From: Halichondria panicea
Taxonomy: Eukaryota > Porifera > Demospongiae > Suberitida > Halichondriidae
Assembly (NCBI RefSeq): GCF_963675165.1
Contig: NC_087391.1
Coordinates: forward strand, 3,956,646 to 4,020,645
Reading direction: 5' to 3'
Length of the DNA: 64,000 nt
Shown here: positions 1 to 64,000 of the stretch, piece after piece
Numbering within the stretch: position 1 is the stretch's first letter
Layout: every line of letters starts with the position of its first letter
Position numbers and translations under genes: made by a program
The notes under the pieces: model-generated
The model's database searches: none
What the model was told of the DNA's origin: nothing
The model's input: only the letters and a program-made list of their open reading frames with translations

Positions 1-56
1 ATGGTTCGGGCTGCATCATAATCAGGCAGTAGCTGCATGGAGTCATACTGCTGAGA

Positions 57-298
57 GTGGGAATTGTCAGTTAGAAACTTCCTCTACAACCTACTATTTA
101 TTTTCCTCGAACAAGAAACCCAGCTACAGTACCAAACAGACTACATACAATCCAACAGACATTTAGTAACACCGTTAGTGGGAATTGTCAGTTAGAAACT
201 TCCTCTACAACCTACTATTTATTTTCCTCGAACAAGAAACCCAGCTACAGTACCAAACAGACTACATACAATCCAACAGACATTTAGTAACACCGTTC
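57..298. repeat. 121-bp tandem duplication
   Basis: The block beginning GGGAATTGTCAGTTAGAAAC at about 59 is repeated almost perfectly from about 180, giving two head-to-tail copies of 121 bp. The near identity suggests a recent duplication. Confidence 0.9.
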
Positions 299-552
299 CA
301 GTTAGATATTCCCTGGAAGAGAGCAATAAAATGTATGAAGGAAATATGCACACATACGTACTTCCAGGTCTTTGAAATGAATAGCTTAGTGGGCCAGCTG
401 AACAGTAACATGATATGTCTACAAGTCAAGTCTACATCATTTTCACGCCCATAAAAATAATAATGACAAATGCGATATTATTATACGAGAAACACGTACA
501 CAATTGAATCATTAGAATAGTGTGCTCGTTCTAATACAGCCATGTAATCAAT

Positions 553-694
553 AGGACAGCGGGTAATTTCCGTTGCAGTGCATATTTTCGTGTGAACTAC
601 GTTTTCTAAATATTCGCACAGCTCAGAATAGTGACGTAGATTCAATATCTCATTTACAACTAATGCTCTAAATACGAAAATAACCCGCTATACG
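553..694. mobile_element. Palindromic MITE-like element, CGGGTAAT family
   Basis: One side reads AGCGGGTAATTTCCG and the other CGAAAATAACCCGCTATACGG, inverted relative to each other, with degenerate sequence between. The same termini recur at 33739-33905, 35127-35334 and in partial form elsewhere in the window, so this is one copy of a short non-autonomous inverted-repeat family. No coding capacity. Confidence 0.6.
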
Positions 695-1603
695 GTAGTT
701 AGGTTATGATAATTATGAATATATGCACCTCCATATATACCAGTAAACTACTCAAGGTACTGTGTGAGCACGATTGTTATGGCTATGGGGACAATAGCAG
801 GAGTACCACAGGACAGGTGGACAACCCACACTTTAATTGACAGCTGCAATTACCACACAACAGCAAAAGTCCCACACATTCAGCTCATTGTATTAACACC
901 CCCACTATACACATTGTGAATGCTGCATGGCTACTGCAAGCTGTTGTACCTATCAACACTAGCTCCTTGTATACACTGTGAATGTTTACACACGTATACA
1001 CAGTTGCATGGTTGTATATACATGTATGTATGACTCAGAATTCAGTAGGTGGGGGCACAGATTATTTCATAGCGTGGGAAAAAATAACTAAAAACTCGCA
1101 ATGAGCTTTAAAAGGGGATGAAAAACATTGCTGTGGTTCCATACAAGGAAGTTTCAAGGATATGTGAGACAATACATTGATGTGAATAACTGAGTGGGTT
1201 TAAAATAAGGTTTTAATTGGTGGTGGTTTCACTATGAATTCCCTTAGAGTGAGAATGTATACCCCTTGAAAACAGGTTGTAATTTCAGTATTTTGTGTAC
1301 ATGTAGTAGAAACGACATGTAGTAGAAACGATTTCACTTTGGGTATATACATTGTACATTGTAGTACTCTCCATGTATTTTCTACCAAGTCTGATCAAAC
1401 TGACCCGGATCAGATACTCTACGCTGTTCTCTGCAATGAGCCTAAACCTAAGCGTCATTATGCAAGGATTGAAATTAAGTTTGCTACTCTCACTTTGCTA
1501 CTCCCAGCTCTCAGCCCTATAATGGATAATTCCCTTAATTTATATAAGGTGTATAAGTGGTGCCAGTAACCTTACAACTCAAAGGCAGTTCTACAGTAAG
1601 TTA

Positions 1604-2090
1604 GAGTAGGGGATTACGCCAGACACATAGGGCAGCACCCCTAGAGAGTAGGGGACTACACCAGACACATAGAGCAGCACCCCTAGAGAGTAGGGGACTA
1701 CACCAGACACATAGGGCAGCACCCCTAGAGAGTAGGGGACTACACCAGACACATAGGGCAGCACCCCTAGAGAGTAGGGGACTACACCAGACACATAGGG
1801 CAGCACCCCTAGAGAGTAGGGGACTACACCAGACACATAGGGCAGCACCCCTAGAGAGTAGGGGACTACACCAGACACATAGGGCAGCACCCCTAGAGAG
1901 TAGGGGACTACACCAGACACATAGGGCAGCAACCCCTAGAGAGTAGGGAACTACACCAGACACATAGGACAGCACCCCTAGCAAGAGAGTAGGGAACTAC
2001 ACCAGACACATAGGCGGGCAGCACCCCTAGAGAGTAAGACTACACCAGACACATAGGCGGGCAGCACCCCTCAAGAGTAGGGGATACAGA
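1604..2090. repeat. 42-bp minisatellite
   Basis: About eleven head-to-tail copies of a 42-bp unit containing ACTACACCAGACACATAGGG and AGCACCCCTAGAGAGTAGGG. Central copies are identical; copies from about 1930 on carry small indels. Because 42 is a multiple of three, two minus-strand frames stay open with a 14-residue period. This is a by-product of the period and I do not call it a gene. Confidence 0.92.
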
Positions 2091-3858
2091 TATGAGTATG
2101 ATAGTGTATTATTTGCAGTCCTTGTGCCAAGAGGGAACTTACACTCTGGAACTAACAGGGCACCTCCCTGCACTGAAGTATTCACCCAGGGGAACAACCA
2201 ATGTGTAGGGGGGTTGTATGGGGGGAAGATAGTGTATGGGCTAGCCCCTTGGTTAGACCAGGGGAGAGTCTCTTGACAATTAAACTATTGTGACAATTAA
2301 GTGCATGAGCTTTGTCTAGTTACCACAGCATATGGTGTTAGATTACTTCTTAATCAACCATCCATTAAATGTGTAGCATGTTGTATATGTACCACACATA
2401 CTTGTGCAATTAAACGTGTCCACTGCGTCCACCTACATTGTACATGTACATGTAAACTGTACACAGGAAATCTCCTTATTACAGCCACCGTTAGCCTGGC
2501 CCAAGGGTGATCTCTATAAATTGTAGTATACATACATGTACGTATGACCCCAAGGAAAGCATATGCAGCTGTGTGGGAGAGGATAGTTAAGTATGCAATG
2601 GAAATAGTGCATGGGCCTAAAATGATAGCTAGTATTATGAACAGTAATTGATACTTTAACATTACATGAAGGGGCTTAATTTGTACAATAATCCCCATTT
2701 TAATACACGAAAACATCACTTGAAATAAATACGGAAGTCATGCATTCGATAATCATCATGGTAGAGCTAACTACGTACGTATTAACATCTAAGTGGAATC
2801 ATTACCTCATTAATTAAGAGTATGCTTTGAATTGAACACTAGGAAAACACAGCTGGGAATATTGAGCTAGGAAACTGAGAATAGTGGGGAATTGCGCACA
2901 TGCGCACGCTACAAGATCAAAGATGTTAATTCCTTAATGTGTCGTAGTCACGTACGTCTCAAAAGTATACACAATACTGCAAAACAACCAGCCATCATAT
3001 AAGATATTGTACGTGTGTTCTTCAATGCAGTGCCTGCGGACTATACAATATCAACATGTTACTTGTATACGTTTACTCACAATAGGGTGTTTTGAAAACA
3101 TACAATGTAAACTTTTGCACCCTAAGTACGTAGCTATACATGTATGTGTATGTGCATATAATATATACCGCATGCACACCCATGTGCTTAAGTTACAGTT
3201 GTATAACCTACGCCGTATCAGTGTATGTAAACCAATAAACATAATCAATACGAGTCAACCAGTTTCACTAGCAAGAGGGAATGTTTACAACTGGTAGGAG
3301 AAACAGTCAGAAGACAAAGGTCAAATAAAGAGGGATGACACAACTTACGGTCTATATTTAGAAGCTATATTATAATTATAATAACATTGAACTGTGCAAA
3401 AGCAATGTCATAGTTCAGTAGTTCAGTAAAACCAATCACAATAATTATTTATATATCCACATACATGTATGTATATAATCCCCCTGGTTATTGCGTATAT
3501 TACATGTACTAGGCAGGTACAGCATGTGCATGATTTCATCAGATGTATAGGACCAGTAATGACCTTATTTAGTGCAGCCTTTCTGGACCTAGCCTAGACC
3601 ACATCCTAATTACAACAGGACATACGTCATCAGAAACATGAAAATTCTTCACAAAGTCTTCAAAAGCTTGCACAAGCACACACAACAGACCCCCTATAAG
3701 AATTCTTACGTACATTTAATTGGGACAGAATAAATCCACCACAGCCAGGACACAGTTTACATACCATCAATAGTTGCCTTGTAAACAATAACACTGTTAC
3801 TAATATTATACTCATAAATATAAATAGAATATAATTATACATGGCTATAAAAGTTTAC

Positions 3859-6800
3859 CTGAACACTCTCAATATTCAGCATTCCTATGTGATTCAAGAA
3901 CAGCCGTGCCGTGTTCACGCACTCTTGAACCCTGTGTGTGTGCGGGGGAGGAAGTTATGGTAATATTCAACCCAGGCCTACTTTACAGTGGAACCTCTTA
4001 CATGCATAAAAACAGTCAGACCAGAAAATTCAACCAAGTCATATCATTACATCAGTACTTTTACTGGTGAACCGGTTCGCGAGCCAACAACCTTTGACCA
4101 TTGCACACGTGCTCGTATACATGTTATACTTATTGTCCACTACATCAGAATTTATGGCAGTAAACCTCCGAGGACGAGGGCGAAGCCCCGAGGCCAAGGA
4201 TAGTTTACGTTTGCCATAAAATTCGAATGTAGTGGACAATAAGTGTTATATACCCACTTGAATGAAAAGTACTTGCTACCTAAGCTACCTCACCTTGGAT
4301 ACAACTAGCAAACAGTCTCAAAAACTATTGAAAACGAACAAAAAGCTTGTGCGTATAGCTTGAAGCCAGTGCTAAGCTTCTAGCTCTACGCACTAACTCG
4401 TCAATGTCCAAGCAGTGAGCCCCACCCTTCCTCATGTTTAGCGAGCCCCACCCATCTGTCCTGCCCTTGTCAACAAGTGTCTAGCTTCTTTTTGGCTGTG
4501 TAGATCTAGTATAAAATCAGTGCGCCCTCAACGCAAGGGAATTATGAGGAATGTGCTCCAGGGCTGGGGTTTATGGTAGTTAAACCCCACCCAGTTGCTA
4601 TGATACAGACCCCAAGTGGGGAATATGTAGGTATATTTTTGCAAAGCCATTGGAACTCGCTAAGTATGCATAATTATGTTTGATGCTCGCAATTTTTGTT
4701 GTAGTAATCTGCAGCCCCCTAAAATCACACCTCTTCGTTTAGAGGTTGCATTGCCTAATATTAGAGCAAAGCAGTATAGCCGGAATGTGTGTGTGTGTGT
4801 GTGTGTATGCAGTTCGTTTTTACTTGATGAAATACTTTGACAGTAGGTACCATACGCATAGCAACGATGCATTAATTCTTGATTTCTGAATTCTTCCCCT
4901 ATTGAAAGTTTGGGAACCTAACAATTTCCTATACATGTACCTCTTTTATGAAACTAGGAAAATGAAACAATATTTACCCACCACCAGAAATCCAATTAGT
5001 GTCAATTAATTAATCCACAAGCATGCACATTTGTATGGTACATGTACATGTATGTATAGTCAACAAAAAGTGCACACGAACCTGGTAGGCTCCAAAGCTA
5101 TCGTAGGGTCAGGGTATGTCACACTGTCTCTACGGAGACGAGCCTTATTGTGAACTTTGACCTCCTCCTCAATCTACACAGGAAAGCAAGTAATCACCGT
5201 GGATACATAGCATACGATATGTGCAGTCACTGGATCATGGGAAAGCAAACAAATAAACTTTTGGATTCCAGAATTAGACAAGTATATTATAATACATACA
5301 ATTTAGCTCTAGGTAGTGTTGAAACCTGCTCTGAGAAATTGAGGCATGTCGTGTGAGAATAAGAGCAATGGCTGACCTGCTGAGTGGTGAGTGCAGCAAT
5401 GGCCGTGTGTAGAGGCAGGGAGATATCGTCTAACACCTCCTCCAGGTCAGGGATACTCTGGTTACTGTAATGGGGGCAAACCACACGCGTATACAGGAAG
5501 GGTCATTGATAACTGGAGACATCACATCACCATTTAAAGATTGTGGGACTACTGCATGCTCAGGTTGATTGAGATTGGCTCGTGTCCGTACTACCTACAG
5601 TACCAAACATTATGGTGGTGTTCAGGGCAATTAATGACCCCTAAACAACGGGTAAGTACTTGTAGATCCGTTGCAAGAGCATTGTCTACAAGAACACCCA
5701 CTCAACACTAGGAAGGTTAACTGCAACAGTTTAGTTACTACTGACAGTGTCAGGTTGAAGGTGACCCTTACAACCACACAATAAAGTGACGGAAACCCTA
5801 AACAACGGGTAAGTACTTGTAGATCCGTTGCAAGAGCATTGTCTACAAGAACAACCACTCAACACTAGGAAGGTTACTGCAACAGTTTAGTTACTACTGA
5901 CAGTGTCAGGTTGAAGGTGACCCTTACAACCACACAATAAAGTGACGGAAACCCAATATCAGATAATGTTTATGTCAACATGAGTACCTGTGTTGTTGAG
6001 GGTATTCTCAAAGCAATTTATGTCTTAATCAGACTATTTACAAACATTAAATGGTACACAAAGTAATCGAATATAGCCCTAATCAAATACAGAGAATGGA
6101 GCTATAGATATGTTGGGCATAGAAGCATTAGAAGAGAGACGGAATGCCCCTAGAGAAGTTCACAGCCCAAAACAAAGTACTAATCAGGATCAAGTCAATC
6201 ATAGGTATGATCTTCATACGTAATCTAACGTAAAGAAGCTCCATTTTAATCATGCCCTATAGCTGTACATACATCCCCTGTGGGTTTCCTGTTTAGGCTA
6301 CAGTACACACTTTGACCTCCATGCACTGCACTGACAGTGACACCCTGACAGGTGTATACCCAGAAAGCCCTAATCACTAGAGCTAACCAAGCACTCCCGA
6401 CAACTTAGTAAATAGAAGTGCCAAATACATGTACAAGGGATGTGCTGTTATTGTCTCTTTGATAAACAGAGCTAGAAGAAGCAACACTGCTGCAGCATAA
6501 TTATTCTACTTTGATTAGTGTCTCTGAAAGCTGCCATTGTGGTCACATTGTCATATGTATTCTTCCTCTTTGTTCGTTTTTTTACAATTTGTATTATGAA
6601 ATTGCTGTCAATTATCGCATACCAGGCGGCCTTTCTCTTCGCGGCCTGGAATCGAGGCTAACATGTACACTGCACTATTGACACAACACCCACATATACA
6701 TGTAACACCCTGTTTACAATGATAGCTGAGTCACATGACTAGTGACAATATTCATGGGTGGTGAAATCACCTCCCCATCCTACAGGAAAACGACGGGAAT

Positions 6801-9800
6801 CAAAACAAATGCACGAGAATGTAAACAACATGATCTACATGTATAGGATGTAAACACACTAGAGCTAATGAGCTGTAGTTTATAGGGAGTTCTCTTATAC
6901 ATGTACGGATATATACGGATAATCAAAATCAGGCACAGTCATTATTAATTTTGCTGACTGAGCCTAGTGAAACTCTAGTGCCAGTCAACAATGACATAGT
7001 AGTTGACAGACATAGTAGTTGACAGACATAGCTAATGGTATTAACGGCTGGGAAATATGAGTGCAACTCAATTAAAGCTCTAACCTACATGTAATCCATA
7101 TGTCACAAAGAATAGATGTTACCACAACACACAGCTTTGTAATTACAGCTTAGACACAACGTTTCTTCTCTGCACCCATTCAACTGTGTCGCAATCAGAT
7201 ACCATGTCAGTACACTAGCTAGCATCAAAATACTGAGATTGCAGAGGTTAGGGCAAAACGAGTAGACTAGTACCACGGCAATCACAATGATGTCCTGCAA
7301 ATAGTCTCAAAGGATTTCATTGCAAAGAAAGTCACATACGTATTAACTCACATTTTCATGATGGGCTCCTGGTCGACTTGTTCTGGCCATGGCCTCCGCT
7401 CCAAGTCTGACTGAGGTATTGTGCGAGGGGTCCTTGGATGTGGGCGGGGCTTGCTGATCATATGATCAGTGGAAACCTGCAGGACCAAAAAGATACTCTT
7501 TAACAGGGGTACATTTCTACTAGGTAGATGCGTTTATGAGTTTCCTGTACTACCAGGAGGCATGAATATTCATGCACTCCTGGTAGCCCATCAAAACACC
7601 CTCATTAAGGTGAATAGTCTTGCTGTCTACATGGCAGCTCAAGGGAGAATTCACTCAAAGGAGTTTACACTGACATATCACATAGTGTGGGGGTGGACAG
7701 GGAAAATGGGAAAATAGGGAAAATACAAGAATGGTGGTGCATTTCTATAAAGGAAATGCTTCTATAATCAAAGGAAGTAAACAAACCAATGTATGCATGT
7801 ATTGTACACTGCTATCTATTAATGGATACATCACTATATAGAAGCTGTCAGGAAACCCTTCCCTGTGGTATCTGTGGTATTGAAAGGGAATGTGTGTACC
7901 CAAACAGATAAGGGACGATGCACTTTCCCTTCTCACACTAAATGCGCTTGCCACAGGCAAGTACAAATACAAACAAACTTAGCAACCAATAATATTAGGA
8001 GCCAAGCTGCCTCCTCTCATTCCCATTACATCATCATGAAACATGCTTACTGTCACAGCTGCACACTTACGTATGCATGATAATGTTATAGTACATTAGG
8101 TGTCGGCAAGTCTCATTTTAAGCTATTCCGAGAAAACTACTGTCAATGGAAGGAAGGCAAAAATAGCTGCCTTCCACTATTGTTATACCTAATTCCTAAT
8201 CTATGGTATTTCCGATGTGCATACCGAGTGCATATGTTTTAATAGGGAGCCAGTTTTACCTGCTGTGATCGAGGGTTATTCCGCAGCTGCATGCTCCACA
8301 CGTGTCTTCCAGTGAGGCTGCGGACAACAGCTGTCACTGTAGGCAGTGAGCTTGCATCGTCGTCATGGAATGCACCCTCCAATAGACCAAGCACCAGTGA
8401 ATTGTCCATGATGAAGTACTGGAACTTTGCATTTTCCTGTTATGCAAGGACAATTGAAACAGGTCGCAAAGTTGTAGATGGTACCTTTGTTTCAGGCCGA
8501 AGCTTCGATATAATGTCTTCTTCGGAGAGCAAAGAAGATAAAGCCTCAGCTCCACACGGTGATGGGAATGCACCCTGTGATGGAATAAACATACCATGTG
8601 CAAAAAAAAAAAAAACATGAAATTGTGACACAGAAATGAATAATGCTATCCTATCCCTATTATTTAACCTTGAAAAAAGAATGGGTCAGTAGGAGGAGGA
8701 CATGGACTGAAGAAAAATAATAAATAAAATAAGTGTGTGCTGTAAGAAAAAATAGAGTTGAGTCAGACTATATTGCTCGGGCTGCTAACTGATACCTATT
8801 CACAGATGCTATCCCCCTACTGCCTATCACGAAACCTTTTGCCTGCTGCTTTTCAGCCCTGGGCCAGTACGATTTTCATTATTCAACCTGGACATTTTAG
8901 ACTCATCTGAAACACCCATGTTGATGCTAGACTTAGAGCGGACACCCGATCGACATAGAATATCAACCACCAGGATTCCCGACCTCAAACCCTTCAACAA
9001 CTCTAGCTCTGGAAGCTCCAGTTACAGCCACACGCGACCTTGGCCAGCTGACATTTATGGACACATATTTTGCTTATAACCACCTCAAAACTCATTTCTA
9101 CTACAGTAAAACACCTACAGCCTTCTCCATGACACAGGAGAGTATGAATTCAGCCATTTCTTTCACTCTTCCAGAAATTGGCTTCATCTCCTTGTTGCCT
9201 ATTTCAAGAATAAAGCAAAAAAACACAAAAAAAACACTGAATACATAATTCTAAATGGTTGAGGCCTTCTTCACCTTTGTACACCTTCTCCCCATTTGCC
9301 ATCTGCAGAAAAGAAGGGAAGGTGCAGTGATTAAAATCAGGCAACTCGGGCATGTACCATCTCTTCTAGTGCAGAGAAACTAATCAAAAGATCACAGCAT
9401 GTGTCCCAATCATGTATCGGTATTATCGATATTAAAACTGCATGTACATATGCATTATGCTATAATAATTACAGAGGTCAAGAGTACAGTGAATATCTAT
9501 ACTCAGACTCACAGATGACACTGTGCCTGACACACCCAGTTCTATCACCTCCATTACAGCTGTCAGTGACTCCTGCAAGGGAGGTTGCACTATGAGCACC
9601 ATCGTTTAACATATTATATGCACTAGCTCATGCATGCAGTTGCCATAATGTACGTCCTCGGAACCAGAACTGTACGTGTACAGTTATTTCACACACAGTG
9701 ATCACAGTTCCCAACACCAGCCTCTGTTATTATAGATCACCATGCACCGCCCACTGTGTTTGCTATACTACACTTAATTGTGTTCCTGCCGCCATTGAGA

Positions 9801-12800
9801 GGGGGACCACGACCTTTGAAGTAATTACATCAGGAATGTAGTAATGTCCTTAGCAAACGGATTAACCCTAGATAAATTGTTAGGTTGCCTGGGTTTCATT
9901 CAGTACCCACATACACGTATACTGTCTCCAGTACGTAGGGGATTTACCAGATACAATACATATACATGTACATGTACGTGTAGACCTCATACAAATTTAG
10001 TCACACAACTCATTGGAACTATTACCAGGTCGCCCACACACATAGTACACAGTCTAAACAACAGAAAATACACAATGTGTAACAATCAGATCGACATCTT
10101 GAAACCTGTGTGCATGCATGTGTACACAGATGAAGCTAGTGTGAGCCACCTTGTAACCTAGGAGATAGGGGTGTGCATTGATCCAGCGTAGCAGGGTGTT
10201 GAGAGCAGCCACTATGGACGTGTGGAGATCCTTGTTGTGTTGAGGCCTGTCCTTCATGGCTTGGTGCTGGATAAAGCTACACACCAGCAGCACAGGATGC
10301 TGACAGTCACTGCGATCTGTGGGAGTAGAGATTGTAAAACGTTGACAATACCGTATTTGTACAAATTGCTAATAAACAGACTGCATCAGGTTTAACAAAA
10401 GATTGTGCTGATAAGTAGTTTATCAAACCGTATCTACAGGTATCTTTGGTATAATTACCCCGTACAATTATTAATAGGAGCCCTACAACTAACTACACAT
10501 CTCCCCGTACTAATGTCCTCGATTTGCAGCTCTGCCAGTCCCCCAAAGAGCTCTAGTGCAGCCAAGGCCACTTGCACGTTAGTCTCTCCCCACTCAGTCA
10601 GACAGTAGTTGCCCGATGTCACAGCCTGCTGGAACAGAGACGACGTTGAATAGACTGTGTGTGTGTGGAGGGGGGAGGGGATGTGTGTATGTGGGGAGGG
10701 TGTGTGGGTGGGGGATGCATGTGTGGGGTGGAGGGTGGGGGAGGATGTGTGAGTGGGGGATGCATGTGTGTGGTGGAGGGTGGGGGAGGATGTGTGGGTA
10801 GGGGATGCATGTGTGTGGTGGAGGGTGGGGGAGGATGTGTGGGTAGGGGATGCATGTGTGTGGTGGAGGGTGGGGGAGGATGTGTGGGTAGGGGATGCAT
10901 GTGTGTGGTGGAGGGTGGGGGAGGATGTGTGGGTAGGGGATGCATGTGTGGGGTGGAGGGTGTGTGGGTGGGGGAGGATGTGTGGGTAATTGAACATAGG
11001 TAAGGGGCAAACAGTAGCTATTCATGACTGAGCCTGATTGTACGCCCACGAATAAAATGTTTTCCCCTACAACAACAAACAGGCACCTACAACTACAACA
11101 AACAGGCAAGGTTTCTGCATTTTGGACGCCCTCATATTTCTAGGAAGAGGCCTGTAATACATTAACACGCATGAATTGATTTATGTGATAAAACGTATCA
11201 CTGTAGTAACCACTACATACATGTACATGTACATGTACATCCAACAATTCACCTAGTCAACAAAGAGGCATAATTGCTTTCAAACGGGCCTTATTTGGAA
11301 TGAGCGTATGGAATTTTAATTTTAAGCAATTAAGTAATTAAATAATATGGGTGCACCAGGACATACGTACATGTACATACGTATCTAATAAGATACGCAT
11401 AGATTTTCAAAGTAACAACAATCCATGGATAGTTCCAGGATGAAGACATGCCACATGAAACATTGTGTGGGCGTTCAGTGGACATACCGGTGCCATTTAG
11501 CCATAATTATAACAGAATATTCACTCCCCAATCTAACATACACCTTGATATTTTATCCACAGTTCCAACTTCCAATTTCAATAAGATGGTTTAATTTATC
11601 AATTGATAGCAGCACTAGTGCAAGCACGCACACACACACAATTATTAGTAGATTGGCAGTGGGTTCGTAGGTGTTCAGACATAATTATTTTCACTCATGT
11701 TCAAACTGTTATAATGTATCTCGATTCTGCAGAGAAAGGCTTGATCTGAAAACGGACTGGACAGGTTTATTTAGCCTTTTCTGTGTATGTATGTCTGATA
11801 TTATAATCTATAATGAATGAATACTGTCATTTGGAAGAATACAGAACTTGTACTATCTTGGTTAATAGGTTAATTCGTCATTCAGATCAGAATAGAATAA
11901 GGCAAGAGTACTCGGGATTTGCTGAGGTATGGGCCCTCAGCATAGTGTACACACCAAACACACAGTGTACTGTACACAAACAAGTCTGGAAGTATTTGAA
12001 GAGTAATATCAGCCACTAGAAACAACGTAGGGGAGGTATACATTGTGTATATAACTACAGGATGTATGTACATGTGTACAACCCCTCCCCTTCCTCCCTT
12101 GGTGATAGCTCTGATTGAAGTGTAAACCACAATAGAAAAACAGATACTGTACAGTACTGCACCCTTTTGAACTTCTATAAATTTATACTACACAAAACGA
12201 TTATCAAATAAATAAATTGCATCGCTGGTACACGTACAGCTTTCCCAGCATAATTAGGGAGATACCCTAATCTTACATCATATAATTACTTGCACTGTAA
12301 GAAATTGAAGGAAGGAGACAGAAGTCTGCCAACACTCTATGAAGAGAGGCAGCAGCCCTCTAACACACAAAACGAATACAGAGTCGCAGTTTTGGGGCTT
12401 ACTTTCTTTATAATGCTGTTCAAACATCATTGCCTACAACAACCTTACATACCAGCACTAACCGACCAACCAAAGCACACACTCCTTATTCTATACCTCG
12501 GTGATAACTGACCAGTTGGTGAGAGGGTGATCTGTGACTGGACTGAGGCGTCACTCCGAGTGGCACCGAGGGGACGATGGGGGGCATTGATGGATGACAC
12601 TTCCACATCCTCCTCACTCTCAACAGAGATCATCCGAGACACGGCATTCTCATAGCACACTGTAGGGCAAATTACATAACACAATAAAGTGCAGCTCAGC
12701 TAAACAAGAATGTATAGACCACGATTAAAACACGAGACAAAACGAAGGAAGTACAATGTAGAACAAGAAACTGAATGGGAACTTTCTCAATACATAGCAA

Positions 12801-15800
12801 ACTATTCACTATGTGTGCAATATGCAAGAGAAAAGTGCAATAGACAGACAATTAATACAGTGGGATAAAAGAAACAGGATATTCATATTTCTTTGCTGCT
12901 CTCCCAAAGCATTTCAGTTTGTTTTCAGTTTGTATAGAAGACTAGCAACAAGGATGCTTTCAGTATTGCAGGTATGTAGGATTTCAGGTGGTTGAATGTT
13001 AAGTGCAGCCACTCATCGCCACTAATTAAATCAGTCTGGTAAACATACAACGTACATGTACGTACAGTGATCGAATGACATGGTCATGGGTGGCAGCACT
13101 TTAACCTTAATTTGCATCACATCCTTTGCATCAGTTGCACACTGGTACACTAGCTATTGAGTAAACAGCAGTACACACCCCCTCACCTATGTCCTGCATG
13201 AAGGTCATGAGTGCGTGGAGCAGCATCTGCACATTAACCGGATCCTTCTCACTCTCCACTGCTCTAAAGAGAATGTTGAGGAGCTTGTCTTTCAGTGAGA
13301 CAAATGTGAGAGGAGGGCCGTCCGTGGTATTGTGGGTGGAGCTGGGGTCAGAGGTCAGGGTATTTGCAGACAAGGAGCCTCGATGGGAAGGAGTGGGTGG
13401 GACTTGGAGATCAGGGACTACCTTGGACAAGTCTGAGGGAGGGGTTGTGTTGATAACTTAACATAGGCGGGAGAAGCCGCATACAGACCATACATGTACG
13501 GATTAATAAATGAGAGAAAAAGATCATTAGAGAGGAGGGTCAACAGCATCCCAACAAGGACCTGTTATATTTATCATACAAACCTATTATGCCAGTAGGC
13601 TTCTAGCGTACATGAAAAGAGGGTATTTTGTGCCACATGTGCCACATGTATTGCATACAACATCTGTAGTATCTTTGAAACCACAAAACACTGCCGCCTC
13701 TGTTGGCTACACACTGGCTAGGGAAAACAGGAGTTGCTAGGTAATGGGCCACTCCACCTCATGCACACTACTTATATAGTCTATTTAATGAGCAATATCA
13801 CCAAGAGAAGCCACCCAATCACGGTGCACGGTGCTGTCATGTGCCCATGCACCCATTTTACCTTATATAGACATATATGCACTGAAAACAGAGATAAATT
13901 TTGTTGCAAGCAATGCCGCCCACCCACACCTACTCACCGGGTAGAGGCTGGTCGAGGAAGTGCAGGGGCAGAGAGAGCATGGAGAGGAGGAGATCAATGG
14001 AACAGTTACGCAGCTCAACACTGTCCACAGCGCACCTAGTAAACAACAGTACATGTGAATATAAGTACATGTGAATATACATACATGTATATGTAGGCTC
14101 ATTTGCTGTACCTAGAGGGACACTATAACAAAAGTCATATGGACATTAAACATTAATAAGCACTACACAGCCAGAAACTGCTTTAACATTATACGTCACA
14201 CTTAACTGCTACTACTGTAACAGTGCAATGTAACACTTGGGTAAGGATCATTAACTTAACATTCAATATACATAATAACAAGGAGTAGTACAGCACATAC
14301 AGTAACAGTGGAACCTGTTAGGCAAACCAATAATGACTGTAAAATTCTGACAGCACAGATCGAAATAATTATACACACTTTATAAGCTTACATGTAGGCA
14401 AGTATCCAGGCTGTATTATACAGAGGGTGAGATCTGCTCTCAGGGTGACCACAATACCGGTACAGTACAAGTGGGCATGCACTTACCTGAAGGAGACTTC
14501 GTTGGGTGGTAGAATGATTTCAAGGGCCTCTATGAGATGGGGCACCACCATGTTGATGCTCTTCATGTCCTTCCTGAGTAGGCCACGTGAGTTCAAGATG
14601 ATCTTGGTCAGCATTTGACCATGGCAGATCTAAGGATAGAGTAACAGTTGTTATACTTGGTATCTGGATAGAAACAGGGGTATTTACTGTAAACTTAGAG
14701 AGGTCACACAACTTAAAAAGACATGTAGACCAACTCTACTTTGGTTCACGAAAACAGCTAGCTAATTTTAAGAGGTCATACATGTAGATTGAGTATAAAG
14801 AAGATACAATACATTCTGGAGACTGTTCTTAAATCACACTACACTGTCCCTCACCGCCTCGTTGAACTGCAGCCCAACTGTGAGGGCGTGATAGAACCTG
14901 CCCAAGTAGACGGGCAGAAATGGTTCACCACACTGCTGGGAGGTGAAGATAGAACAGAGAGCACCAAGGGCTTCAGCACGACCCTCCTCATAGTCCCCAA
15001 TGTTCACCAGGTCAGCTGACGCACCATGGGAATGCTCTGAAGTCACATGACTAAGCCTCTTCTTCTCTTTCTCTTCAGCTATTGGAAGAATGTTTAGAAT
15101 GTCATGTACACATGTACAGTGTATAGTATTCTACGTGTATTATAATAATTGGCGTCAGAGACATTATTACACAATGGGATAATTTCTCATAGTACTAAAT
15201 ACAGTAGAACCTCGATTATCCGGCCCTCCATTATCCGGAACCTCGATTATCCGGCTTGGCAGTTTTATTCTTATCAGATCAGAAAATGGGTGTGTCCCTC
15301 AAACGAGCATGAGGGTTGCAGCTGTTACCATGGAGACATCCCTGCTTATCTTCTGCGCATGCGCAGACAACCATGTGGCACTGCTGTTTATCAATAAAGT
15401 GGGTGGATCAAGGCGTGGTTTATCTATTCGATTATCCGGCATATTCACTTATCCGGCCTGCTTCTGGAACCAAGGTGTCCGGATAATCGAGGTTCTACTG
15501 TATACACATCACAACACGGATGGAGATCTAAATCTGAGTCCAAAGTACTAATGTAACTCACAGGGCCAGATGGCTGCCTCAAAGAGCCACTCTCCAAACA
15601 AGTGGAGAAGTGTGTTTCCTCTCGGCTTTCCCACCTCCCCAAATAAGGGTACAGTAACGGCCCGGGGAGCAGAGGAGGGGGTGGAGGGGGCGGAGCTTAC
15701 AGAGGCCGAGGAACCAGGTGACACAGGAGTCACATACCAGGTGCTCACACGATTGCCTGTGGCTGAGAGAAATCCAAATTGTTAGAAATCCGAATCGTTG

Positions 15801-17236
15801 CTACATGTATGTACATGTTGCTAATCTTAAAAATATGGAGATGAACAGTAAATACAGAAAATTAAATAAAAGTGCGGGAGGAAGAAAAATAGAAACACCT
15901 TTGAAAATGTGTGATAGATCTACACAAATGCATTGTATTTACATTGCTTCCCATCATGACATAAAGATGAGCGTATACTAACTGCACCTTGTCTGAGTCC
16001 ATCCCGTATAGCCCTGACACCCGGAGAGCCATGCGCAGTCCTAACCACAGGGAGCTCCACCTTCTTGACCACTCGACTTGGCATCCGCTCAGCTAGAAAC
16101 AGATACACAAGCTTTGCAATACCAGACATCACTTCTTGGAATATCTTGGGGAGGTCGGTTAAGCAGGTTTGGATAGAGGAATGGATCTTGTGCTTGGGTT
16201 TGCTTGACTCGAACTCACTGAAAGCTGCTTGAAAGGCAGGGGATTGAAAAATTCTGCTAGGGTAGGACAATTCCACAGGGTTCCCGATTGTGTGTAGCAT
16301 TCTAAACCAGCACTGGACAAGCACGTCTTTTGGCATTCCATCGATAATCGCTTTGAAATCTTTGTCTTGTTTTTCCAGTGATTGCTTGATGCCACTTAGG
16401 TAGCTCGGTCCGTAGAGGTGAGCGATGACACGCAGAGATAGTGAGTAGACGGCTTTATTCCATTGCTCAACTACACAATGGTGATGTCTCCAGTTGGCAA
16501 AAAGCTCTCGAAGTGTCTTCCAGAGAGAAGGACTTGGGAAACAGGTGTTACAGGCACATAGCCATGCCTCAAACAGAACGTGAATGAGAAGACTACAGAG
16601 AGTGACCCCAAGGCTATTCGCCTCAGGGGGTGGGGAGAGAAGTGTGTCCAATACTTTGAGGAGGTATTTGAGCAGAGCTTGCCACGTTTCTCGAGAGAAC
16701 ACAGCGTTAGCATTACGGATGACATAGTGTGTAATTTGCAATGCTCTGTTGCCCAACACAGCATGGTTGTGAGGACCCATACTGTGATGAAATCCTGTAG
16801 ATCCACTCGAACTCGAACCAATCCCTGTGTGTGGAAGCTCAGGAACTCTCGGCATGAAAAGTAGCGATAACTGCTCAAATATTATCTGGGCATAGTGATT
16901 CGGGTCAGCCAAAACAGGTGCAGGTATTGAACCTTTCTTAGTCGTCAAGGCGTTCAACCAGATGTCATAGACGTCAATACAACTGGCAATGAGCTGCTGC
17001 TCATTCAGTGGTAGTGTGAGACCGTATCCAATAACCTGCATGGTCCAGTGGACTTGTTCAGCCGTTGACAACGGGTTAGGGGAAGGGACCCTAGTGGAGT
17101 TGGTCGTCTCGCTGAGTGGTTTCAGGACGGCGTGGACCACGTCTCTACCAACCGTGGGAGGGAAGGTGGTGAGAACACTGTTAGGGTTTGGCTCATTTTG
17201 GACGGCTTCGGTGAGAGATTTCCACTCACTGTACAT
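3859..17236 (-). CDS. RALGAPB: Ral GTPase-activating protein subunit beta, 3' end missing
   Basis: Non-catalytic beta subunit that partners RalGAP-alpha to inactivate RalA/RalB (family knowledge). Exons, minus strand: 15988-17236, 15562-15756, 14855-15078, 14487-14629, 13938-14035, 13187-13432, 12463-12659, 10511-10625, 10150-10316, 9513-9572, 9275-9302, 9119-9198, 8485-8574, 8260-8436, 7352-7476, 5377-5464, 5082-5173, 3859-3931. Phases agree at every junction and give 1149 codons. The start opens MYSEW, as in the human protein; a CAG just before it suggests an acceptor ending a 5'UTR intron. Conserved blocks include WKTLRELFANWRHH, LFGEWLFEAA, NVQMLLHALM, VALAALEL and TARLFLNHIG. Human RALGAPB is about 1490 residues, so the final third with the Rap/Ran-GAP-like domain is not found and must lie left of the window or in unrecognised exons. 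The 3' end of exon 7 (GTTAGT donor) and a GTTCGT donor at 5082 are the least certain boundaries. Confidence 0.9.
4123..4250. mobile_element. Short palindromic element
   Basis: ACTTATTGTCCACTACAT on the left is matched by ATGTAGTGGACAATAAGT on the right, and the arms extend inwards through TTTATGGCAGTAAAC / GTTTACGTTTGCCATAAA. The centre is GC-rich. It could fold as a long hairpin; it lies in an intron of RALGAPB. Confidence 0.75.
4786..4806. repeat. TG microsatellite
   Basis: About ten uninterrupted TG dinucleotides inside a RALGAPB intron. Confidence 0.9.
5638..5951. repeat. 157-bp tandem duplication
   Basis: Two head-to-tail copies of a unit starting CCCTAAACAACGGGTAAGTA (5638 and 5796) and ending AAAGTGACGGAAACCC. 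The copies differ by a few bases. Intron of RALGAPB between the exons at 7352-7476 and 5377-5464. Confidence 0.9.
10660..10990. repeat. 45-bp G-rich minisatellite
   Basis: About six copies of a 45-bp unit containing GGGGATGCATGTGTGTGGTG and GAGGATGTGTGGGTA, with degenerate edge copies. The period is a multiple of three, so long but low-complexity ORFs appear on both strands; none is a gene. It sits in the RALGAPB intron just upstream of exon 8, close to that exon's acceptor. Confidence 0.9.
15202..15500. mobile_element. Non-autonomous pogo/Tigger-like element with TA duplication
   Basis: Starts CAGTAGAACCTCGATTATCC and ends GGATAATCGAGGTTCTACTG, perfect 20-bp inverted termini flanked by TA on both sides, the target-site duplication expected for Tc1/mariner-pogo transposons. 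The motif ATTATCCGG recurs internally. About 299 bp, no transposase. Lies in the RALGAPB intron between the exons at 15562-15756 and 14855-15078. Confidence 0.85.
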
Positions 17237-17692
17237 CCTGCATTGCATGACCATAGATAGATAACACACACATTTAATATACACACGTACACAGGGTTGT
17301 TTGGTATGGTAATATGTCCAAATGAAGCACACCACGCTATAGTATGTTAATGTTGTGAGGCTATTATAAAACTAAAAGGCTTACTTGTTTATTCTCTTAT
17401 ACAATCCACTTGAAAGTTTGTCACTTCAAAAGGGCCGGCCAACACTAATCTGGTATTGGTCGACAATAATTACAGACTGGTATAGGTCGACAATTACAAA
17501 AGGCATAATTATCTGGTGTGTGTGGGGGGGGTCCATATAAGTAGCTATTCAAAATTTGACTCAAGATTGAAATCACATCCTCAAAATAATTATTTTGAGT
17601 AGATCTACATGTAAGAAATTTGTTTTAACATGTTTCAATAATGTAATTGTGATGATTGAAGAAGTCATTAATAATTAAAAAGTGGTGGGTTA
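17237..17692. promoter_or_regulatory. Intergenic gap between SPRTN stop and RALGAPB start
   Basis: Both neighbours run on the minus strand, so this 456-bp gap holds the SPRTN 3' end and the RALGAPB promoter and 5'UTR. AT-rich, with a G-run near 17526 and the imperfect repeat of TGGTATTGGTCGACA / TGGTATAGGTCGACA at about 17450-17495. No clear core element can be assigned. Confidence 0.4.
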
Positions 17693-19752
17693 TCACTCGT
17701 CGTCCCAGTCCTCTTCCTCTAAGCAGAATGCAACATGAGCGTTAATGATAACTGCTGGGATTGTGTTCATCCCACACACTGGGCACGTCTTAAACTCCAC
17801 CCCATCCACCACCACCACTTCATCGTCCAGCCCACCCTCAATCATTAGTTCATCAATCACAACTACTCCATTGCGATCGACAAACACCTCTTGGCTACTC
17901 TTATCATCACTTTGGACGACTGTTTTCGTTGTTTCAGTAGAGCTACTCTGAGAAGGCCCTGGTGAACGGTCATAAGTATCCTCACAAAGGTCAATGACTG
18001 TCGGTGTAGTAGTAGTAGTAGAATGGTCGAGTATTTTGCACTCTTCAGGTACTACTAGGGTCGGAGATGAACTTTGAGTTTTTTCTGGACCACCTTCTGA
18101 TATGGTCAGTTTACGTCTCTTGATAGGCCCTCCATACTGTCTGATATCCCTAGGAGAACCGTGTGATAAAAGTCTCTTCTCTGTTTTCATTCCTCGATTT
18201 TCATTTTGTGCCAATCTTTTCTCGACAGCTGCCAGTATTTTACTCCTGCGCTCGTTAGTAGAAGAGTCTGACAGACTACTCTCTGAATCGTCCCCTACGT
18301 GTATCAAGTCTACTTTGTCTTTAGCATTTGCCTTTGGGAACATTTCATCAATCTTCTTATTTTTGTCGAGATCAATTATGGGAGGACTTTTTTGTTTTCC
18401 TCGTTTGTTCTTGCTCTTAGCTTCACCATTAAGTATATTTCCTTTGTCCTCTTTTACTTTTTTTTCTCCCTTTTTTTTGTAGCCTTCTGGTTCTTTAATC
18501 TTTGAGTAGGAGCCACCACACGTTTTCTGATGCTCCGCCCACCAGGGGTCTCGGCAGGAGGGTGCTCTGTTCATGGATCGCCTCACAATTCCAAAAAATG
18601 GTGCTCTTCTCTGACAAGGACCATCGCACTTCCACCAGTGTTTTCGGCACTCCCTCACCTGTGATAAGTCGGAAAATAATTGTTATTCAAGCTTGCTGGT
18701 TGAAAAACAGACTTTCCATGCAATATATAATTATATGCTAATTGCTTTTCGTCACAAACGTCATAATTTTCACGTTCTTAATCACAGAACGTGTGATGTT
18801 GATTTGCAAGTAAGTCTTACCTCATCATGGAAGCTGTGGTATATCTAGAAGGAAAACAATAACGAATTAAACTAGACACCCAAAATATGCACAAGAGCGT
18901 GTACAAGTACATGTAGGTACAGGTATGTAGGCTCCATAATTATGGGAACAACTCACTGTGATTTTGGCCCCAGTTAGATGATTTATCCGGTGCATGTGAG
19001 TCTGGAAGTTGGGTCCATGTCCATCATGATCCTACACAAATCAACACGGGTAAGTATAGACTGTATTATAGTATGAGTGCTTCAACTTACAGTGTTGTTA
19101 TGGGTTACAAAGAGGTAGGCATGGATCATCTCGTGCTGGGGGAGGAGCGAAACACAAGTAGCTATATTATAGTAGTACAGTAGAAGATAAACACTTCGTG
19201 TTGTAATAGAAAATGCCCAAAAGCTCGAGAATATTGAATTGGTGGTTGTGGCACTAACCAGTAGAGTCTGTACGAGGTCTCTCCTTGGTCTCATATTTAA
19301 GAGTTTCCCACTCAGTCTAATGGAACAGAAACCCTCTCGCCCCCTGTAAGAACACACTCCAGCACACCTGCATCGATGAAGGCGGTACCATAGATACTTA
19401 GTATTGTGGTAGACAACAAGGATTAGATCCTACAGATACGTACTTACAAAGTCATTCTGTTGCTCCAACTGACGGCTACCCCTCTAGATACAAGTGTCCC
19501 CTCAAAAAACATCAGATCAAACTGGATAAACAGGTTATGAATGTCAGGGTTGGGATCAGCCAGCTCCCAACTACTGTCGACAACAGTCTTAGGGTCATAC
19601 TCTTTCAGGCCCTGAGTGATTGGTGCTCTGTGATCACGGGATGAAGATGGTTGACACACTCTGTTGAGCTCCTCTGAAGTAGTTTCTCTGGAAAATTGCT
19701 CCTGGAGGGACAGAGCCAAAGCAAAATCTAAGTCTTGAGCATGTTCAGCCAT
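17693..19752 (-). CDS. SPRTN: SprT-like DNA-protein-crosslink protease (Spartan)
   Basis: Replication-coupled, DNA-dependent metalloprotease that cleaves crosslinked proteins in the nucleus (family knowledge). Six exons on the minus strand: 19448-19752, 19259-19367, 19091-19135, 18957-19031, 18821-18844, 17693-18658; phases fit and give 507 aa (human 489). Exon 3 carries the zinc motif HEMIH (His139, Glu140, His143), and GHG in exon 4 supplies the third ligand (His158). The SprT core continues through YHSFHDE, HWWKC and WWAEHQKTCGG. A long, lysine- and serine-rich, probably disordered region follows, ending in a UBZ-type ubiquitin-binding zinc finger (CPVC, then H and C near residues 478-503), as in human Spartan. 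I could not pick out a confident PCNA-binding box. The start is head-to-head with the START-domain gene, 198 bp apart. Confidence 0.95.
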
Positions 19753-19950
19753 GATGTGTCCTACTCAGAATTGGTAATGATCCTTCTGCCTCCTTATAGA
19801 AAAGGAAAAGAGGGGGAGTGGCTGGTAGAGGAGCTATAAGGTCAAGGTACTGACTGACTGTAACTAGCTATCACTGCACACCGTACCGGTAGCTACTGGG
19901 TTCTGGGTTGCATGTTGTGCTAGCTAGCTAGCTTTTGGATATCTGCAGAT
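19753..19950. promoter_or_regulatory. Bidirectional promoter between SPRTN and the START-domain gene
   Basis: Only 198 bp separate the start codons of two divergently oriented genes, so they almost certainly share a promoter region. It contains GCTAGCTAGCTAGC repeats near 19920 and no obvious TATA box at a useful distance. The promoter role is inference from geometry. Confidence 0.6.
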
Positions 19951-22900
19951 ATGAGCTCCCCAAGGCTTCAGATAGAGCTGCCTCACAGTAAGTTAAAGTG
20001 TAGATCTAACCCGTAGTGGCCTTACATTGTGAGTGCTCTTACACTTAGGTAAAGTGTGTTTTTTGCTCATGTACCACTTCTTCCCTTCCCTCCCCATTCA
20101 GATGCAAGTGAGATTGACTGGAAGACTCTTGGAAACATGCTTTCAGCTCACATTTTAGGAGAGGTAAGGGATACACGCTTATAGGGTTTCTTACACTTTG
20201 TGTATATACAAAATGTACAATGTCGACATGCCCTGGCCCTCTACATAAGCTTCTAGCTGTAGAAAATAATGAGCAGTCATAACCTTTTTTTATATCTGCG
20301 TGGTGATATAACCTTTGCTTTAGATCGTGTCACCTGTTCCTAAAAAGTATGCATGCTCATTGTTTTGTACGTATCAATTGTCTCGATAAATTAAACAATG
20401 GCATTATTGACATGCATGGAGGTATATAAATTCAAGCTAGTACATTTTTATGGTACCGACAGTGCTTATAGCTATGAACAGTAACCTTTGGTGCTTTTCT
20501 ACAATCTCTCCTCCTTTATTCTTCTCTCCACTATCCCTACACTGCACTGTTACCCATTTGTGTGTTTACTCAGGTGTTGCAAGCTTCGTATGTAGACTAC
20601 AAATATGGTCGCAAGACCAGTGAATTCGAGGCAGCCACGGACTGGGAGTAAGTGAAATGACAAATAGCCACGCTAAACTAACGCACATTCTGTCTTCATA
20701 AAATAATTTGAGCAGGTGTCTCTGTTGTTTAAATTATCTCCCAAAACTGCTGTGACCAACTGTGATTACCTTGCTAAGCTTATGTATATAATTTACCTTG
20801 CTAGCTATGTATATAATTATGGGCCATTTGCTTGAGGTGGAACCTCAACTTTTGAGCCCCTTTCTCGTCGGTGCATGTGGTTTTCAAAATTATTAGTCGA
20901 CGTCTACTTTCCTTTCCTGCAGATTTTTCTATGAGGAACACGATGTGATGGTGTTTAGGAAACGGTTTTCAGACTCACCTATCTATGCGTGAGTTATATG
21001 CACCACCACGAGCTAGTATGCAAATTTAATCAGTAGCCACTACTTAGAGTATAAATGTTGACGCTACATCTTGCAGAAATGTATACATAATTATCTTTGT
21101 ACTAGCTTATTATCCACAGTTGTTTCAGTAACTAACATGTGTGATGTACTAAGCCACCATAGAGCTCGGACTTGCTTGTACACGTACAAATTATTACAGG
21201 TGTGTGTTTTTACTTCAGGTGGATGGGTCGATGTGTGATTGATCTCCCAATGGAGGATGTAGCCAAGTTTGTATCAAATCTCGAAACCAGAAAGTACTGG
21301 GACAAGTATCTGTCGGTGAGCTTTCATCTGGCAATTGAATATTGAACGGTGTGTTAGTGGCATTTATTTACTCTAGGAAATTCGTGTTGATCGTCAAATA
21401 TCTGACACCGACTTCATCTGTAAGTTTCTTTTACCAACACCCATTCACTCACACACTGTACATTTACGCGTCCCATTCAAAAAACACAATACCTCCTCCC
21501 CCATTTGTTAAATACAGTCTACCTACACCTTGTGGCCACTCAGTGTCTAGTCAAACAGCATAGAGACTTCACTTACTATGAGAGAATTGGCTATGTGGTG
21601 AGTTTTTAGCTGAAGTGCCACTTCATAAGCCCCAGCATCTTATGTTGTCCGTGTACATTCAGTGTCCGCGTACATTCAGTGTGTGCATTGGGTGTAGCAT
21701 TATATTATTTTCAATCCGTTCCTTCGCATTTATAATTAATTTTGTAGGAAGGCAAGTATGTGATGTCGGCATTGTCTATTGACCTTCCAGAATTTCCCAG
21801 AGTTTCAAGAATCACAAGAGCCCAGGTCAGTGCTTTCGTAGTAACTCGATGTCATGCATTATGTGAATCTTTCCCCTCCTTTAGATACTCCCAGGCACTG
21901 GTTGGGTGCTGGAGCCGTATGAGAGTAACAAGACTTTGATCAATTTCCTTGCACATGTGAGTTAACTTATGAACTTGCATTCATTGAATATATGGGAGTA
22001 CGGGTAATACACGGGACAGTACATTATATAGTGCATATCACTGTTACAGTACCTCAACTAAACTTTCTACTTCATACAGACTGACTTGAAGAACCTCCCT
22101 CCTCTCATCATCAACCGTGCCGCCCGTCGCTCTCCAATGACTGTCTATCACATCAGAGAGTTTCTCACCAACCCTGTCTACCGCGCAAAGTACGAGAAAG
22201 CACCTCCTGTTGAGAGAACCACCACAGACACCTTCACTGAAAGTGACCTGGCCTATTTGAATGAGCAAAATTCACGTCAGGAAACCCTGCAGGCCAACAG
22301 CGCACAATTGTATCAGCGACAATTTCTTGCAGACCAGCAGCTCTCCGTTCGAGATTTCTTACGAAACAGACCCAGTTTAAGAAGAAACAATTCCGAGCCA
22401 TTCAATCTGGCATCTTCGTATGACGATGATGATGAGTCTATCAAGCGGAGATCGCATTCCCATGATGGTGAATCTATGGATAGGGATATTGATGAATATG
22501 TGGAGCATGTAGGAAGTAGTTTCGATGATTCTCAGTCAACTCCCAAAGCAGTGCATCATTCGGCACTTGACCCTCCAACCAGTGGTTTGCATATTGACAG
22601 CTCACTGTGGAAATCAAATGAGAGGAAGCCAGACTTACTTAAGAAACCAAACAGTGACCAAACTAGCAATGAATCTAACGTGGAGACCAAACAAGATGAT
22701 GACGAAGTTTTGAGTCAGTATACTGCCCCAAAAACGAACACTAGTGAGCTGCCATTTCTAACACCCCAGGCCAGTGAAGACGAGGCCTCCCTCCCAGCTT
22801 CCCTGTACGAGTCTCCACTCAACTCTCCCGACAATTTGAGTATTGATATGGATCCCACACCTAACCTCGATGTGAGTGACGACACTGAGCATGCACTACT

Positions 22901-23057
22901 ACCCGAACCATCCCCTGAGGTATCTAATGGACCATCCCCTGAGGTATCTAATGGACCATCCCCTGAGGTATCTAATGGACCATCCCCTGAAGTATCTAAT
23001 GGACTTGAATCTCATGAGAATCCCAACAACTCGTTAGATCACCAGGGCACAAAATAG
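19951..23057 (+). CDS. START-domain (StAR-related lipid-transfer) protein with acidic tail
   Basis: Ten exons: 19951-19987, 20102-20163, 20574-20647, 20923-20988, 21219-21315, 21377-21419, 21518-21597, 21748-21825, 21885-21956, 22080-23057; phases fit and give 528 aa. Residues from about 20 to 240 look like a START lipid-binding fold of the STARD10/PCTP kind: VMVFRKRF, AWMGRCVIDLPMEDVAKFV, RKYWDKYL, then a strand-rich part and FLAHTDLKNLPPLIIN before the C-terminal helix. START domains carry phospholipid, sterol or ceramide in a hydrophobic pocket; the ligand here cannot be read. The last exon adds about 290 acidic, Ser/Pro/Asp-rich residues, probably disordered, including four PSPEVSNG repeats. 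I do not recognise a one-to-one human orthologue. Confidence 0.85.
22908..23003 (+). repeat. Coding 24-bp repeat, four copies
   Basis: Four copies of CCATCCCCTGAGGTATCTAA plus TGGA encode PSPEVSNG four times in the tail of the START-domain protein. The first three copies are identical and the fourth differs by one silent base, so expansion was recent and copy number may vary between alleles. Confidence 0.95.
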
Positions 23058-23319
23058 CAATACTTTAATATAGGTTTAGTTTGATCTACTGTGTCAGTTT
23101 GTGGAATTTTCTTTCTATGTACATGTGCAAACCCCAACCCTTACACCTCTTTTTTAAACCCTCTTCAAAAAAAGTTTGTATGAGTGAGTTTTATTGAGGG
23201 AGAGCGGCTGATTCATGAGACTAGGTCAAAATCACCACATGTGATATGTCAGCTCAACACCCTTTACCAGAATTGAGAGACCTTTTAGAGAGCAGCTCAG
23301 GAGTTCATCATCATTGGGT
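23058..23319. other. Short intergenic gap between START gene and SCFD1
   Basis: 262 bp between two genes on the same strand. It must hold the 3' end of the upstream gene and the promoter and 5'UTR of SCFD1. An in-frame ATG at 23247 opens a frame that stops at 23385, so I prefer the ATG at 23320 for SCFD1. Confidence 0.5.
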
Positions 23320-26300
23320 ATGGCTACGTCTTCAGCTTATGGTGGACGCTCTGCTCAACAGAACAGCCTTAGAAACAGGCAGATAGGTATAAAACTCATC
23401 TGTTGTGTTAAAATCCCACATGGTTGAGCTTTACTTGTATGAAATGCATATATAATATGGAGCTAGATCGAGCTAAATAGAACTACCTAGCTAGCTATGG
23501 ATGAAGCTTTCCGATACAAACTATCTATATTAATAATCTACGGCTTGTCACAGCTGCCTTACAGAGGATGCTCAATCTGAACGAGCACACAGTCTCCAAG
23601 TCGACAGTTGCCGTGGAACCAGTGTGGAAGGTGAGGGTAGCACGTATATTATTTATTTAAAAATTCGTTTTCCCCCGCAGGTACTTATCTATGACAAGAA
23701 TGGATCTGACATCATCTCTCCTCTTCTCACTGTCAAAGAGCTACGTAGCTTAGGAGTCACTCTACATCTGTGAGCATTGCTTCCGGAAAATAATTATGTT
23801 GACGTTTGTGTACATGTACATGTATCCTTGGTACCTGATAGTGACTGTTCTTATTTCGACTGAGCCAAAACCCTTAATTAGGCACTCGCTAAGTCTTGTG
23901 CAAACGTCAGTGTTACAGCTCCCCTTATTTTATTCTCCTCCATTCAACCTTACTTTATCATCCCAATTAATTATGCGCTGGAACTTACTGTACTGTAGTA
24001 CTATGTAGACCAACACTTCATAGCCCACGCCCCCACACACACTAACACTTATAGCCCATGCCACCACACACACTAACACTTATAGCCCACGCCCCCACAC
24101 ACACTAACACCTATAGCCCACGCCCCCACACACTAACACTTATAGCCCACGCCCCCACACACACTAACACTTATAGCCCACGCCCCCACACACACTAACA
24201 CTTATAGCCCACGCCCCCACACACACTAACACCTATAGCCCACGCCCCCACACACACTAACACTTATAGCCCACGTCCCCACACACACTAACACTTATAG
24301 CCCACGCCCCCACCTCAACTCCCCTCATTTTATTCTCCTCCATTCATCCTTAACTTTATCGTAACTATGCACTAGAACTTACTTTACATACTATGTACCA
24401 ACACTTCATAGCCCACACACACACACACACAGACACACATTTGCACCCCCCCACCACACACACACACACACTAACACTTACAGCCCACGCCTCCACCCAC
24501 CCCGCTACACACACACACACATTTGCACCCCCCCACCATACACACTAACACTTATAGTCCACTCCTCCACCCACCCCGCTACACACACACACACATTTGC
24601 ACACACCCCACAGACTCATTGACTCCCCCCGTGAGCAGATCAGAGACGCTGTGGCAGTGTACTTTGTCCTCCCAAATCGTGAGAACATAGCCAAGATCTG
24701 TCAGGACTGCAAGGCCCAGCTCTATGACAACTATTACTTTAACTTCATCACCCCCATCTCACGCTCCCTCCTGGAGGACCTGGCCAAGGCTGCTGTTGAG
24801 AGCAACTGTGTGGCACAAATATCCAAGGTATACTGCTGGGTATGTAGGAGGGGGGGGGGAGGGGGCACTAAGACTGTGTGGTATAGATATCCAAGGTTTA
24901 CTGCTGGGTATGTAGGAGGGGGGGGGAGGGGGCACTAAGACTAGGTATACTGCTGGGTATGTAGGAGGGGGGGGGGAGGGGGCACTAAGACTGTGTGGTA
25001 TAGATATCTAAGGTATACTGCTGGGTATGTAGGAGGGGGGGGAGGGGGCACTAAGACTGGTATACTGCTGGGAGTGTCCAGGGGGGGGCACTAAGACTGT
25101 GTAGTATAGATATCTAAGGTATACTGCTAACAGTGTCGGGGCGGGGGGGTCACTAATATCAACTGTGTGGCACAGATATCCAAGGTATACTGCTGAGTAG
25201 GTAGTAGGGGGGGGAGGGGGCACTAAGACTGTGTGGTATAGATATCTAAGGTACACTGCTGGGTATGTAGGAGGGGGGGGGGGAGGGGGCACTAAGACTG
25301 TGTAGTACAAATATCCAAGGTATACTGCTGGGTATGTAGGATAGGGGGGCACTAAGACTGTGTAGTACAGATATCTAAGGTACACTGCTAACAGTGTCGG
25401 GGGGGGGGAGGGGGTCACTAATAGCAACTGTGTAATGCAAATATCCAAGTATACTTAGCTGGGTGTGTAGGGGGGAGGAGTGCTCTTACTGCGTAGCACA
25501 GATATCTAAACTATACTGCTGCTGAGTGTGTTATAGAGGGGAGGGGGGACTAACTGGGAGTGAGAATCAGTATTCTAGGCTACAAAATTTCCCACGTTCA
25601 GTTGCAATATTCAATTCATTCCTCTGCTGTATTGGTAAGATTTATGATGCTGTTTCTCGTGTAGGTGTATGACCAGTACTTGAACTTTATATCTTTGGAG
25701 GAGGACCTGTTTGTCTCCCGACACCATGACACTAGAGAGCTCTCTTACTACGGTAAGTTAGTGCTCACACTGACTGTATGTAGCATGGCTGACCTGTACT
25801 GTGGGCCCAGTGTTTGGTAGACACAGTAAATGCTACATAAACTTGTGTCTCCAGAATGATACTTTAGAGTGCTTACAAGAGTGGTAAATACAAAGGAGGC
25901 TGGCTTTAAGTTACAACAAGAGTTTCAAGATGGTGGCTTGTTACATTACAAGACTTGGTTGTCGTAGTTTACAAGAGCCACAGGCAGAGTTTGTTAGCAC
26001 CAGTCCTACATGTGTATATAAGACCGTACGTGTAGACCTTGCTGTAGAATTTTACTAATGTGAACAGAAAGCAATCCAGGCCTGATTCGAGGCAAAGAAA
26101 GTACCACGTGATTCACATGTTACACACGTGCGTAACTTTGAGCTATCGGTATTAATCAGAGGAGTGTTACACTGTGCGTGTTTTGTGTACCCAAGAGGAA
26201 ATGATGATATTCTTTCCCTGTGCAGCTCTAAATCGTACTGATGCGCAGGACACTGACGTTCAGAGCATCTGTGACACACTCGTGGAGTCTCTCTTCTCCG

Positions 26301-29300
26301 TCTTTGTCACTGCAGGTGGGTGTGGTCAGTATTTTACTGCATAGTTCTGCCTTCCTGCATATACCTCCTTATGATTCTTACAAGCCCTCCTAAATATCAC
26401 GCTCTCATGTACCCCTCGAACCACACTCGATCATTCTACATGTACATGTAGTCTACTGTTGAGTAGACATCACTTCTAATACTGACATTCACATACATTA
26501 TGAAATTTCAACACCATAGCAGTATTTTCCATACATGTAGGTCCGAAACTGCATTTTTCGGTTCCGCTATAATTATTTATCTTGCACTCATAATTATTAT
26601 TCCACCACACACCCTCAGGCTCTATCCCGGTGATCCGATGCCCCAAGGGCAATGCTGCAGAGATGGTGGCAATGGGACTAGACAAGAAGATACGAGACAA
26701 CTTGAGGGACCCCAGGAGCAGCATGTTCACCGGGGACAATATGGCACAGATAAGGTCAGGGTGGTGTGTGCACACTCTCTGTGTGCCCCAATTCTGCACT
26801 TACGACACAAACGTTTTGGGTATGACTCGTAAATTCAGTAACTAGTACAGGGTTTTGCAAAATCCTTGCAACATTAACAAAAGCGTGGCGTTTCTTATAA
26901 TTATGGAAGAAGTGTTGAGGGTTGAGCGTTCCATATTAAAACATTCAACCCTCAACGCTTTTTGTTGATGTTGCAAAGATTCTGCAAAACCCTGTACCTA
27001 TTCACTAGAATTGTTTATAGACGTGTAATTAATTTGCTAAAGTACTGTTCTCTTTCTGTTCTCTTTTTGCTCCTATAGTAGCTTTTCGTGATAATGTACA
27101 ATTATTAAGCGATATAAGGAAAGACAATTAACCGGTCTCACCCAATAACACATACATGTACGTAGAAGGAAATTTAACAGAATCGTGATTGTCAGTTTAG
27201 AGTTTCATACTCAATTCTTGCTTGTCTTTCCAAGGCCTTTCCTCTCGTACTTTCCCTGTTTGCTGCTAGGCAATACACCTTTGTTTCTGATCACAGGCGT
27301 CCTCCATCTCCTGACAGATTTGTCTGACTTTCCAATAATACTAGAAACCAGTATGGCTGCGTCAGTCGCCTGCATGCTGAAGTGTTGGGTGAACAAGTAA
27401 CAGAGAAAAACACCCAAGCTTTGAAGATCATGATGATTCAGCTTAGCCATCCACTCATTGCAAAATTGTCTCAAAATCTCATCCTTTGTTCTTGGATCGC
27501 TGCCATTATCAGTTGAATCTGTGTCACTATCTGGTTCAGAGTCTGTGTGTTCTTGTGTGCTTGCAGTAGAGGGATTCGTAGACGTTGCGGATATTTCTGG
27601 CTTAGAGGAGGTAGAATAAGCAAGACCTCGTGCTGTTGATCTAGTCTGATTGGGACAACTTATGCTCACAGTATGAGAAGATGAGAGGGCAGTATTTGTT
27701 GCCACCATGTTTGGATTCTCTGCTTCTTTTCTTCTTCTTTTTGCAGCTATAGCAGCTGCTCTAGCAGCAGCACACTGCAGCTGTCTCTTACTCTTGCGTG
27801 GCATTTGTACTAAAATTGAGTGGTAATTAATGTGGGAAGATGCATAACTATAGCAACCAACCACAGGCCTTGTGAAGGAGGCTAACCACATTCCTGATAA
27901 TGTCACTTCCTGACAATCTCATTCTAAAGTGACCAATGAGTATTGATTATTTTGCTCCTTGTGCAGTTTCACTCGCCCCCTCTTGGTGATACTGGACCGG
28001 AACATTGACCTGGCCACGCCCCTCCACCACACCTGGACCTATCAGGCCCTCACACACGACGTACTTGTGAGTGGCAAGTCAGACTACTATAGAGATGTAC
28101 ACCTCCACCTTTGTGCATGTCTTTGAGTATTGGTGTGATACTTCATGTGTACTTTTCATTGTGCTGGCTGCCCACGTACGACGTCATGTGTGTACTTTGG
28201 GATTCTTTTACCGATTAGAGAATTTTTAGTGATACGTATACAAATATGCATTTGTACATGTATACACTACACAATTTTGATTGATTTTCCCATTCATAAT
28301 GTTCTCGATCCATAGCAAGTTATAGGCACATACGAATACTTCATGCATGTATTGTATTTTATTGTATACACCATACTGCATGTCCAGCTGTAGTCCATGT
28401 AGTCCAGGCATTCTTGCGTACTATAATATCTAACCCCCCTCACAGAGCCTGAACTTGAACCGTGTGACCATTCCCCCCTCGACAGAGCCGGGACAGCCCT
28501 CACTCGAGCAAGAGAAGACGTACGACCTCTCGCCAGCTGATAACTTTTGGATGGGCCACAGAGGAAGGTGAGTGGGAGTCATGCACTTAAATATTACATG
28601 CACATGTAGTGATACTAAGGTTTGTGAAGAACAGTAACATCGTCATTTGTACAGACGTACAGTATATCGTAGCCTATAAAAGTTACTGGCCCTTTGAAGA
28701 TCTACGGAGAAAATTATGGAATGTCATAAAACAACACTAATATTCAGAGTCAAGCTTACGTACGTAGACATGACGGCTGCCCCCTCCACTCGCACCACGG
28801 CCTCTGCCCCCACCCCCGCCACCTGCACCACGGCCTCTGCCCCCACCCCCGCCACCTGCACCACAGTTCCCTCCACCTCCACCCGTATTGCGGCCTCGAC
28901 GACTTTTCATTGGAGGAGGAGGCAGATCCTCCTCTTCGAGACTAGACTCCGACTGTGTCGGGGATGGCAAGACCTGCTGAGGACTGTCCTGGCCCAAGCT
29001 GTTCTCCACTTTTATACATGTAGGGGGTCTAGGATTGTTGACTATATTAAAAATGGACCACAAACATGTAGCAACTCGCTTACCTTTTGACATCTTCCTT
29101 CTTTGTTATGTTAGAAAGCACTGACAGGTATATTCTCAAAAATAATTATAGAATAGTATATATACTGCTCTATATTTAGACTATACACATGTACAACATG
29201 TAGTATCATGGCTACTCAACCTCGAATGCTAGATCTACATGTCTGGAGTGAATGAACAAACTATTTGGCTGGCTAGCATAAGCATAAATACTTTTGTAGC

Positions 29301-32300
29301 ATAAGCATAAAAATTAATATTGTTACTGATAGACTACATGTAAAAGAAATAAAGGGAATCTTTCCACATACATTGTATGCAATGTGAAAAATTGCTGGGG
29401 GAAGCAGAAAGCAGGAAGAGCTGTACAGCAATCTGTTACTGTCATGAACATGTGCAGCTATAGTGTTGAAACATTGCATTCGCATTTCCAATTGACATTT
29501 ATTATTTAAGCCTAAATTGATGTAAATTAATGTTGTAGAAGGTACATTAGTCACCCACAATGTCACATCTCCCACCCACATTCCTCCCATCCTCACAGCC
29601 CATTCCCGACGGTGGCGGATGCAGTGCAGGGGGAACTAGACGAGTACAAAAAGTCAGAGGAGGAAGTGCTCAAACTCAAGTCTGTGATGGGAGTGTCCGA
29701 AGAAGATGATCCTGATGTAGTAGCGGGGGCACTCACTGACAACACAGCCAAGCTCACATCAGCAATCAGGTGTGTGTAGAATAACATAGCTTATGGTTAG
29801 AGGAGTGTGGCTAACCTTAAAACGTATGCTCTTCAGATGGTAATCTAGAGTGTGTGAGTGAGTCATAGTACTTGTAGTACGTATGTGTACAGTGCATGTA
29901 TGGTGTGGCTGAGGGTACTCACTAAAACACATACAGCAAAGCTCTTCTCTTTGCAAATGTACTAGCACCAGTTAGTTATTAAGTTAGTTGGGTTCCCTAA
30001 CTGGCAGTGTGCATGAAGACACCATCCTCTAGTTACTGTTTGTTCTCTCCCCACACATCTCCACCACACCATCAATCGTCAATACCTGTTTAGTTCTCTA
30101 CCTGAGTTGCTGGAGCAGAAGAAGAGGATCGACATGCACACCAACATAGCCACAGCTCTACTCGAGGAGATTAAGGTACACAGCAGCTAGCACTGTGAAT
30201 TCTTATGATCTGAGGAGTTGCTAAGTTCATGTTCACTTCTACTTGCTATACGCACTGAATTGGGAAGTAGGTTCTTTTAGGCTAGCTTTAGAGCAGTACG
30301 TCTGAGTCAGTTAGTGTTGTCCAGAAATCTGATCCCCATAATCCCCTTACATTGTTTGTTGACCCTTCTCTTGGTACCGTAACCTCTATTTTAACACCAG
30401 ATGTTAAATATCTGTCTAAAGTGAACACTATTTTTATGTTATTTCCAGGAGCGCAAGCTGGACACCTTCTTTGAAATGGAGGACAAGATGATCACAAAGT
30501 CATCACTGGTTAGTGGCTCTGCATTCTTAATTTAGATGCATTTAATGCCTTGTAGTAGTAACTTGGTGCCCTTACAAGTTACTTTTGGAGTACATGTGTA
30601 CAGTACGTAGGTCTAGAGCATTTTTGAGTTTGCTCAAATGACTCGTACCACGATGATGAAGGACTAGCATAACCATTCTGACTCTATAGGACAAGTCAGT
30701 GTTGGACATAGTCTCTGATCCTTCCGCCGGTACACCCGAGGACAAGATGCGACTTTTCGTTATTTACTACCTCCTCTCCCCTGACATGACAGAGGGAGAG
30801 CTGACTCAGTACACGGCTGCCCTGGAGAGTGTGGGGGCGGATGTGCGGCCACTGGAGTACCTCAAGAAGTGGAAGTGAGTGATAGTCTGTGTACTGACAG
30901 TATTACATCGCATCTTAGCAGAAGTGTATACAACTGTACAACTGTGCAATAATACACTTAGATCTGTGTGTATAGATTGAGCATGGACTGTACAGAGCTA
31001 GCTCAATGTTTACCTTTCTTATGATTCGTGTCCCTTTTCACCTCACCTCACTTGAAATACACCGAGTTGTTACAAAACAGAAGTTGACCACTAAGTTTGC
31101 ACATTGGAACCATTGCTCATTGTCCTAACTTTGTACACAACTATTTATTTCTTCATTTAAAGTGAGTGAAAAGGATTGTATATATTTGAGGACATTAAAC
31201 GAACGTGTTGGCTTTAATTACGGCATTAGTTGGTTCCGGAATTCTGAGTGTAATTAAAAAAGTCGGGGACGCCCTTTTACACTCAAAATATAATTATATC
31301 TGCTCAGGCAATATTTGACAAATTTATTATTGACTGTGTTCACATCGTATCCCCCCAGGGCATACACCAAGATGGCCGCCAACCCGCAGGCACAGCGTCT
31401 CGGCTCTCAGACCGCCTCCACTTCCTCCATGAGCACCATGTTCTCTAAGATGATGAGCACTGGGTCAAAGCTCGTCATGGAGGGTGTCAAGAGCTTTGTT
31501 GTGGGGAAAAAGGTGAGTTTTTATTAATATCAGAGACTGCTGTATATATATTATGTGTGGTACCATTATATTTCTTTAGAATTTGCCTGTAACTCGGATA
31601 GTTGATCAGCTCATGGAGCTCAAGAGTTCGAAGGTCAGTATTAGTGGCTCGCTTAAAGCTCTCAATCCCATATGTTGCACTGTCTCAAGAGTGGCCGAAT
31701 TAACGAGAGTCTATAATACTGCATCTGTATGTACACGCAATTGTTTATCTTTTCTTTAGACAACTGACGACTATCGTTATCTCGACCCTAAGATTCTAAG
31801 AGTAACTGACAGGTACGTGGTATTACATGTACATGTACTACCGTGAAGAAGAAAATGTGACTTTTTTGTACACATTTTTCCCGTCCAGCTCATCAATTCC
31901 TAGGAGTAAAACACCTTTCCAAGAAGTGAGCATTTGTGCTGGTGTAATAATTTATTTTGTTCATGATGAACCTTTAGTATTTCACTATATTTATAGGCAC
32001 TGTATACTTTGCAGTCTGATGATACACAACTGATTTTTTTCAGCTCCCATTTCGATGTACCTATAATTATTGTGACTATGCTTCCCTCGCAGGCATATGT
32101 GTTTGTGGTTGGCGGGGGCAACTACATAGAGTACCAGAATTTGTTGGAGTATTGTCGGCGAGGCCAGGGGATCAAGAATGTCACGTATGGAACAAGTGAA
32201 CTCATGAACGCCAGTCAGTTCCTCAGTCAGGTGGGTCTCAGCTTCTCAAAATGTATACTGTTTTGTTCTTACATGTACATACCGTATATCGTATTACTAT

Positions 32301-32880
32301 AATATTTTGCTGATGAAAAACCTTTGCGAATGAGCCAAATCAGCAGAAAATTTAACTTTTGCAATCTAACTATTGCATTCTGGCAAGGATCGTGTGTATT
32401 TACTAGTACTAATTTAGGTTTTGCGATTTTATTGTTGCGAATTGATCAACCCTCGCAAATTTCGCATATAAACGATGCTCGCAAAACATTTTAGCAATCG
32501 GTGGCGGGTATAATATTTCGAGGGTATAAATGTTTGTGGTTTTTGCTGATTTAGCACATACTGCAAACATTTATACTCACAAATTTATACCCTCTAAATA
32601 TACCCGCTATACAGTAGTCAGCTGCCTATGATGAACTACATCTATGTAAAGTATTACGTACATGCTTGATGCACGTACAATAGTGTGTGTGTGAATTTTG
32701 TAATTGCAATTTCTTTTACACGACTGGGGCGTAGTGACTTAAAATGATAACTATTATACCAGCTGCATTTTAAACTCTCGGTATTAATTCATGTGATCCC
32801 TATTATGGCTAGCACTGATAAGCAGTCCATTACATAATGCTTTTCTTCCCATGCAGCTTTCCAAGCTCGGTCAGATTTGA
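23320..32880 (+). CDS. SCFD1: Sec1 family domain-containing protein 1 (Sly1)
   Basis: SM protein that binds syntaxin-5/syntaxin-18-type SNAREs and promotes ER-Golgi membrane fusion (family knowledge). Nineteen exons: 23320-23386, 23554-23630, 23681-23769, 24614-24827, 25665-25752, 26226-26315, 26619-26754, 27967-28066, 28446-28567, 29599-29769, 30094-30175, 30449-30508, 30690-30874, 31359-31512, 31580-31633, 31760-31812, 31889-31925, 32093-32230, 32857-32880. All phases agree; 646 aa against 642 in human. Diagnostic stretches are [103 protein letters not shown] and [14 protein letters not shown]. Intron 3 is a minisatellite, intron 4 contains copies of the exon-4 end, and introns 7 and 9 hold antisense ORFs. 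Confidence 0.97.
24010..24330. repeat. 31-bp minisatellite in SCFD1 intron 3
   Basis: About nine copies of a 31-bp unit containing AACACTTATAGCCCACGCCC and CACACACACT. Degenerate CA-rich copies continue to about 24600, right up to the acceptor of exon 4 at 24614, so most of this intron is simple repeat. Confidence 0.9.
24828..25560. repeat. Degenerate tandem array carrying copies of the exon-4 end
   Basis: Intron 4 of SCFD1 consists largely of roughly 65-110 bp units, each with a G-run, GGGCACTAAGACTGTGTGGT and ATAGATATCCAAGGTATACT. The last 20 bases of exon 4 (24808-24827) and its donor have the same form, so the array seems to have arisen by repeated duplication of an exon end plus the start of the intron. 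About nine copies can be counted. Confidence 0.85.
26845..26997. mobile_element. 153-bp MITE with CTA target-site duplication
   Basis: Begins GTACAGGGTTTTGCAAAATC and ends GATTCTGCAAAACCCTGTAC; inside, AACAAAAAGCG-type arms are also inverted. CTA flanks both ends. Almost the whole element is a palindrome with a short AT-rich centre. It lies in SCFD1 intron 7 beside a transposase-related ORF, but no link between the two is shown. Confidence 0.85.
27211..27804 (-). pseudogene. N-terminal fragment of a DDE-type transposase-like protein
   Basis: Open frame of 197 codons antisense within SCFD1 intron 7, starting [10 protein letters not shown]. An N-terminal Ala/Arg/Lys-rich segment is followed by a Ser/Thr/Asp-rich linker and then a helical block with [33 protein letters not shown] and [16 protein letters not shown]. 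That block resembles the helix-turn-helix region ahead of the DDE catalytic domain in a transposase-like family that I remember as abundant in sponge genomes. The catalytic domain is absent here, so this is a truncated copy or a first exon whose partner is lost. Family assignment is from memory and tentative. Confidence 0.5.
28737..29093 (-). CDS. Possible nested antisense gene, Gly/Arg-rich small protein
   Basis: Inside SCFD1 intron 9, minus strand. ATG TCA AAA G is followed by a GTAAGC donor, a 42-bp putative intron (29042-29083) and a TATAG acceptor; joined exons 29084-29093 and 28737-29041 give 104 codons. The product would have a Glu/Pro-rich middle and a C-terminal run of [10 protein letters not shown]-like repeats, of the sort seen in RNA-binding RGG tails. 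No recognisable domain. The Gly-rich part is encoded by a GC-rich tandem repeat, so it could also be a chance frame. Confidence 0.25.
   Translation of the reverse strand: MSKGKRVATCLWSIFNIVNNPRPPTCIKVENSLGQDSPQQVLPSPTQSESSLEEEDLPPPPMKSRRGRNTGGGGGNCGAGGGGGGRGRGAGGGGGGRGRGASGGGSRHVYVRKLDSEY
32281..32620. mobile_element. Composite inverted-repeat elements in SCFD1 intron 18
   Basis: 32281-32475 is an inverted copy of 49040-49212 (shared GCGAATTGATCAACCCTCGC and GGATCGTGTGTATTT-like segments). Next to it, 32500-32620 is a palindrome with TTTCGAGGGTATAAATGTTT inverted against AACATTTATACTCACAAATTT and ending CGCTATACAGTAG, related to the 55303-55520 element. Confidence 0.65.
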
Positions 32881-33105
32881 GAAGGGTGCTTGTGGACACT
32901 GACTGTACATGTACAATCAATTAACTCCTGGTCTATTTGTATGCATGCCTTAACTTTTCATCGTATATGAGCAAGAATTATGGCAATTGATAACACAATC
33001 ATAATTATTATTACATTGAGAGATGATTGATTACAAGAAGATCGAAATTGAAAATTAACTAAAAATCACAAACAGTCCTGACACAACTACACTTTCGTAC
33101 GTCTG
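32881..33105. other. Convergent 3' gap between SCFD1 and transporter copy 1
   Basis: 225 bp between two converging stop codons. AT-rich; must contain both polyadenylation sites. No other feature seen. Confidence 0.5.
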
Positions 33106-36100
33106 TCATCTCTTGTTGTCTTTGTCACCGTGACTACGACCAGTCTCGGCTGCCCCGTACCCTATCCCACTCGTCCCCAGTAATCCCTCGCTCTCTGCTA
33201 ACTTGGTGGAGGCCTCAGAATCGTCACCTATGCATGATTTATTTATAGGGTCACAACATTATGTACCCAACACCGATTACCAATTTAATGCCACAGCAAA
33301 GAAACTGTCACATGCTGGTATATCCAGTGTTAACCATTAGCGTCAAGCAATAATAAATTAATTATAATTATAATTATAATTATCATAATTGTATAAATAA
33401 TTAATTATAATATTAAGATAATTGATGTCGATCTCCAAACGAGCTAGAATACAATTTACCTCTGTTGACAGACACGAAGTCTTCAATGTTGACCAGTCGT
33501 CTGTTGGCCATTCGTCTCTTAGGACAGCACCTAAGGCAGCAGACATCCAGTCTGATGACTCGTTTGCCCGAACTCAGTCTATCATCCTGTGTGTGTGAGG
33601 GGTGGGTTGTATTGGGTGCAGAAAAGAGCTGATATATTTTTCACAAGAGGAAGGTGTCATTTAATACATTATAGTAATGTAATGATGATCTACTATCTAT
33701 CTCTAATGCTTGTACACTATCTGAAAAGCAAAGCAACTACCGTATAGCGGGTAATTTCGTGGAGTAAAAAATTCGTTAAACTCAAAAACGGTGATTTTTG
33801 CGAGTAAACATTTTGTTTAACTGCATTGCATGCGTTTCGCGGTAAACCATGCCTACGTTTTCGTGGAGGTCAGCTTGCCCACGAAAATTACCCACTATAT
33901 ACGGTATATCAGTACAGTGTGTAACTGTACACCATAAGCTACACCCCTCACCATGTAGCTTGAGAAGAGTACCATGAGCAGCCCAGCTAGCAGGGCCACT
34001 GTCCCTACATATTGCCAGGGGGCAAATGACTCTCCGACCAATAGGAACGCAGCAATACCAGTCACCAACACCTATGGTACAGGGGATACAAACGTACAAC
34101 ACTTGTAAATCTCAAATAGTCAACAAGAACAGCTACACAAGAGGCTCGCTAATTTTGAGTGCTTTTTTAAATTAAGTTTGGATCATAAGTGTGTTTTGCA
34201 GCTCTCAGGAGCTCCATGTGATGTAATATAGATGTAAATCCAACTCGTACGAGTAATCTAAGAGTGTGTGTACCTGCAATGGCCAGAATGCTGTCACGAT
34301 GGCCGAGGAGAGATGGAGATTGGCCCATGTGAGGAGAAGGTAGCAGAGGCAAGACGTCACAAAGATGGCATACACTAGAGCATAGATACTCTGTAAGAAA
34401 AACAAACATTCACTATAACTATGGCAAAAGACATAATGTTAATTCTTGTGGGTTGAATGTCCACTCACATCTGGCGGTAGGTAGAAGGCATCAGTTTGTC
34501 CAGTGAAGACAAAGTAGAGTGAGGCTATTGCCATGAACAATGCTCCAAATCCATAGCTATATGCCGTCACGGCAACCGGATGCTCTCTCCATTTACCTAG
34601 AGGAGAGAGGTCAATATTTGGAATTGGGTCCATGGTAAAAAGAGGGTGTACATTGTATAACCTAGCTATGTGACTGTATATTCACATGCACATGCCAATA
34701 AATTCAGACGACATCCCAACAAATTATGGTATTGTAGATTTAATGCATAAATTAACTCACAGTCCATTTTCTTGAAGATAAATCTCTTTTGCAGAATGAC
34801 GTAGGTCGCCTATACACACATACAGTTCATAGTAGACAATGAAGCATGCATGAAATCAACATGTATGTGTTGTAGTAGTAAGTACACACTCACTGTTAGA
34901 AACGTATTGAAGAAGACCATAATGTACCCTATAAATTTCTGTCCGGTCCCCCTATCACCTGCAATGGAAAACTATGAGATTTTCGACCAACAAAACTACG
35001 GAAGCAGTCAAAAGAATCGTGTGCTATAAGCTTATTGGTGAAACAACTGAAATTCTTCACACGTACACCACATTAATACTTTGATGCCAGAAACCTGGTT
35101 GAAATATCGTGTTGTGTCTCGTATATACCGTATAGCGGGTAATTTTCGGGGGACAAAATATTCGTGGTTCAGCAATATTGAGACATTTCGTGGGTAATAT
35201 TTTCGTGGTTGGAGCTTGCACTGCAGGTAAAGGTAGGCAAGGTCGCTTCATTCGTGGGTAAAATATTCGTTGTCAGACCTCCAACCACGAAAACAACGAA
35301 TATTTTGCCCCACGAAAATTACACGCTATACGGTAGCATGCAATACTATAGACACACATCTTGTACAGAGGGTACTCTCACCTGGGTCAGTGGAGTTGGA
35401 TCCGTTGGCGGGTGTGATGTACGATGACTCATCATCCGCCCCCGTCAGTGCCACCTCGATGGCCCCAGCCACTGACAGCAGGATACCCACAAACCGCGCC
35501 CAAGAGTGCAACTGTACAATAGAGAAAAGCGAGTGAAATTTAGCGTGTAAATAGTTACACTCAAATCCGAAAATGCACATACAGGTGAAATACCTAGCAA
35601 ACAATCTATGCAGTTCGGGGAATTTGAAATTACTGCTCGAGATTTAGTCTTTCATGGACACATGATCAACTATGATAATCACTCACGTGTACAGCCCTGG
35701 GCAGTTTCTCGGTGCATGTGACCATACTCAGTAGTACTGCCCACACTGGCATTATTGGCTGAGGGGACGAGATAAATGATGTACCTTTAGTCAATAGTGC
35801 CACACTTATGTGACTCTTCAATATTTTATTATACATTCTAATTATTTTTACAACACTCCAATTTTACTAAACTTCTAATCACAAATATGTACATGGTAAC
35901 CAGGGACGACAATGGCTAAGAACACCTGTATAAGCAGTGTAACAATACGAAGAACACATGCACACAACTACATGTAAACAGGCCGACACATATATAGAAG
36001 AGAAGGCTGAAACATAAAAGCGCTACCACTGTGTTAGAGTGGTAGCCGCTCATATTGATTCACGTTACACACAACAGCACAGTGTACCTGATACGCTGAT

Positions 36101-37126
36101 GCTATATCAGCTCCCAGAAACTTCACTCCAGAAATATAGAACAACTACAAACGAGGAGAGGTACAGTCAGTCAAGATAATACATTAGGCAAAAACCGCAT
36201 TGTAACACTACATGGAGGTTAGGTTCTATAAGGGCCTACATTACCAGCATCAGTGATATGGAAATATATAGTGATAAAGTTACCTGTGCAGCAAACATTC
36301 CTGTGAAGCCCAGCACAGCAAATAACTGCAGAATAAAACACATTTGTGACGTTATATCCACTGAATGACGAGAGTATGGATTCAATTATTCAACTCGCCA
36401 GTAGCATTCTCCAGCTTGGGATCATGAGTTTTCTCTCTGCCACAAGAGTACAAAGCAGGAGAACTGGAAAAGCAGCTACATCTCTGCATTCGAGGGAGGG
36501 GCATGGTGGAAGTCAACAGCACAGCATAGTACCACTCGTATGTAAACATACACAAGGACTTATTTCACAAATAGTGTGTCATTATGAAGAGTTCTAAACT
36601 TTTCTACCCTGGTGTCCGTTTTAGCTTATCATAACAGCACTAACTAAATCACATAATTATGTATACTACAACAAACTGACCGTCTCTTCTTCATTCCCGC
36701 TAGCTGCACTCACTCACCTGTAGAAGCTGAAGATGTATGGGTCGGCTTTCTTAGCGCTGTTGAATGCAAACAGCTCCACTACAACCGGGTAGAGACCAAA
36801 ACCAATCTGGGGAGGAAAGAAACAATGATAAGATAAAAACAAAATTAACGTATTATTTGCAGAGATGGGACTCCGCCCAATTTAACAGTGATCAGCGGTT
36901 GATACACTTTCTCTGATTAGTAGATCTAGATAGATAGTAGATTGAATGTATACAATCTATGTACAGATCTAGTCCACTCGTAATTTCATGATCAGAATTT
37001 GTACATGTAGCTTGCCTGTACAAGAATAGCAGCACAGATCACGACCCACAGAGGAGGAATCTTAGTGACCCAGCACTTACAGCACCACCTCCTCTCAAAC
37101 TCATCACAGCCTGACTTACAAGACAT
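33106..37126 (-). CDS. EamA/WAT1-like drug-metabolite transporter, copy 1
   Basis: Ten-helix membrane transporter of the drug/metabolite superfamily with two EamA halves; substrate unknown. Fourteen exons: 37016-37126, 36718-36806, 36399-36483, 36284-36325, 36088-36144, 35687-35758, 35382-35511, 34894-34958, 34761-34809, 34469-34596, 34274-34390, 33952-34071, 33460-33586, 33106-33227. Length is 437 aa with consistent phases only if two introns use GC donors (after 37016 and after 36399). First half: IGFGLYPVVVELF, FYR, LFYISGVKFLGADIASAYQ, LHSWARFVGILLSVAGA. Second half: GKWREHPVAVTAYSYGFG, SCLCYLLLTWANLHLSSAIVTAFWPLQ. The hydrophilic C-terminal tail of about 80 residues is longer than in copies 2 and 3. 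It is the most divergent of three tandem paralogues sharing exon lengths 42, 57, 72, 49, 128 and 117. Confidence 0.9.
33739..33905. mobile_element. MITE, CGGGTAAT family
   Basis: ACCGTATAGCGGGTAATTTC at the left and GAAAATTACCCACTATATACGGT at the right form imperfect inverted termini. It occupies most of the transporter copy 1 intron between the exons at 33952-34071 and 33460-33586. Confidence 0.85.
35127..35334. mobile_element. MITE, CGGGTAAT family
   Basis: ACCGTATAGCGGGTAATTTT at the left is inverted against AAAATTACACGCTATACGGT at the right; AAAATATTCGTGGTT recurs inside in both orientations. About 208 bp, intronic in transporter copy 1. Confidence 0.9.
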
Positions 37127-37257
37127 TATATTTATTAAAGAACTCAGCTAGGTCTACATGTAGTACTAGCAGATCTGAGATCTGTTGTATTAATTATGTG
37201 ATTGTCCTAGATTTTTATTGGGTTATGATCATTAATAGAAACAAAACAAATACAGGT

Positions 37258-40249
37258 TTACTTGGGAAGACTCAACATTGAACTGGTACTAAATAACAAT
37301 GTTAATTTCCTGCAGCAAGTTCTTAAGCCCAAGGCTGTGCTCTCTGATGATCGGTTCTCCTCCTGCACATAAAAAGATTACAGCGATAGCTAGATCTTGT
37401 CAAATTGAGTTCGAAGCATCAACTCACCATCCAATTTGAGTAAAGTACGAGTCCGACTCCACACACTGCAATGAACGCGGCCAGGCATTGCTGTCAGGAG
37501 GTGAACGTATTCATTGAGGGTTAGTAAGTAATAATGAATCATCTTACTGTGGGTGTGAGGGTGTCTCCAAACACAAGGTAAGCAGCAACAAACGTCCCAA
37601 TAACCTGCAAAGTAACAACACAAAACGTTACTTATCTTTCTATGTTATACTTGAGTTTACTTGTGTACTAATTGTTCAATCATTTAGAGGCAAAGACAAG
37701 CATGCTATTGAATGCTAGCCATCGGCCGGCCATAGTACTCACCTGTATAGGTCTAAAAGCAGCCACTATTGTTGAAGGGAGATACTTGTTTGACCAGGTC
37801 AGGAGGAAGTAGCACAGGGCAGAGGTGATGAAAATACCGTAGAGAAGGGCTGGGTAGGACTGTAGAGGGAAGAACTAGGATATAGAATTTGTAAACAAGT
37901 AGATATATACCTCTGTTGGAATCCTGAAGAGGTGAGTCTGCCCAGTGAGTGTGTAATATTGAACAAAGATGCACATAAATACTGAGCCAAAAAGGTAGCC
38001 ATAACCGGTAACTGCTAAGGGGTAGTTCTTCCATTTACCTGAATATACAAATCAAATCATGACAAGAATAATTATCGGTAAACTTGCACTTACAGTTTCT
38101 CTTTCTGAAAATACATTTCTTCTGAAGTGAATAGAACAACGCCTGCATGCATATAGTATACAGTCATGTATATATGAGTATAATTATACTCAAGGTGGCT
38201 TACCATTGTCACAGTGTCAGCAAATAGACAGATGGATCCAAACTGCTGTTTCCGATGATATTGGTCAGTATCTGTACACGGTTTAAGTCTAAAGCATCGT
38301 GCATCGTAATAAATGTAATTTACCACCACCATTATCCTGTGGGCTACTTCCAAACAGGCTGAGGAAAACAGCTCCAACTGGAAAGGTACAGAAATTGATT
38401 TAGTATGCACAATTTATGTCGATATTATTATATTCTTACCCACGGCCACAGTAATTCCAATAAACTTGGCCCAAGAATGGAGCTGAAAGAGTCCAATATA
38501 AAAGATAGCTACATACAGGACAACACTCACCTTATAAATGGATGGAGGGCTTTCCGTGCACATTAGAACGGAAACGATAGAAGTAGATACTGGAAGAATT
38601 GACTGCATGTGAGATTACGCAATAAAGAATTAGTTAGCGGCAGGTATCGGCAGAACAAACCATGATGGCTGTGGCAATGTCTGGATCAAGGTTGAAAGCA
38701 CCAGAAATATAAAGAAACTATTATGGAAAAAGTGAGTTATTCAAATAGACCAATAACAAAAGAAGCTTACATGGCTAACAAAAGTCCCTATAAATCCGAG
38801 CAGCACAAGAATCTGTGGAAAGTTTCAACAACACATACAGTATAATCGTATAGATTTGCTTACTGCTCCCATTTTTCTGTCCGGGATTTGAATAGGGCCC
38901 TCAAATATGTACGATGCTAGGAACAGAACTGGAACTGCTCCTGCATCCCTACAGACATATACACATAACATAATATGAAACATATTATACTGGTACACTG
39001 TGTTTACATATCAATGCATGCATCCAGTATGTACTGTAGAGCATGTAGAGCTACCATAGTTGATGTAATCAAGAAATGAAAGCACCGCAGGTGCTGGTGC
39101 CTCGGTGGAGGTGCCAAAGCTACATAACATAAAGCTACTAATAGCTAGCTTTTATACACACATTGATTATAATTATCATGATGAATATTTTTAATTTTAC
39201 TGCATGCAAAATCCAGAATCACAGGGAAACTCAAAGAGTTGGTAATGATCGACGATGATTGTTGTTAAAACGATCGATGCCAAAAGTTCAAGTCTAAAAT
39301 TAATGGCTGCAGAGATTTGCAACTCTCTTCTCACTCTTGCAGCTACTAATAGCTAGTGTTCTAGTGCAGAGCTAACTACTAAGTAGAGTAGGAACACTCG
39401 GTGAACAAGTTTTGCTATGGACTCTTCTGAAAAGGCTGCAATGGCATTCCAAGTAAGCAAAACTAGGCATAACTCGAGAACGAAGCTTTATTTTGCAAAT
39501 CCACAAATACGAATCCTATATAGAAAACATGACTAGAAGCCTATAGAAACTCTTACTTGCACTTCATTGATCCTTGAGCAGCTGTTGCAGTCTACACAGA
39601 CAGACAGACACACAAACACACTACCGTGTACCTCGCTTGGGCATGCGCACCGAGGCATAATTAATCAATGGCGCATCTTTTAGAACCCCAACATTTTGTT
39701 CAGTCCGAGCTGGTGCTTAAACTATCATGGTGGCGCTATGGTCTAGTGTTGAAGTGCAATCTCATAGGTACACTCGATACTTGGTTTCTGTATTTACAGC
39801 TGCATTCAGACAGTTGTAATACACATACACTACAGCTATATGCATCAAAATGCATAAAGGCGACTTCACAAACACGCCTATTAAAGCCTCAGAAAAATGA
39901 ATTGCAGTAATAGTTGGCGCGTTTTTTTAGGACCTAAAAAGTTGCATTTAGTCCGAGCTGGCGCTTAAAATTCATAATGGAGGCACGGTAACTACATAAA
40001 CTACGGTATTATCATTAACAGACCTGTAAAAGGTAAAAACATATGGATTTGCCTTCTCTTTAGCTTGGCTCAGGAAATACTTGATAACCACAGGGTAAAG
40101 GCAGAACCCAGACTGCAGGGAGATACCATATAGACTATGTAGTTGGCATAGTATTAATGTAGAGGGGCCTGCCTGGAGTAACTCACACTCAGCAGAAGTG
40201 GCCCACACAGCACAAACCACTTGGGAGGAGCTCCACCCCTTACAGCCAT
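37258..40249 (-). CDS. EamA/WAT1-like drug-metabolite transporter, copy 2
   Basis: Fifteen exons: 40187-40249, 40024-40112, 38864-38948, 38771-38812, 38661-38717, 38531-38602, 38440-38482, 38324-38377, 38204-38271, 38094-38142, 37911-38038, 37743-37859, 37548-37604, 37428-37490, 37258-37362; phases agree and give 363 aa. The start reads MAVRGGAPPKWF, leading into helix 1. Key segments: FCLYPVVIKYF, RDAGAVPVLFLASYIFEG, LYISGAFNLDPDIATAIM, LHSWAKFIGITVAVG, GKWKNYPLAVTGYGYLFG, SALCYFLLTWSNKYLPSTIVAAFRPIQ. The single 120-nt exon of copy 1 is here split into 57 + 63 nt. The stop lies 131 bp upstream of the start codon of copy 1 on the same strand, so the promoter of copy 1 is very compact. Substrate unknown. 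Confidence 0.9.
39060..39665. mobile_element. Dispersed repeat, inverted relative to 47250-47765
   Basis: GAAAGCACCGCAGGTGCTGG through GGGCATGCGCACCGAGGCATAA shares many blocks in opposite orientation with 47250-47765, including GAAAAGGCTGCAATGGCATTCC and GCGCATGCG next to CGAGGTA. No ORF. It fills the long second intron of transporter copy 2, which is absent as such from copies 1 and 3, so it looks like an insertion of a non-autonomous element. Confidence 0.75.
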
Positions 40250-40558
40250 AACTCAAACTGTTTACTGCAGACACTAGAATATCTACGATACTATGTACTA
40301 CCGTACTTAACTTCTCTCCTGTCTATTCATGCAGCTGCATGCTTTCTCTAGTTACAGTATCCATGAGCACAAACTGTGGGGTGTGTCTGGTAAATGATGT
40401 GCTGATGATGAGCCCAACCACAAACAATGTAAACATATGCACCCCCTAACTACAGAGGTGGACAGTGGAATGAATCGATAATAATATGAAATGCCTGAAT
40501 AGAGAATAACTGAATGGAGATGAATCAATTTGCCATGCTATAAGTCAAGCACTTGCTG
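40250..40558. other. Gap between transporter copies 2 and 3
   Basis: 309 bp holding the 3' end of copy 3 and the promoter of copy 2, both on the minus strand. No recognisable motif beyond AT-rich sequence. Confidence 0.4.
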
Positions 40559-43500
40559 CTAAGATCCGTTAGATTTGTGGTGTCCATAGCAACTATCCAA
40601 TCGTATTCCACCTTCACCAGTCTTAGAGATTTTCTCATCCTATATGAACAAAAAAAAAATTAACTATTGCACACAACAAAAATAAGTCAGTTACTAATTA
40701 GCCCGGACATTTTTTCTGGGCAATTTTCGTTGTTCTAATACAGCAGACACTCTGGTGCTTTAATTTTACATCCGGACAATACCTTGAAAAGTTGAGATAC
40801 ATTCCAAGCAAGAGTGCTACAAGTTTATAGAGAGCTCTGAGTTTTAGATAGCTAGTGCAACTATTCAGTCGCACTCTGTTCTATTAAACTTAGCTAGCTA
40901 GCTCGCATGCAGCTGCATGCTTGTTCTAATTATTCCGGACACTTCGCGTGCTCTATAAAGATCTGTTCCAATTATACCCGGACAATTTCCAAAATAATTA
41001 TTAATTTTTGCTGTCTGATAAATTAGAACATATGCGGTAGTATTCTTACATAGATACAGTCAAAGTAAATAGATGATGTTTGCAATTTTTTGGCTTGTGC
41101 ACAAAAAATAACACTGAGCATTGAATGTAAGCAATGTGAATGTCACTTACAACTCTGTTTGAGTAGATCACCATAGCAAGACCTGCGATGATGACTGATG
41201 CTGAGAGTAATTGCTGAGCAGGGCGCAAGAGACAGAGCATAGTTATTGACATTCAATTGCACGTGTATATAATAATATGTACTCCATTGGCAACTAGACC
41301 ATAACGAAAGTGAAATACTTACTGTAGGAGTGAGAGTATCTCCAAGCAGTACATACGCAGTCACAGCTGTGGTGACAACCTAATGAAGCAAGGGGGAGCT
41401 ATAATTATAAAACCACTGATTCTACTCTACAAGCCCCTCCCCCAATTACATACCTGCACGGGCCAGAAGGCTGTCATTACGCTTGAGGGGAGGTACTTGT
41501 TGGACCAGGAGATGAGGAAGTAGCAGAAAGCTGAAGTCATGAATACAGCATACACCAGCGCAGGAACAGACTGTAAGGGGAGGGATATTACCTTCTTTTA
41601 AGTGGAATTTTAAAGTGGAGTATCAATTAACTATGGCGATGGATAGACAATTTTTACAGGGTATCCATGTACATGTAGGTGTTATAGGGACATTAACGAT
41701 AGCACAGATGCAGCAAATAGTGAGCCACACAACTTCAGCTGTGTCTGCTCCTCCAGGTACAATGTAGGACAAATTAAAGAGGGCACTTCTTTCATTAACC
41801 CACAACTAACTTCTGACCCCGCTAAAAGAGACTCACCTGACGTGGCAGATGGAAGGCGTCAAACTGCCCTGTGACAACAAAGTAGAGACAGAACAGACCT
41901 TCGTACACACATCCAAAAAGATATGCGTATCCAGTCATAGCCATAGGGTACTCTTTCCACTTACCTGTGTTGGAGGGAGAATTTAATGACGGCGTTATGG
42001 TGGAAAATATCTTACAATCTTCAACTTGGTACACGAATTTCTTCTGTATGATGTAATACATAGCCTGTAGGAAATGAGTCATAGTAGTCGGCTATAGAGT
42101 AGAGAATAGACTTACCCCCAACATGGTCTCCATGACGAGACACAGGTAACCCACTGCTTGCTTGCTCACGTGCACACCTGAGGGTGTGTACATGTACATG
42201 CATCAGGCAGAACAGGTAATATTGTAGAAACTAAAACTGTATGCTGGACACACATAACTACGTAACACACCTATTTGCTCAGCCTCTGGCTCGTACCCAG
42301 CTAGTGCCAGCCTCACTGCTCCTCCTGAAAGATATATAGAGATCGAGAGAGAGACAAAATATCAATGGCCCTAAAAACTGAAGCCCATTTTATGACGTCA
42401 TGTGCACAAAACAAGGATTCACAGACTGAAATCAAACATGGCATCAAATAGACACTCTGTATTCACGAAAATCCACCACTGTTTTTCCTTCACTAACCTG
42501 TGGCAACAAAGACTCCAATGATCTTTGCCCAAGAGTGTAGCTACCATCGTATAAAAAACAACAACTTAAATTACCGGTTTCCAATAATTCTATGGAAACA
42601 TACCATGCATAGTGAGGGCATCTTCTCTGTGCATGTGGCTATGGCTATCAAAGTTGTCCAAACTGGAATGAGGGGCTGTATGGGAAAACAATCACAACAT
42701 CTGATATTTTCCCCTCCTAACACTATAATTATAGTGACACAAATGCGAGGTACTCGACAATCCTAATGTGCATGATATGTCATGAACAAGTAACAAGAAC
42801 AAGCTCTCACAGTAAATGTACAGCAAGAGGTAAGGCCTTACAGCCTCTGATTAATTCAGCTAGTACCATATGTGATGTGATGTGAGGTGGTATAGACATA
42901 CCTGAAAAGCACTGGCGATATCAGCAGGAAGGATATAAGCTCCAGTAATGTAGAGAAACTGTAAGTCATTATACAGTTCAAGTGTATGTAAATTATAGAA
43001 CTGAACGGTACAATACAATTATGGGTAAAGCCATTAAGCAAAATAAGATGTACTGTACAATAAAGTATAGTCTATCGCTTGAGTGAATTGAACACAGCCT
43101 ATAATGGTGTATGTGTATGAGAGAATAGATTAAGACTTCACTAGACTAGATGACAGACTCACTTGGCCTCCGGCTATTCCAGTCAAGCCCAGTCCAAAAA
43201 ACACCTGAAAGAGAAAGAATAAGCTCACCAGAGCACACACCACATGACACAGTACCAGGACGACGGCTATCACACAGCAAGTGGTCGCGGAGCACACAGC
43301 ACTACAATAAAAGATACTGCACATGCTACTGTGGTTATGAACAACAATTACATATTGACTGAGTTCACAGGTTCCTAAATGCTTCAACAAAGCTCTAATT
43401 AAAAGCATTAATAGCTAGATATACAGGAATTTTTAAATAATGACTATTTTTGCTCACCCCACTCATCCTCAGGTCTGGAATAGGAATGACCTTCAACAAA

Positions 43501-44050
43501 GTACGAGGCTAGGAACAGAACTGGAAATGCCCCAAGACCTCTAATCAGTCACAAACATAGAAGTGAATACAATAATTATGATATCAGTGAAGTTTTTCCG
43601 AGAAATGTAATCAGGTTCTAATATGTACCTATATAAGGTGAACACGAAGGGATTGATGTGGTGAGTAGATTGACCACCAGCAAATATCTTGATGATCACT
43701 GGGTAGAAGCCGAATGCAATCTGGAAGGGATGTGGAGAATATCACAATTAATAGTAGTCTCTACCTCCAACTATACTTATGGACTCAGTTTACGGCATTT
43801 TATACACATAGACTAATATCATATGTTAGACATTTTAATGGGCGACCTAGACTCGACTAGCTAGATAGCAGGTACTCCAACACACGTTTAGTGCAATGGT
43901 TGCCATTATGACAAGCCATTTAGGGGGAGTCCCAGCCTTCCAAGAGAAGCATCGTCCCAGAAAACCTCGGGGTGGTGTGATGTTGATGGGCATATTGTCA
44001 GGGTTCAAGTGATCTGTGCTCTGTGATTGGTGGTCAGGAGAATGGCCCAT
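40559..44050 (-). CDS. EamA/WAT1-like drug-metabolite transporter, copy 3, possible frameshift
   Basis: Fifteen exons: 43886-44050, 43629-43720, 43458-43540, 43163-43204, 42902-42958, 42604-42675, 42498-42540, 42271-42324, 42116-42177, 42016-42064, 41837-41964, 41454-41570, 41323-41379, 41151-41213, 40559-40639. Total 1165 nt, two short of a multiple of three. The deficit is in the third exon: 83 nt against 85 in copies 1 and 2. Its first part reads PVLFLASYFVEG and its last part, in the next frame, IPIPDLRMSG, both conserved, so two bases are missing between them. Otherwise intact: GFYPVIIKIF, LYITGAYILPADIASAFQ, LHSWAKIIGVFVATG, GKWKEYPMAMTGYAYLFG, AFCYFLISWSNKYLPSSVMTAFWPVQ. Restored length would be 388 aa. 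N-terminal extension before PPKWL is longer than in copy 2. Either an assembly error, a recent null allele, or an unusual splice. Confidence 0.85.
40690..41040. mobile_element. Degenerate repeat with CCGGACA inverted motifs
   Basis: AGCCCGGACATTTTTTCTGG, TATTCCGGACACTTCG and TATACCCGGACAATTTCC recur, with TTCTAATACAGCAGACA near the left end and TTTGCTGTCTGATAAATTAGAAC at the right end in inverted orientation. Probably an old non-autonomous transposon in the last intron of transporter copy 3. Confidence 0.5.
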
Positions 44051-44336
44051 TCAACGCTCCCACAGACAGCCAACCGCAGCTAAACAGCTGACAGAAACGC
44101 AGACCTCCTGTAAGGGGATCGACTGTGGTATATAAATTAGGTTGAAGGTGATTTCTTTTGTTCCTAGGCTCTGGTAAGAATCGTGTGTGCTAAGAGCTAA
44201 GAGTAGGCCTAGGATCAATGAATCAACGCCCATCTGCAGACAAAATTAAGGGAAATTCCCTAAAGCATTCTCAGAAAAGTTGCTTAAATTTTATGTTTAT
44301 GTTTGTTATTGTCTTTGGCCAGAGTTTCTGAGTTTG
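44051..44336. promoter_or_regulatory. Bidirectional promoter between transporter copy 3 and ATG14
   Basis: 286 bp separate divergent start codons. The minus strand is open for 60 codons directly upstream of copy 3 but ends in a stop just before its ATG, so it is 5'UTR rather than protein. Shared promoter inferred from geometry. Confidence 0.5.
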
Positions 44337-47300
44337 ATGGAGGGTCCGTGTTCACCAGAACCAATAGAGGACTGTCTGGAGCACCAGCTGTGTGAGAGTT
44401 GTAGGGAGAAAGAGCTGGAGGAGAAGATACACAAGTGAGTGGTTCAGTGTTGCTTTATGTGCCACTAGCTGATGGTGTTCCTAACTCCAGAATCGTGGCA
44501 GAGAAGCAGGTTGAGATGGATCGATTGAATGCAGATATAACTGTCAAGAAAGAAAAGTAACAGAGTGTATATCAATGTATTTTCTTTTGTCAGTATTTCT
44601 TCCCTTTAATAATCAGCATTCACACCCCCCTACACACACACACACACACGTGCGCAGACTAAAAGAACTGATGAAGTGTCAGCAATCTTTGGCTAAGATG
44701 TGGGGGGAAGTTCTAATGGCGAGACTAAGGGTCAAGCTGATGAGACAAGCCTATGAAACAGAAAAGACCTCTCAACAACACGGTAATGTCATTTCATAAA
44801 GTTTGTGTACTGTGGTAACTCACTCTAATCTACTCCATTTTACAGAGTTAGAAGAACTCAAGGTTTTGAAGAAATCCAACTCTCGTCGTGATGACCGTTT
44901 GGCTCGCGTACGAACCAAGAACCTCCGCAGCAAGGAGGTCACAGCTGAACGACAGTACGCTGATACACGCAATTTGGCCGTCTCACAAATGGTGGAGCTA
45001 AAGGTATGTAGTATAGTAATAATTATTACTGTAGTTGAGTTTTTGTAATTGTGACAGCAGTTTATTTATAACTATGCTGCTTTCTTTATATCAGTGCAAT
45101 CAAACGTCTAGACTGACTTACGTTTCTAACTGCTCACTTCACACTAATTAATGTTTTTAGGTGCTGCGTAGACGGCTGGTGACGGATGTTTTCAGGGGGG
45201 TGTTCCCGATAGAGGTGGAGCCATTGAGTGAAGCCGACGCCGGTGACGATGGTGAGTGGGTATGGCAACTAGCTTGTGCGGAATTTCAACATTTATTTCT
45301 TCTGATGCTCTCAATAACCAACCTGAGAGTACTAGTATTTATGGAGTGTACCGCTCCAGACCTATCTCAAACTATGAGGATTAAATAGCCTTCTTAATCT
45401 CAACAGTTAGGAAGTACACACAATCTGTTTCATTTTATACTATAGTTTGTGCAGTCTTCTGACAAACAAACTGTGCTCCTTGTGAGTCAGTTAGTTCTGT
45501 GACAGCACTCTTAGAGGGAGAGGGTGGACCTATTCTTTGCATTCTGCATGAAACTCTCTTTCTTTCCTGCAGATTATGAGGCCTCTGTGACCATAGACTC
45601 TGTGTTGGAGGTGGACGACGGCTGGATGCTCAGTGGAGTGCATCAACACACCCTCCCCAACATACGCATTGTCACCGCCTCCATGCCTGCCGCCGGTAAC
45701 TACTCCTCATTCCTCAAGGCTGGTGAGTTACATGTAAATAGTTGATTAATGATTAGAACCACTGTATCGATACAATATGCAATGCTGAATATAGCATTAA
45801 ATTTTTATGATTTCTCCCCCTCAACACTAAACCTGAATGCTTGGAATGTATACATGTCTGTGAGACTATTTTTTTAATGCTCTATTGGGATATCCCCCCA
45901 TGCAGTGTCTGAGAAAAGGAAAGCTCGACAAGAGACCATGCAACAAGGAGGTGAGTCTTAAAGCATCACATTGTCACACTTGATGCCCATATTTAGCTGT
46001 ACAGTGTACATTGCCATAATTACAGTCTATATAGCCATTCTCTCGTTTCTCCTTCAGCAGTGCCTGCGGTAACCCCAGATGGTGACAAGTCAGTTCATCC
46101 CCTCAAGAATTCATACCAGTCTACTCCAGCAGGATTGGTGTTCACTGCCTTGCTCACAGAGATACTGGCCACCACCCTTGACCAACCCCTCCCATACCCT
46201 CTCTCACGGAGGACAGCCATCGGGTGAGTTTGATCCCACACTAGCTGGGTATAGTTATGCTCACTTCTTGTGAGGGATGTGCCCACACTGGTCGGTGGTT
46301 GTTTGTACTAACCACCTCTAGACAAAATATAACCACCTCTTATGCCTAGTTTACTACATATAAAGGAGACAATTAAATGTGTGTTGAGTTGAGGATTGAA
46401 ATAGCCACCACTTCGATTATTCTGGTCACATCACTGTGTGTGTGGCATAGGCTTTTACTGTCATCTGCATAGAGTAAATGCATAGCTTTGTCTGCTCAAA
46501 TGTGGCCTAGGCTAATAATTATATTTACGTTTGTCTCCACAGAGATATTTCTTGGCCTAAGGCAATCGATCAGTCCTAGTAGTAGTGTTGCCTGTGTTTG
46601 TATTTGGCTGTCTATAATATATAACCCCCCGACCATGCAGTGAGTATGGCACCCCGAGCAGACGTAAGAGAGACTTCCTCAACTCTGTTGCTAAGCTGGA
46701 TGACAACATTCTCTTTCTCTGTTTTGCACAGGTACTCCTACCACACATATTGCTATACTACTAGTATATTGAGAGTATTAATTTTGTCCATGTCCTTAGG
46801 CCTTATACATGTACATACAAGTACAGGTATAGGTGTATCAAATAAGTACTGTGTAGATTTTAGTGCGTTGCCCAAAACTCAAACTTTATGTATAATTTTA
46901 TGTTCATCAATCAACATAAGTATAGGGAACACCTAAATGTACTGTACCTATGTATAAGTATAATATTGTTGCTATAATTATGCTACTAAGTGCACACATG
47001 CACTCACATTAAGCACCAACCATTCACCCTCTTTCTAGAATGTGCCGTTGAGTGCCCTGACTCCAGGCCACACCCTCCAAAATCTGCTGGCCCTCGTCAC
47101 TCACACACAGTTAGGCAGGTGAGCAACCGAAGCTAATGAACCTACATGTAGTTGACCATTGGTCTATGCATGCATTTAATTTTTAGGGCTTCTGTTTTTT
47201 AACAGTATGTATTCTACCAGGTATGCACTCCTGATACTATTAATTATGCCTCGGCTGCGCATGCGAAGCGAGGTATACAGCAGTGTATTTGTGTGTGTCT

Positions 47301-48786
47301 GGACTGTTTGTTACAGCTGCTCAAAGTGCAAGTAAGAGTTTCTATAGGCTTCTAGTCACGTTTTCTTCAATTTTAATTTGTGGATTTGCAAAAATTATGT
47401 TTTCAAGTTATGCCTATACTTGGAATGCCATTGCAGCCTTTTCAGAAGAGTGCGTAGCAAAAATTGTCCATGGAGAGTATTGCTACTCTACTTAGTAGTT
47501 AGCTCTGCACTAGAACGCTAGCTATTGATATACCTGCAAGAGTGAGAAGAGAGCTGCATGGCTCTACTGATGCAGCAGCCATTACTTTTGGCATCCTTTT
47601 TAGCGACAATCATTTCCTACTCTTCGATTTTTCTGTGATTATGCCTGCATGCAGCAAAATTAATGCAAAATGTTTATCATGATTATGTATTAGCAATAGC
47701 TGTTAGCTTTGACACATCCACTGAGGCATGCATCAGTACCCGCGGTGCTTTTATTTTTTCAGCAGTTTATGTTAAGTTACAAGTGCAGTGTAAGGTGTCA
47801 CATGATACATGTACTCTTACTAACTAAGAATTATAGTAGATTCTTGATATACCGGTAGTTTCGCCCTGAAATGCAACCACTCGCTATTTCGTATAGTGGC
47901 CAGTTCAGACTGCCCCAAACGAGGTTTTTAATGTAATCCTATACGTTTATTATGGGCGGATATGACGTTTTGGCGTTTTGGGTGTGGCTTGGCAGATAAA
48001 ATTGTATTACACTTAAATAGAAAGAATAATGATTCATTATCCTCAAGACAGAACGGCAAATTAGTGATTATATTCGAGGTAGGGATCGCTTTTTAGCCAC
48101 GGCTATTCTCTGAAATGCAGCCACCTCGCTATTTTGGCCAAACTGCACTGCCCCAGGGTGACCGGATTAACGAGAATTACTGTATGTGCTTGTACTATAC
48201 TACTCATTAATTATTTGTTAAAATTCCTCTACTCTACAGGTCTGGTGCCTTTGAGTGTTTCCCTGAGATGATGCGATACAGAGGTCGTCATGGGTCACCT
48301 GTCCTCCCTACACTGTCACATGACCTGGAAGATAGCGAACCACCTGCCGTTGTGTACACATCCGACCAATCAAAACAACCGGACATTGAACTAGCCGAGA
48401 GCAGCAGTGATCCCGAGGATAATTTCTACTCAAAGGATCGTGAAGAATTTGATGAAATGTACGATTGGGAATATTTGGAACCAAATATCAAAGAGCTGAG
48501 ACTGTTTGAAGAGGAACAGATTCGAGCCCAATTGACAGAGAGGACCCAAGCAACTGGATCACAGAAGATGACCGGTGAGATTGAGGCTCGCAGGGACAGA
48601 CTGAGAAGACTGGACTATGACAGTACCTACCTAGACTACACTGCTGCCATGGCTAGTACAAGGAGCTCTACGGTTTCGACAGAGAGTACCAAGACAAGTG
48701 ACATTTCTGAGAGCAGTGGTGGTTTCTTTGGTACTCTGAGCAGCTTGTGGTCGTCCGCCTGGGGCAGTCATCCTTCCAGTACCTAA
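44337..48786 (+). CDS. ATG14: ATG14/Barkor-like autophagy PI3K complex subunit
   Basis: Autophagy-specific subunit of the Vps34-Beclin 1 lipid-kinase complex, targeting it to forming autophagosomes (family knowledge). Eleven exons: 44337-44434, 44491-44556, 44658-44782, 44846-45003, 45161-45251, 45573-45722, 45906-45950, 46061-46223, 46641-46731, 47039-47118, 48240-48786; phases fit, 537 aa (human 492). A short N-terminal cysteine cluster (Cys13, Cys19, Cys22) is a reduced form of the paired CxxC motif. Residues about 25-200 are charged and helical, predicted coiled coil, ending LRRRLVTDVFRGVFPIEVE as in human. KLDDNILFLCFAQNVPL, LTPGHTLQNLLALV and LGRSGAFE match the conserved C-terminal half. 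The extreme C-terminus, GGFFGTLSSLWSSAWG, resembles the amphipathic BATS helix that senses curved membranes. UVRAG is the alternative family, but the C-terminal matches favour ATG14. Confidence 0.88.
47250..47765. mobile_element. Dispersed repeat, inverted relative to 39060-39665
   Basis: Begins GCCTCGGCTGCGCATGCGAA and ends near CCGCGGTGCTTTTATT. Lies in the last intron of ATG14. See the partner copy; the two are about 8 kb apart in opposite orientation and could pair. Confidence 0.75.
47835..48185. mobile_element. Pogo-like non-autonomous element
   Basis: AGTAGATTCTTGATATACCGG at the left is imperfectly inverted against CCGGATTAACGAGAATTACTGTA at the right, and a block CTCGCTATTT...GGCCA...CTGCCCC occurs twice internally (about 47880 and 48125). 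About 350 bp, no ORF, last intron of ATG14. Confidence 0.6.
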
Positions 48787-49203
48787 ACTGTCAGGCGGTG
48801 TTGTTGTTTATCAATTAATTGCTGTGAAAATGCCTCTGTTACATGAATATGAATATCATAAAGGTGATTTTGTATACCGTATAGCAGTAATGGGGTCAAA
48901 ATATTCGTGGTTGAGTCGTGCAGTTAGTGTATGGGATATATATTAATTTCGTGGTTGCTGCATGCACTGCAGGCCAGGGTGGTCAATGAGCGCTTCAATC
49001 GTGGGTAATATTTCCCTCCCTAAAATCATCTTCTACCGTATTACTAGAATGTTTTATGAGGGTTGATCAATTCGCAACAATAAAATCGCAAAACCTAAAA
49101 TACACACGATCCTTGCCAGAAAGCAATAGGTCACAAAAGGTCAATTTTTCAGCTCATTCACAAAGGTTTTTCACTCACCAAATTAATATTCTAGTAATAC
49201 AAT

Positions 49204-49300
49204 ATACGAAAACCACTCCCCTTCTCTCGGGAGAAAGGAGCCCAGACCGAAGGGAGTGGTTTCCCATAGATACTATAAATTTATAGTATCTATGGGTTTC
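49204..49300. repeat. Nested palindromes: hairpin plus perfect 34-bp inverted repeat
   Basis: AAACCACTCCCCTTC is inverted against GAAGGGAGTGGTTT (49208-49262), directly followed by CCCATAGATACTATAAA and its exact complement TTTATAGTATCTATGGG (49263-49296). Both could extrude as cruciforms. The element may be the end of a foldback transposon. Confidence 0.85.
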
Positions 49301-50086
49301 CAGTCTAATAATTATACGATATGTTTACTTGTTTTGCTAAAACAATTGAATTTCATGAAGTATGGCTTACCATTAGTTTGGAGACAATTTGTATTTATTA
49401 ACGTCACAGCACAATGTCTCCCAATAGTTATAATCATAACTGCTATCTCTGAATTTACTTTTATGTACCTATCCTTGCATTCTAGCTTTTTTGTTGACGG
49501 TCCTGCTTCTGTTTCACAAAACAGGAAGACAGTTGCCTAGAACACTGGTTTAACAGGTCAAGCTGTAAAAATGGCAGGCTGTATGCAAGGCTAGAGATCA
49601 TAATTATGACAGCACTGGAACACAGGTAGCCAAAATTGCATATTTTAATGCTGGTGCACTCGGCACACAGATTAAAATACTTAATCTTCGCTAGGTGTGT
49701 TCTAAATAATGTGTTTTAATACATAAATCCATGCTCCCCAAAAGATTTGGTCCGCCCAGATTTTGCCCTTTATATTATAAGGGGTGCTGTTTTTGGAGCT
49801 AGCTTTGATGGCCGTATAATATGATTCCCAGTTACCAAACTGAACAATGGATATTTCTATAATTTGGCGTGCTTAGGTATTGATACTTGCATACACTGGC
49901 ACACCCCCCCCCCCAAATGATATGTTTTGAAAGGTAGTTTTGAATTGATGACCAATTCTATCGCAAATTTATAGACCGATCTGCACTAATTTGCTCATAT
50001 AGGAGTTGCATGCCCTCTCTTCTTTTATACGCCCTTGTACACCCTTGACATAAGTATCACTTACTGTTCATATCAGTAGTATACTA

Positions 50087-50180
50087 GCCTCGATTCCAGG
50101 CCGAGTTGTTTCTAGCTAGGGCGACAACTTCGTTCTATTAAAAAAAAATCAGCCTGGGACCGAGGCTAATAGTATACATG
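50087..50180. mobile_element. Short palindrome with CCTCGATTCCAGGCCG arm
   Basis: GTATACTAGCCTCGATTCCA is inverted against GGGACCGAGGCTAATAGTATAC. A GGCCTGGAATCGAGGCTAAC stretch also occurs at about 6643-6662, so this belongs to a dispersed family. It lies just downstream of the A1 stop and is absent at the matching point of unit 2. Confidence 0.7.
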
Positions 50181-50207
50181 AGCAAAAACTACAATAGTTA
50201 CTCTATA

Positions 50208-51995
50208 CTAGTGCGTGTTTGTGTATTTGTGTGAGTCTTTGACATGATCGAGTAAGTCAGCCACTGCTTCAAATGCTAGCCTAGTTAGGGGTTCTTGTTT
50301 CCAGCAACCCAGCATGATGTCATAGAATGTCTCTGGGCAATTTTCAGGTCGAGGCATTAGGAGTCCTGTTTTTATTCTCTGTATGGCTGAATCGTTTGTA
50401 CTGTCTGAAAATGGCTCTTTGCCTGTTATAACTTCCCAAATTAACATTCCATACGACCATACATCTGATTTCAAGGATTGGTACTGTTCAATGAACGTTT
50501 CTGGAGCACACCATTTTATTGGGGCCCTAAAACCTTGAGTACTGACAGTTTGCTCATAATCATCAAGCTTTACCGCTGAACCGAAATCGCTCAGTTTGCA
50601 TGTGACATTTTCACCTACGAGTACATTAGTAGCTTGTATTTTTCTGTGCATACATAGTTTTTGCTGGAGATAGTCAAGCCCAAGTGCTACTTGCTTGCAT
50701 ATCAATACATGCTGGTGCAGTAAGAGAGGGTTTGTTCTCACGTAGTTTTGCAGATTTCCATTTGGTACCAGCTCCAAAATCATGCACACTGTTTCTTCTG
50801 TTACAAATAAATCGTACAGTTGAACAATATTTTCATGCTTAAGGTTCTTCAGAATATCTGCCTCTACCAAAATGTGTTTAGTAGAACCAGTTGACAAGTG
50901 TTCCTTTTTGATTACAACTTCCTTGTCGTTATATGTGCCTTTCCAAATTTCTCTTGTGCTTTTGCTATAAAGTATTGAAGTCAGTAATAGATTTGTATCT
51001 TGTTGAACAGGCACATCATCCAATTTTTTAGAGTTACTTTCCAGATTCTTTGATCTAGCCATGAAATTGTTTGTTATCTTCTCTAGTCGTTGTTCAATGA
51101 GTTTCTTGTAATCCTTAAAATGTTTTTCTGATTGATCCTTCAACTCTTGTATTATTCTATCTTTATTCTTGAGCTGATGTGTGTGCAACTCCCTTAATCT
51201 TTTAAAATTTATTTCTTGTTTTTTCACCAATTGTACAATTTCTTCATCTTTTTTCTCAATTTCTTCTGCAAACAATCTCGTTACAAGCGATAAGTGGGTC
51301 TGTGCATCTTCTTTTAAATGTTCAAGTAAGTTTCCTCGCTCTACTTGATTTGTACAGCCAGCACATTGGAAATCACACTCAACTACTACTTTTGGACATT
51401 CTGCAAAGTGTTGTTGCAAGTACATTTTTTTGATGTCACGCTCTCCACAGCTGTTGGGGCAATCAACGGGCAGCTGGGAACACTCGGATTTATGTTGTCC
51501 AGTGATCACCTCCTTTTTATCTTTCTCGTTGCAGTGAGGGCAGGTGACTAGTCGATATGGGCATAGAAGCTCCAAATGTTCTTCCACCTCATTTTTCTCC
51601 AGTTTTTCTCCGCATCCATTTACGCAGACGGTTCTAAGGTATTCACAATCTCCATTGGATGAGTCAAGATGAGCTCCTCGTGCTCTTAGCTCTCCCGTCC
51701 AAAGACAGCCTCGATTAGTAAACGGGCATTTCACATCAAGTTCGAGAATTTTCCCCCATTTTTGTTTGTCAAGTATAGCAGTGATATTATCCTGTTCACA
51801 TTTAGGGCACTCATACTCATTTCCATAAGATTTTTCTACGCAAGGTGCACAGAAATGATTTCCACAGCACTCGGTTAACATTGGCATTCTCATAACTTCC
51901 TTGCAGTATCCACAGATATACTCATTCTGTGGAGGATCTATGAAGTCCCATTTGTGGCGTAAGACGTCCCTGTTGTGCAGGTTTTTTACATCCAT
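50208..51995 (-). CDS. RING-TRAF zinc finger-tyrosine-kinase-like fusion, type A copy 1
   Basis: Single exon, 595 aa from the ATG that unit 2 shares (MDVKNLH). Residues 28-66 form a RING finger (CGYC, CCGNHFCAPC, CPKC), the E2-binding module of E3 ubiquitin ligases. Residues 90-230 hold TRAF-type zinc fingers (CPFTNRGCLW, CPHC, CPNSCG, CDFQCAGC). Residues 232-325 are charged and helical, a likely coiled coil. Residues 335-585 are a tyrosine-kinase-type domain: VVIK with Lys363, Glu378 on helix C, DFG at 470-472, PIKWCAPE and SDVWSYGMLIWEV. The catalytic loop reads HRKIQATN, so Asp of HRD is Lys452; the glycine loop is also poor. Phosphotransfer is therefore doubtful. No signal peptide or membrane segment. 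TRAFs normally end in a MATH domain; here a kinase fold replaces it. The role in ubiquitin-linked immune or stress signalling is inference. Confidence 0.92.
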   Translation of the reverse strand: MDVKNLHNRDVLRHKWDFIDPPQNEYICGYCKEVMRMPMLTECCGNHFCAPCVEKSYGNEYECPKCEQDNITAILDKQKWGKILELDVKCPFTNRGCLWTGELRARGAHLDSSNGDCEYLRTVCVNGCGEKLEKNEVEEHLELLCPYRLVTCPHCNEKDKKEVITGQHKSECSQLPVDCPNSCGERDIKKMYLQQHFAECPKVVVECDFQCAGCTNQVERGNLLEHLKEDAQTHLSLVTRLFAEEIEKKDEEIVQLVKKQEINFKRLRELHTHQLKNKDRIIQELKDQSEKHFKDYKKLIEQRLEKITNNFMARSKNLESNSKKLDDVPVQQDTNLLLTSILYSKSTREIWKGTYNDKEVVIKKEHLSTGSTKHILVEADILKNLKHENIVQLYDLFVTEETVCMILELVPNGNLQNYVRTNPLLLHQHVLICKQVALGLDYLQQKLCMHRKIQATNVLVGENVTCKLSDFGSAVKLDDYEQTVSTQGFRAPIKWCAPETFIEQYQSLKSDVWSYGMLIWEVITGKEPFSDSTNDSAIQRIKTGLLMPRPENCPETFYDIMLGCWKQEPLTRLAFEAVADLLDHVKDSHKYTNTH

Positions 51996-52671
51996 CTTCA
52001 ACAATCTATATAATTATGCTGCCTGTCTCTAATAATTATTATATTAAGTCGATGTTGATATAGGTGTATATGCATGGTCTGTTTGGTTTTACAGTTTATG
52101 TTTGTGTTTCTATATAGTGATTGCAAACTGTTAACTACAACATTTATTATGTTTCAATGTTGGTGTTTCCATAGTGATCGCAAACTGTCAACACCCTAAC
52201 ACAAGTTATATCCTGCATGCAGCTATTTTAATAGAGTTCAATGTTTGTGTTTCCACATGCAGTGATTGCAAGCTGTCACGATTACTGTATAGGTGGCAAA
52301 CTTTTAACTATAGGCCTTGGCGGATTTCACAGCACCGCCACGATTTTAGGTGCCTTTTGCTTTTGAGCATAGTCTGACTTTTATCAAATGAGAGCAAAAA
52401 AACACTGACACAGCCACATGAATCAAGGCTATAGGCTACATATAGTGCTGAAATTTGGTTCTACTGGCTTTGTGCAATTATGGCTTCCAGAATTCCTTTA
52501 ATTTGAGTGACTTTGTGACTCACTGCTGAATAACATAAACTTAGATCAACTTAGATACATTTGTGTATAATTTTCAGAATATTATTAATGAAAAAGCAAT
52601 TATAAATAGATGGATAAAAAAGGTGAATAGATGTAACTAAAAGTTGAGCAAAATCTTCCAAGGCTATAGAT
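51996..52671. promoter_or_regulatory. Intergenic region upstream of A1, downstream of B1
   Basis: 676 bp with three related segments of the type TGTTTCCATAGTGATCGCAA (about 52100, 52160 and 52250), a short tandem motif that also appears upstream of A2. Holds the A1 promoter and the B1 3' end. No ORF of note. Confidence 0.45.
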
Positions 52672-54462
52672 CTACGCTTGTACCTGTTGTTCAGTCAGTT
52701 TTTGCATAGAGCTTTGTATGATATCAGAGAGTGCACTGAATGAAGGTCTAGAAGTGGGATCTCTGCTCATGCATTGAAGAATAACTTGGTGTATGTGTTC
52801 AGGACATTCCGGAGGACGGTCAATTGCTTGTCCTCTCGTGATGAATGTTTCTGCTTTTGAATTCGACATTTTCACAACTTTTTTTGTGATGATTTCGTAT
52901 TGCACAATTCCAAACGACCATACATCTGATTTGGTGGTACATTTACTCTCGATAAGAACTTCAGGTGCAGACCATTTGACAGGTGATCTCTCTCCTTGTG
53001 GGACTCTATATTCCGATTCACCTTGCTTCAATATTTTTGTTAATGAGAAGCTTCCTATTTTGAACTGTAGTGTGTTTGAAACTAAAACAGCACGAGATGT
53101 GATCCCCCTGTGTATGCAATTCAATCTCTCAAGATAAGACATTCCAGTGGCCACTTGTAGAATAATGTCAACCTGTCGTTTTTGAGTTAAAGCTTTGCCA
53201 TTGCTTTTGAGGTAGTTAGCGAGATTTCCATGCATCATGTACTCAGTGACGATCAGATAAGGTTCTTTCTTTGTGCATACTCCACATAATTGGATAATAT
53301 TTATGTGATCAAAATCTCTTAGCAAAGAAGCTTCCCCAAGAAATTTGGATGAAGTCATTGATCCTACTTTGTGCATTTTAATAGCAATTTGATATTTTCC
53401 GTACTGTTGTCCTTTCCATATCTCATTGAATTGACCTGACACTAGTTTTGAATCGAGTTGAACGGTGTCGGGATCAAGCTCCCAAAACAGACCAGGAAAT
53501 TTTGCAAATGTTTTTTTTACTGTATCTTCTCTGTATTGAAAAAATATGTTTAGCATGTCTTCTGTTTTGTTAATTGTGTCGCTAATCTCTTCTTTATAAA
53601 AGTCAATGCTTTTGATTTGTTCAGGATTTTTCTTTATCATTTTATTATCTCCTGTATCCTGTGTTGCTTTCAGCTGCTGCATAAATTTTGTGTCACTAAT
53701 TTTTTCATAGTCCTCGAACTTAAAACGACTCAGCATTCGTTTCTCCTGTATGAATCTCGAAACAAGATGAGCGTGTTTTTGAATACTCTTTTGGCGATGG
53801 TCGAGTATTTGCTTTCGTTTCAGAACCACATCACATCCAGCATATTTAAATTCACACCGAGTAATATATTCAGAGCATATGCTCATATGTTCATCAAAAT
53901 ATTCAAATTTGAAGCACTCTCCACAGCCATTGGGGCAAGCAACATTGCGATTGGGGCACATACAGTTATGCCAACCATCGTATTCACCACAGAGCTGGCA
54001 TTTCTCGGCAATGTTATTGTCCACCCTTTCTTCACCGCACTCAACGTGTGTGTGCACACAATCACCAATCAGGTGATCGTGGCAATTTTTGATATCTCCC
54101 GTCCACTGGCACCCCTTCACATGCATTGGGCATATCACTTTGAGGTCAAGAATTTTTTTCCATTTCGGTCTATCAAGAATGCATGCTACAGATGTCTGCT
54201 CACATGCAGGACATGTCAAGAGCTTGTTATTTTGAATATTTGGCTCTGCACATACTTTACAAAGGTGTGCTCCACAACATTCTATTAGCATCGGTTCTTT
54301 AAGTATCTTCTTACATTGCGAGCAGAAGTTATCTTCTGAAGGGCTTTCCACAAAAAGCAGTTGACATTCATGGATATCAAAGTGTTTGACTGAATCTATA
54401 TCTGTCATGCTGATATTTATACTACAGTTACTTCGAATTAATGTGCCTTGATCAACTAACAT
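52672..54462 (-). CDS. RING-TRAF zinc finger-pseudokinase fusion, type B copy 1
   Basis: Single exon of 596 aa; an alternative start is Met19 (MTDIDSV), and nothing decides between them. Residues 47-87 form a RING finger (CSQC, CCGAHLCKVC, CPAC). Residues 111-225 are TRAF-type zinc fingers (CPMHVKGCQW, CQLC, CPNGCG, CEFKYAGC). A helical linker leads to a tyrosine-kinase-type fold at 337-590: GQFNEIWKG, IAIK with Lys362, Glu377, PVKWSAPEVLIESK, SDVWSFGIVQYEII, RPSF. Catalytic residues are lost more thoroughly than in type A: HRGITSRAVL replaces HRDLAARN, removing both Asp and Asn, and the DFG position reads SFS. I call it a pseudokinase. It is clearly paralogous to type A in domain order but too diverged to be part of the recent duplication. 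Stop lies 676 bp upstream of A1. Confidence 0.92.
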   Translation of the reverse strand: MLVDQGTLIRSNCSINISMTDIDSVKHFDIHECQLLFVESPSEDNFCSQCKKILKEPMLIECCGAHLCKVCAEPNIQNNKLLTCPACEQTSVACILDRPKWKKILDLKVICPMHVKGCQWTGDIKNCHDHLIGDCVHTHVECGEERVDNNIAEKCQLCGEYDGWHNCMCPNRNVACPNGCGECFKFEYFDEHMSICSEYITRCEFKYAGCDVVLKRKQILDHRQKSIQKHAHLVSRFIQEKRMLSRFKFEDYEKISDTKFMQQLKATQDTGDNKMIKKNPEQIKSIDFYKEEISDTINKTEDMLNIFFQYREDTVKKTFAKFPGLFWELDPDTVQLDSKLVSGQFNEIWKGQQYGKYQIAIKMHKVGSMTSSKFLGEASLLRDFDHINIIQLCGVCTKKEPYLIVTEYMMHGNLANYLKSNGKALTQKRQVDIILQVATGMSYLERLNCIHRGITSRAVLVSNTLQFKIGSFSLTKILKQGESEYRVPQGERSPVKWSAPEVLIESKCTTKSDVWSFGIVQYEIITKKVVKMSNSKAETFITRGQAIDRPPECPEHIHQVILQCMSRDPTSRPSFSALSDIIQSSMQKLTEQQVQA

Positions 54463-54689
54463 GCTTCAGCTAATATGTGCATCTACTATTTATTGTTAAT
54501 CAATACTGAAAGTAAAACTGAAGCTATGTATACACTAGATTTTACATGCACTTGAACTCTATTGTAAACATTGACAGATCAGTGTAATACTGCAGTTTTA
54601 TAACAATTGTCAAAAAACTAAACACGATCTACACATGTGCAGGAATGAGTGCACAACATTATTGGAAAAAGAATCACTGTAAGAAACGT

Positions 54690-54806
54690 AAACATCCTGC
54701 TAATTTACTAATTACATCCTGCTAATTTACTAATAACATCCTGCTAATTTACTAATAACATCCTGCTAATTTACTAATAACATCCTGCTAATTTACTAAT
54801 TTACAT
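54690..54806. repeat. 22-bp tandem repeat, five copies
   Basis: Five copies of CATCCTGCTAATTTACTAAT plus AA, about 230 bp upstream of the B1 start codon. The same array with the same copy number is at 62654-62770. Confidence 0.93.
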
Positions 54807-54857
54807 CCACTAGATACCAGTTTTAGCAGATCCTTTAGTTCTCTGCATGTCTATCGC

Positions 54858-55036
54858 CTACACAAATCTGACCGTTCCTCTAGTCTCGGATTGTTCGCTT
54901 CTCTTTCCTTTTTGTGTGCCAGGCTCTTGGTCTTTATTTGGTTTGGGTGGGGAATCTGTCTTCCGACGTTTGTCCATTCTTCGTTTAAGTTTCATGCCAA
55001 TTCCTTTCTGAGTTCTATCACTTGTTGTAAATGTGA
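54858..55036 (-). CDS. Doubtful terminal exon, basic tail
   Basis: A minus-strand frame preceded by a good acceptor (TTTTTCTTTTGCAG) codes about 58 residues ending in a stop, rich in Lys/Arg/Ser (KLKRRMDKRRKTD, KGKRSEQSETR). The frame stays open upstream to 55478, but that part covers a palindrome and microsatellite and looks non-coding. If real, it is the last exon of a gene whose other exons I cannot find; the copy at 62822-63000 is identical. A nuclear role suggested by the basic content is speculation. Confidence 0.25.
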
Positions 55037-55279
55037 CTGCAAAAGAAAAATACAACACAGATCTGCATAACACAAGGAAAACAGCGATTATAGAGAACCT
55101 TAACCCCTCCCCCCCCCAACACATGCACTGTTGTGTTGTTGTTGGTAGATTAATTGCTGTGATTTGTGTTATAATAATAATAATAATATCATCTAAGTGA
55201 TTTGTTGCGTCAGAAACAAAGTATATACTTGCTATAAGAATCTTCATTTGCATGATAATATAATGCATGAAGGAGCTAT

Positions 55280-55300
55280 CCCTAACCCTAACCCTAACCC
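55280..55300. repeat. Interstitial telomere-like tract
   Basis: CCCTAACCCTAACCCTAACCC, three and a half copies of the animal telomere hexamer, far from any visible chromosome end. Present in the same place in unit 2 (63244-63264). Confidence 0.9.
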
Positions 55301-55302
55301 AT

Positions 55303-55520
55303 TTATAAAGCGTGTATATTTCGAGGGTATAAATGTTTGCGGTTTTTGCTATTAAACATGTACCGCGAACATTTATATATACCCACGAATTTAATATCGC
55401 ATCAATGCATGCTGCAGAAAGGCTGCATGCTATTATGCGAAAATTAAAATAATCCGCAAAAACCTTTTTAACGGTCATTCCGCGAAAGTTTATATATACC
55501 GTCGGAATATACCTGCTATA
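55303..55520. mobile_element. Palindromic element between telomere tract and poly-T
   Basis: ATTTCGAGGGTATAAATGTT and AACATTTATATATACCCACGA are inverted, and the end reads TATACCGTCGGAATATACCTGCTA. Related to 32500-32620. The unit 2 copy differs at a single base here (GTCGGAATA against GTCGAAATA). Confidence 0.6.
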
Positions 55521-56224
55521 TTAAAATTATATATATACGGTATATAGATAGCACTTGTGTGTATGCGTTGTGGGTGTGTCGTATACTGCATGATGTGTCT
55601 TGCAGCCTTTGTTTGTTTGTTTTTTTGCAGTGCTGGACCTTAACTCTAGTTCATGGTGTTTATGATGAATGAATCAAAATGAGTAGATATATAGTGATAC
55701 TGCATGTTTGACTCATGTTACGTTTTTTTTTTCTTTTTTGGGTCGCATATAATTATGTGTCTGCAAGCATTACAAAGGACTTCAAGTGGATTGACTGTTA
55801 GTTTATGCAATGACCACTGTAATTGCATTAACAAAGGAAACACAATGTACAGTGTGTGTTATAGTCATGTTTCAACTTCAGTCAACCAACCTAATCCAAT
55901 TGCAGCTGCACTGTACCAGTAACCACACAACTAGCATTGTAGACCAATAATATACGACTATATGATATGTGTATTTTGCCTACGCTTCACTTTCCCTTTC
56001 TCGTTTCTACATGCAGGATGGCACTTTTATGGACCAGTTCACCATCATCAAACACTATATACCTGGACCCTACAATATGACTTTATAATTCATCGAATCG
56101 ATCTCTGTTCATCTCTTCGATTTTGCATATTAAAAAAAAAATTATATATACATGTATGATGATGACAATCAGCAAAATAAAAATTATAATGGACAAGTTT
56201 ATAATTATTGTTGAAGTTTGTTCA

Positions 56225-56726
56225 CTAACTAGTATAAGTGTTAATAAATGTCCTCTCGATATTGTTGGCTAGGGCCCCTCCCTCCACCCCATGGCCCCTC
56301 AAAGCCTCCACCATGTCTGACCAGCTCGGAGATCCTTTCTTGAACCATGCCTCCAGCATTGCAACAAAACACTTCTCTGTGTTATTGTAGTTAGTCTCTC
56401 TGATACTCTGCATAAAAAGCGAGTATATTATAGAAGATTATAGGATAGATTAGAGCGATTATCTATAATTAATATTTATAATGACTGCATGCTATAGGTT
56501 ACCCCCCCCCCCCCCCCCCCCGATCAATTCACCTAACACATTCTATAACAAACTAATTTGGATATACTACTTCACACAACCCAAGCATGCATGCAATACT
56601 TACAATCAATAGTTCCACTGTCCACATCCAAGTTAATGGCCAGGTGGTACCACTTTGCACGAGCATCCCAAGTAGCATCTTTGACAGTCTTGAGAGTTAT
56701 GTCACCACCTGTAGCTGTGGCCTCAT
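56225..56726 (-). CDS. Death-domain protein, partial, two visible exons
   Basis: Exon 56604-56726 codes EATATGGDITLKTVKDATWD then ARAKWYHLAINLDVDSGTID, the first helices of a Death domain (KWY, L.V, ID). Exon 56225-56410 codes SIRETNYNNTEKCFVAMLEA, then WFKKG, SWSDMVEALRG, LANNIER and a stop: the last helices. Together they make one Death domain of about 95 residues, the homotypic adaptor fold of TNF, IL-1/Toll and apoptosis pathways. The visible donor (phase 1) and acceptor (phase 0) do not join in frame without a stop, so a micro-exon, a different splice or a break is possible. Upstream exons are not seen. It is on the same strand as the TRAF-kinase genes and 1.8 kb upstream of B1. Confidence 0.6.
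56502..56521. repeat. Poly-C tract
   Basis: Twenty consecutive C in the intron of the Death-domain gene. Such a run is prone to length error in sequencing. Confidence 0.95.
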
Positions 56727-58158
56727 CTGGACAAAGGGTGGACGTGATTTGGTAACGAAAACAAGTAGCAAAATGTAACAGCCAGAACATGTAAGGAATA
56801 CTTATACAGTGTACAGTTGTCAAAACAAAGGTATGACGTACATACATATATCTTGTAAATAATTAAGTAAAAATAGGCACATTAATTTAGGAGTATGCAG
56901 AGCATGTTTAGGGCGAGCGAGCAATTTTTTATTTGTTGTACAGTGATTAGCCTAATCATTGTACCTATACAATGTCGTAATTTTAAGTAGTCTATATTGT
57001 TTATTTATTTATGAAATTAGTATTATTATTATTATTGTTTATCGTGATTGTGAATAACCGAGTAGTCTGATGTAGATACGACTTCGCTGCATGTGCCAGA
57101 TGTATACCCGTGACAATTATTCTGAGTGCATGGTGTAGGGTTGTTGTGGTCTTTGACTGTGCATGGTGTAACATCAAGTTGACTTAGAGTGAAACATAAT
57201 TATCTATGAGTGAAAGTTCAGCATGAAAGAGCTGGCTGTACAAACTAAGCAAGGAGATATTATAACTTTTTGCTGGACCCAAATTAGAACAAATTACAAA
57301 GGCTATACTGTCAGTGTAAACAATCCTAGTAAGCTACTCTGACCTGTTGTAAGCGTGCCTGTGTGGCCTCAGAAGTTTTTATCTGAGCTGGTCTGACCTG
57401 CCAGGCCGTAGTGTCAGTACGTATATATATCAGTAGATCTATATATACAGACAGAATTGTGTGCCAATATTGAATACAGCGGCTATTCGAAGCTATGATT
57501 GAGACATTAAAGGAACAGGTAGAAAAGTGGTTTAACAGGTCAAGCTGTACGCAAGGCTATAGAGATCACATAACAGCACTAAATTCTTTAGAACACACCT
57601 ATAGCCAAAATTGCGTATTTTAATGCTGGTGCACTCGGATGGACTCAAGGTTAACGTGGTGCACTCGAGTTAAAACACTTATAATATTCGCTAGGTGCGT
57701 TCTAAATAATATAAATCCATGCTTCCTGAAAGATTTGGTCCGCCCAGATTTTGCCCTCGTTATAGGGGGTGCTGTTTTTGGAGCTAGCTTTGATGGCCTG
57801 TAAAATTTGAGCATATAATTACCTAGTTACCAAACTGAACAATGCATTCTGTAGATATTTCTATATATAGGTTTGATTTACTTGCTGGTCACAAAAGCTA
57901 TACACTGGCACTCCCCCCCCCCCCCCAAATGAGAAGCTAGCTTTGAGTTTTGAATTGATTACCAGTTATCTATAACTGAGCAAATTTAGACGAGTCACAC
58001 TAATTCATGACTGTGTCCATCCCTTCATTGTCGTAATACTATCCACTTTGCCCCTCCCCCCTCTAAATGCATCCCTACATGTTAAATAAGTATTCACATT
58101 TACTGTTTATATACTGTTTATATATAATTATAGCATACATAAGCAAAAACTACAATAG
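56727..58158. other. Unassigned region between Death-domain exon and A2
   Basis: AT-rich sequence with no defensible exon up to about 57528, where the left edge of duplication unit 2 begins (TTTAACAGGTCAAGCTGTAC). From there it aligns with 49548-50207 at lower identity than the rest of the unit. A second poly-C run lies at about 57912-57926. Missing upstream exons of the Death-domain gene may be here. Confidence 0.5.
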
Positions 58159-59943
58159 TTACTCTACTAGTGCGTATTTGTGTGGGTCTCTGACATGATC
58201 GAGTAAGTCAGCCACTGCTTCAAATGTTGGCCTTGTTAGGGGTTCTTGTTTCCAGCAACCCAGCATGATGTCATAGAATGTCTCTGGGCAATTTTCAGGT
58301 CGAGGCATCAGGAATCCTGTTTTTATTCTCTGTATGGCGAAATCGTTTGTACTGTCTGAAAATGGCTCTTTGCCTGTTATGACTTCCCAAATTAACATTC
58401 CGTATGACCATACATCTGATTTCAAGGATTGGTGCTGTTTAACAAATGTTTCTGGAGCACACCATTTTATTGGGGCCCTAAAACCTTGAGTACTGACAGT
58501 TTGCTCATAATCATCAAGTTTTACTGCTGAACCGAAATCGTTAAGCTTACACGTTACATTTTCACCTACGAGTACATTTGCAGCTCGTATTTTTCTATGG
58601 ATACATAGTTTTTGCTGGAGATAGTCAAGCCCAAGTGCTACTTGCTTGCATATCAATACATGCTGGTGCAGTAAGAGAGGGTTTGTTTTCACGTAGTTTT
58701 GCAGATTTCCATTTGGTACCAGCTCCAAAATCATGCATACTGTTTCTTCCGTTACAAATAAATTGTACAGTTGAACAATATTTTCATGCTTAAGGTTCTT
58801 CAGAATATCTGCCTCTACCAAAATGTGTTTAGTAGAACCAGTTGACAAGTGTTCCTTTTTAATTATAACTTCCTTGTCGTTATATGTGCCTTTCCAAATT
58901 TCTCTTGTGTTTTTGCTATGAAGTATTGAAGTCAGTAATAGATTTGTACCTTGTTGAACAGGCACATCATCCAATTTTTTAGAGTTACTTTCCAGATCCT
59001 TCAATCTAGCCATAAAATTGTTTGTTATCTTCTCTAGTCGTTCTTCAATGAGTTTCTTGTAATCCTTAAAATGTTTTTCTGATTGATCCTTCAACTCCTG
59101 TATTGTTCTATCTTTATTCTTGAGCTGATGTGTGTGCAACTCCCTTAATCTTTTTAAATTGAGTTCTTGTTTTTCCACCAATTGTGCAATTTCTTCATCT
59201 TTTTTCTCAATTTCTTCGGCAAACAATCTCGTTACAAGCGATAAGTGGGTCTGTGCATCTTCTTTTAAATGTTCAAGTAAGTTTCCTCGCTCTACTTGAT
59301 TTGTACAGCCAGCACATTGGAAATCACACTCAACTACTACTTTTGGACATTCTACAAAGTGTTGTTGCAAGTAATTTTTTTTAATGTCACGCTCTCCACA
59401 GCTGTTGGGGCAATCAACGGGCAGCTGAGGACATTCGGATTTATGTTGTCCAGTGATCACCTCCTTTTTAGCTTTCTCGTTGCAGTGAGGGCAGGTGAAT
59501 AGTCGATATGGGCATAGAAGCTCCAAATGTTCTTCCACCTCATTTTTCTCTAGTTTTTCTCCGCATCCATTTACGCAGACAGTTCTAAGGTATTCACAAT
59601 CTCCGTTGGAAGAGTCAAGATGAGCTCCTTGTGCTCCTAGCTCTCCCGTCCAAAGACAGCCTCGATTTGTAAATGGGCATTTCACATCAGGTTCAAGAAT
59701 TTTCCCCCATTTTTGTTTGTCAAGTATAGCAGTGATATTATTCTGTTCACATTTGGGGCACTCGTACTCATTTCCGTAAGATTTTTCTATGCAAGATGCA
59801 CAGAAATGATTTCCACAGCACTCGGTTAACATTGGCCTTCTCATAACTTCCTTGCAGTGTCCACAGATATACTCATTTTGTGGAGGATCTATGAAGTCCC
59901 ATCTGTGTCGTAAGATGTCTCTGTGCAGGTTTTTTATATCCAT
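58159..59943 (-). CDS. RING-TRAF zinc finger-tyrosine-kinase-like fusion, type A copy 2
   Basis: Single exon, 594 aa from MDIKNLH. An upstream in-frame ATG at 60000 would add 19 residues that unit 1 does not have, so I take the shared start. Domain order matches A1: RING (CGHC, CCGNHFCASC, CPKC), TRAF zinc fingers, helical linker, tyrosine-kinase-type fold. The catalytic loop is again HRK (HRKIRAANVL), so the substitution predates the duplication. Differences from A1 are scattered substitutions, including NDFG for SDFG, KAKKE for KDKKE and a RPTF motif where A1 has RLAF; A2 is closer to the kinase consensus at the last point. No frame break in either copy, which argues that both are under protein-level constraint. 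Confidence 0.92.
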   Translation of the reverse strand: MDIKNLHRDILRHRWDFIDPPQNEYICGHCKEVMRRPMLTECCGNHFCASCIEKSYGNEYECPKCEQNNITAILDKQKWGKILEPDVKCPFTNRGCLWTGELGAQGAHLDSSNGDCEYLRTVCVNGCGEKLEKNEVEEHLELLCPYRLFTCPHCNEKAKKEVITGQHKSECPQLPVDCPNSCGERDIKKNYLQQHFVECPKVVVECDFQCAGCTNQVERGNLLEHLKEDAQTHLSLVTRLFAEEIEKKDEEIAQLVEKQELNLKRLRELHTHQLKNKDRTIQELKDQSEKHFKDYKKLIEERLEKITNNFMARLKDLESNSKKLDDVPVQQGTNLLLTSILHSKNTREIWKGTYNDKEVIIKKEHLSTGSTKHILVEADILKNLKHENIVQLYNLFVTEETVCMILELVPNGNLQNYVKTNPLLLHQHVLICKQVALGLDYLQQKLCIHRKIRAANVLVGENVTCKLNDFGSAVKLDDYEQTVSTQGFRAPIKWCAPETFVKQHQSLKSDVWSYGMLIWEVITGKEPFSDSTNDFAIQRIKTGFLMPRPENCPETFYDIMLGCWKQEPLTRPTFEAVADLLDHVRDPHKYALVE

Positions 59944-60670
59944 TTTGAACGGTCTATTACACTGAAGGCAGATCGAACTCTTTATAAGTATTATATACAT
60001 GCATGCTTGCCTGTCTCTAATATTATTTAAGTCGATATTGATATAGGTGTATGGTCTGTTTGGTTTTACAGTTTATGTTTTTGTGTAATTGTGTTTCCAT
60101 AGTGATAGAAAACTGTCAACTCGTGACAACATTTATTTATGTTTCAATGTTGGTGTTTCCATAGTGATCACAAACTGTCAACACCCTATATCATGCAGCT
60201 ATTTATTATTACTAGATAGGGTTTCAATGTTTGTGCTTCCACAGTGATTGCAGGCTGTCACAATTGCTTAATATCACTTTCAACTAACTTAGCGGATTTC
60301 ACTATAGCACTGTCCGCCACAATTTAGATGCCTTTTGCTTTTGAGCATAGTCCGACTTTTATCAAATAAGAGTTAGAGAGCAAAAAACACTGTCACAGCC
60401 ACACGAATCAAAGGCTAGGCTACATAGTGTTGAAAGTTAGTTCTACTGGCTTTATGCAATTATGGCTTCCAGAATTCCTTTAATTTGAGTAACTTTGACT
60501 CACTGCAGAATAATAATAATTTTGTACATAAATTATATAACATAAACTTAGATACGTTCGTGTATAATTCAGAAAACTAGATAGAAAAAGATGGGTGAAT
60601 AGATGTAACTAAAAAATGTAAATTTCAGCAAAATCTGCTAGGCCTATTATAGATCTACGCTTGTGCCTGT
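59944..60670. promoter_or_regulatory. Intergenic region upstream of A2
   Basis: Matches 51996-52671 with several indels. The repeated TTTCCATAGTGAT motif upstream of the A gene is conserved between units. Confidence 0.45.
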
Positions 60671-62428
60671 TCAGTTAGTTCTTGCAAAGAGCTTTGTATG
60701 CATGATACCAGAGAGTACACTGAATGAAGGTCTAGAAGTGGGATCTCTGCTCATGCATTGAAGAATAACTTGGTGTATGTGTTCAGGACATTCCAGAGGA
60801 CGGTCAAGTTCTGGTCCTCTCGTGATGAATGTTTCTGCTTTCGAATTTGACATTTTCACTACTCTTTTTGTGATGATTTCGTATTGCACAATTCCAAACG
60901 ACCATACATCTGATTTGGTGGTACATTTACTCTCGATAAGAACTTCAGGTGCAGACCATTTGACAGGTGATCTCTCTCCTTGTGGGACTTTATATTCCGT
61001 TTCACCTTGCTTCAATATTTTTGCTAATGAGAAGCTTCCTATTTTGAACTGTAGTGTGTTTGAAACTAAAACAGCATGAGATGTGATTCCCCTGTGTATG
61101 CAATTCAATCTCTCAAGATAAGACATTCCAGAGGCCACTTGTCGAATAATGTCAACCTGTCGTTTTTGAGTTAAAGCTTTGCCATTGCTTTTGAGGTAGT
61201 TAGCGAGATTTCCGTGCATCATGTACTCAGTGACGATCAGATAAGGTTCTTTCTTTGTGCATACTCCACATAATTGGATAATATTTATGTGATCAAAATC
61301 TCTTAGCACAGAAGCTTCCCCAAGAAATTTGGATGAAGTCATTGATCCTACTTTGTGCATTTTAATAGCAATTTGATATTTTCCGTACTGTTGTCCTTTC
61401 CATATCTCATTGAATTGACCTGACACTAGTTTCGAATCGAGTTGAACGGTGTCGGGATCAAGCTCCCAAAACAGACCAGGTAATTTTGCCAATGTTTTTT
61501 TTACCGTATTTTCTCTGTATTGAAAACTTATGTTCAATATTTCTTCAGTTTTGTTAATTATGTCGCTAATCTCTTCTTTATAAAAGTCGATGCTTTTGCT
61601 CTGTTTAGCATTTTTCTTTATCATTTTTTTATCTCTCAGCTGCTGCATAAATTTTGTTTCATTAATTTTTTCGCAGTCCTCAAACTTAAAACGACTCAGC
61701 ATTCGTTTCCCATGTATGAATGTCAAAATAAGATGAGAGTGCTTTTGAATACTCTTTTGGCGATGGTCGAGTATTTGCTTTCGTTTCAGAACCACATCAC
61801 ATCCAGCATATTCAAATTCACACCGTGTAATACACTCAGAGCATATGCTCATATGTTCATCAAAATGTTCAAATTTGAAGCATTCTCCACAGCCATTGGG
61901 GCAAGTAAAATTGCGATTGGGGCACTTACGGTTGTGCCTACCATCGTATTCACCACAGAGCTGGCATTTCTCGGCAATGTTATTGTCCACCCTTTCTTCA
62001 CCGCACTCAACGTGTGTGTGTACACAATCACCAATCAGGTGATCGTGGCAATTTTTGATATCTCCCGTCCACTGGCACCCCTTCACATGCATTGGGCATA
62101 TCACTTTGAGGTCAAGAATTTTTTTCCATTTCGGTTTATCAAGAATGCATGCTACAGATGTCTGCTCACATGCAGGACATGTCAAGAGCTTGTTATTTTG
62201 AATATTTGGCTCTGCACATACTTTACAAAGGTGTGCTCCACAACATTCTGTTAGCATCGGTTCTTTAAGTATCTTCTTACATTGCGAGCAGAAGTTATCT
62301 TCTGAAGGGCTTTCCACAAAAAGCAGTTGACATTCATGGATATCAAAGTGTTTGACTGAATCTATATCTGTCATGCTGATATTTATACTACAGTTACTTC
62401 GAATTAATGTGCCTTGATCAACTAACAT
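60671..62428 (-). CDS. RING-TRAF zinc finger-pseudokinase fusion, type B copy 2
   Basis: Single exon of 585 aa, same possible starts as B1. The N-terminal half (RING and TRAF fingers) is almost identical to B1. The linker has lost a short segment (QLKATQDTGDNK in B1 against QLRDKK here), and the C-terminus diverges after PSFS: a small indel shifts the frame, so B1 ends in a helix with KLTEQQVQA and B2 in a different short tail. The kinase-like fold keeps Lys and helix-C Glu but has HRGITSHAVL in the catalytic loop and SFS in place of DFG, so the pseudokinase state is shared by both copies. Intact frame throughout. Confidence 0.92.
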   Translation of the reverse strand: MLVDQGTLIRSNCSINISMTDIDSVKHFDIHECQLLFVESPSEDNFCSQCKKILKEPMLTECCGAHLCKVCAEPNIQNNKLLTCPACEQTSVACILDKPKWKKILDLKVICPMHVKGCQWTGDIKNCHDHLIGDCVHTHVECGEERVDNNIAEKCQLCGEYDGRHNRKCPNRNFTCPNGCGECFKFEHFDEHMSICSECITRCEFEYAGCDVVLKRKQILDHRQKSIQKHSHLILTFIHGKRMLSRFKFEDCEKINETKFMQQLRDKKMIKKNAKQSKSIDFYKEEISDIINKTEEILNISFQYRENTVKKTLAKLPGLFWELDPDTVQLDSKLVSGQFNEIWKGQQYGKYQIAIKMHKVGSMTSSKFLGEASVLRDFDHINIIQLCGVCTKKEPYLIVTEYMMHGNLANYLKSNGKALTQKRQVDIIRQVASGMSYLERLNCIHRGITSHAVLVSNTLQFKIGSFSLAKILKQGETEYKVPQGERSPVKWSAPEVLIESKCTTKSDVWSFGIVQYEIITKRVVKMSNSKAETFITRGPELDRPLECPEHIHQVILQCMSRDPTSRPSFSVLSGIMHTKLFARTN

Positions 62429-62653
62429 GCTTCAGCTAATATGTGCATCTACTATTTATTGTTAATCAATACTGAAAGTAAAACTGAAGCTATGTATACA
62501 CTAGATTTTACATGCACTTGAACTCTATTGTAAACATTGACAGATCAGTGTAATACTGCAGTTTTATAACAATTGTCAAAACTAAACACGATCTACACAT
62601 GTGCAGGAATGAGTGCACAACATTATTGGAAAAAGAATCACTGTAAGAAACGT

Positions 62654-62770
62654 AAACATCCTGCTAATTTACTAATTACATCCTGCTAATTTACTAATAA
62701 CATCCTGCTAATTTACTAATAACATCCTGCTAATTTACTAATAACATCCTGCTAATTTACTAATTTACAT
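62654..62770. repeat. 22-bp tandem repeat, five copies (unit 2)
   Basis: Same array as 54690-54806, same number of copies. Confidence 0.93.
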
Positions 62771-62821
62771 CCACTAGATACCAGTTTTAGCAGATCCTTT
62801 AGTTCTCTGCATGTCTATCGC

Positions 62822-63000
62822 CTACACAAATCTGACCGTTCCTCTAGTCTCGGATTGTTCGCTTCTCTTTCCTTTTTGTGTGCCAGGCTCTTGGTCTTTA
62901 TTTGGTTTGGGTGGGGAATCTGTCTTCCGACGTTTGTCCATTCTTCGTTTAAGTTTCATGCCAATTCCTTTCTGAGTTCTATCACTTGTTGTAAATGTGA
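62822..63000 (-). CDS. Doubtful terminal exon, basic tail (unit 2)
   Basis: Exact counterpart of 54858-55036 with identical translation and the same acceptor. The identity reflects the recent state of the duplication and is not evidence for coding. Confidence 0.25.
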
Positions 63001-63243
63001 CTGCAAAAGAAAAATACAACACAGATCTGCATAACACAAGGAAAACAGCGATTATAGAGAACCTTAACCCCTCCCCCCCCCAACACATGCACTGTTGTGT
63101 TGTTGTTGGTAGATTAATTGCTGTGATTTGTGTTATAATAATAATAATAATATCATCTAAGTGATTTGTTGCGTCAGAAACAAAGTATATACTTGCTATA
63201 AGAATCTTCATTTGCATGATAATATAATGCATGAAGGAGCTAT

Positions 63244-63264
63244 CCCTAACCCTAACCCTAACCC
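63244..63264. repeat. Interstitial telomere-like tract (unit 2)
   Basis: CCCTAACCCTAACCCTAACCC, same length as in unit 1. Confidence 0.9.
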
Positions 63265-64000
63265 ATTTATAAAGCGTGTATATTTCGAGGGTATAAATGT
63301 TTGCGGTTTTTGCTATTAAACATGTACCGCGAACATTTATATATACCCACGAATTTAATATCGCATCAATGCATGCTGCAGAAAGGCTGCATGCTATTAT
63401 GCGAAAATTAAAATAATCCGCAAAAACCTTTTTAACGGTCATTCCGCGAAAGTTTATATATACCGTCGAAATATACCTGCTATATTAAAATTATATATAT
63501 ACGGTATATAGATAGCACTTGTGTGTATGCGTTGTGGGTGTGTCGTATACTGCATGATGTGTCTTGCAGCCTTTGTTTGTTTGTTTTTTTGCAGTGCTGG
63601 ACCTTAACTCTAGTTCATGGTGTTTATGATGAATGAATCAAAATGAGTAGATATATAGTGATACTGCATGTTTGACTCATGTTACGTTTTTTCTTTTTCT
63701 TTTTTGGGTCGCATATAATTATGTGTCTGCAAGCATTACAAAGGACTTCAAGTGGATTGACTGTTAGTTTATGCAATGACCACTGTAATTGCATTAACAA
63801 AGGAAACACAATGTACAGTGTGTGTTATAGTCATGTGTCAACCAACCTAATCCAATTGCAGCTGCACTGTACCAGTAACCACACAACTAGCATTGTAGAC
63901 CAATAATATACGACTATATGATATGTGTATTTTGCCTATCTTCACTTTCCCTTTCTCGTTTCTACATTCATGCAGGATGGCACTTTTATGGACCAGTTCA

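Follow-up and report, generated by a model that had tools for sequence, protein, structure and literature searches.

A TRAF-type front end joined to a Src-like pseudokinase in a tandem gene family of the sponge Halichondria panicea

The window analysed here is a stretch of 64,000 nucleotides from Halichondria panicea (contig NC_087391.1, positions 3,956,646 to 4,020,645). Four single-exon genes on its minus strand, at 50208-62431 of the window, encode a RING followed by TRAF zinc fingers, a linker predicted to be helical, and a tyrosine-kinase fold. They represent two fusion types, A (A1 and A2) and B (B1 and B2). The preliminary description of this DNA had placed four intact genes here, and their reading frames are indeed uninterrupted, at coordinates that fit. 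The features are as follows:

50208-52013, minus strand: A1 ORF, 601 codons, with RING, TRAF zinc fingers, linker and pseudokinase; likely ATG at 51995
51798-51914, minus strand: A1 RING, Cys/His pattern CGYC...CCGNHFC..C...CPKC, with Tyr and Lys at the positions of TRAF6 Ile72 and Leu74 (Pfam below cut-off, pattern, TRAF6 match)
51318-51494, minus strand: A1 zf-TRAF, best stretch (Pfam)
50256-50951, minus strand: A1 kinase fold, with HRK for HRD (codon near 50640-50642) and without the glycine loop; the VAIK Lys, the alpha-C Glu and DFG remain
52672-54465, minus strand: B1 ORF, 597 codons; likely ATG at 54408
54202-54324, minus strand: B1 RING-like Cys/His pattern, no Pfam match (pattern)
53797-53970, minus strand: B1 zf-TRAF (Pfam)
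52723-53460, minus strand: B1 kinase fold, HRD changed to HRG and DFG to SFS (Pfam, motif table)
58159-60072, minus strand: A2 ORF, 637 codons; likely ATG at 59943
59749-59865, minus strand: A2 RING (Pfam below cut-off, Cys/His pattern)
59269-59445, minus strand: A2 zf-TRAF, best stretch (Pfam)
58207-58902, minus strand: A2 pseudokinase, HRK (Pfam, motif table)
60671-62431, minus strand: B2 ORF, 586 codons; likely ATG at 62374
62168-62290, minus strand: B2 RING-like Cys/His pattern, no Pfam match (pattern)
61763-61936, minus strand: B2 zf-TRAF (Pfam)
60713-61444, minus strand: B2 pseudokinase, HRG and SFS (Pfam, motif table)
50169-64000, no strand: two tandem repeat units, each roughly 8 kb long and 93-94% alike; the window end interrupts the second

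The four window proteins match the Pfam kinase model PF07714 with E values of 3e-64 to 1e-72, and all four exceed the curated cut-off of the zf-TRAF model (PF02176). Both cut-offs are passed by each of the 15 fusions that were scanned, out of 17 fusion loci in the genome. In the same 15 proteins, Pfam gave no MATH (TRAF-C) model at E 0.01 and no SH2 or SH3 model. Among the window genes, the Pfam RING model was found in A1 and A2 only, below its cut-off (E about 1e-3), and the RING of B1 and B2 is recognizable solely as a Cys/His pattern; the RING cut-off was reached by none of the 15 scanned fusions, nor by the scanned non-kinase paralogues. The RING is supported as a fold by a phmmer match between residues 17-156 of A1, the protein tested, and the solved RING and first zinc fingers of TRAF6 (3hcs_A, E 5.8e-10), and a Cys pattern in TRAF register occurs in 20 RINGs of the 17 loci. 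The preliminary description had proposed the order RING, TRAF zinc finger and TK-type kinase, with the kinase in place of MATH, and had suggested a domain search as a check. The order recurs at all 17 loci, and both the replacement of MATH and the kinase type are borne out; the search itself upheld the kinase and zf-TRAF domains in all four proteins, but left the RING below cut-off (A) or unmatched (B). Depending on the protein (ten were assessed), 11 to 234 of 300 shuffles reached the heptad score of the linker. Structure models of A1 and B1, made from an alignment of the four window proteins, contain helices, at mean pLDDT values (36.8 and 34.4) too low to inform.

The 17 loci are distributed over four chromosomes and comprise nine A and eight B genes, three of the latter apparently broken; 14 are complete single frames, likewise over four chromosomes. 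An identical domain order at so many places excludes chance. The tandem array continues past the window, with two further units at C15:4022611-4034689, and A2 shows zero synonymous differences from A4. Every B locus (8 of 8) adjoins an A, with an ORF spacing of 45-658 bp, and A and B probably each supply half of a single functional set. The stronger proposal, that they are obligate partners, is weakened by the three apparently broken B loci; taken together with a dN/dS of 0.87 for the B1-B2 kinase pair, these loci suggest that B may be drifting. The three seemingly broken loci might instead reflect assembly errors or introns. The broken B piece on C5 reads HRC at the HRD position.

Examination of the catalytic motifs in 15 fusions (nine A and six B, the broken B loci on C5 and C15 being left out) shows that the catalytic Asp of HRD is missing from all of them; it is present in all nine non-fused tyrosine kinases compared. 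In B, the DFG Asp and the catalytic-loop Asn are missing as well. The glycine loop is gone from the nine A proteins, which keep 0 of its 27 glycines, and is less complete in the six B proteins. The VAIK Lys, the alpha-C Glu, the His-Arg of HRD and the APE Glu are retained throughout, and seven of the nine A proteins combine the VAIK Lys and alpha-C Glu with the catalytic-loop Asn and the DFG Asp. Since the HRD Asp is missing from every fusion tested, the kinase half is, as judged by its sequence, a pseudokinase, i.e., a kinase fold without the catalytic residue.

The kinase half appears to be of Src type. Src, Lyn and Fyn are among its top solved relatives (best 60 of 2570 and best 60 of 2094), the first by summed score among the solved relatives listed being a two-copy EGFR chain. 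In a kinase tree that left out three long rows (TKL_C16, TRIMTK_C17 and A_C11x) and the truncated B_C11, the fusions included form a single clade (96/92), with this genome's Src kinases next to it; when the three long rows are included, again without B_C11, the branching order of A, B, Src and receptor kinases stays open. By similarity and tree, the nearest non-fused kinases are Src-family genes at C2:7249317, 7251927, 7254955 and 7447212. The Src kinases of this genome keep HRD, DFG, the glycine loop and, in their ORFs, what we take by eye to be an SH2 domain, whereas the fusions keep just DFG, and that in part.

The RING half is altered at the positions through which TRAF6 contacts its E2. 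The TRAF6 mutant I72D/L74R is reported to fail to bind Ubc13 (PMC5702613). In the fusion RINGs, the Ile72 equivalent is replaced in 19 of 20 (the remaining one having Ile, Leu or Val), and the Leu74 equivalent in 20 of 20, none having Leu. Paralogues with neither kinase nor macro domain keep the contacts in 8 of 10 cases at the first position and 7 of 10 at the second, counting those with a matched RING, which excludes L029. In addition, the RING histidine is absent from the A genes of C5 and C3. Because both E2-contact positions are replaced, E3 ligase activity of the fusion RINGs is doubtful. What had been described as an E3 ligase front end therefore survives as a RING fold rather than as a likely activity, and the suggested direct coupling of recognition to ubiquitination would be possible only via another E2 or an E2-binding RING partner.

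Both halves of the fusions evolve under constraint. According to simple Nei-Gojobori estimates, in which far pairs are saturated at synonymous sites, dN/dS is 0.20-0.36 in seven of nine kinase-half pairs (0.09 and 0.87 in the remaining two) and 0.15-0.31 in six of the eight front-half pairs with finite dS. The front-half and kinase trees have 10 of 11 splits in common, a number reached by none of 5000 label permutations (maximum 5), and at the level of sequence this shows common descent of the two halves. Constraint on both, together with the near-identical trees, indicates that they act as one protein. A single mRNA from RING to kinase is predicted, given the uninterrupted frames, the agreement between the two trees and the selection on both halves. 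A single fusion event behind A and B is favoured by the kinase tree but not by the front-half tree, in which a joint origin of the A and B front halves has support values of 68/40.

The front half belongs to a much larger set, with at least 163 matches in the genome, and is found joined to kinase and also to macro domains. Of six non-kinase, non-macro paralogues scanned with Pfam, four carry MATH over the cut-off (L027, L028, L029 and L034), and in L032 and L033 it falls below. Three others (L030, L035 and L037) are called MATH in the front-half tree by likeness only, and L036 and L038 lie outside the Pfam scan.

Like TRAF6, TRAF5 and TRAF2, the fusions have a RING, then zinc fingers in TRAF6 register, then a putative helical linker; they differ from them in having a kinase fold instead of MATH and in the replaced E2-contact positions. 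TRAF7 combines a RING and TRAF zinc finger with C-terminal WD40 repeats, and thus resembles the fusions in its non-MATH C-terminal domain, which is WD40 in the one and a kinase fold in the other. An E3-type domain and a kinase fold also occur in one protein in plant KEG, in the kinase-U-box proteins and in animal MEKK1. These belong to other RING or U-box and kinase families, have active kinases and are without TRAF zinc fingers. Tribbles with COP1 provides a further parallel, a pseudokinase docking platform beside a RING E3 (docking being predicted in the fusions), but in two chains and with another kinase family, as opposed to one chain with a weak-looking RING; within the set of kinases compared, which had no Tribbles sequences, the kinase half falls with Src. 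Judged by titles and abstract starts, the literature searched offered no description of a RING-TRAF zinc finger-kinase architecture. Two scans of a viral contig collection gave 112 pattern stretches each, none confirmed as a relative, and a prokaryotic collection gave one match, L051 (Oceanospirillum), with 29% identity to query residues 427-529 in the kinase part; both have little bearing on animals.

We propose that the fusions are TRAF-type adaptors, probably poor at both catalytic jobs, which dock partners via the Src-like pseudokinase, a reading that we consider somewhat more probable than its negation. Each gene would give one protein, presumably cytosolic, in which a Src-derived kinase fold replaces MATH. 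This fold would serve as a docking head without phosphorylating, so that the earlier idea of partner binding by the kinase fold is kept in the form of putative docking by a pseudokinase. The front half may pair with other TRAF-family proteins via its RING or helices, as TRAF5 does with TRAF6, and, if E2 binding is as weak as it appears, its own E2-dependent ubiquitination would probably be slight. Such an adaptor would bring partners of the Src-like surface into TRAF complexes, or exclude them.

The main competitor is an active E3 with the pseudokinase as substrate receptor, in effect Tribbles plus COP1 fused in one chain, which we regard as possible but unlikely. In this case phospho-signalling proteins might be bound by the pseudokinase and ubiquitinated by the RING with a non-Ubc13 E2. 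The match of RING and zinc fingers to TRAF6 across 140 residues and the constraint on the front half would agree with it, as would the reported role of Tribbles pseudokinases as platforms for the substrates of E3 ligases (PMC5382568). The replacement of both E2 contacts and the missing histidine in the A genes of C5 and C3 argue against it, as does the failure of any scanned fusion to reach the RING cut-off, though the scanned non-kinase paralogues fail too.

Less probable still is an integrated decoy, in which tandem, shuffled TRAF fronts bear copies of host signalling domains, such as the Src-like kinase and macro, that lure microbial effectors, and TRAF signalling starts once the bait is bound. 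The attachment of one front half to kinase and macro domains, the very large paralogue set, the tandem arrays with recent copies such as A2 and A4, and a kinase that is dead yet retains fold-forming residues are all consistent with this, but positive selection was not detected in most pairs. Its genome-wide version, which we find similarly improbable, would have one TRAF front, in well over 100 paralogues, carrying Src-like pseudokinase, macro or MATH bait, the A-B pairs sensing microbial or cellular interference with Src signalling and reporting it as TRAF output. Some pseudokinases retain activity, and the seven A proteins with four of the catalytic residues in place could be taken for atypical kinases working without the HRD Asp; the loss of that Asp and of all loop glycines in A, and of the DFG Asp and Asn besides in B, makes this very improbable. 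That two genes have been read as one, or that the copies are dead, would suit the three broken-looking B loci, but is scarcely credible given 14 complete frames on four chromosomes, congruent trees and constraint on both halves.

The family presents a case in which the receptor-binding end of TRAF was repeatedly swapped for another domain in one animal genome, and in which a catalytically dead Src-type kinase is maintained under constraint inside a RING protein. Should the docking reading hold, tyrosine-kinase signalling would be tied directly, and in a way that can be tested, to TRAF signalling beyond the well-studied animals, and pairs of a pseudokinase and an E3, Tribbles and COP1 for example, would have a natural equivalent in one chain. 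With A and B genes side by side, it can readily be asked whether two pseudokinases act jointly. A Tyr-x-x-hydrophobic sequence at the C-terminus would, if used, imply a signalling role beyond the adaptor account.

Four genes in the window, which lies at C15:3956646-4020645 in a genome of 131.5 Mb and 39 contigs, each carry a RING, TRAF zinc fingers, a probably helical linker and a tyrosine-kinase fold in one reading frame. They are of two types, A and B:

50208-52013, minus strand: A1, uninterrupted frame of 601 codons
52672-54465, minus strand: B1, uninterrupted frame of 597 codons
58159-60072, minus strand: A2, uninterrupted frame of 637 codons
60671-62431, minus strand: B2, uninterrupted frame of 586 codons

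Identity is 92% between A1 and A2, 90% between B1 and B2, and about 34% between A and B. The preliminary description had proposed a RING and TRAF zinc finger joined to a TK-type kinase without MATH, and this architecture is borne out. In a Pfam search of the four translations, every protein has a kinase domain of tyrosine type (E 3e-64 to 1e-72) together with a zf-TRAF above cut-off, and MATH is absent from the matches of all four. The RING model appears, below cut-off, in A1 and A2, and the RING is supported by the match (E 5.8e-10) of the A1 front half to the solved TRAF6 structure that spans the RING and the first zinc fingers. Src, Lyn and Fyn are among the best solved-structure matches of the kinase halves, where a two-copy EGFR chain stands ahead of them by summed score. 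Elsewhere in the window, minus-strand exons or frames at 15926-17371 and 17699-18682 match the N-terminal domain of RALGAPB and a Spartan-like zinc-binding domain, both ordinary animal genes, and Pro- and His-rich frames at 10458-11139 and 25011-25454 (minus) resemble tandem-repeat DNA, not genes.

When the genome was searched separately with the front half and each of the kinase halves, at least 17 fusion loci came up (candidates scored in part), comprising nine A (four on contig C15, two on C5, one on C3 and two on C11) and eight B (four, two, one and one, respectively). The frame is open in all nine A genes; three B loci (the third C15 unit, the first C5 pair and C11) are apparently broken, the match shifting frame or hitting stops. 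Each of the eight B loci adjoins an A, with 45 to 658 bp between the ORFs, the pairs lying on the same strand in five cases (C15, C11) and divergently in three (C5 twice, C3). Four units, each about 8 kb long, make up the C15 array; the two inside the window are 93-94% alike, and A2 and A4 show zero synonymous differences. Front ends are repeated in both C11 A genes (two and three RING patterns). Kinase and zf-TRAF exceed the Pfam cut-off in all 15 fusions scanned, of which 14 are complete and one, the C11 B, is truncated. The front half itself has at least 163 matches in the genome; these RING-TRAF zinc-finger genes, most of them in a single frame, form a very large set located mainly on C3 and C6, and some have MATH.

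For the 14 complete fusions, the front-half tree and the kinase-half tree agree in 10 of 11 splits, a number reached in none of 5000 label permutations (highest, 5). In the kinase half, seven of nine pairs have a dN/dS of 0.20-0.36; of the other two, one has 0.09 and B1-B2 has 0.87. For the RING-zinc-finger half, eight pairs gave a finite dN/dS, which is 0.54 for B1-B2 and 0.15-0.31 for the remaining seven. Constraint acts on both halves. Given the congruent trees, this shared constraint and the open frames, it is unlikely that the halves are made as two separate proteins.

The HRD Asp is replaced in all nine A (by Lys, Arg or Asn) and all six B (by Gly, Arg or Ser), and is kept in all nine non-fused tyrosine kinases compared. 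None of the 27 glycine-loop glycines (three each) survives in A, and B retains the middle one; the DFG Asp and catalytic-loop Asn are kept in seven of nine A and both are missing in B. The VAIK Lys, alpha-C Glu, His-Arg of HRD and APE Glu are kept in 15 of 15 fusions. Judged by sequence, the kinase half would be catalytically dead, a pseudokinase, and the pattern appears to be that of a fold retained for binding with catalysis lost. When the truncated B and three long rows are left out of the kinase tree, the fusions group as a single clade (96/92) next to the four Src kinases of this genome (99/97), and a placement of only A or only B with Src is weakly rejected (p 0.038 and 0.028, respectively). 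With the long rows included, A, B and Src each form their own clade and the forks between clades stay open. The front-half tree contains clades of A (99/97), B (100/100) and macro-bearing genes (95/95); the joint grouping of A and B (68/40) is not resolved in it.

The fusions are most likely TRAF-type adaptors that dock partners with little catalysis of their own: the front half would join TRAF complexes, the Src-like pseudokinase would dock partners, and the protein itself would contribute little catalysis. Eight of nine A proteins have a Tyr-x-x-hydrophobic C-terminal end, as do two of the five B proteins that are complete; such an end is compatible with a signalling role and might dock SH2 or sorting proteins. 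The leading alternative is a genuine E3 whose receptor, in cis, is the pseudokinase. Of the E3 ligase front end proposed earlier, the RING-zinc-finger match to TRAF6 stands, but E3 activity is doubtful, as the E2-contact positions are replaced. Among 20 fusion RING patterns from the 17 loci, many of them near-copies and not 20 independent events, one has Ile, Leu or Val at the TRAF6 Ile72 position and none has Leu at the Leu74 position; among ten paralogues that have a matched RING but neither a kinase nor a macro domain, eight and seven do, respectively. Passages of one TRAF study (PMC5702613) report that the TRAF6 I72D/L74R double mutant does not bind the E2 Ubc13, that a single E2 site suffices for active TRAF dimers and that the RINGs of TRAF5 and TRAF6 heterodimerise; its authors suggest that TRAFs without E2 binding may still regulate transfer. 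Five RINGs of the fusions (those of both C5 A genes and the C3 A gene, and one in each C11 A) lack the usual histidine, which alone proves little since two paralogues lack it too.

The fusions show the RING and zinc-finger features that define TRAFs but no MATH domain, and are therefore TRAF-like, not TRAFs; their kinase half appears to be Src-derived, but SH3-SH2 is absent. Literature searches for this domain order turned up no paper describing it, judged by titles and abstract starts, and the main text of PMC8662651 mentions neither RING nor zinc finger. Choanoflagellate tyrosine kinases are noted for unusual domain partners (PMC3082566), which means that new partners for a kinase are not in themselves a novelty. 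A single-frame TRIM-like protein at C17:4784487-4786442 (L049:1988-3943, minus) has a RING, two B-boxes and a terminal Src-like kinase fold that retains HRD but has lost DFG; it is a second and separate case in this genome of an E3-type front fused to a kinase fold. Four genes on C2 (loci L045-L047) join the RING and TRAF zinc-finger front to macro domains, Macro exceeding the Pfam cut-off in both of those scanned:

C2:1084513-1087731
C2:1090000-1092567
C2:1607538-1609199
C2:1609284-1610762

Receptor-type tyrosine kinases, many single-frame, occur in clusters at C10:1701723-1940221.
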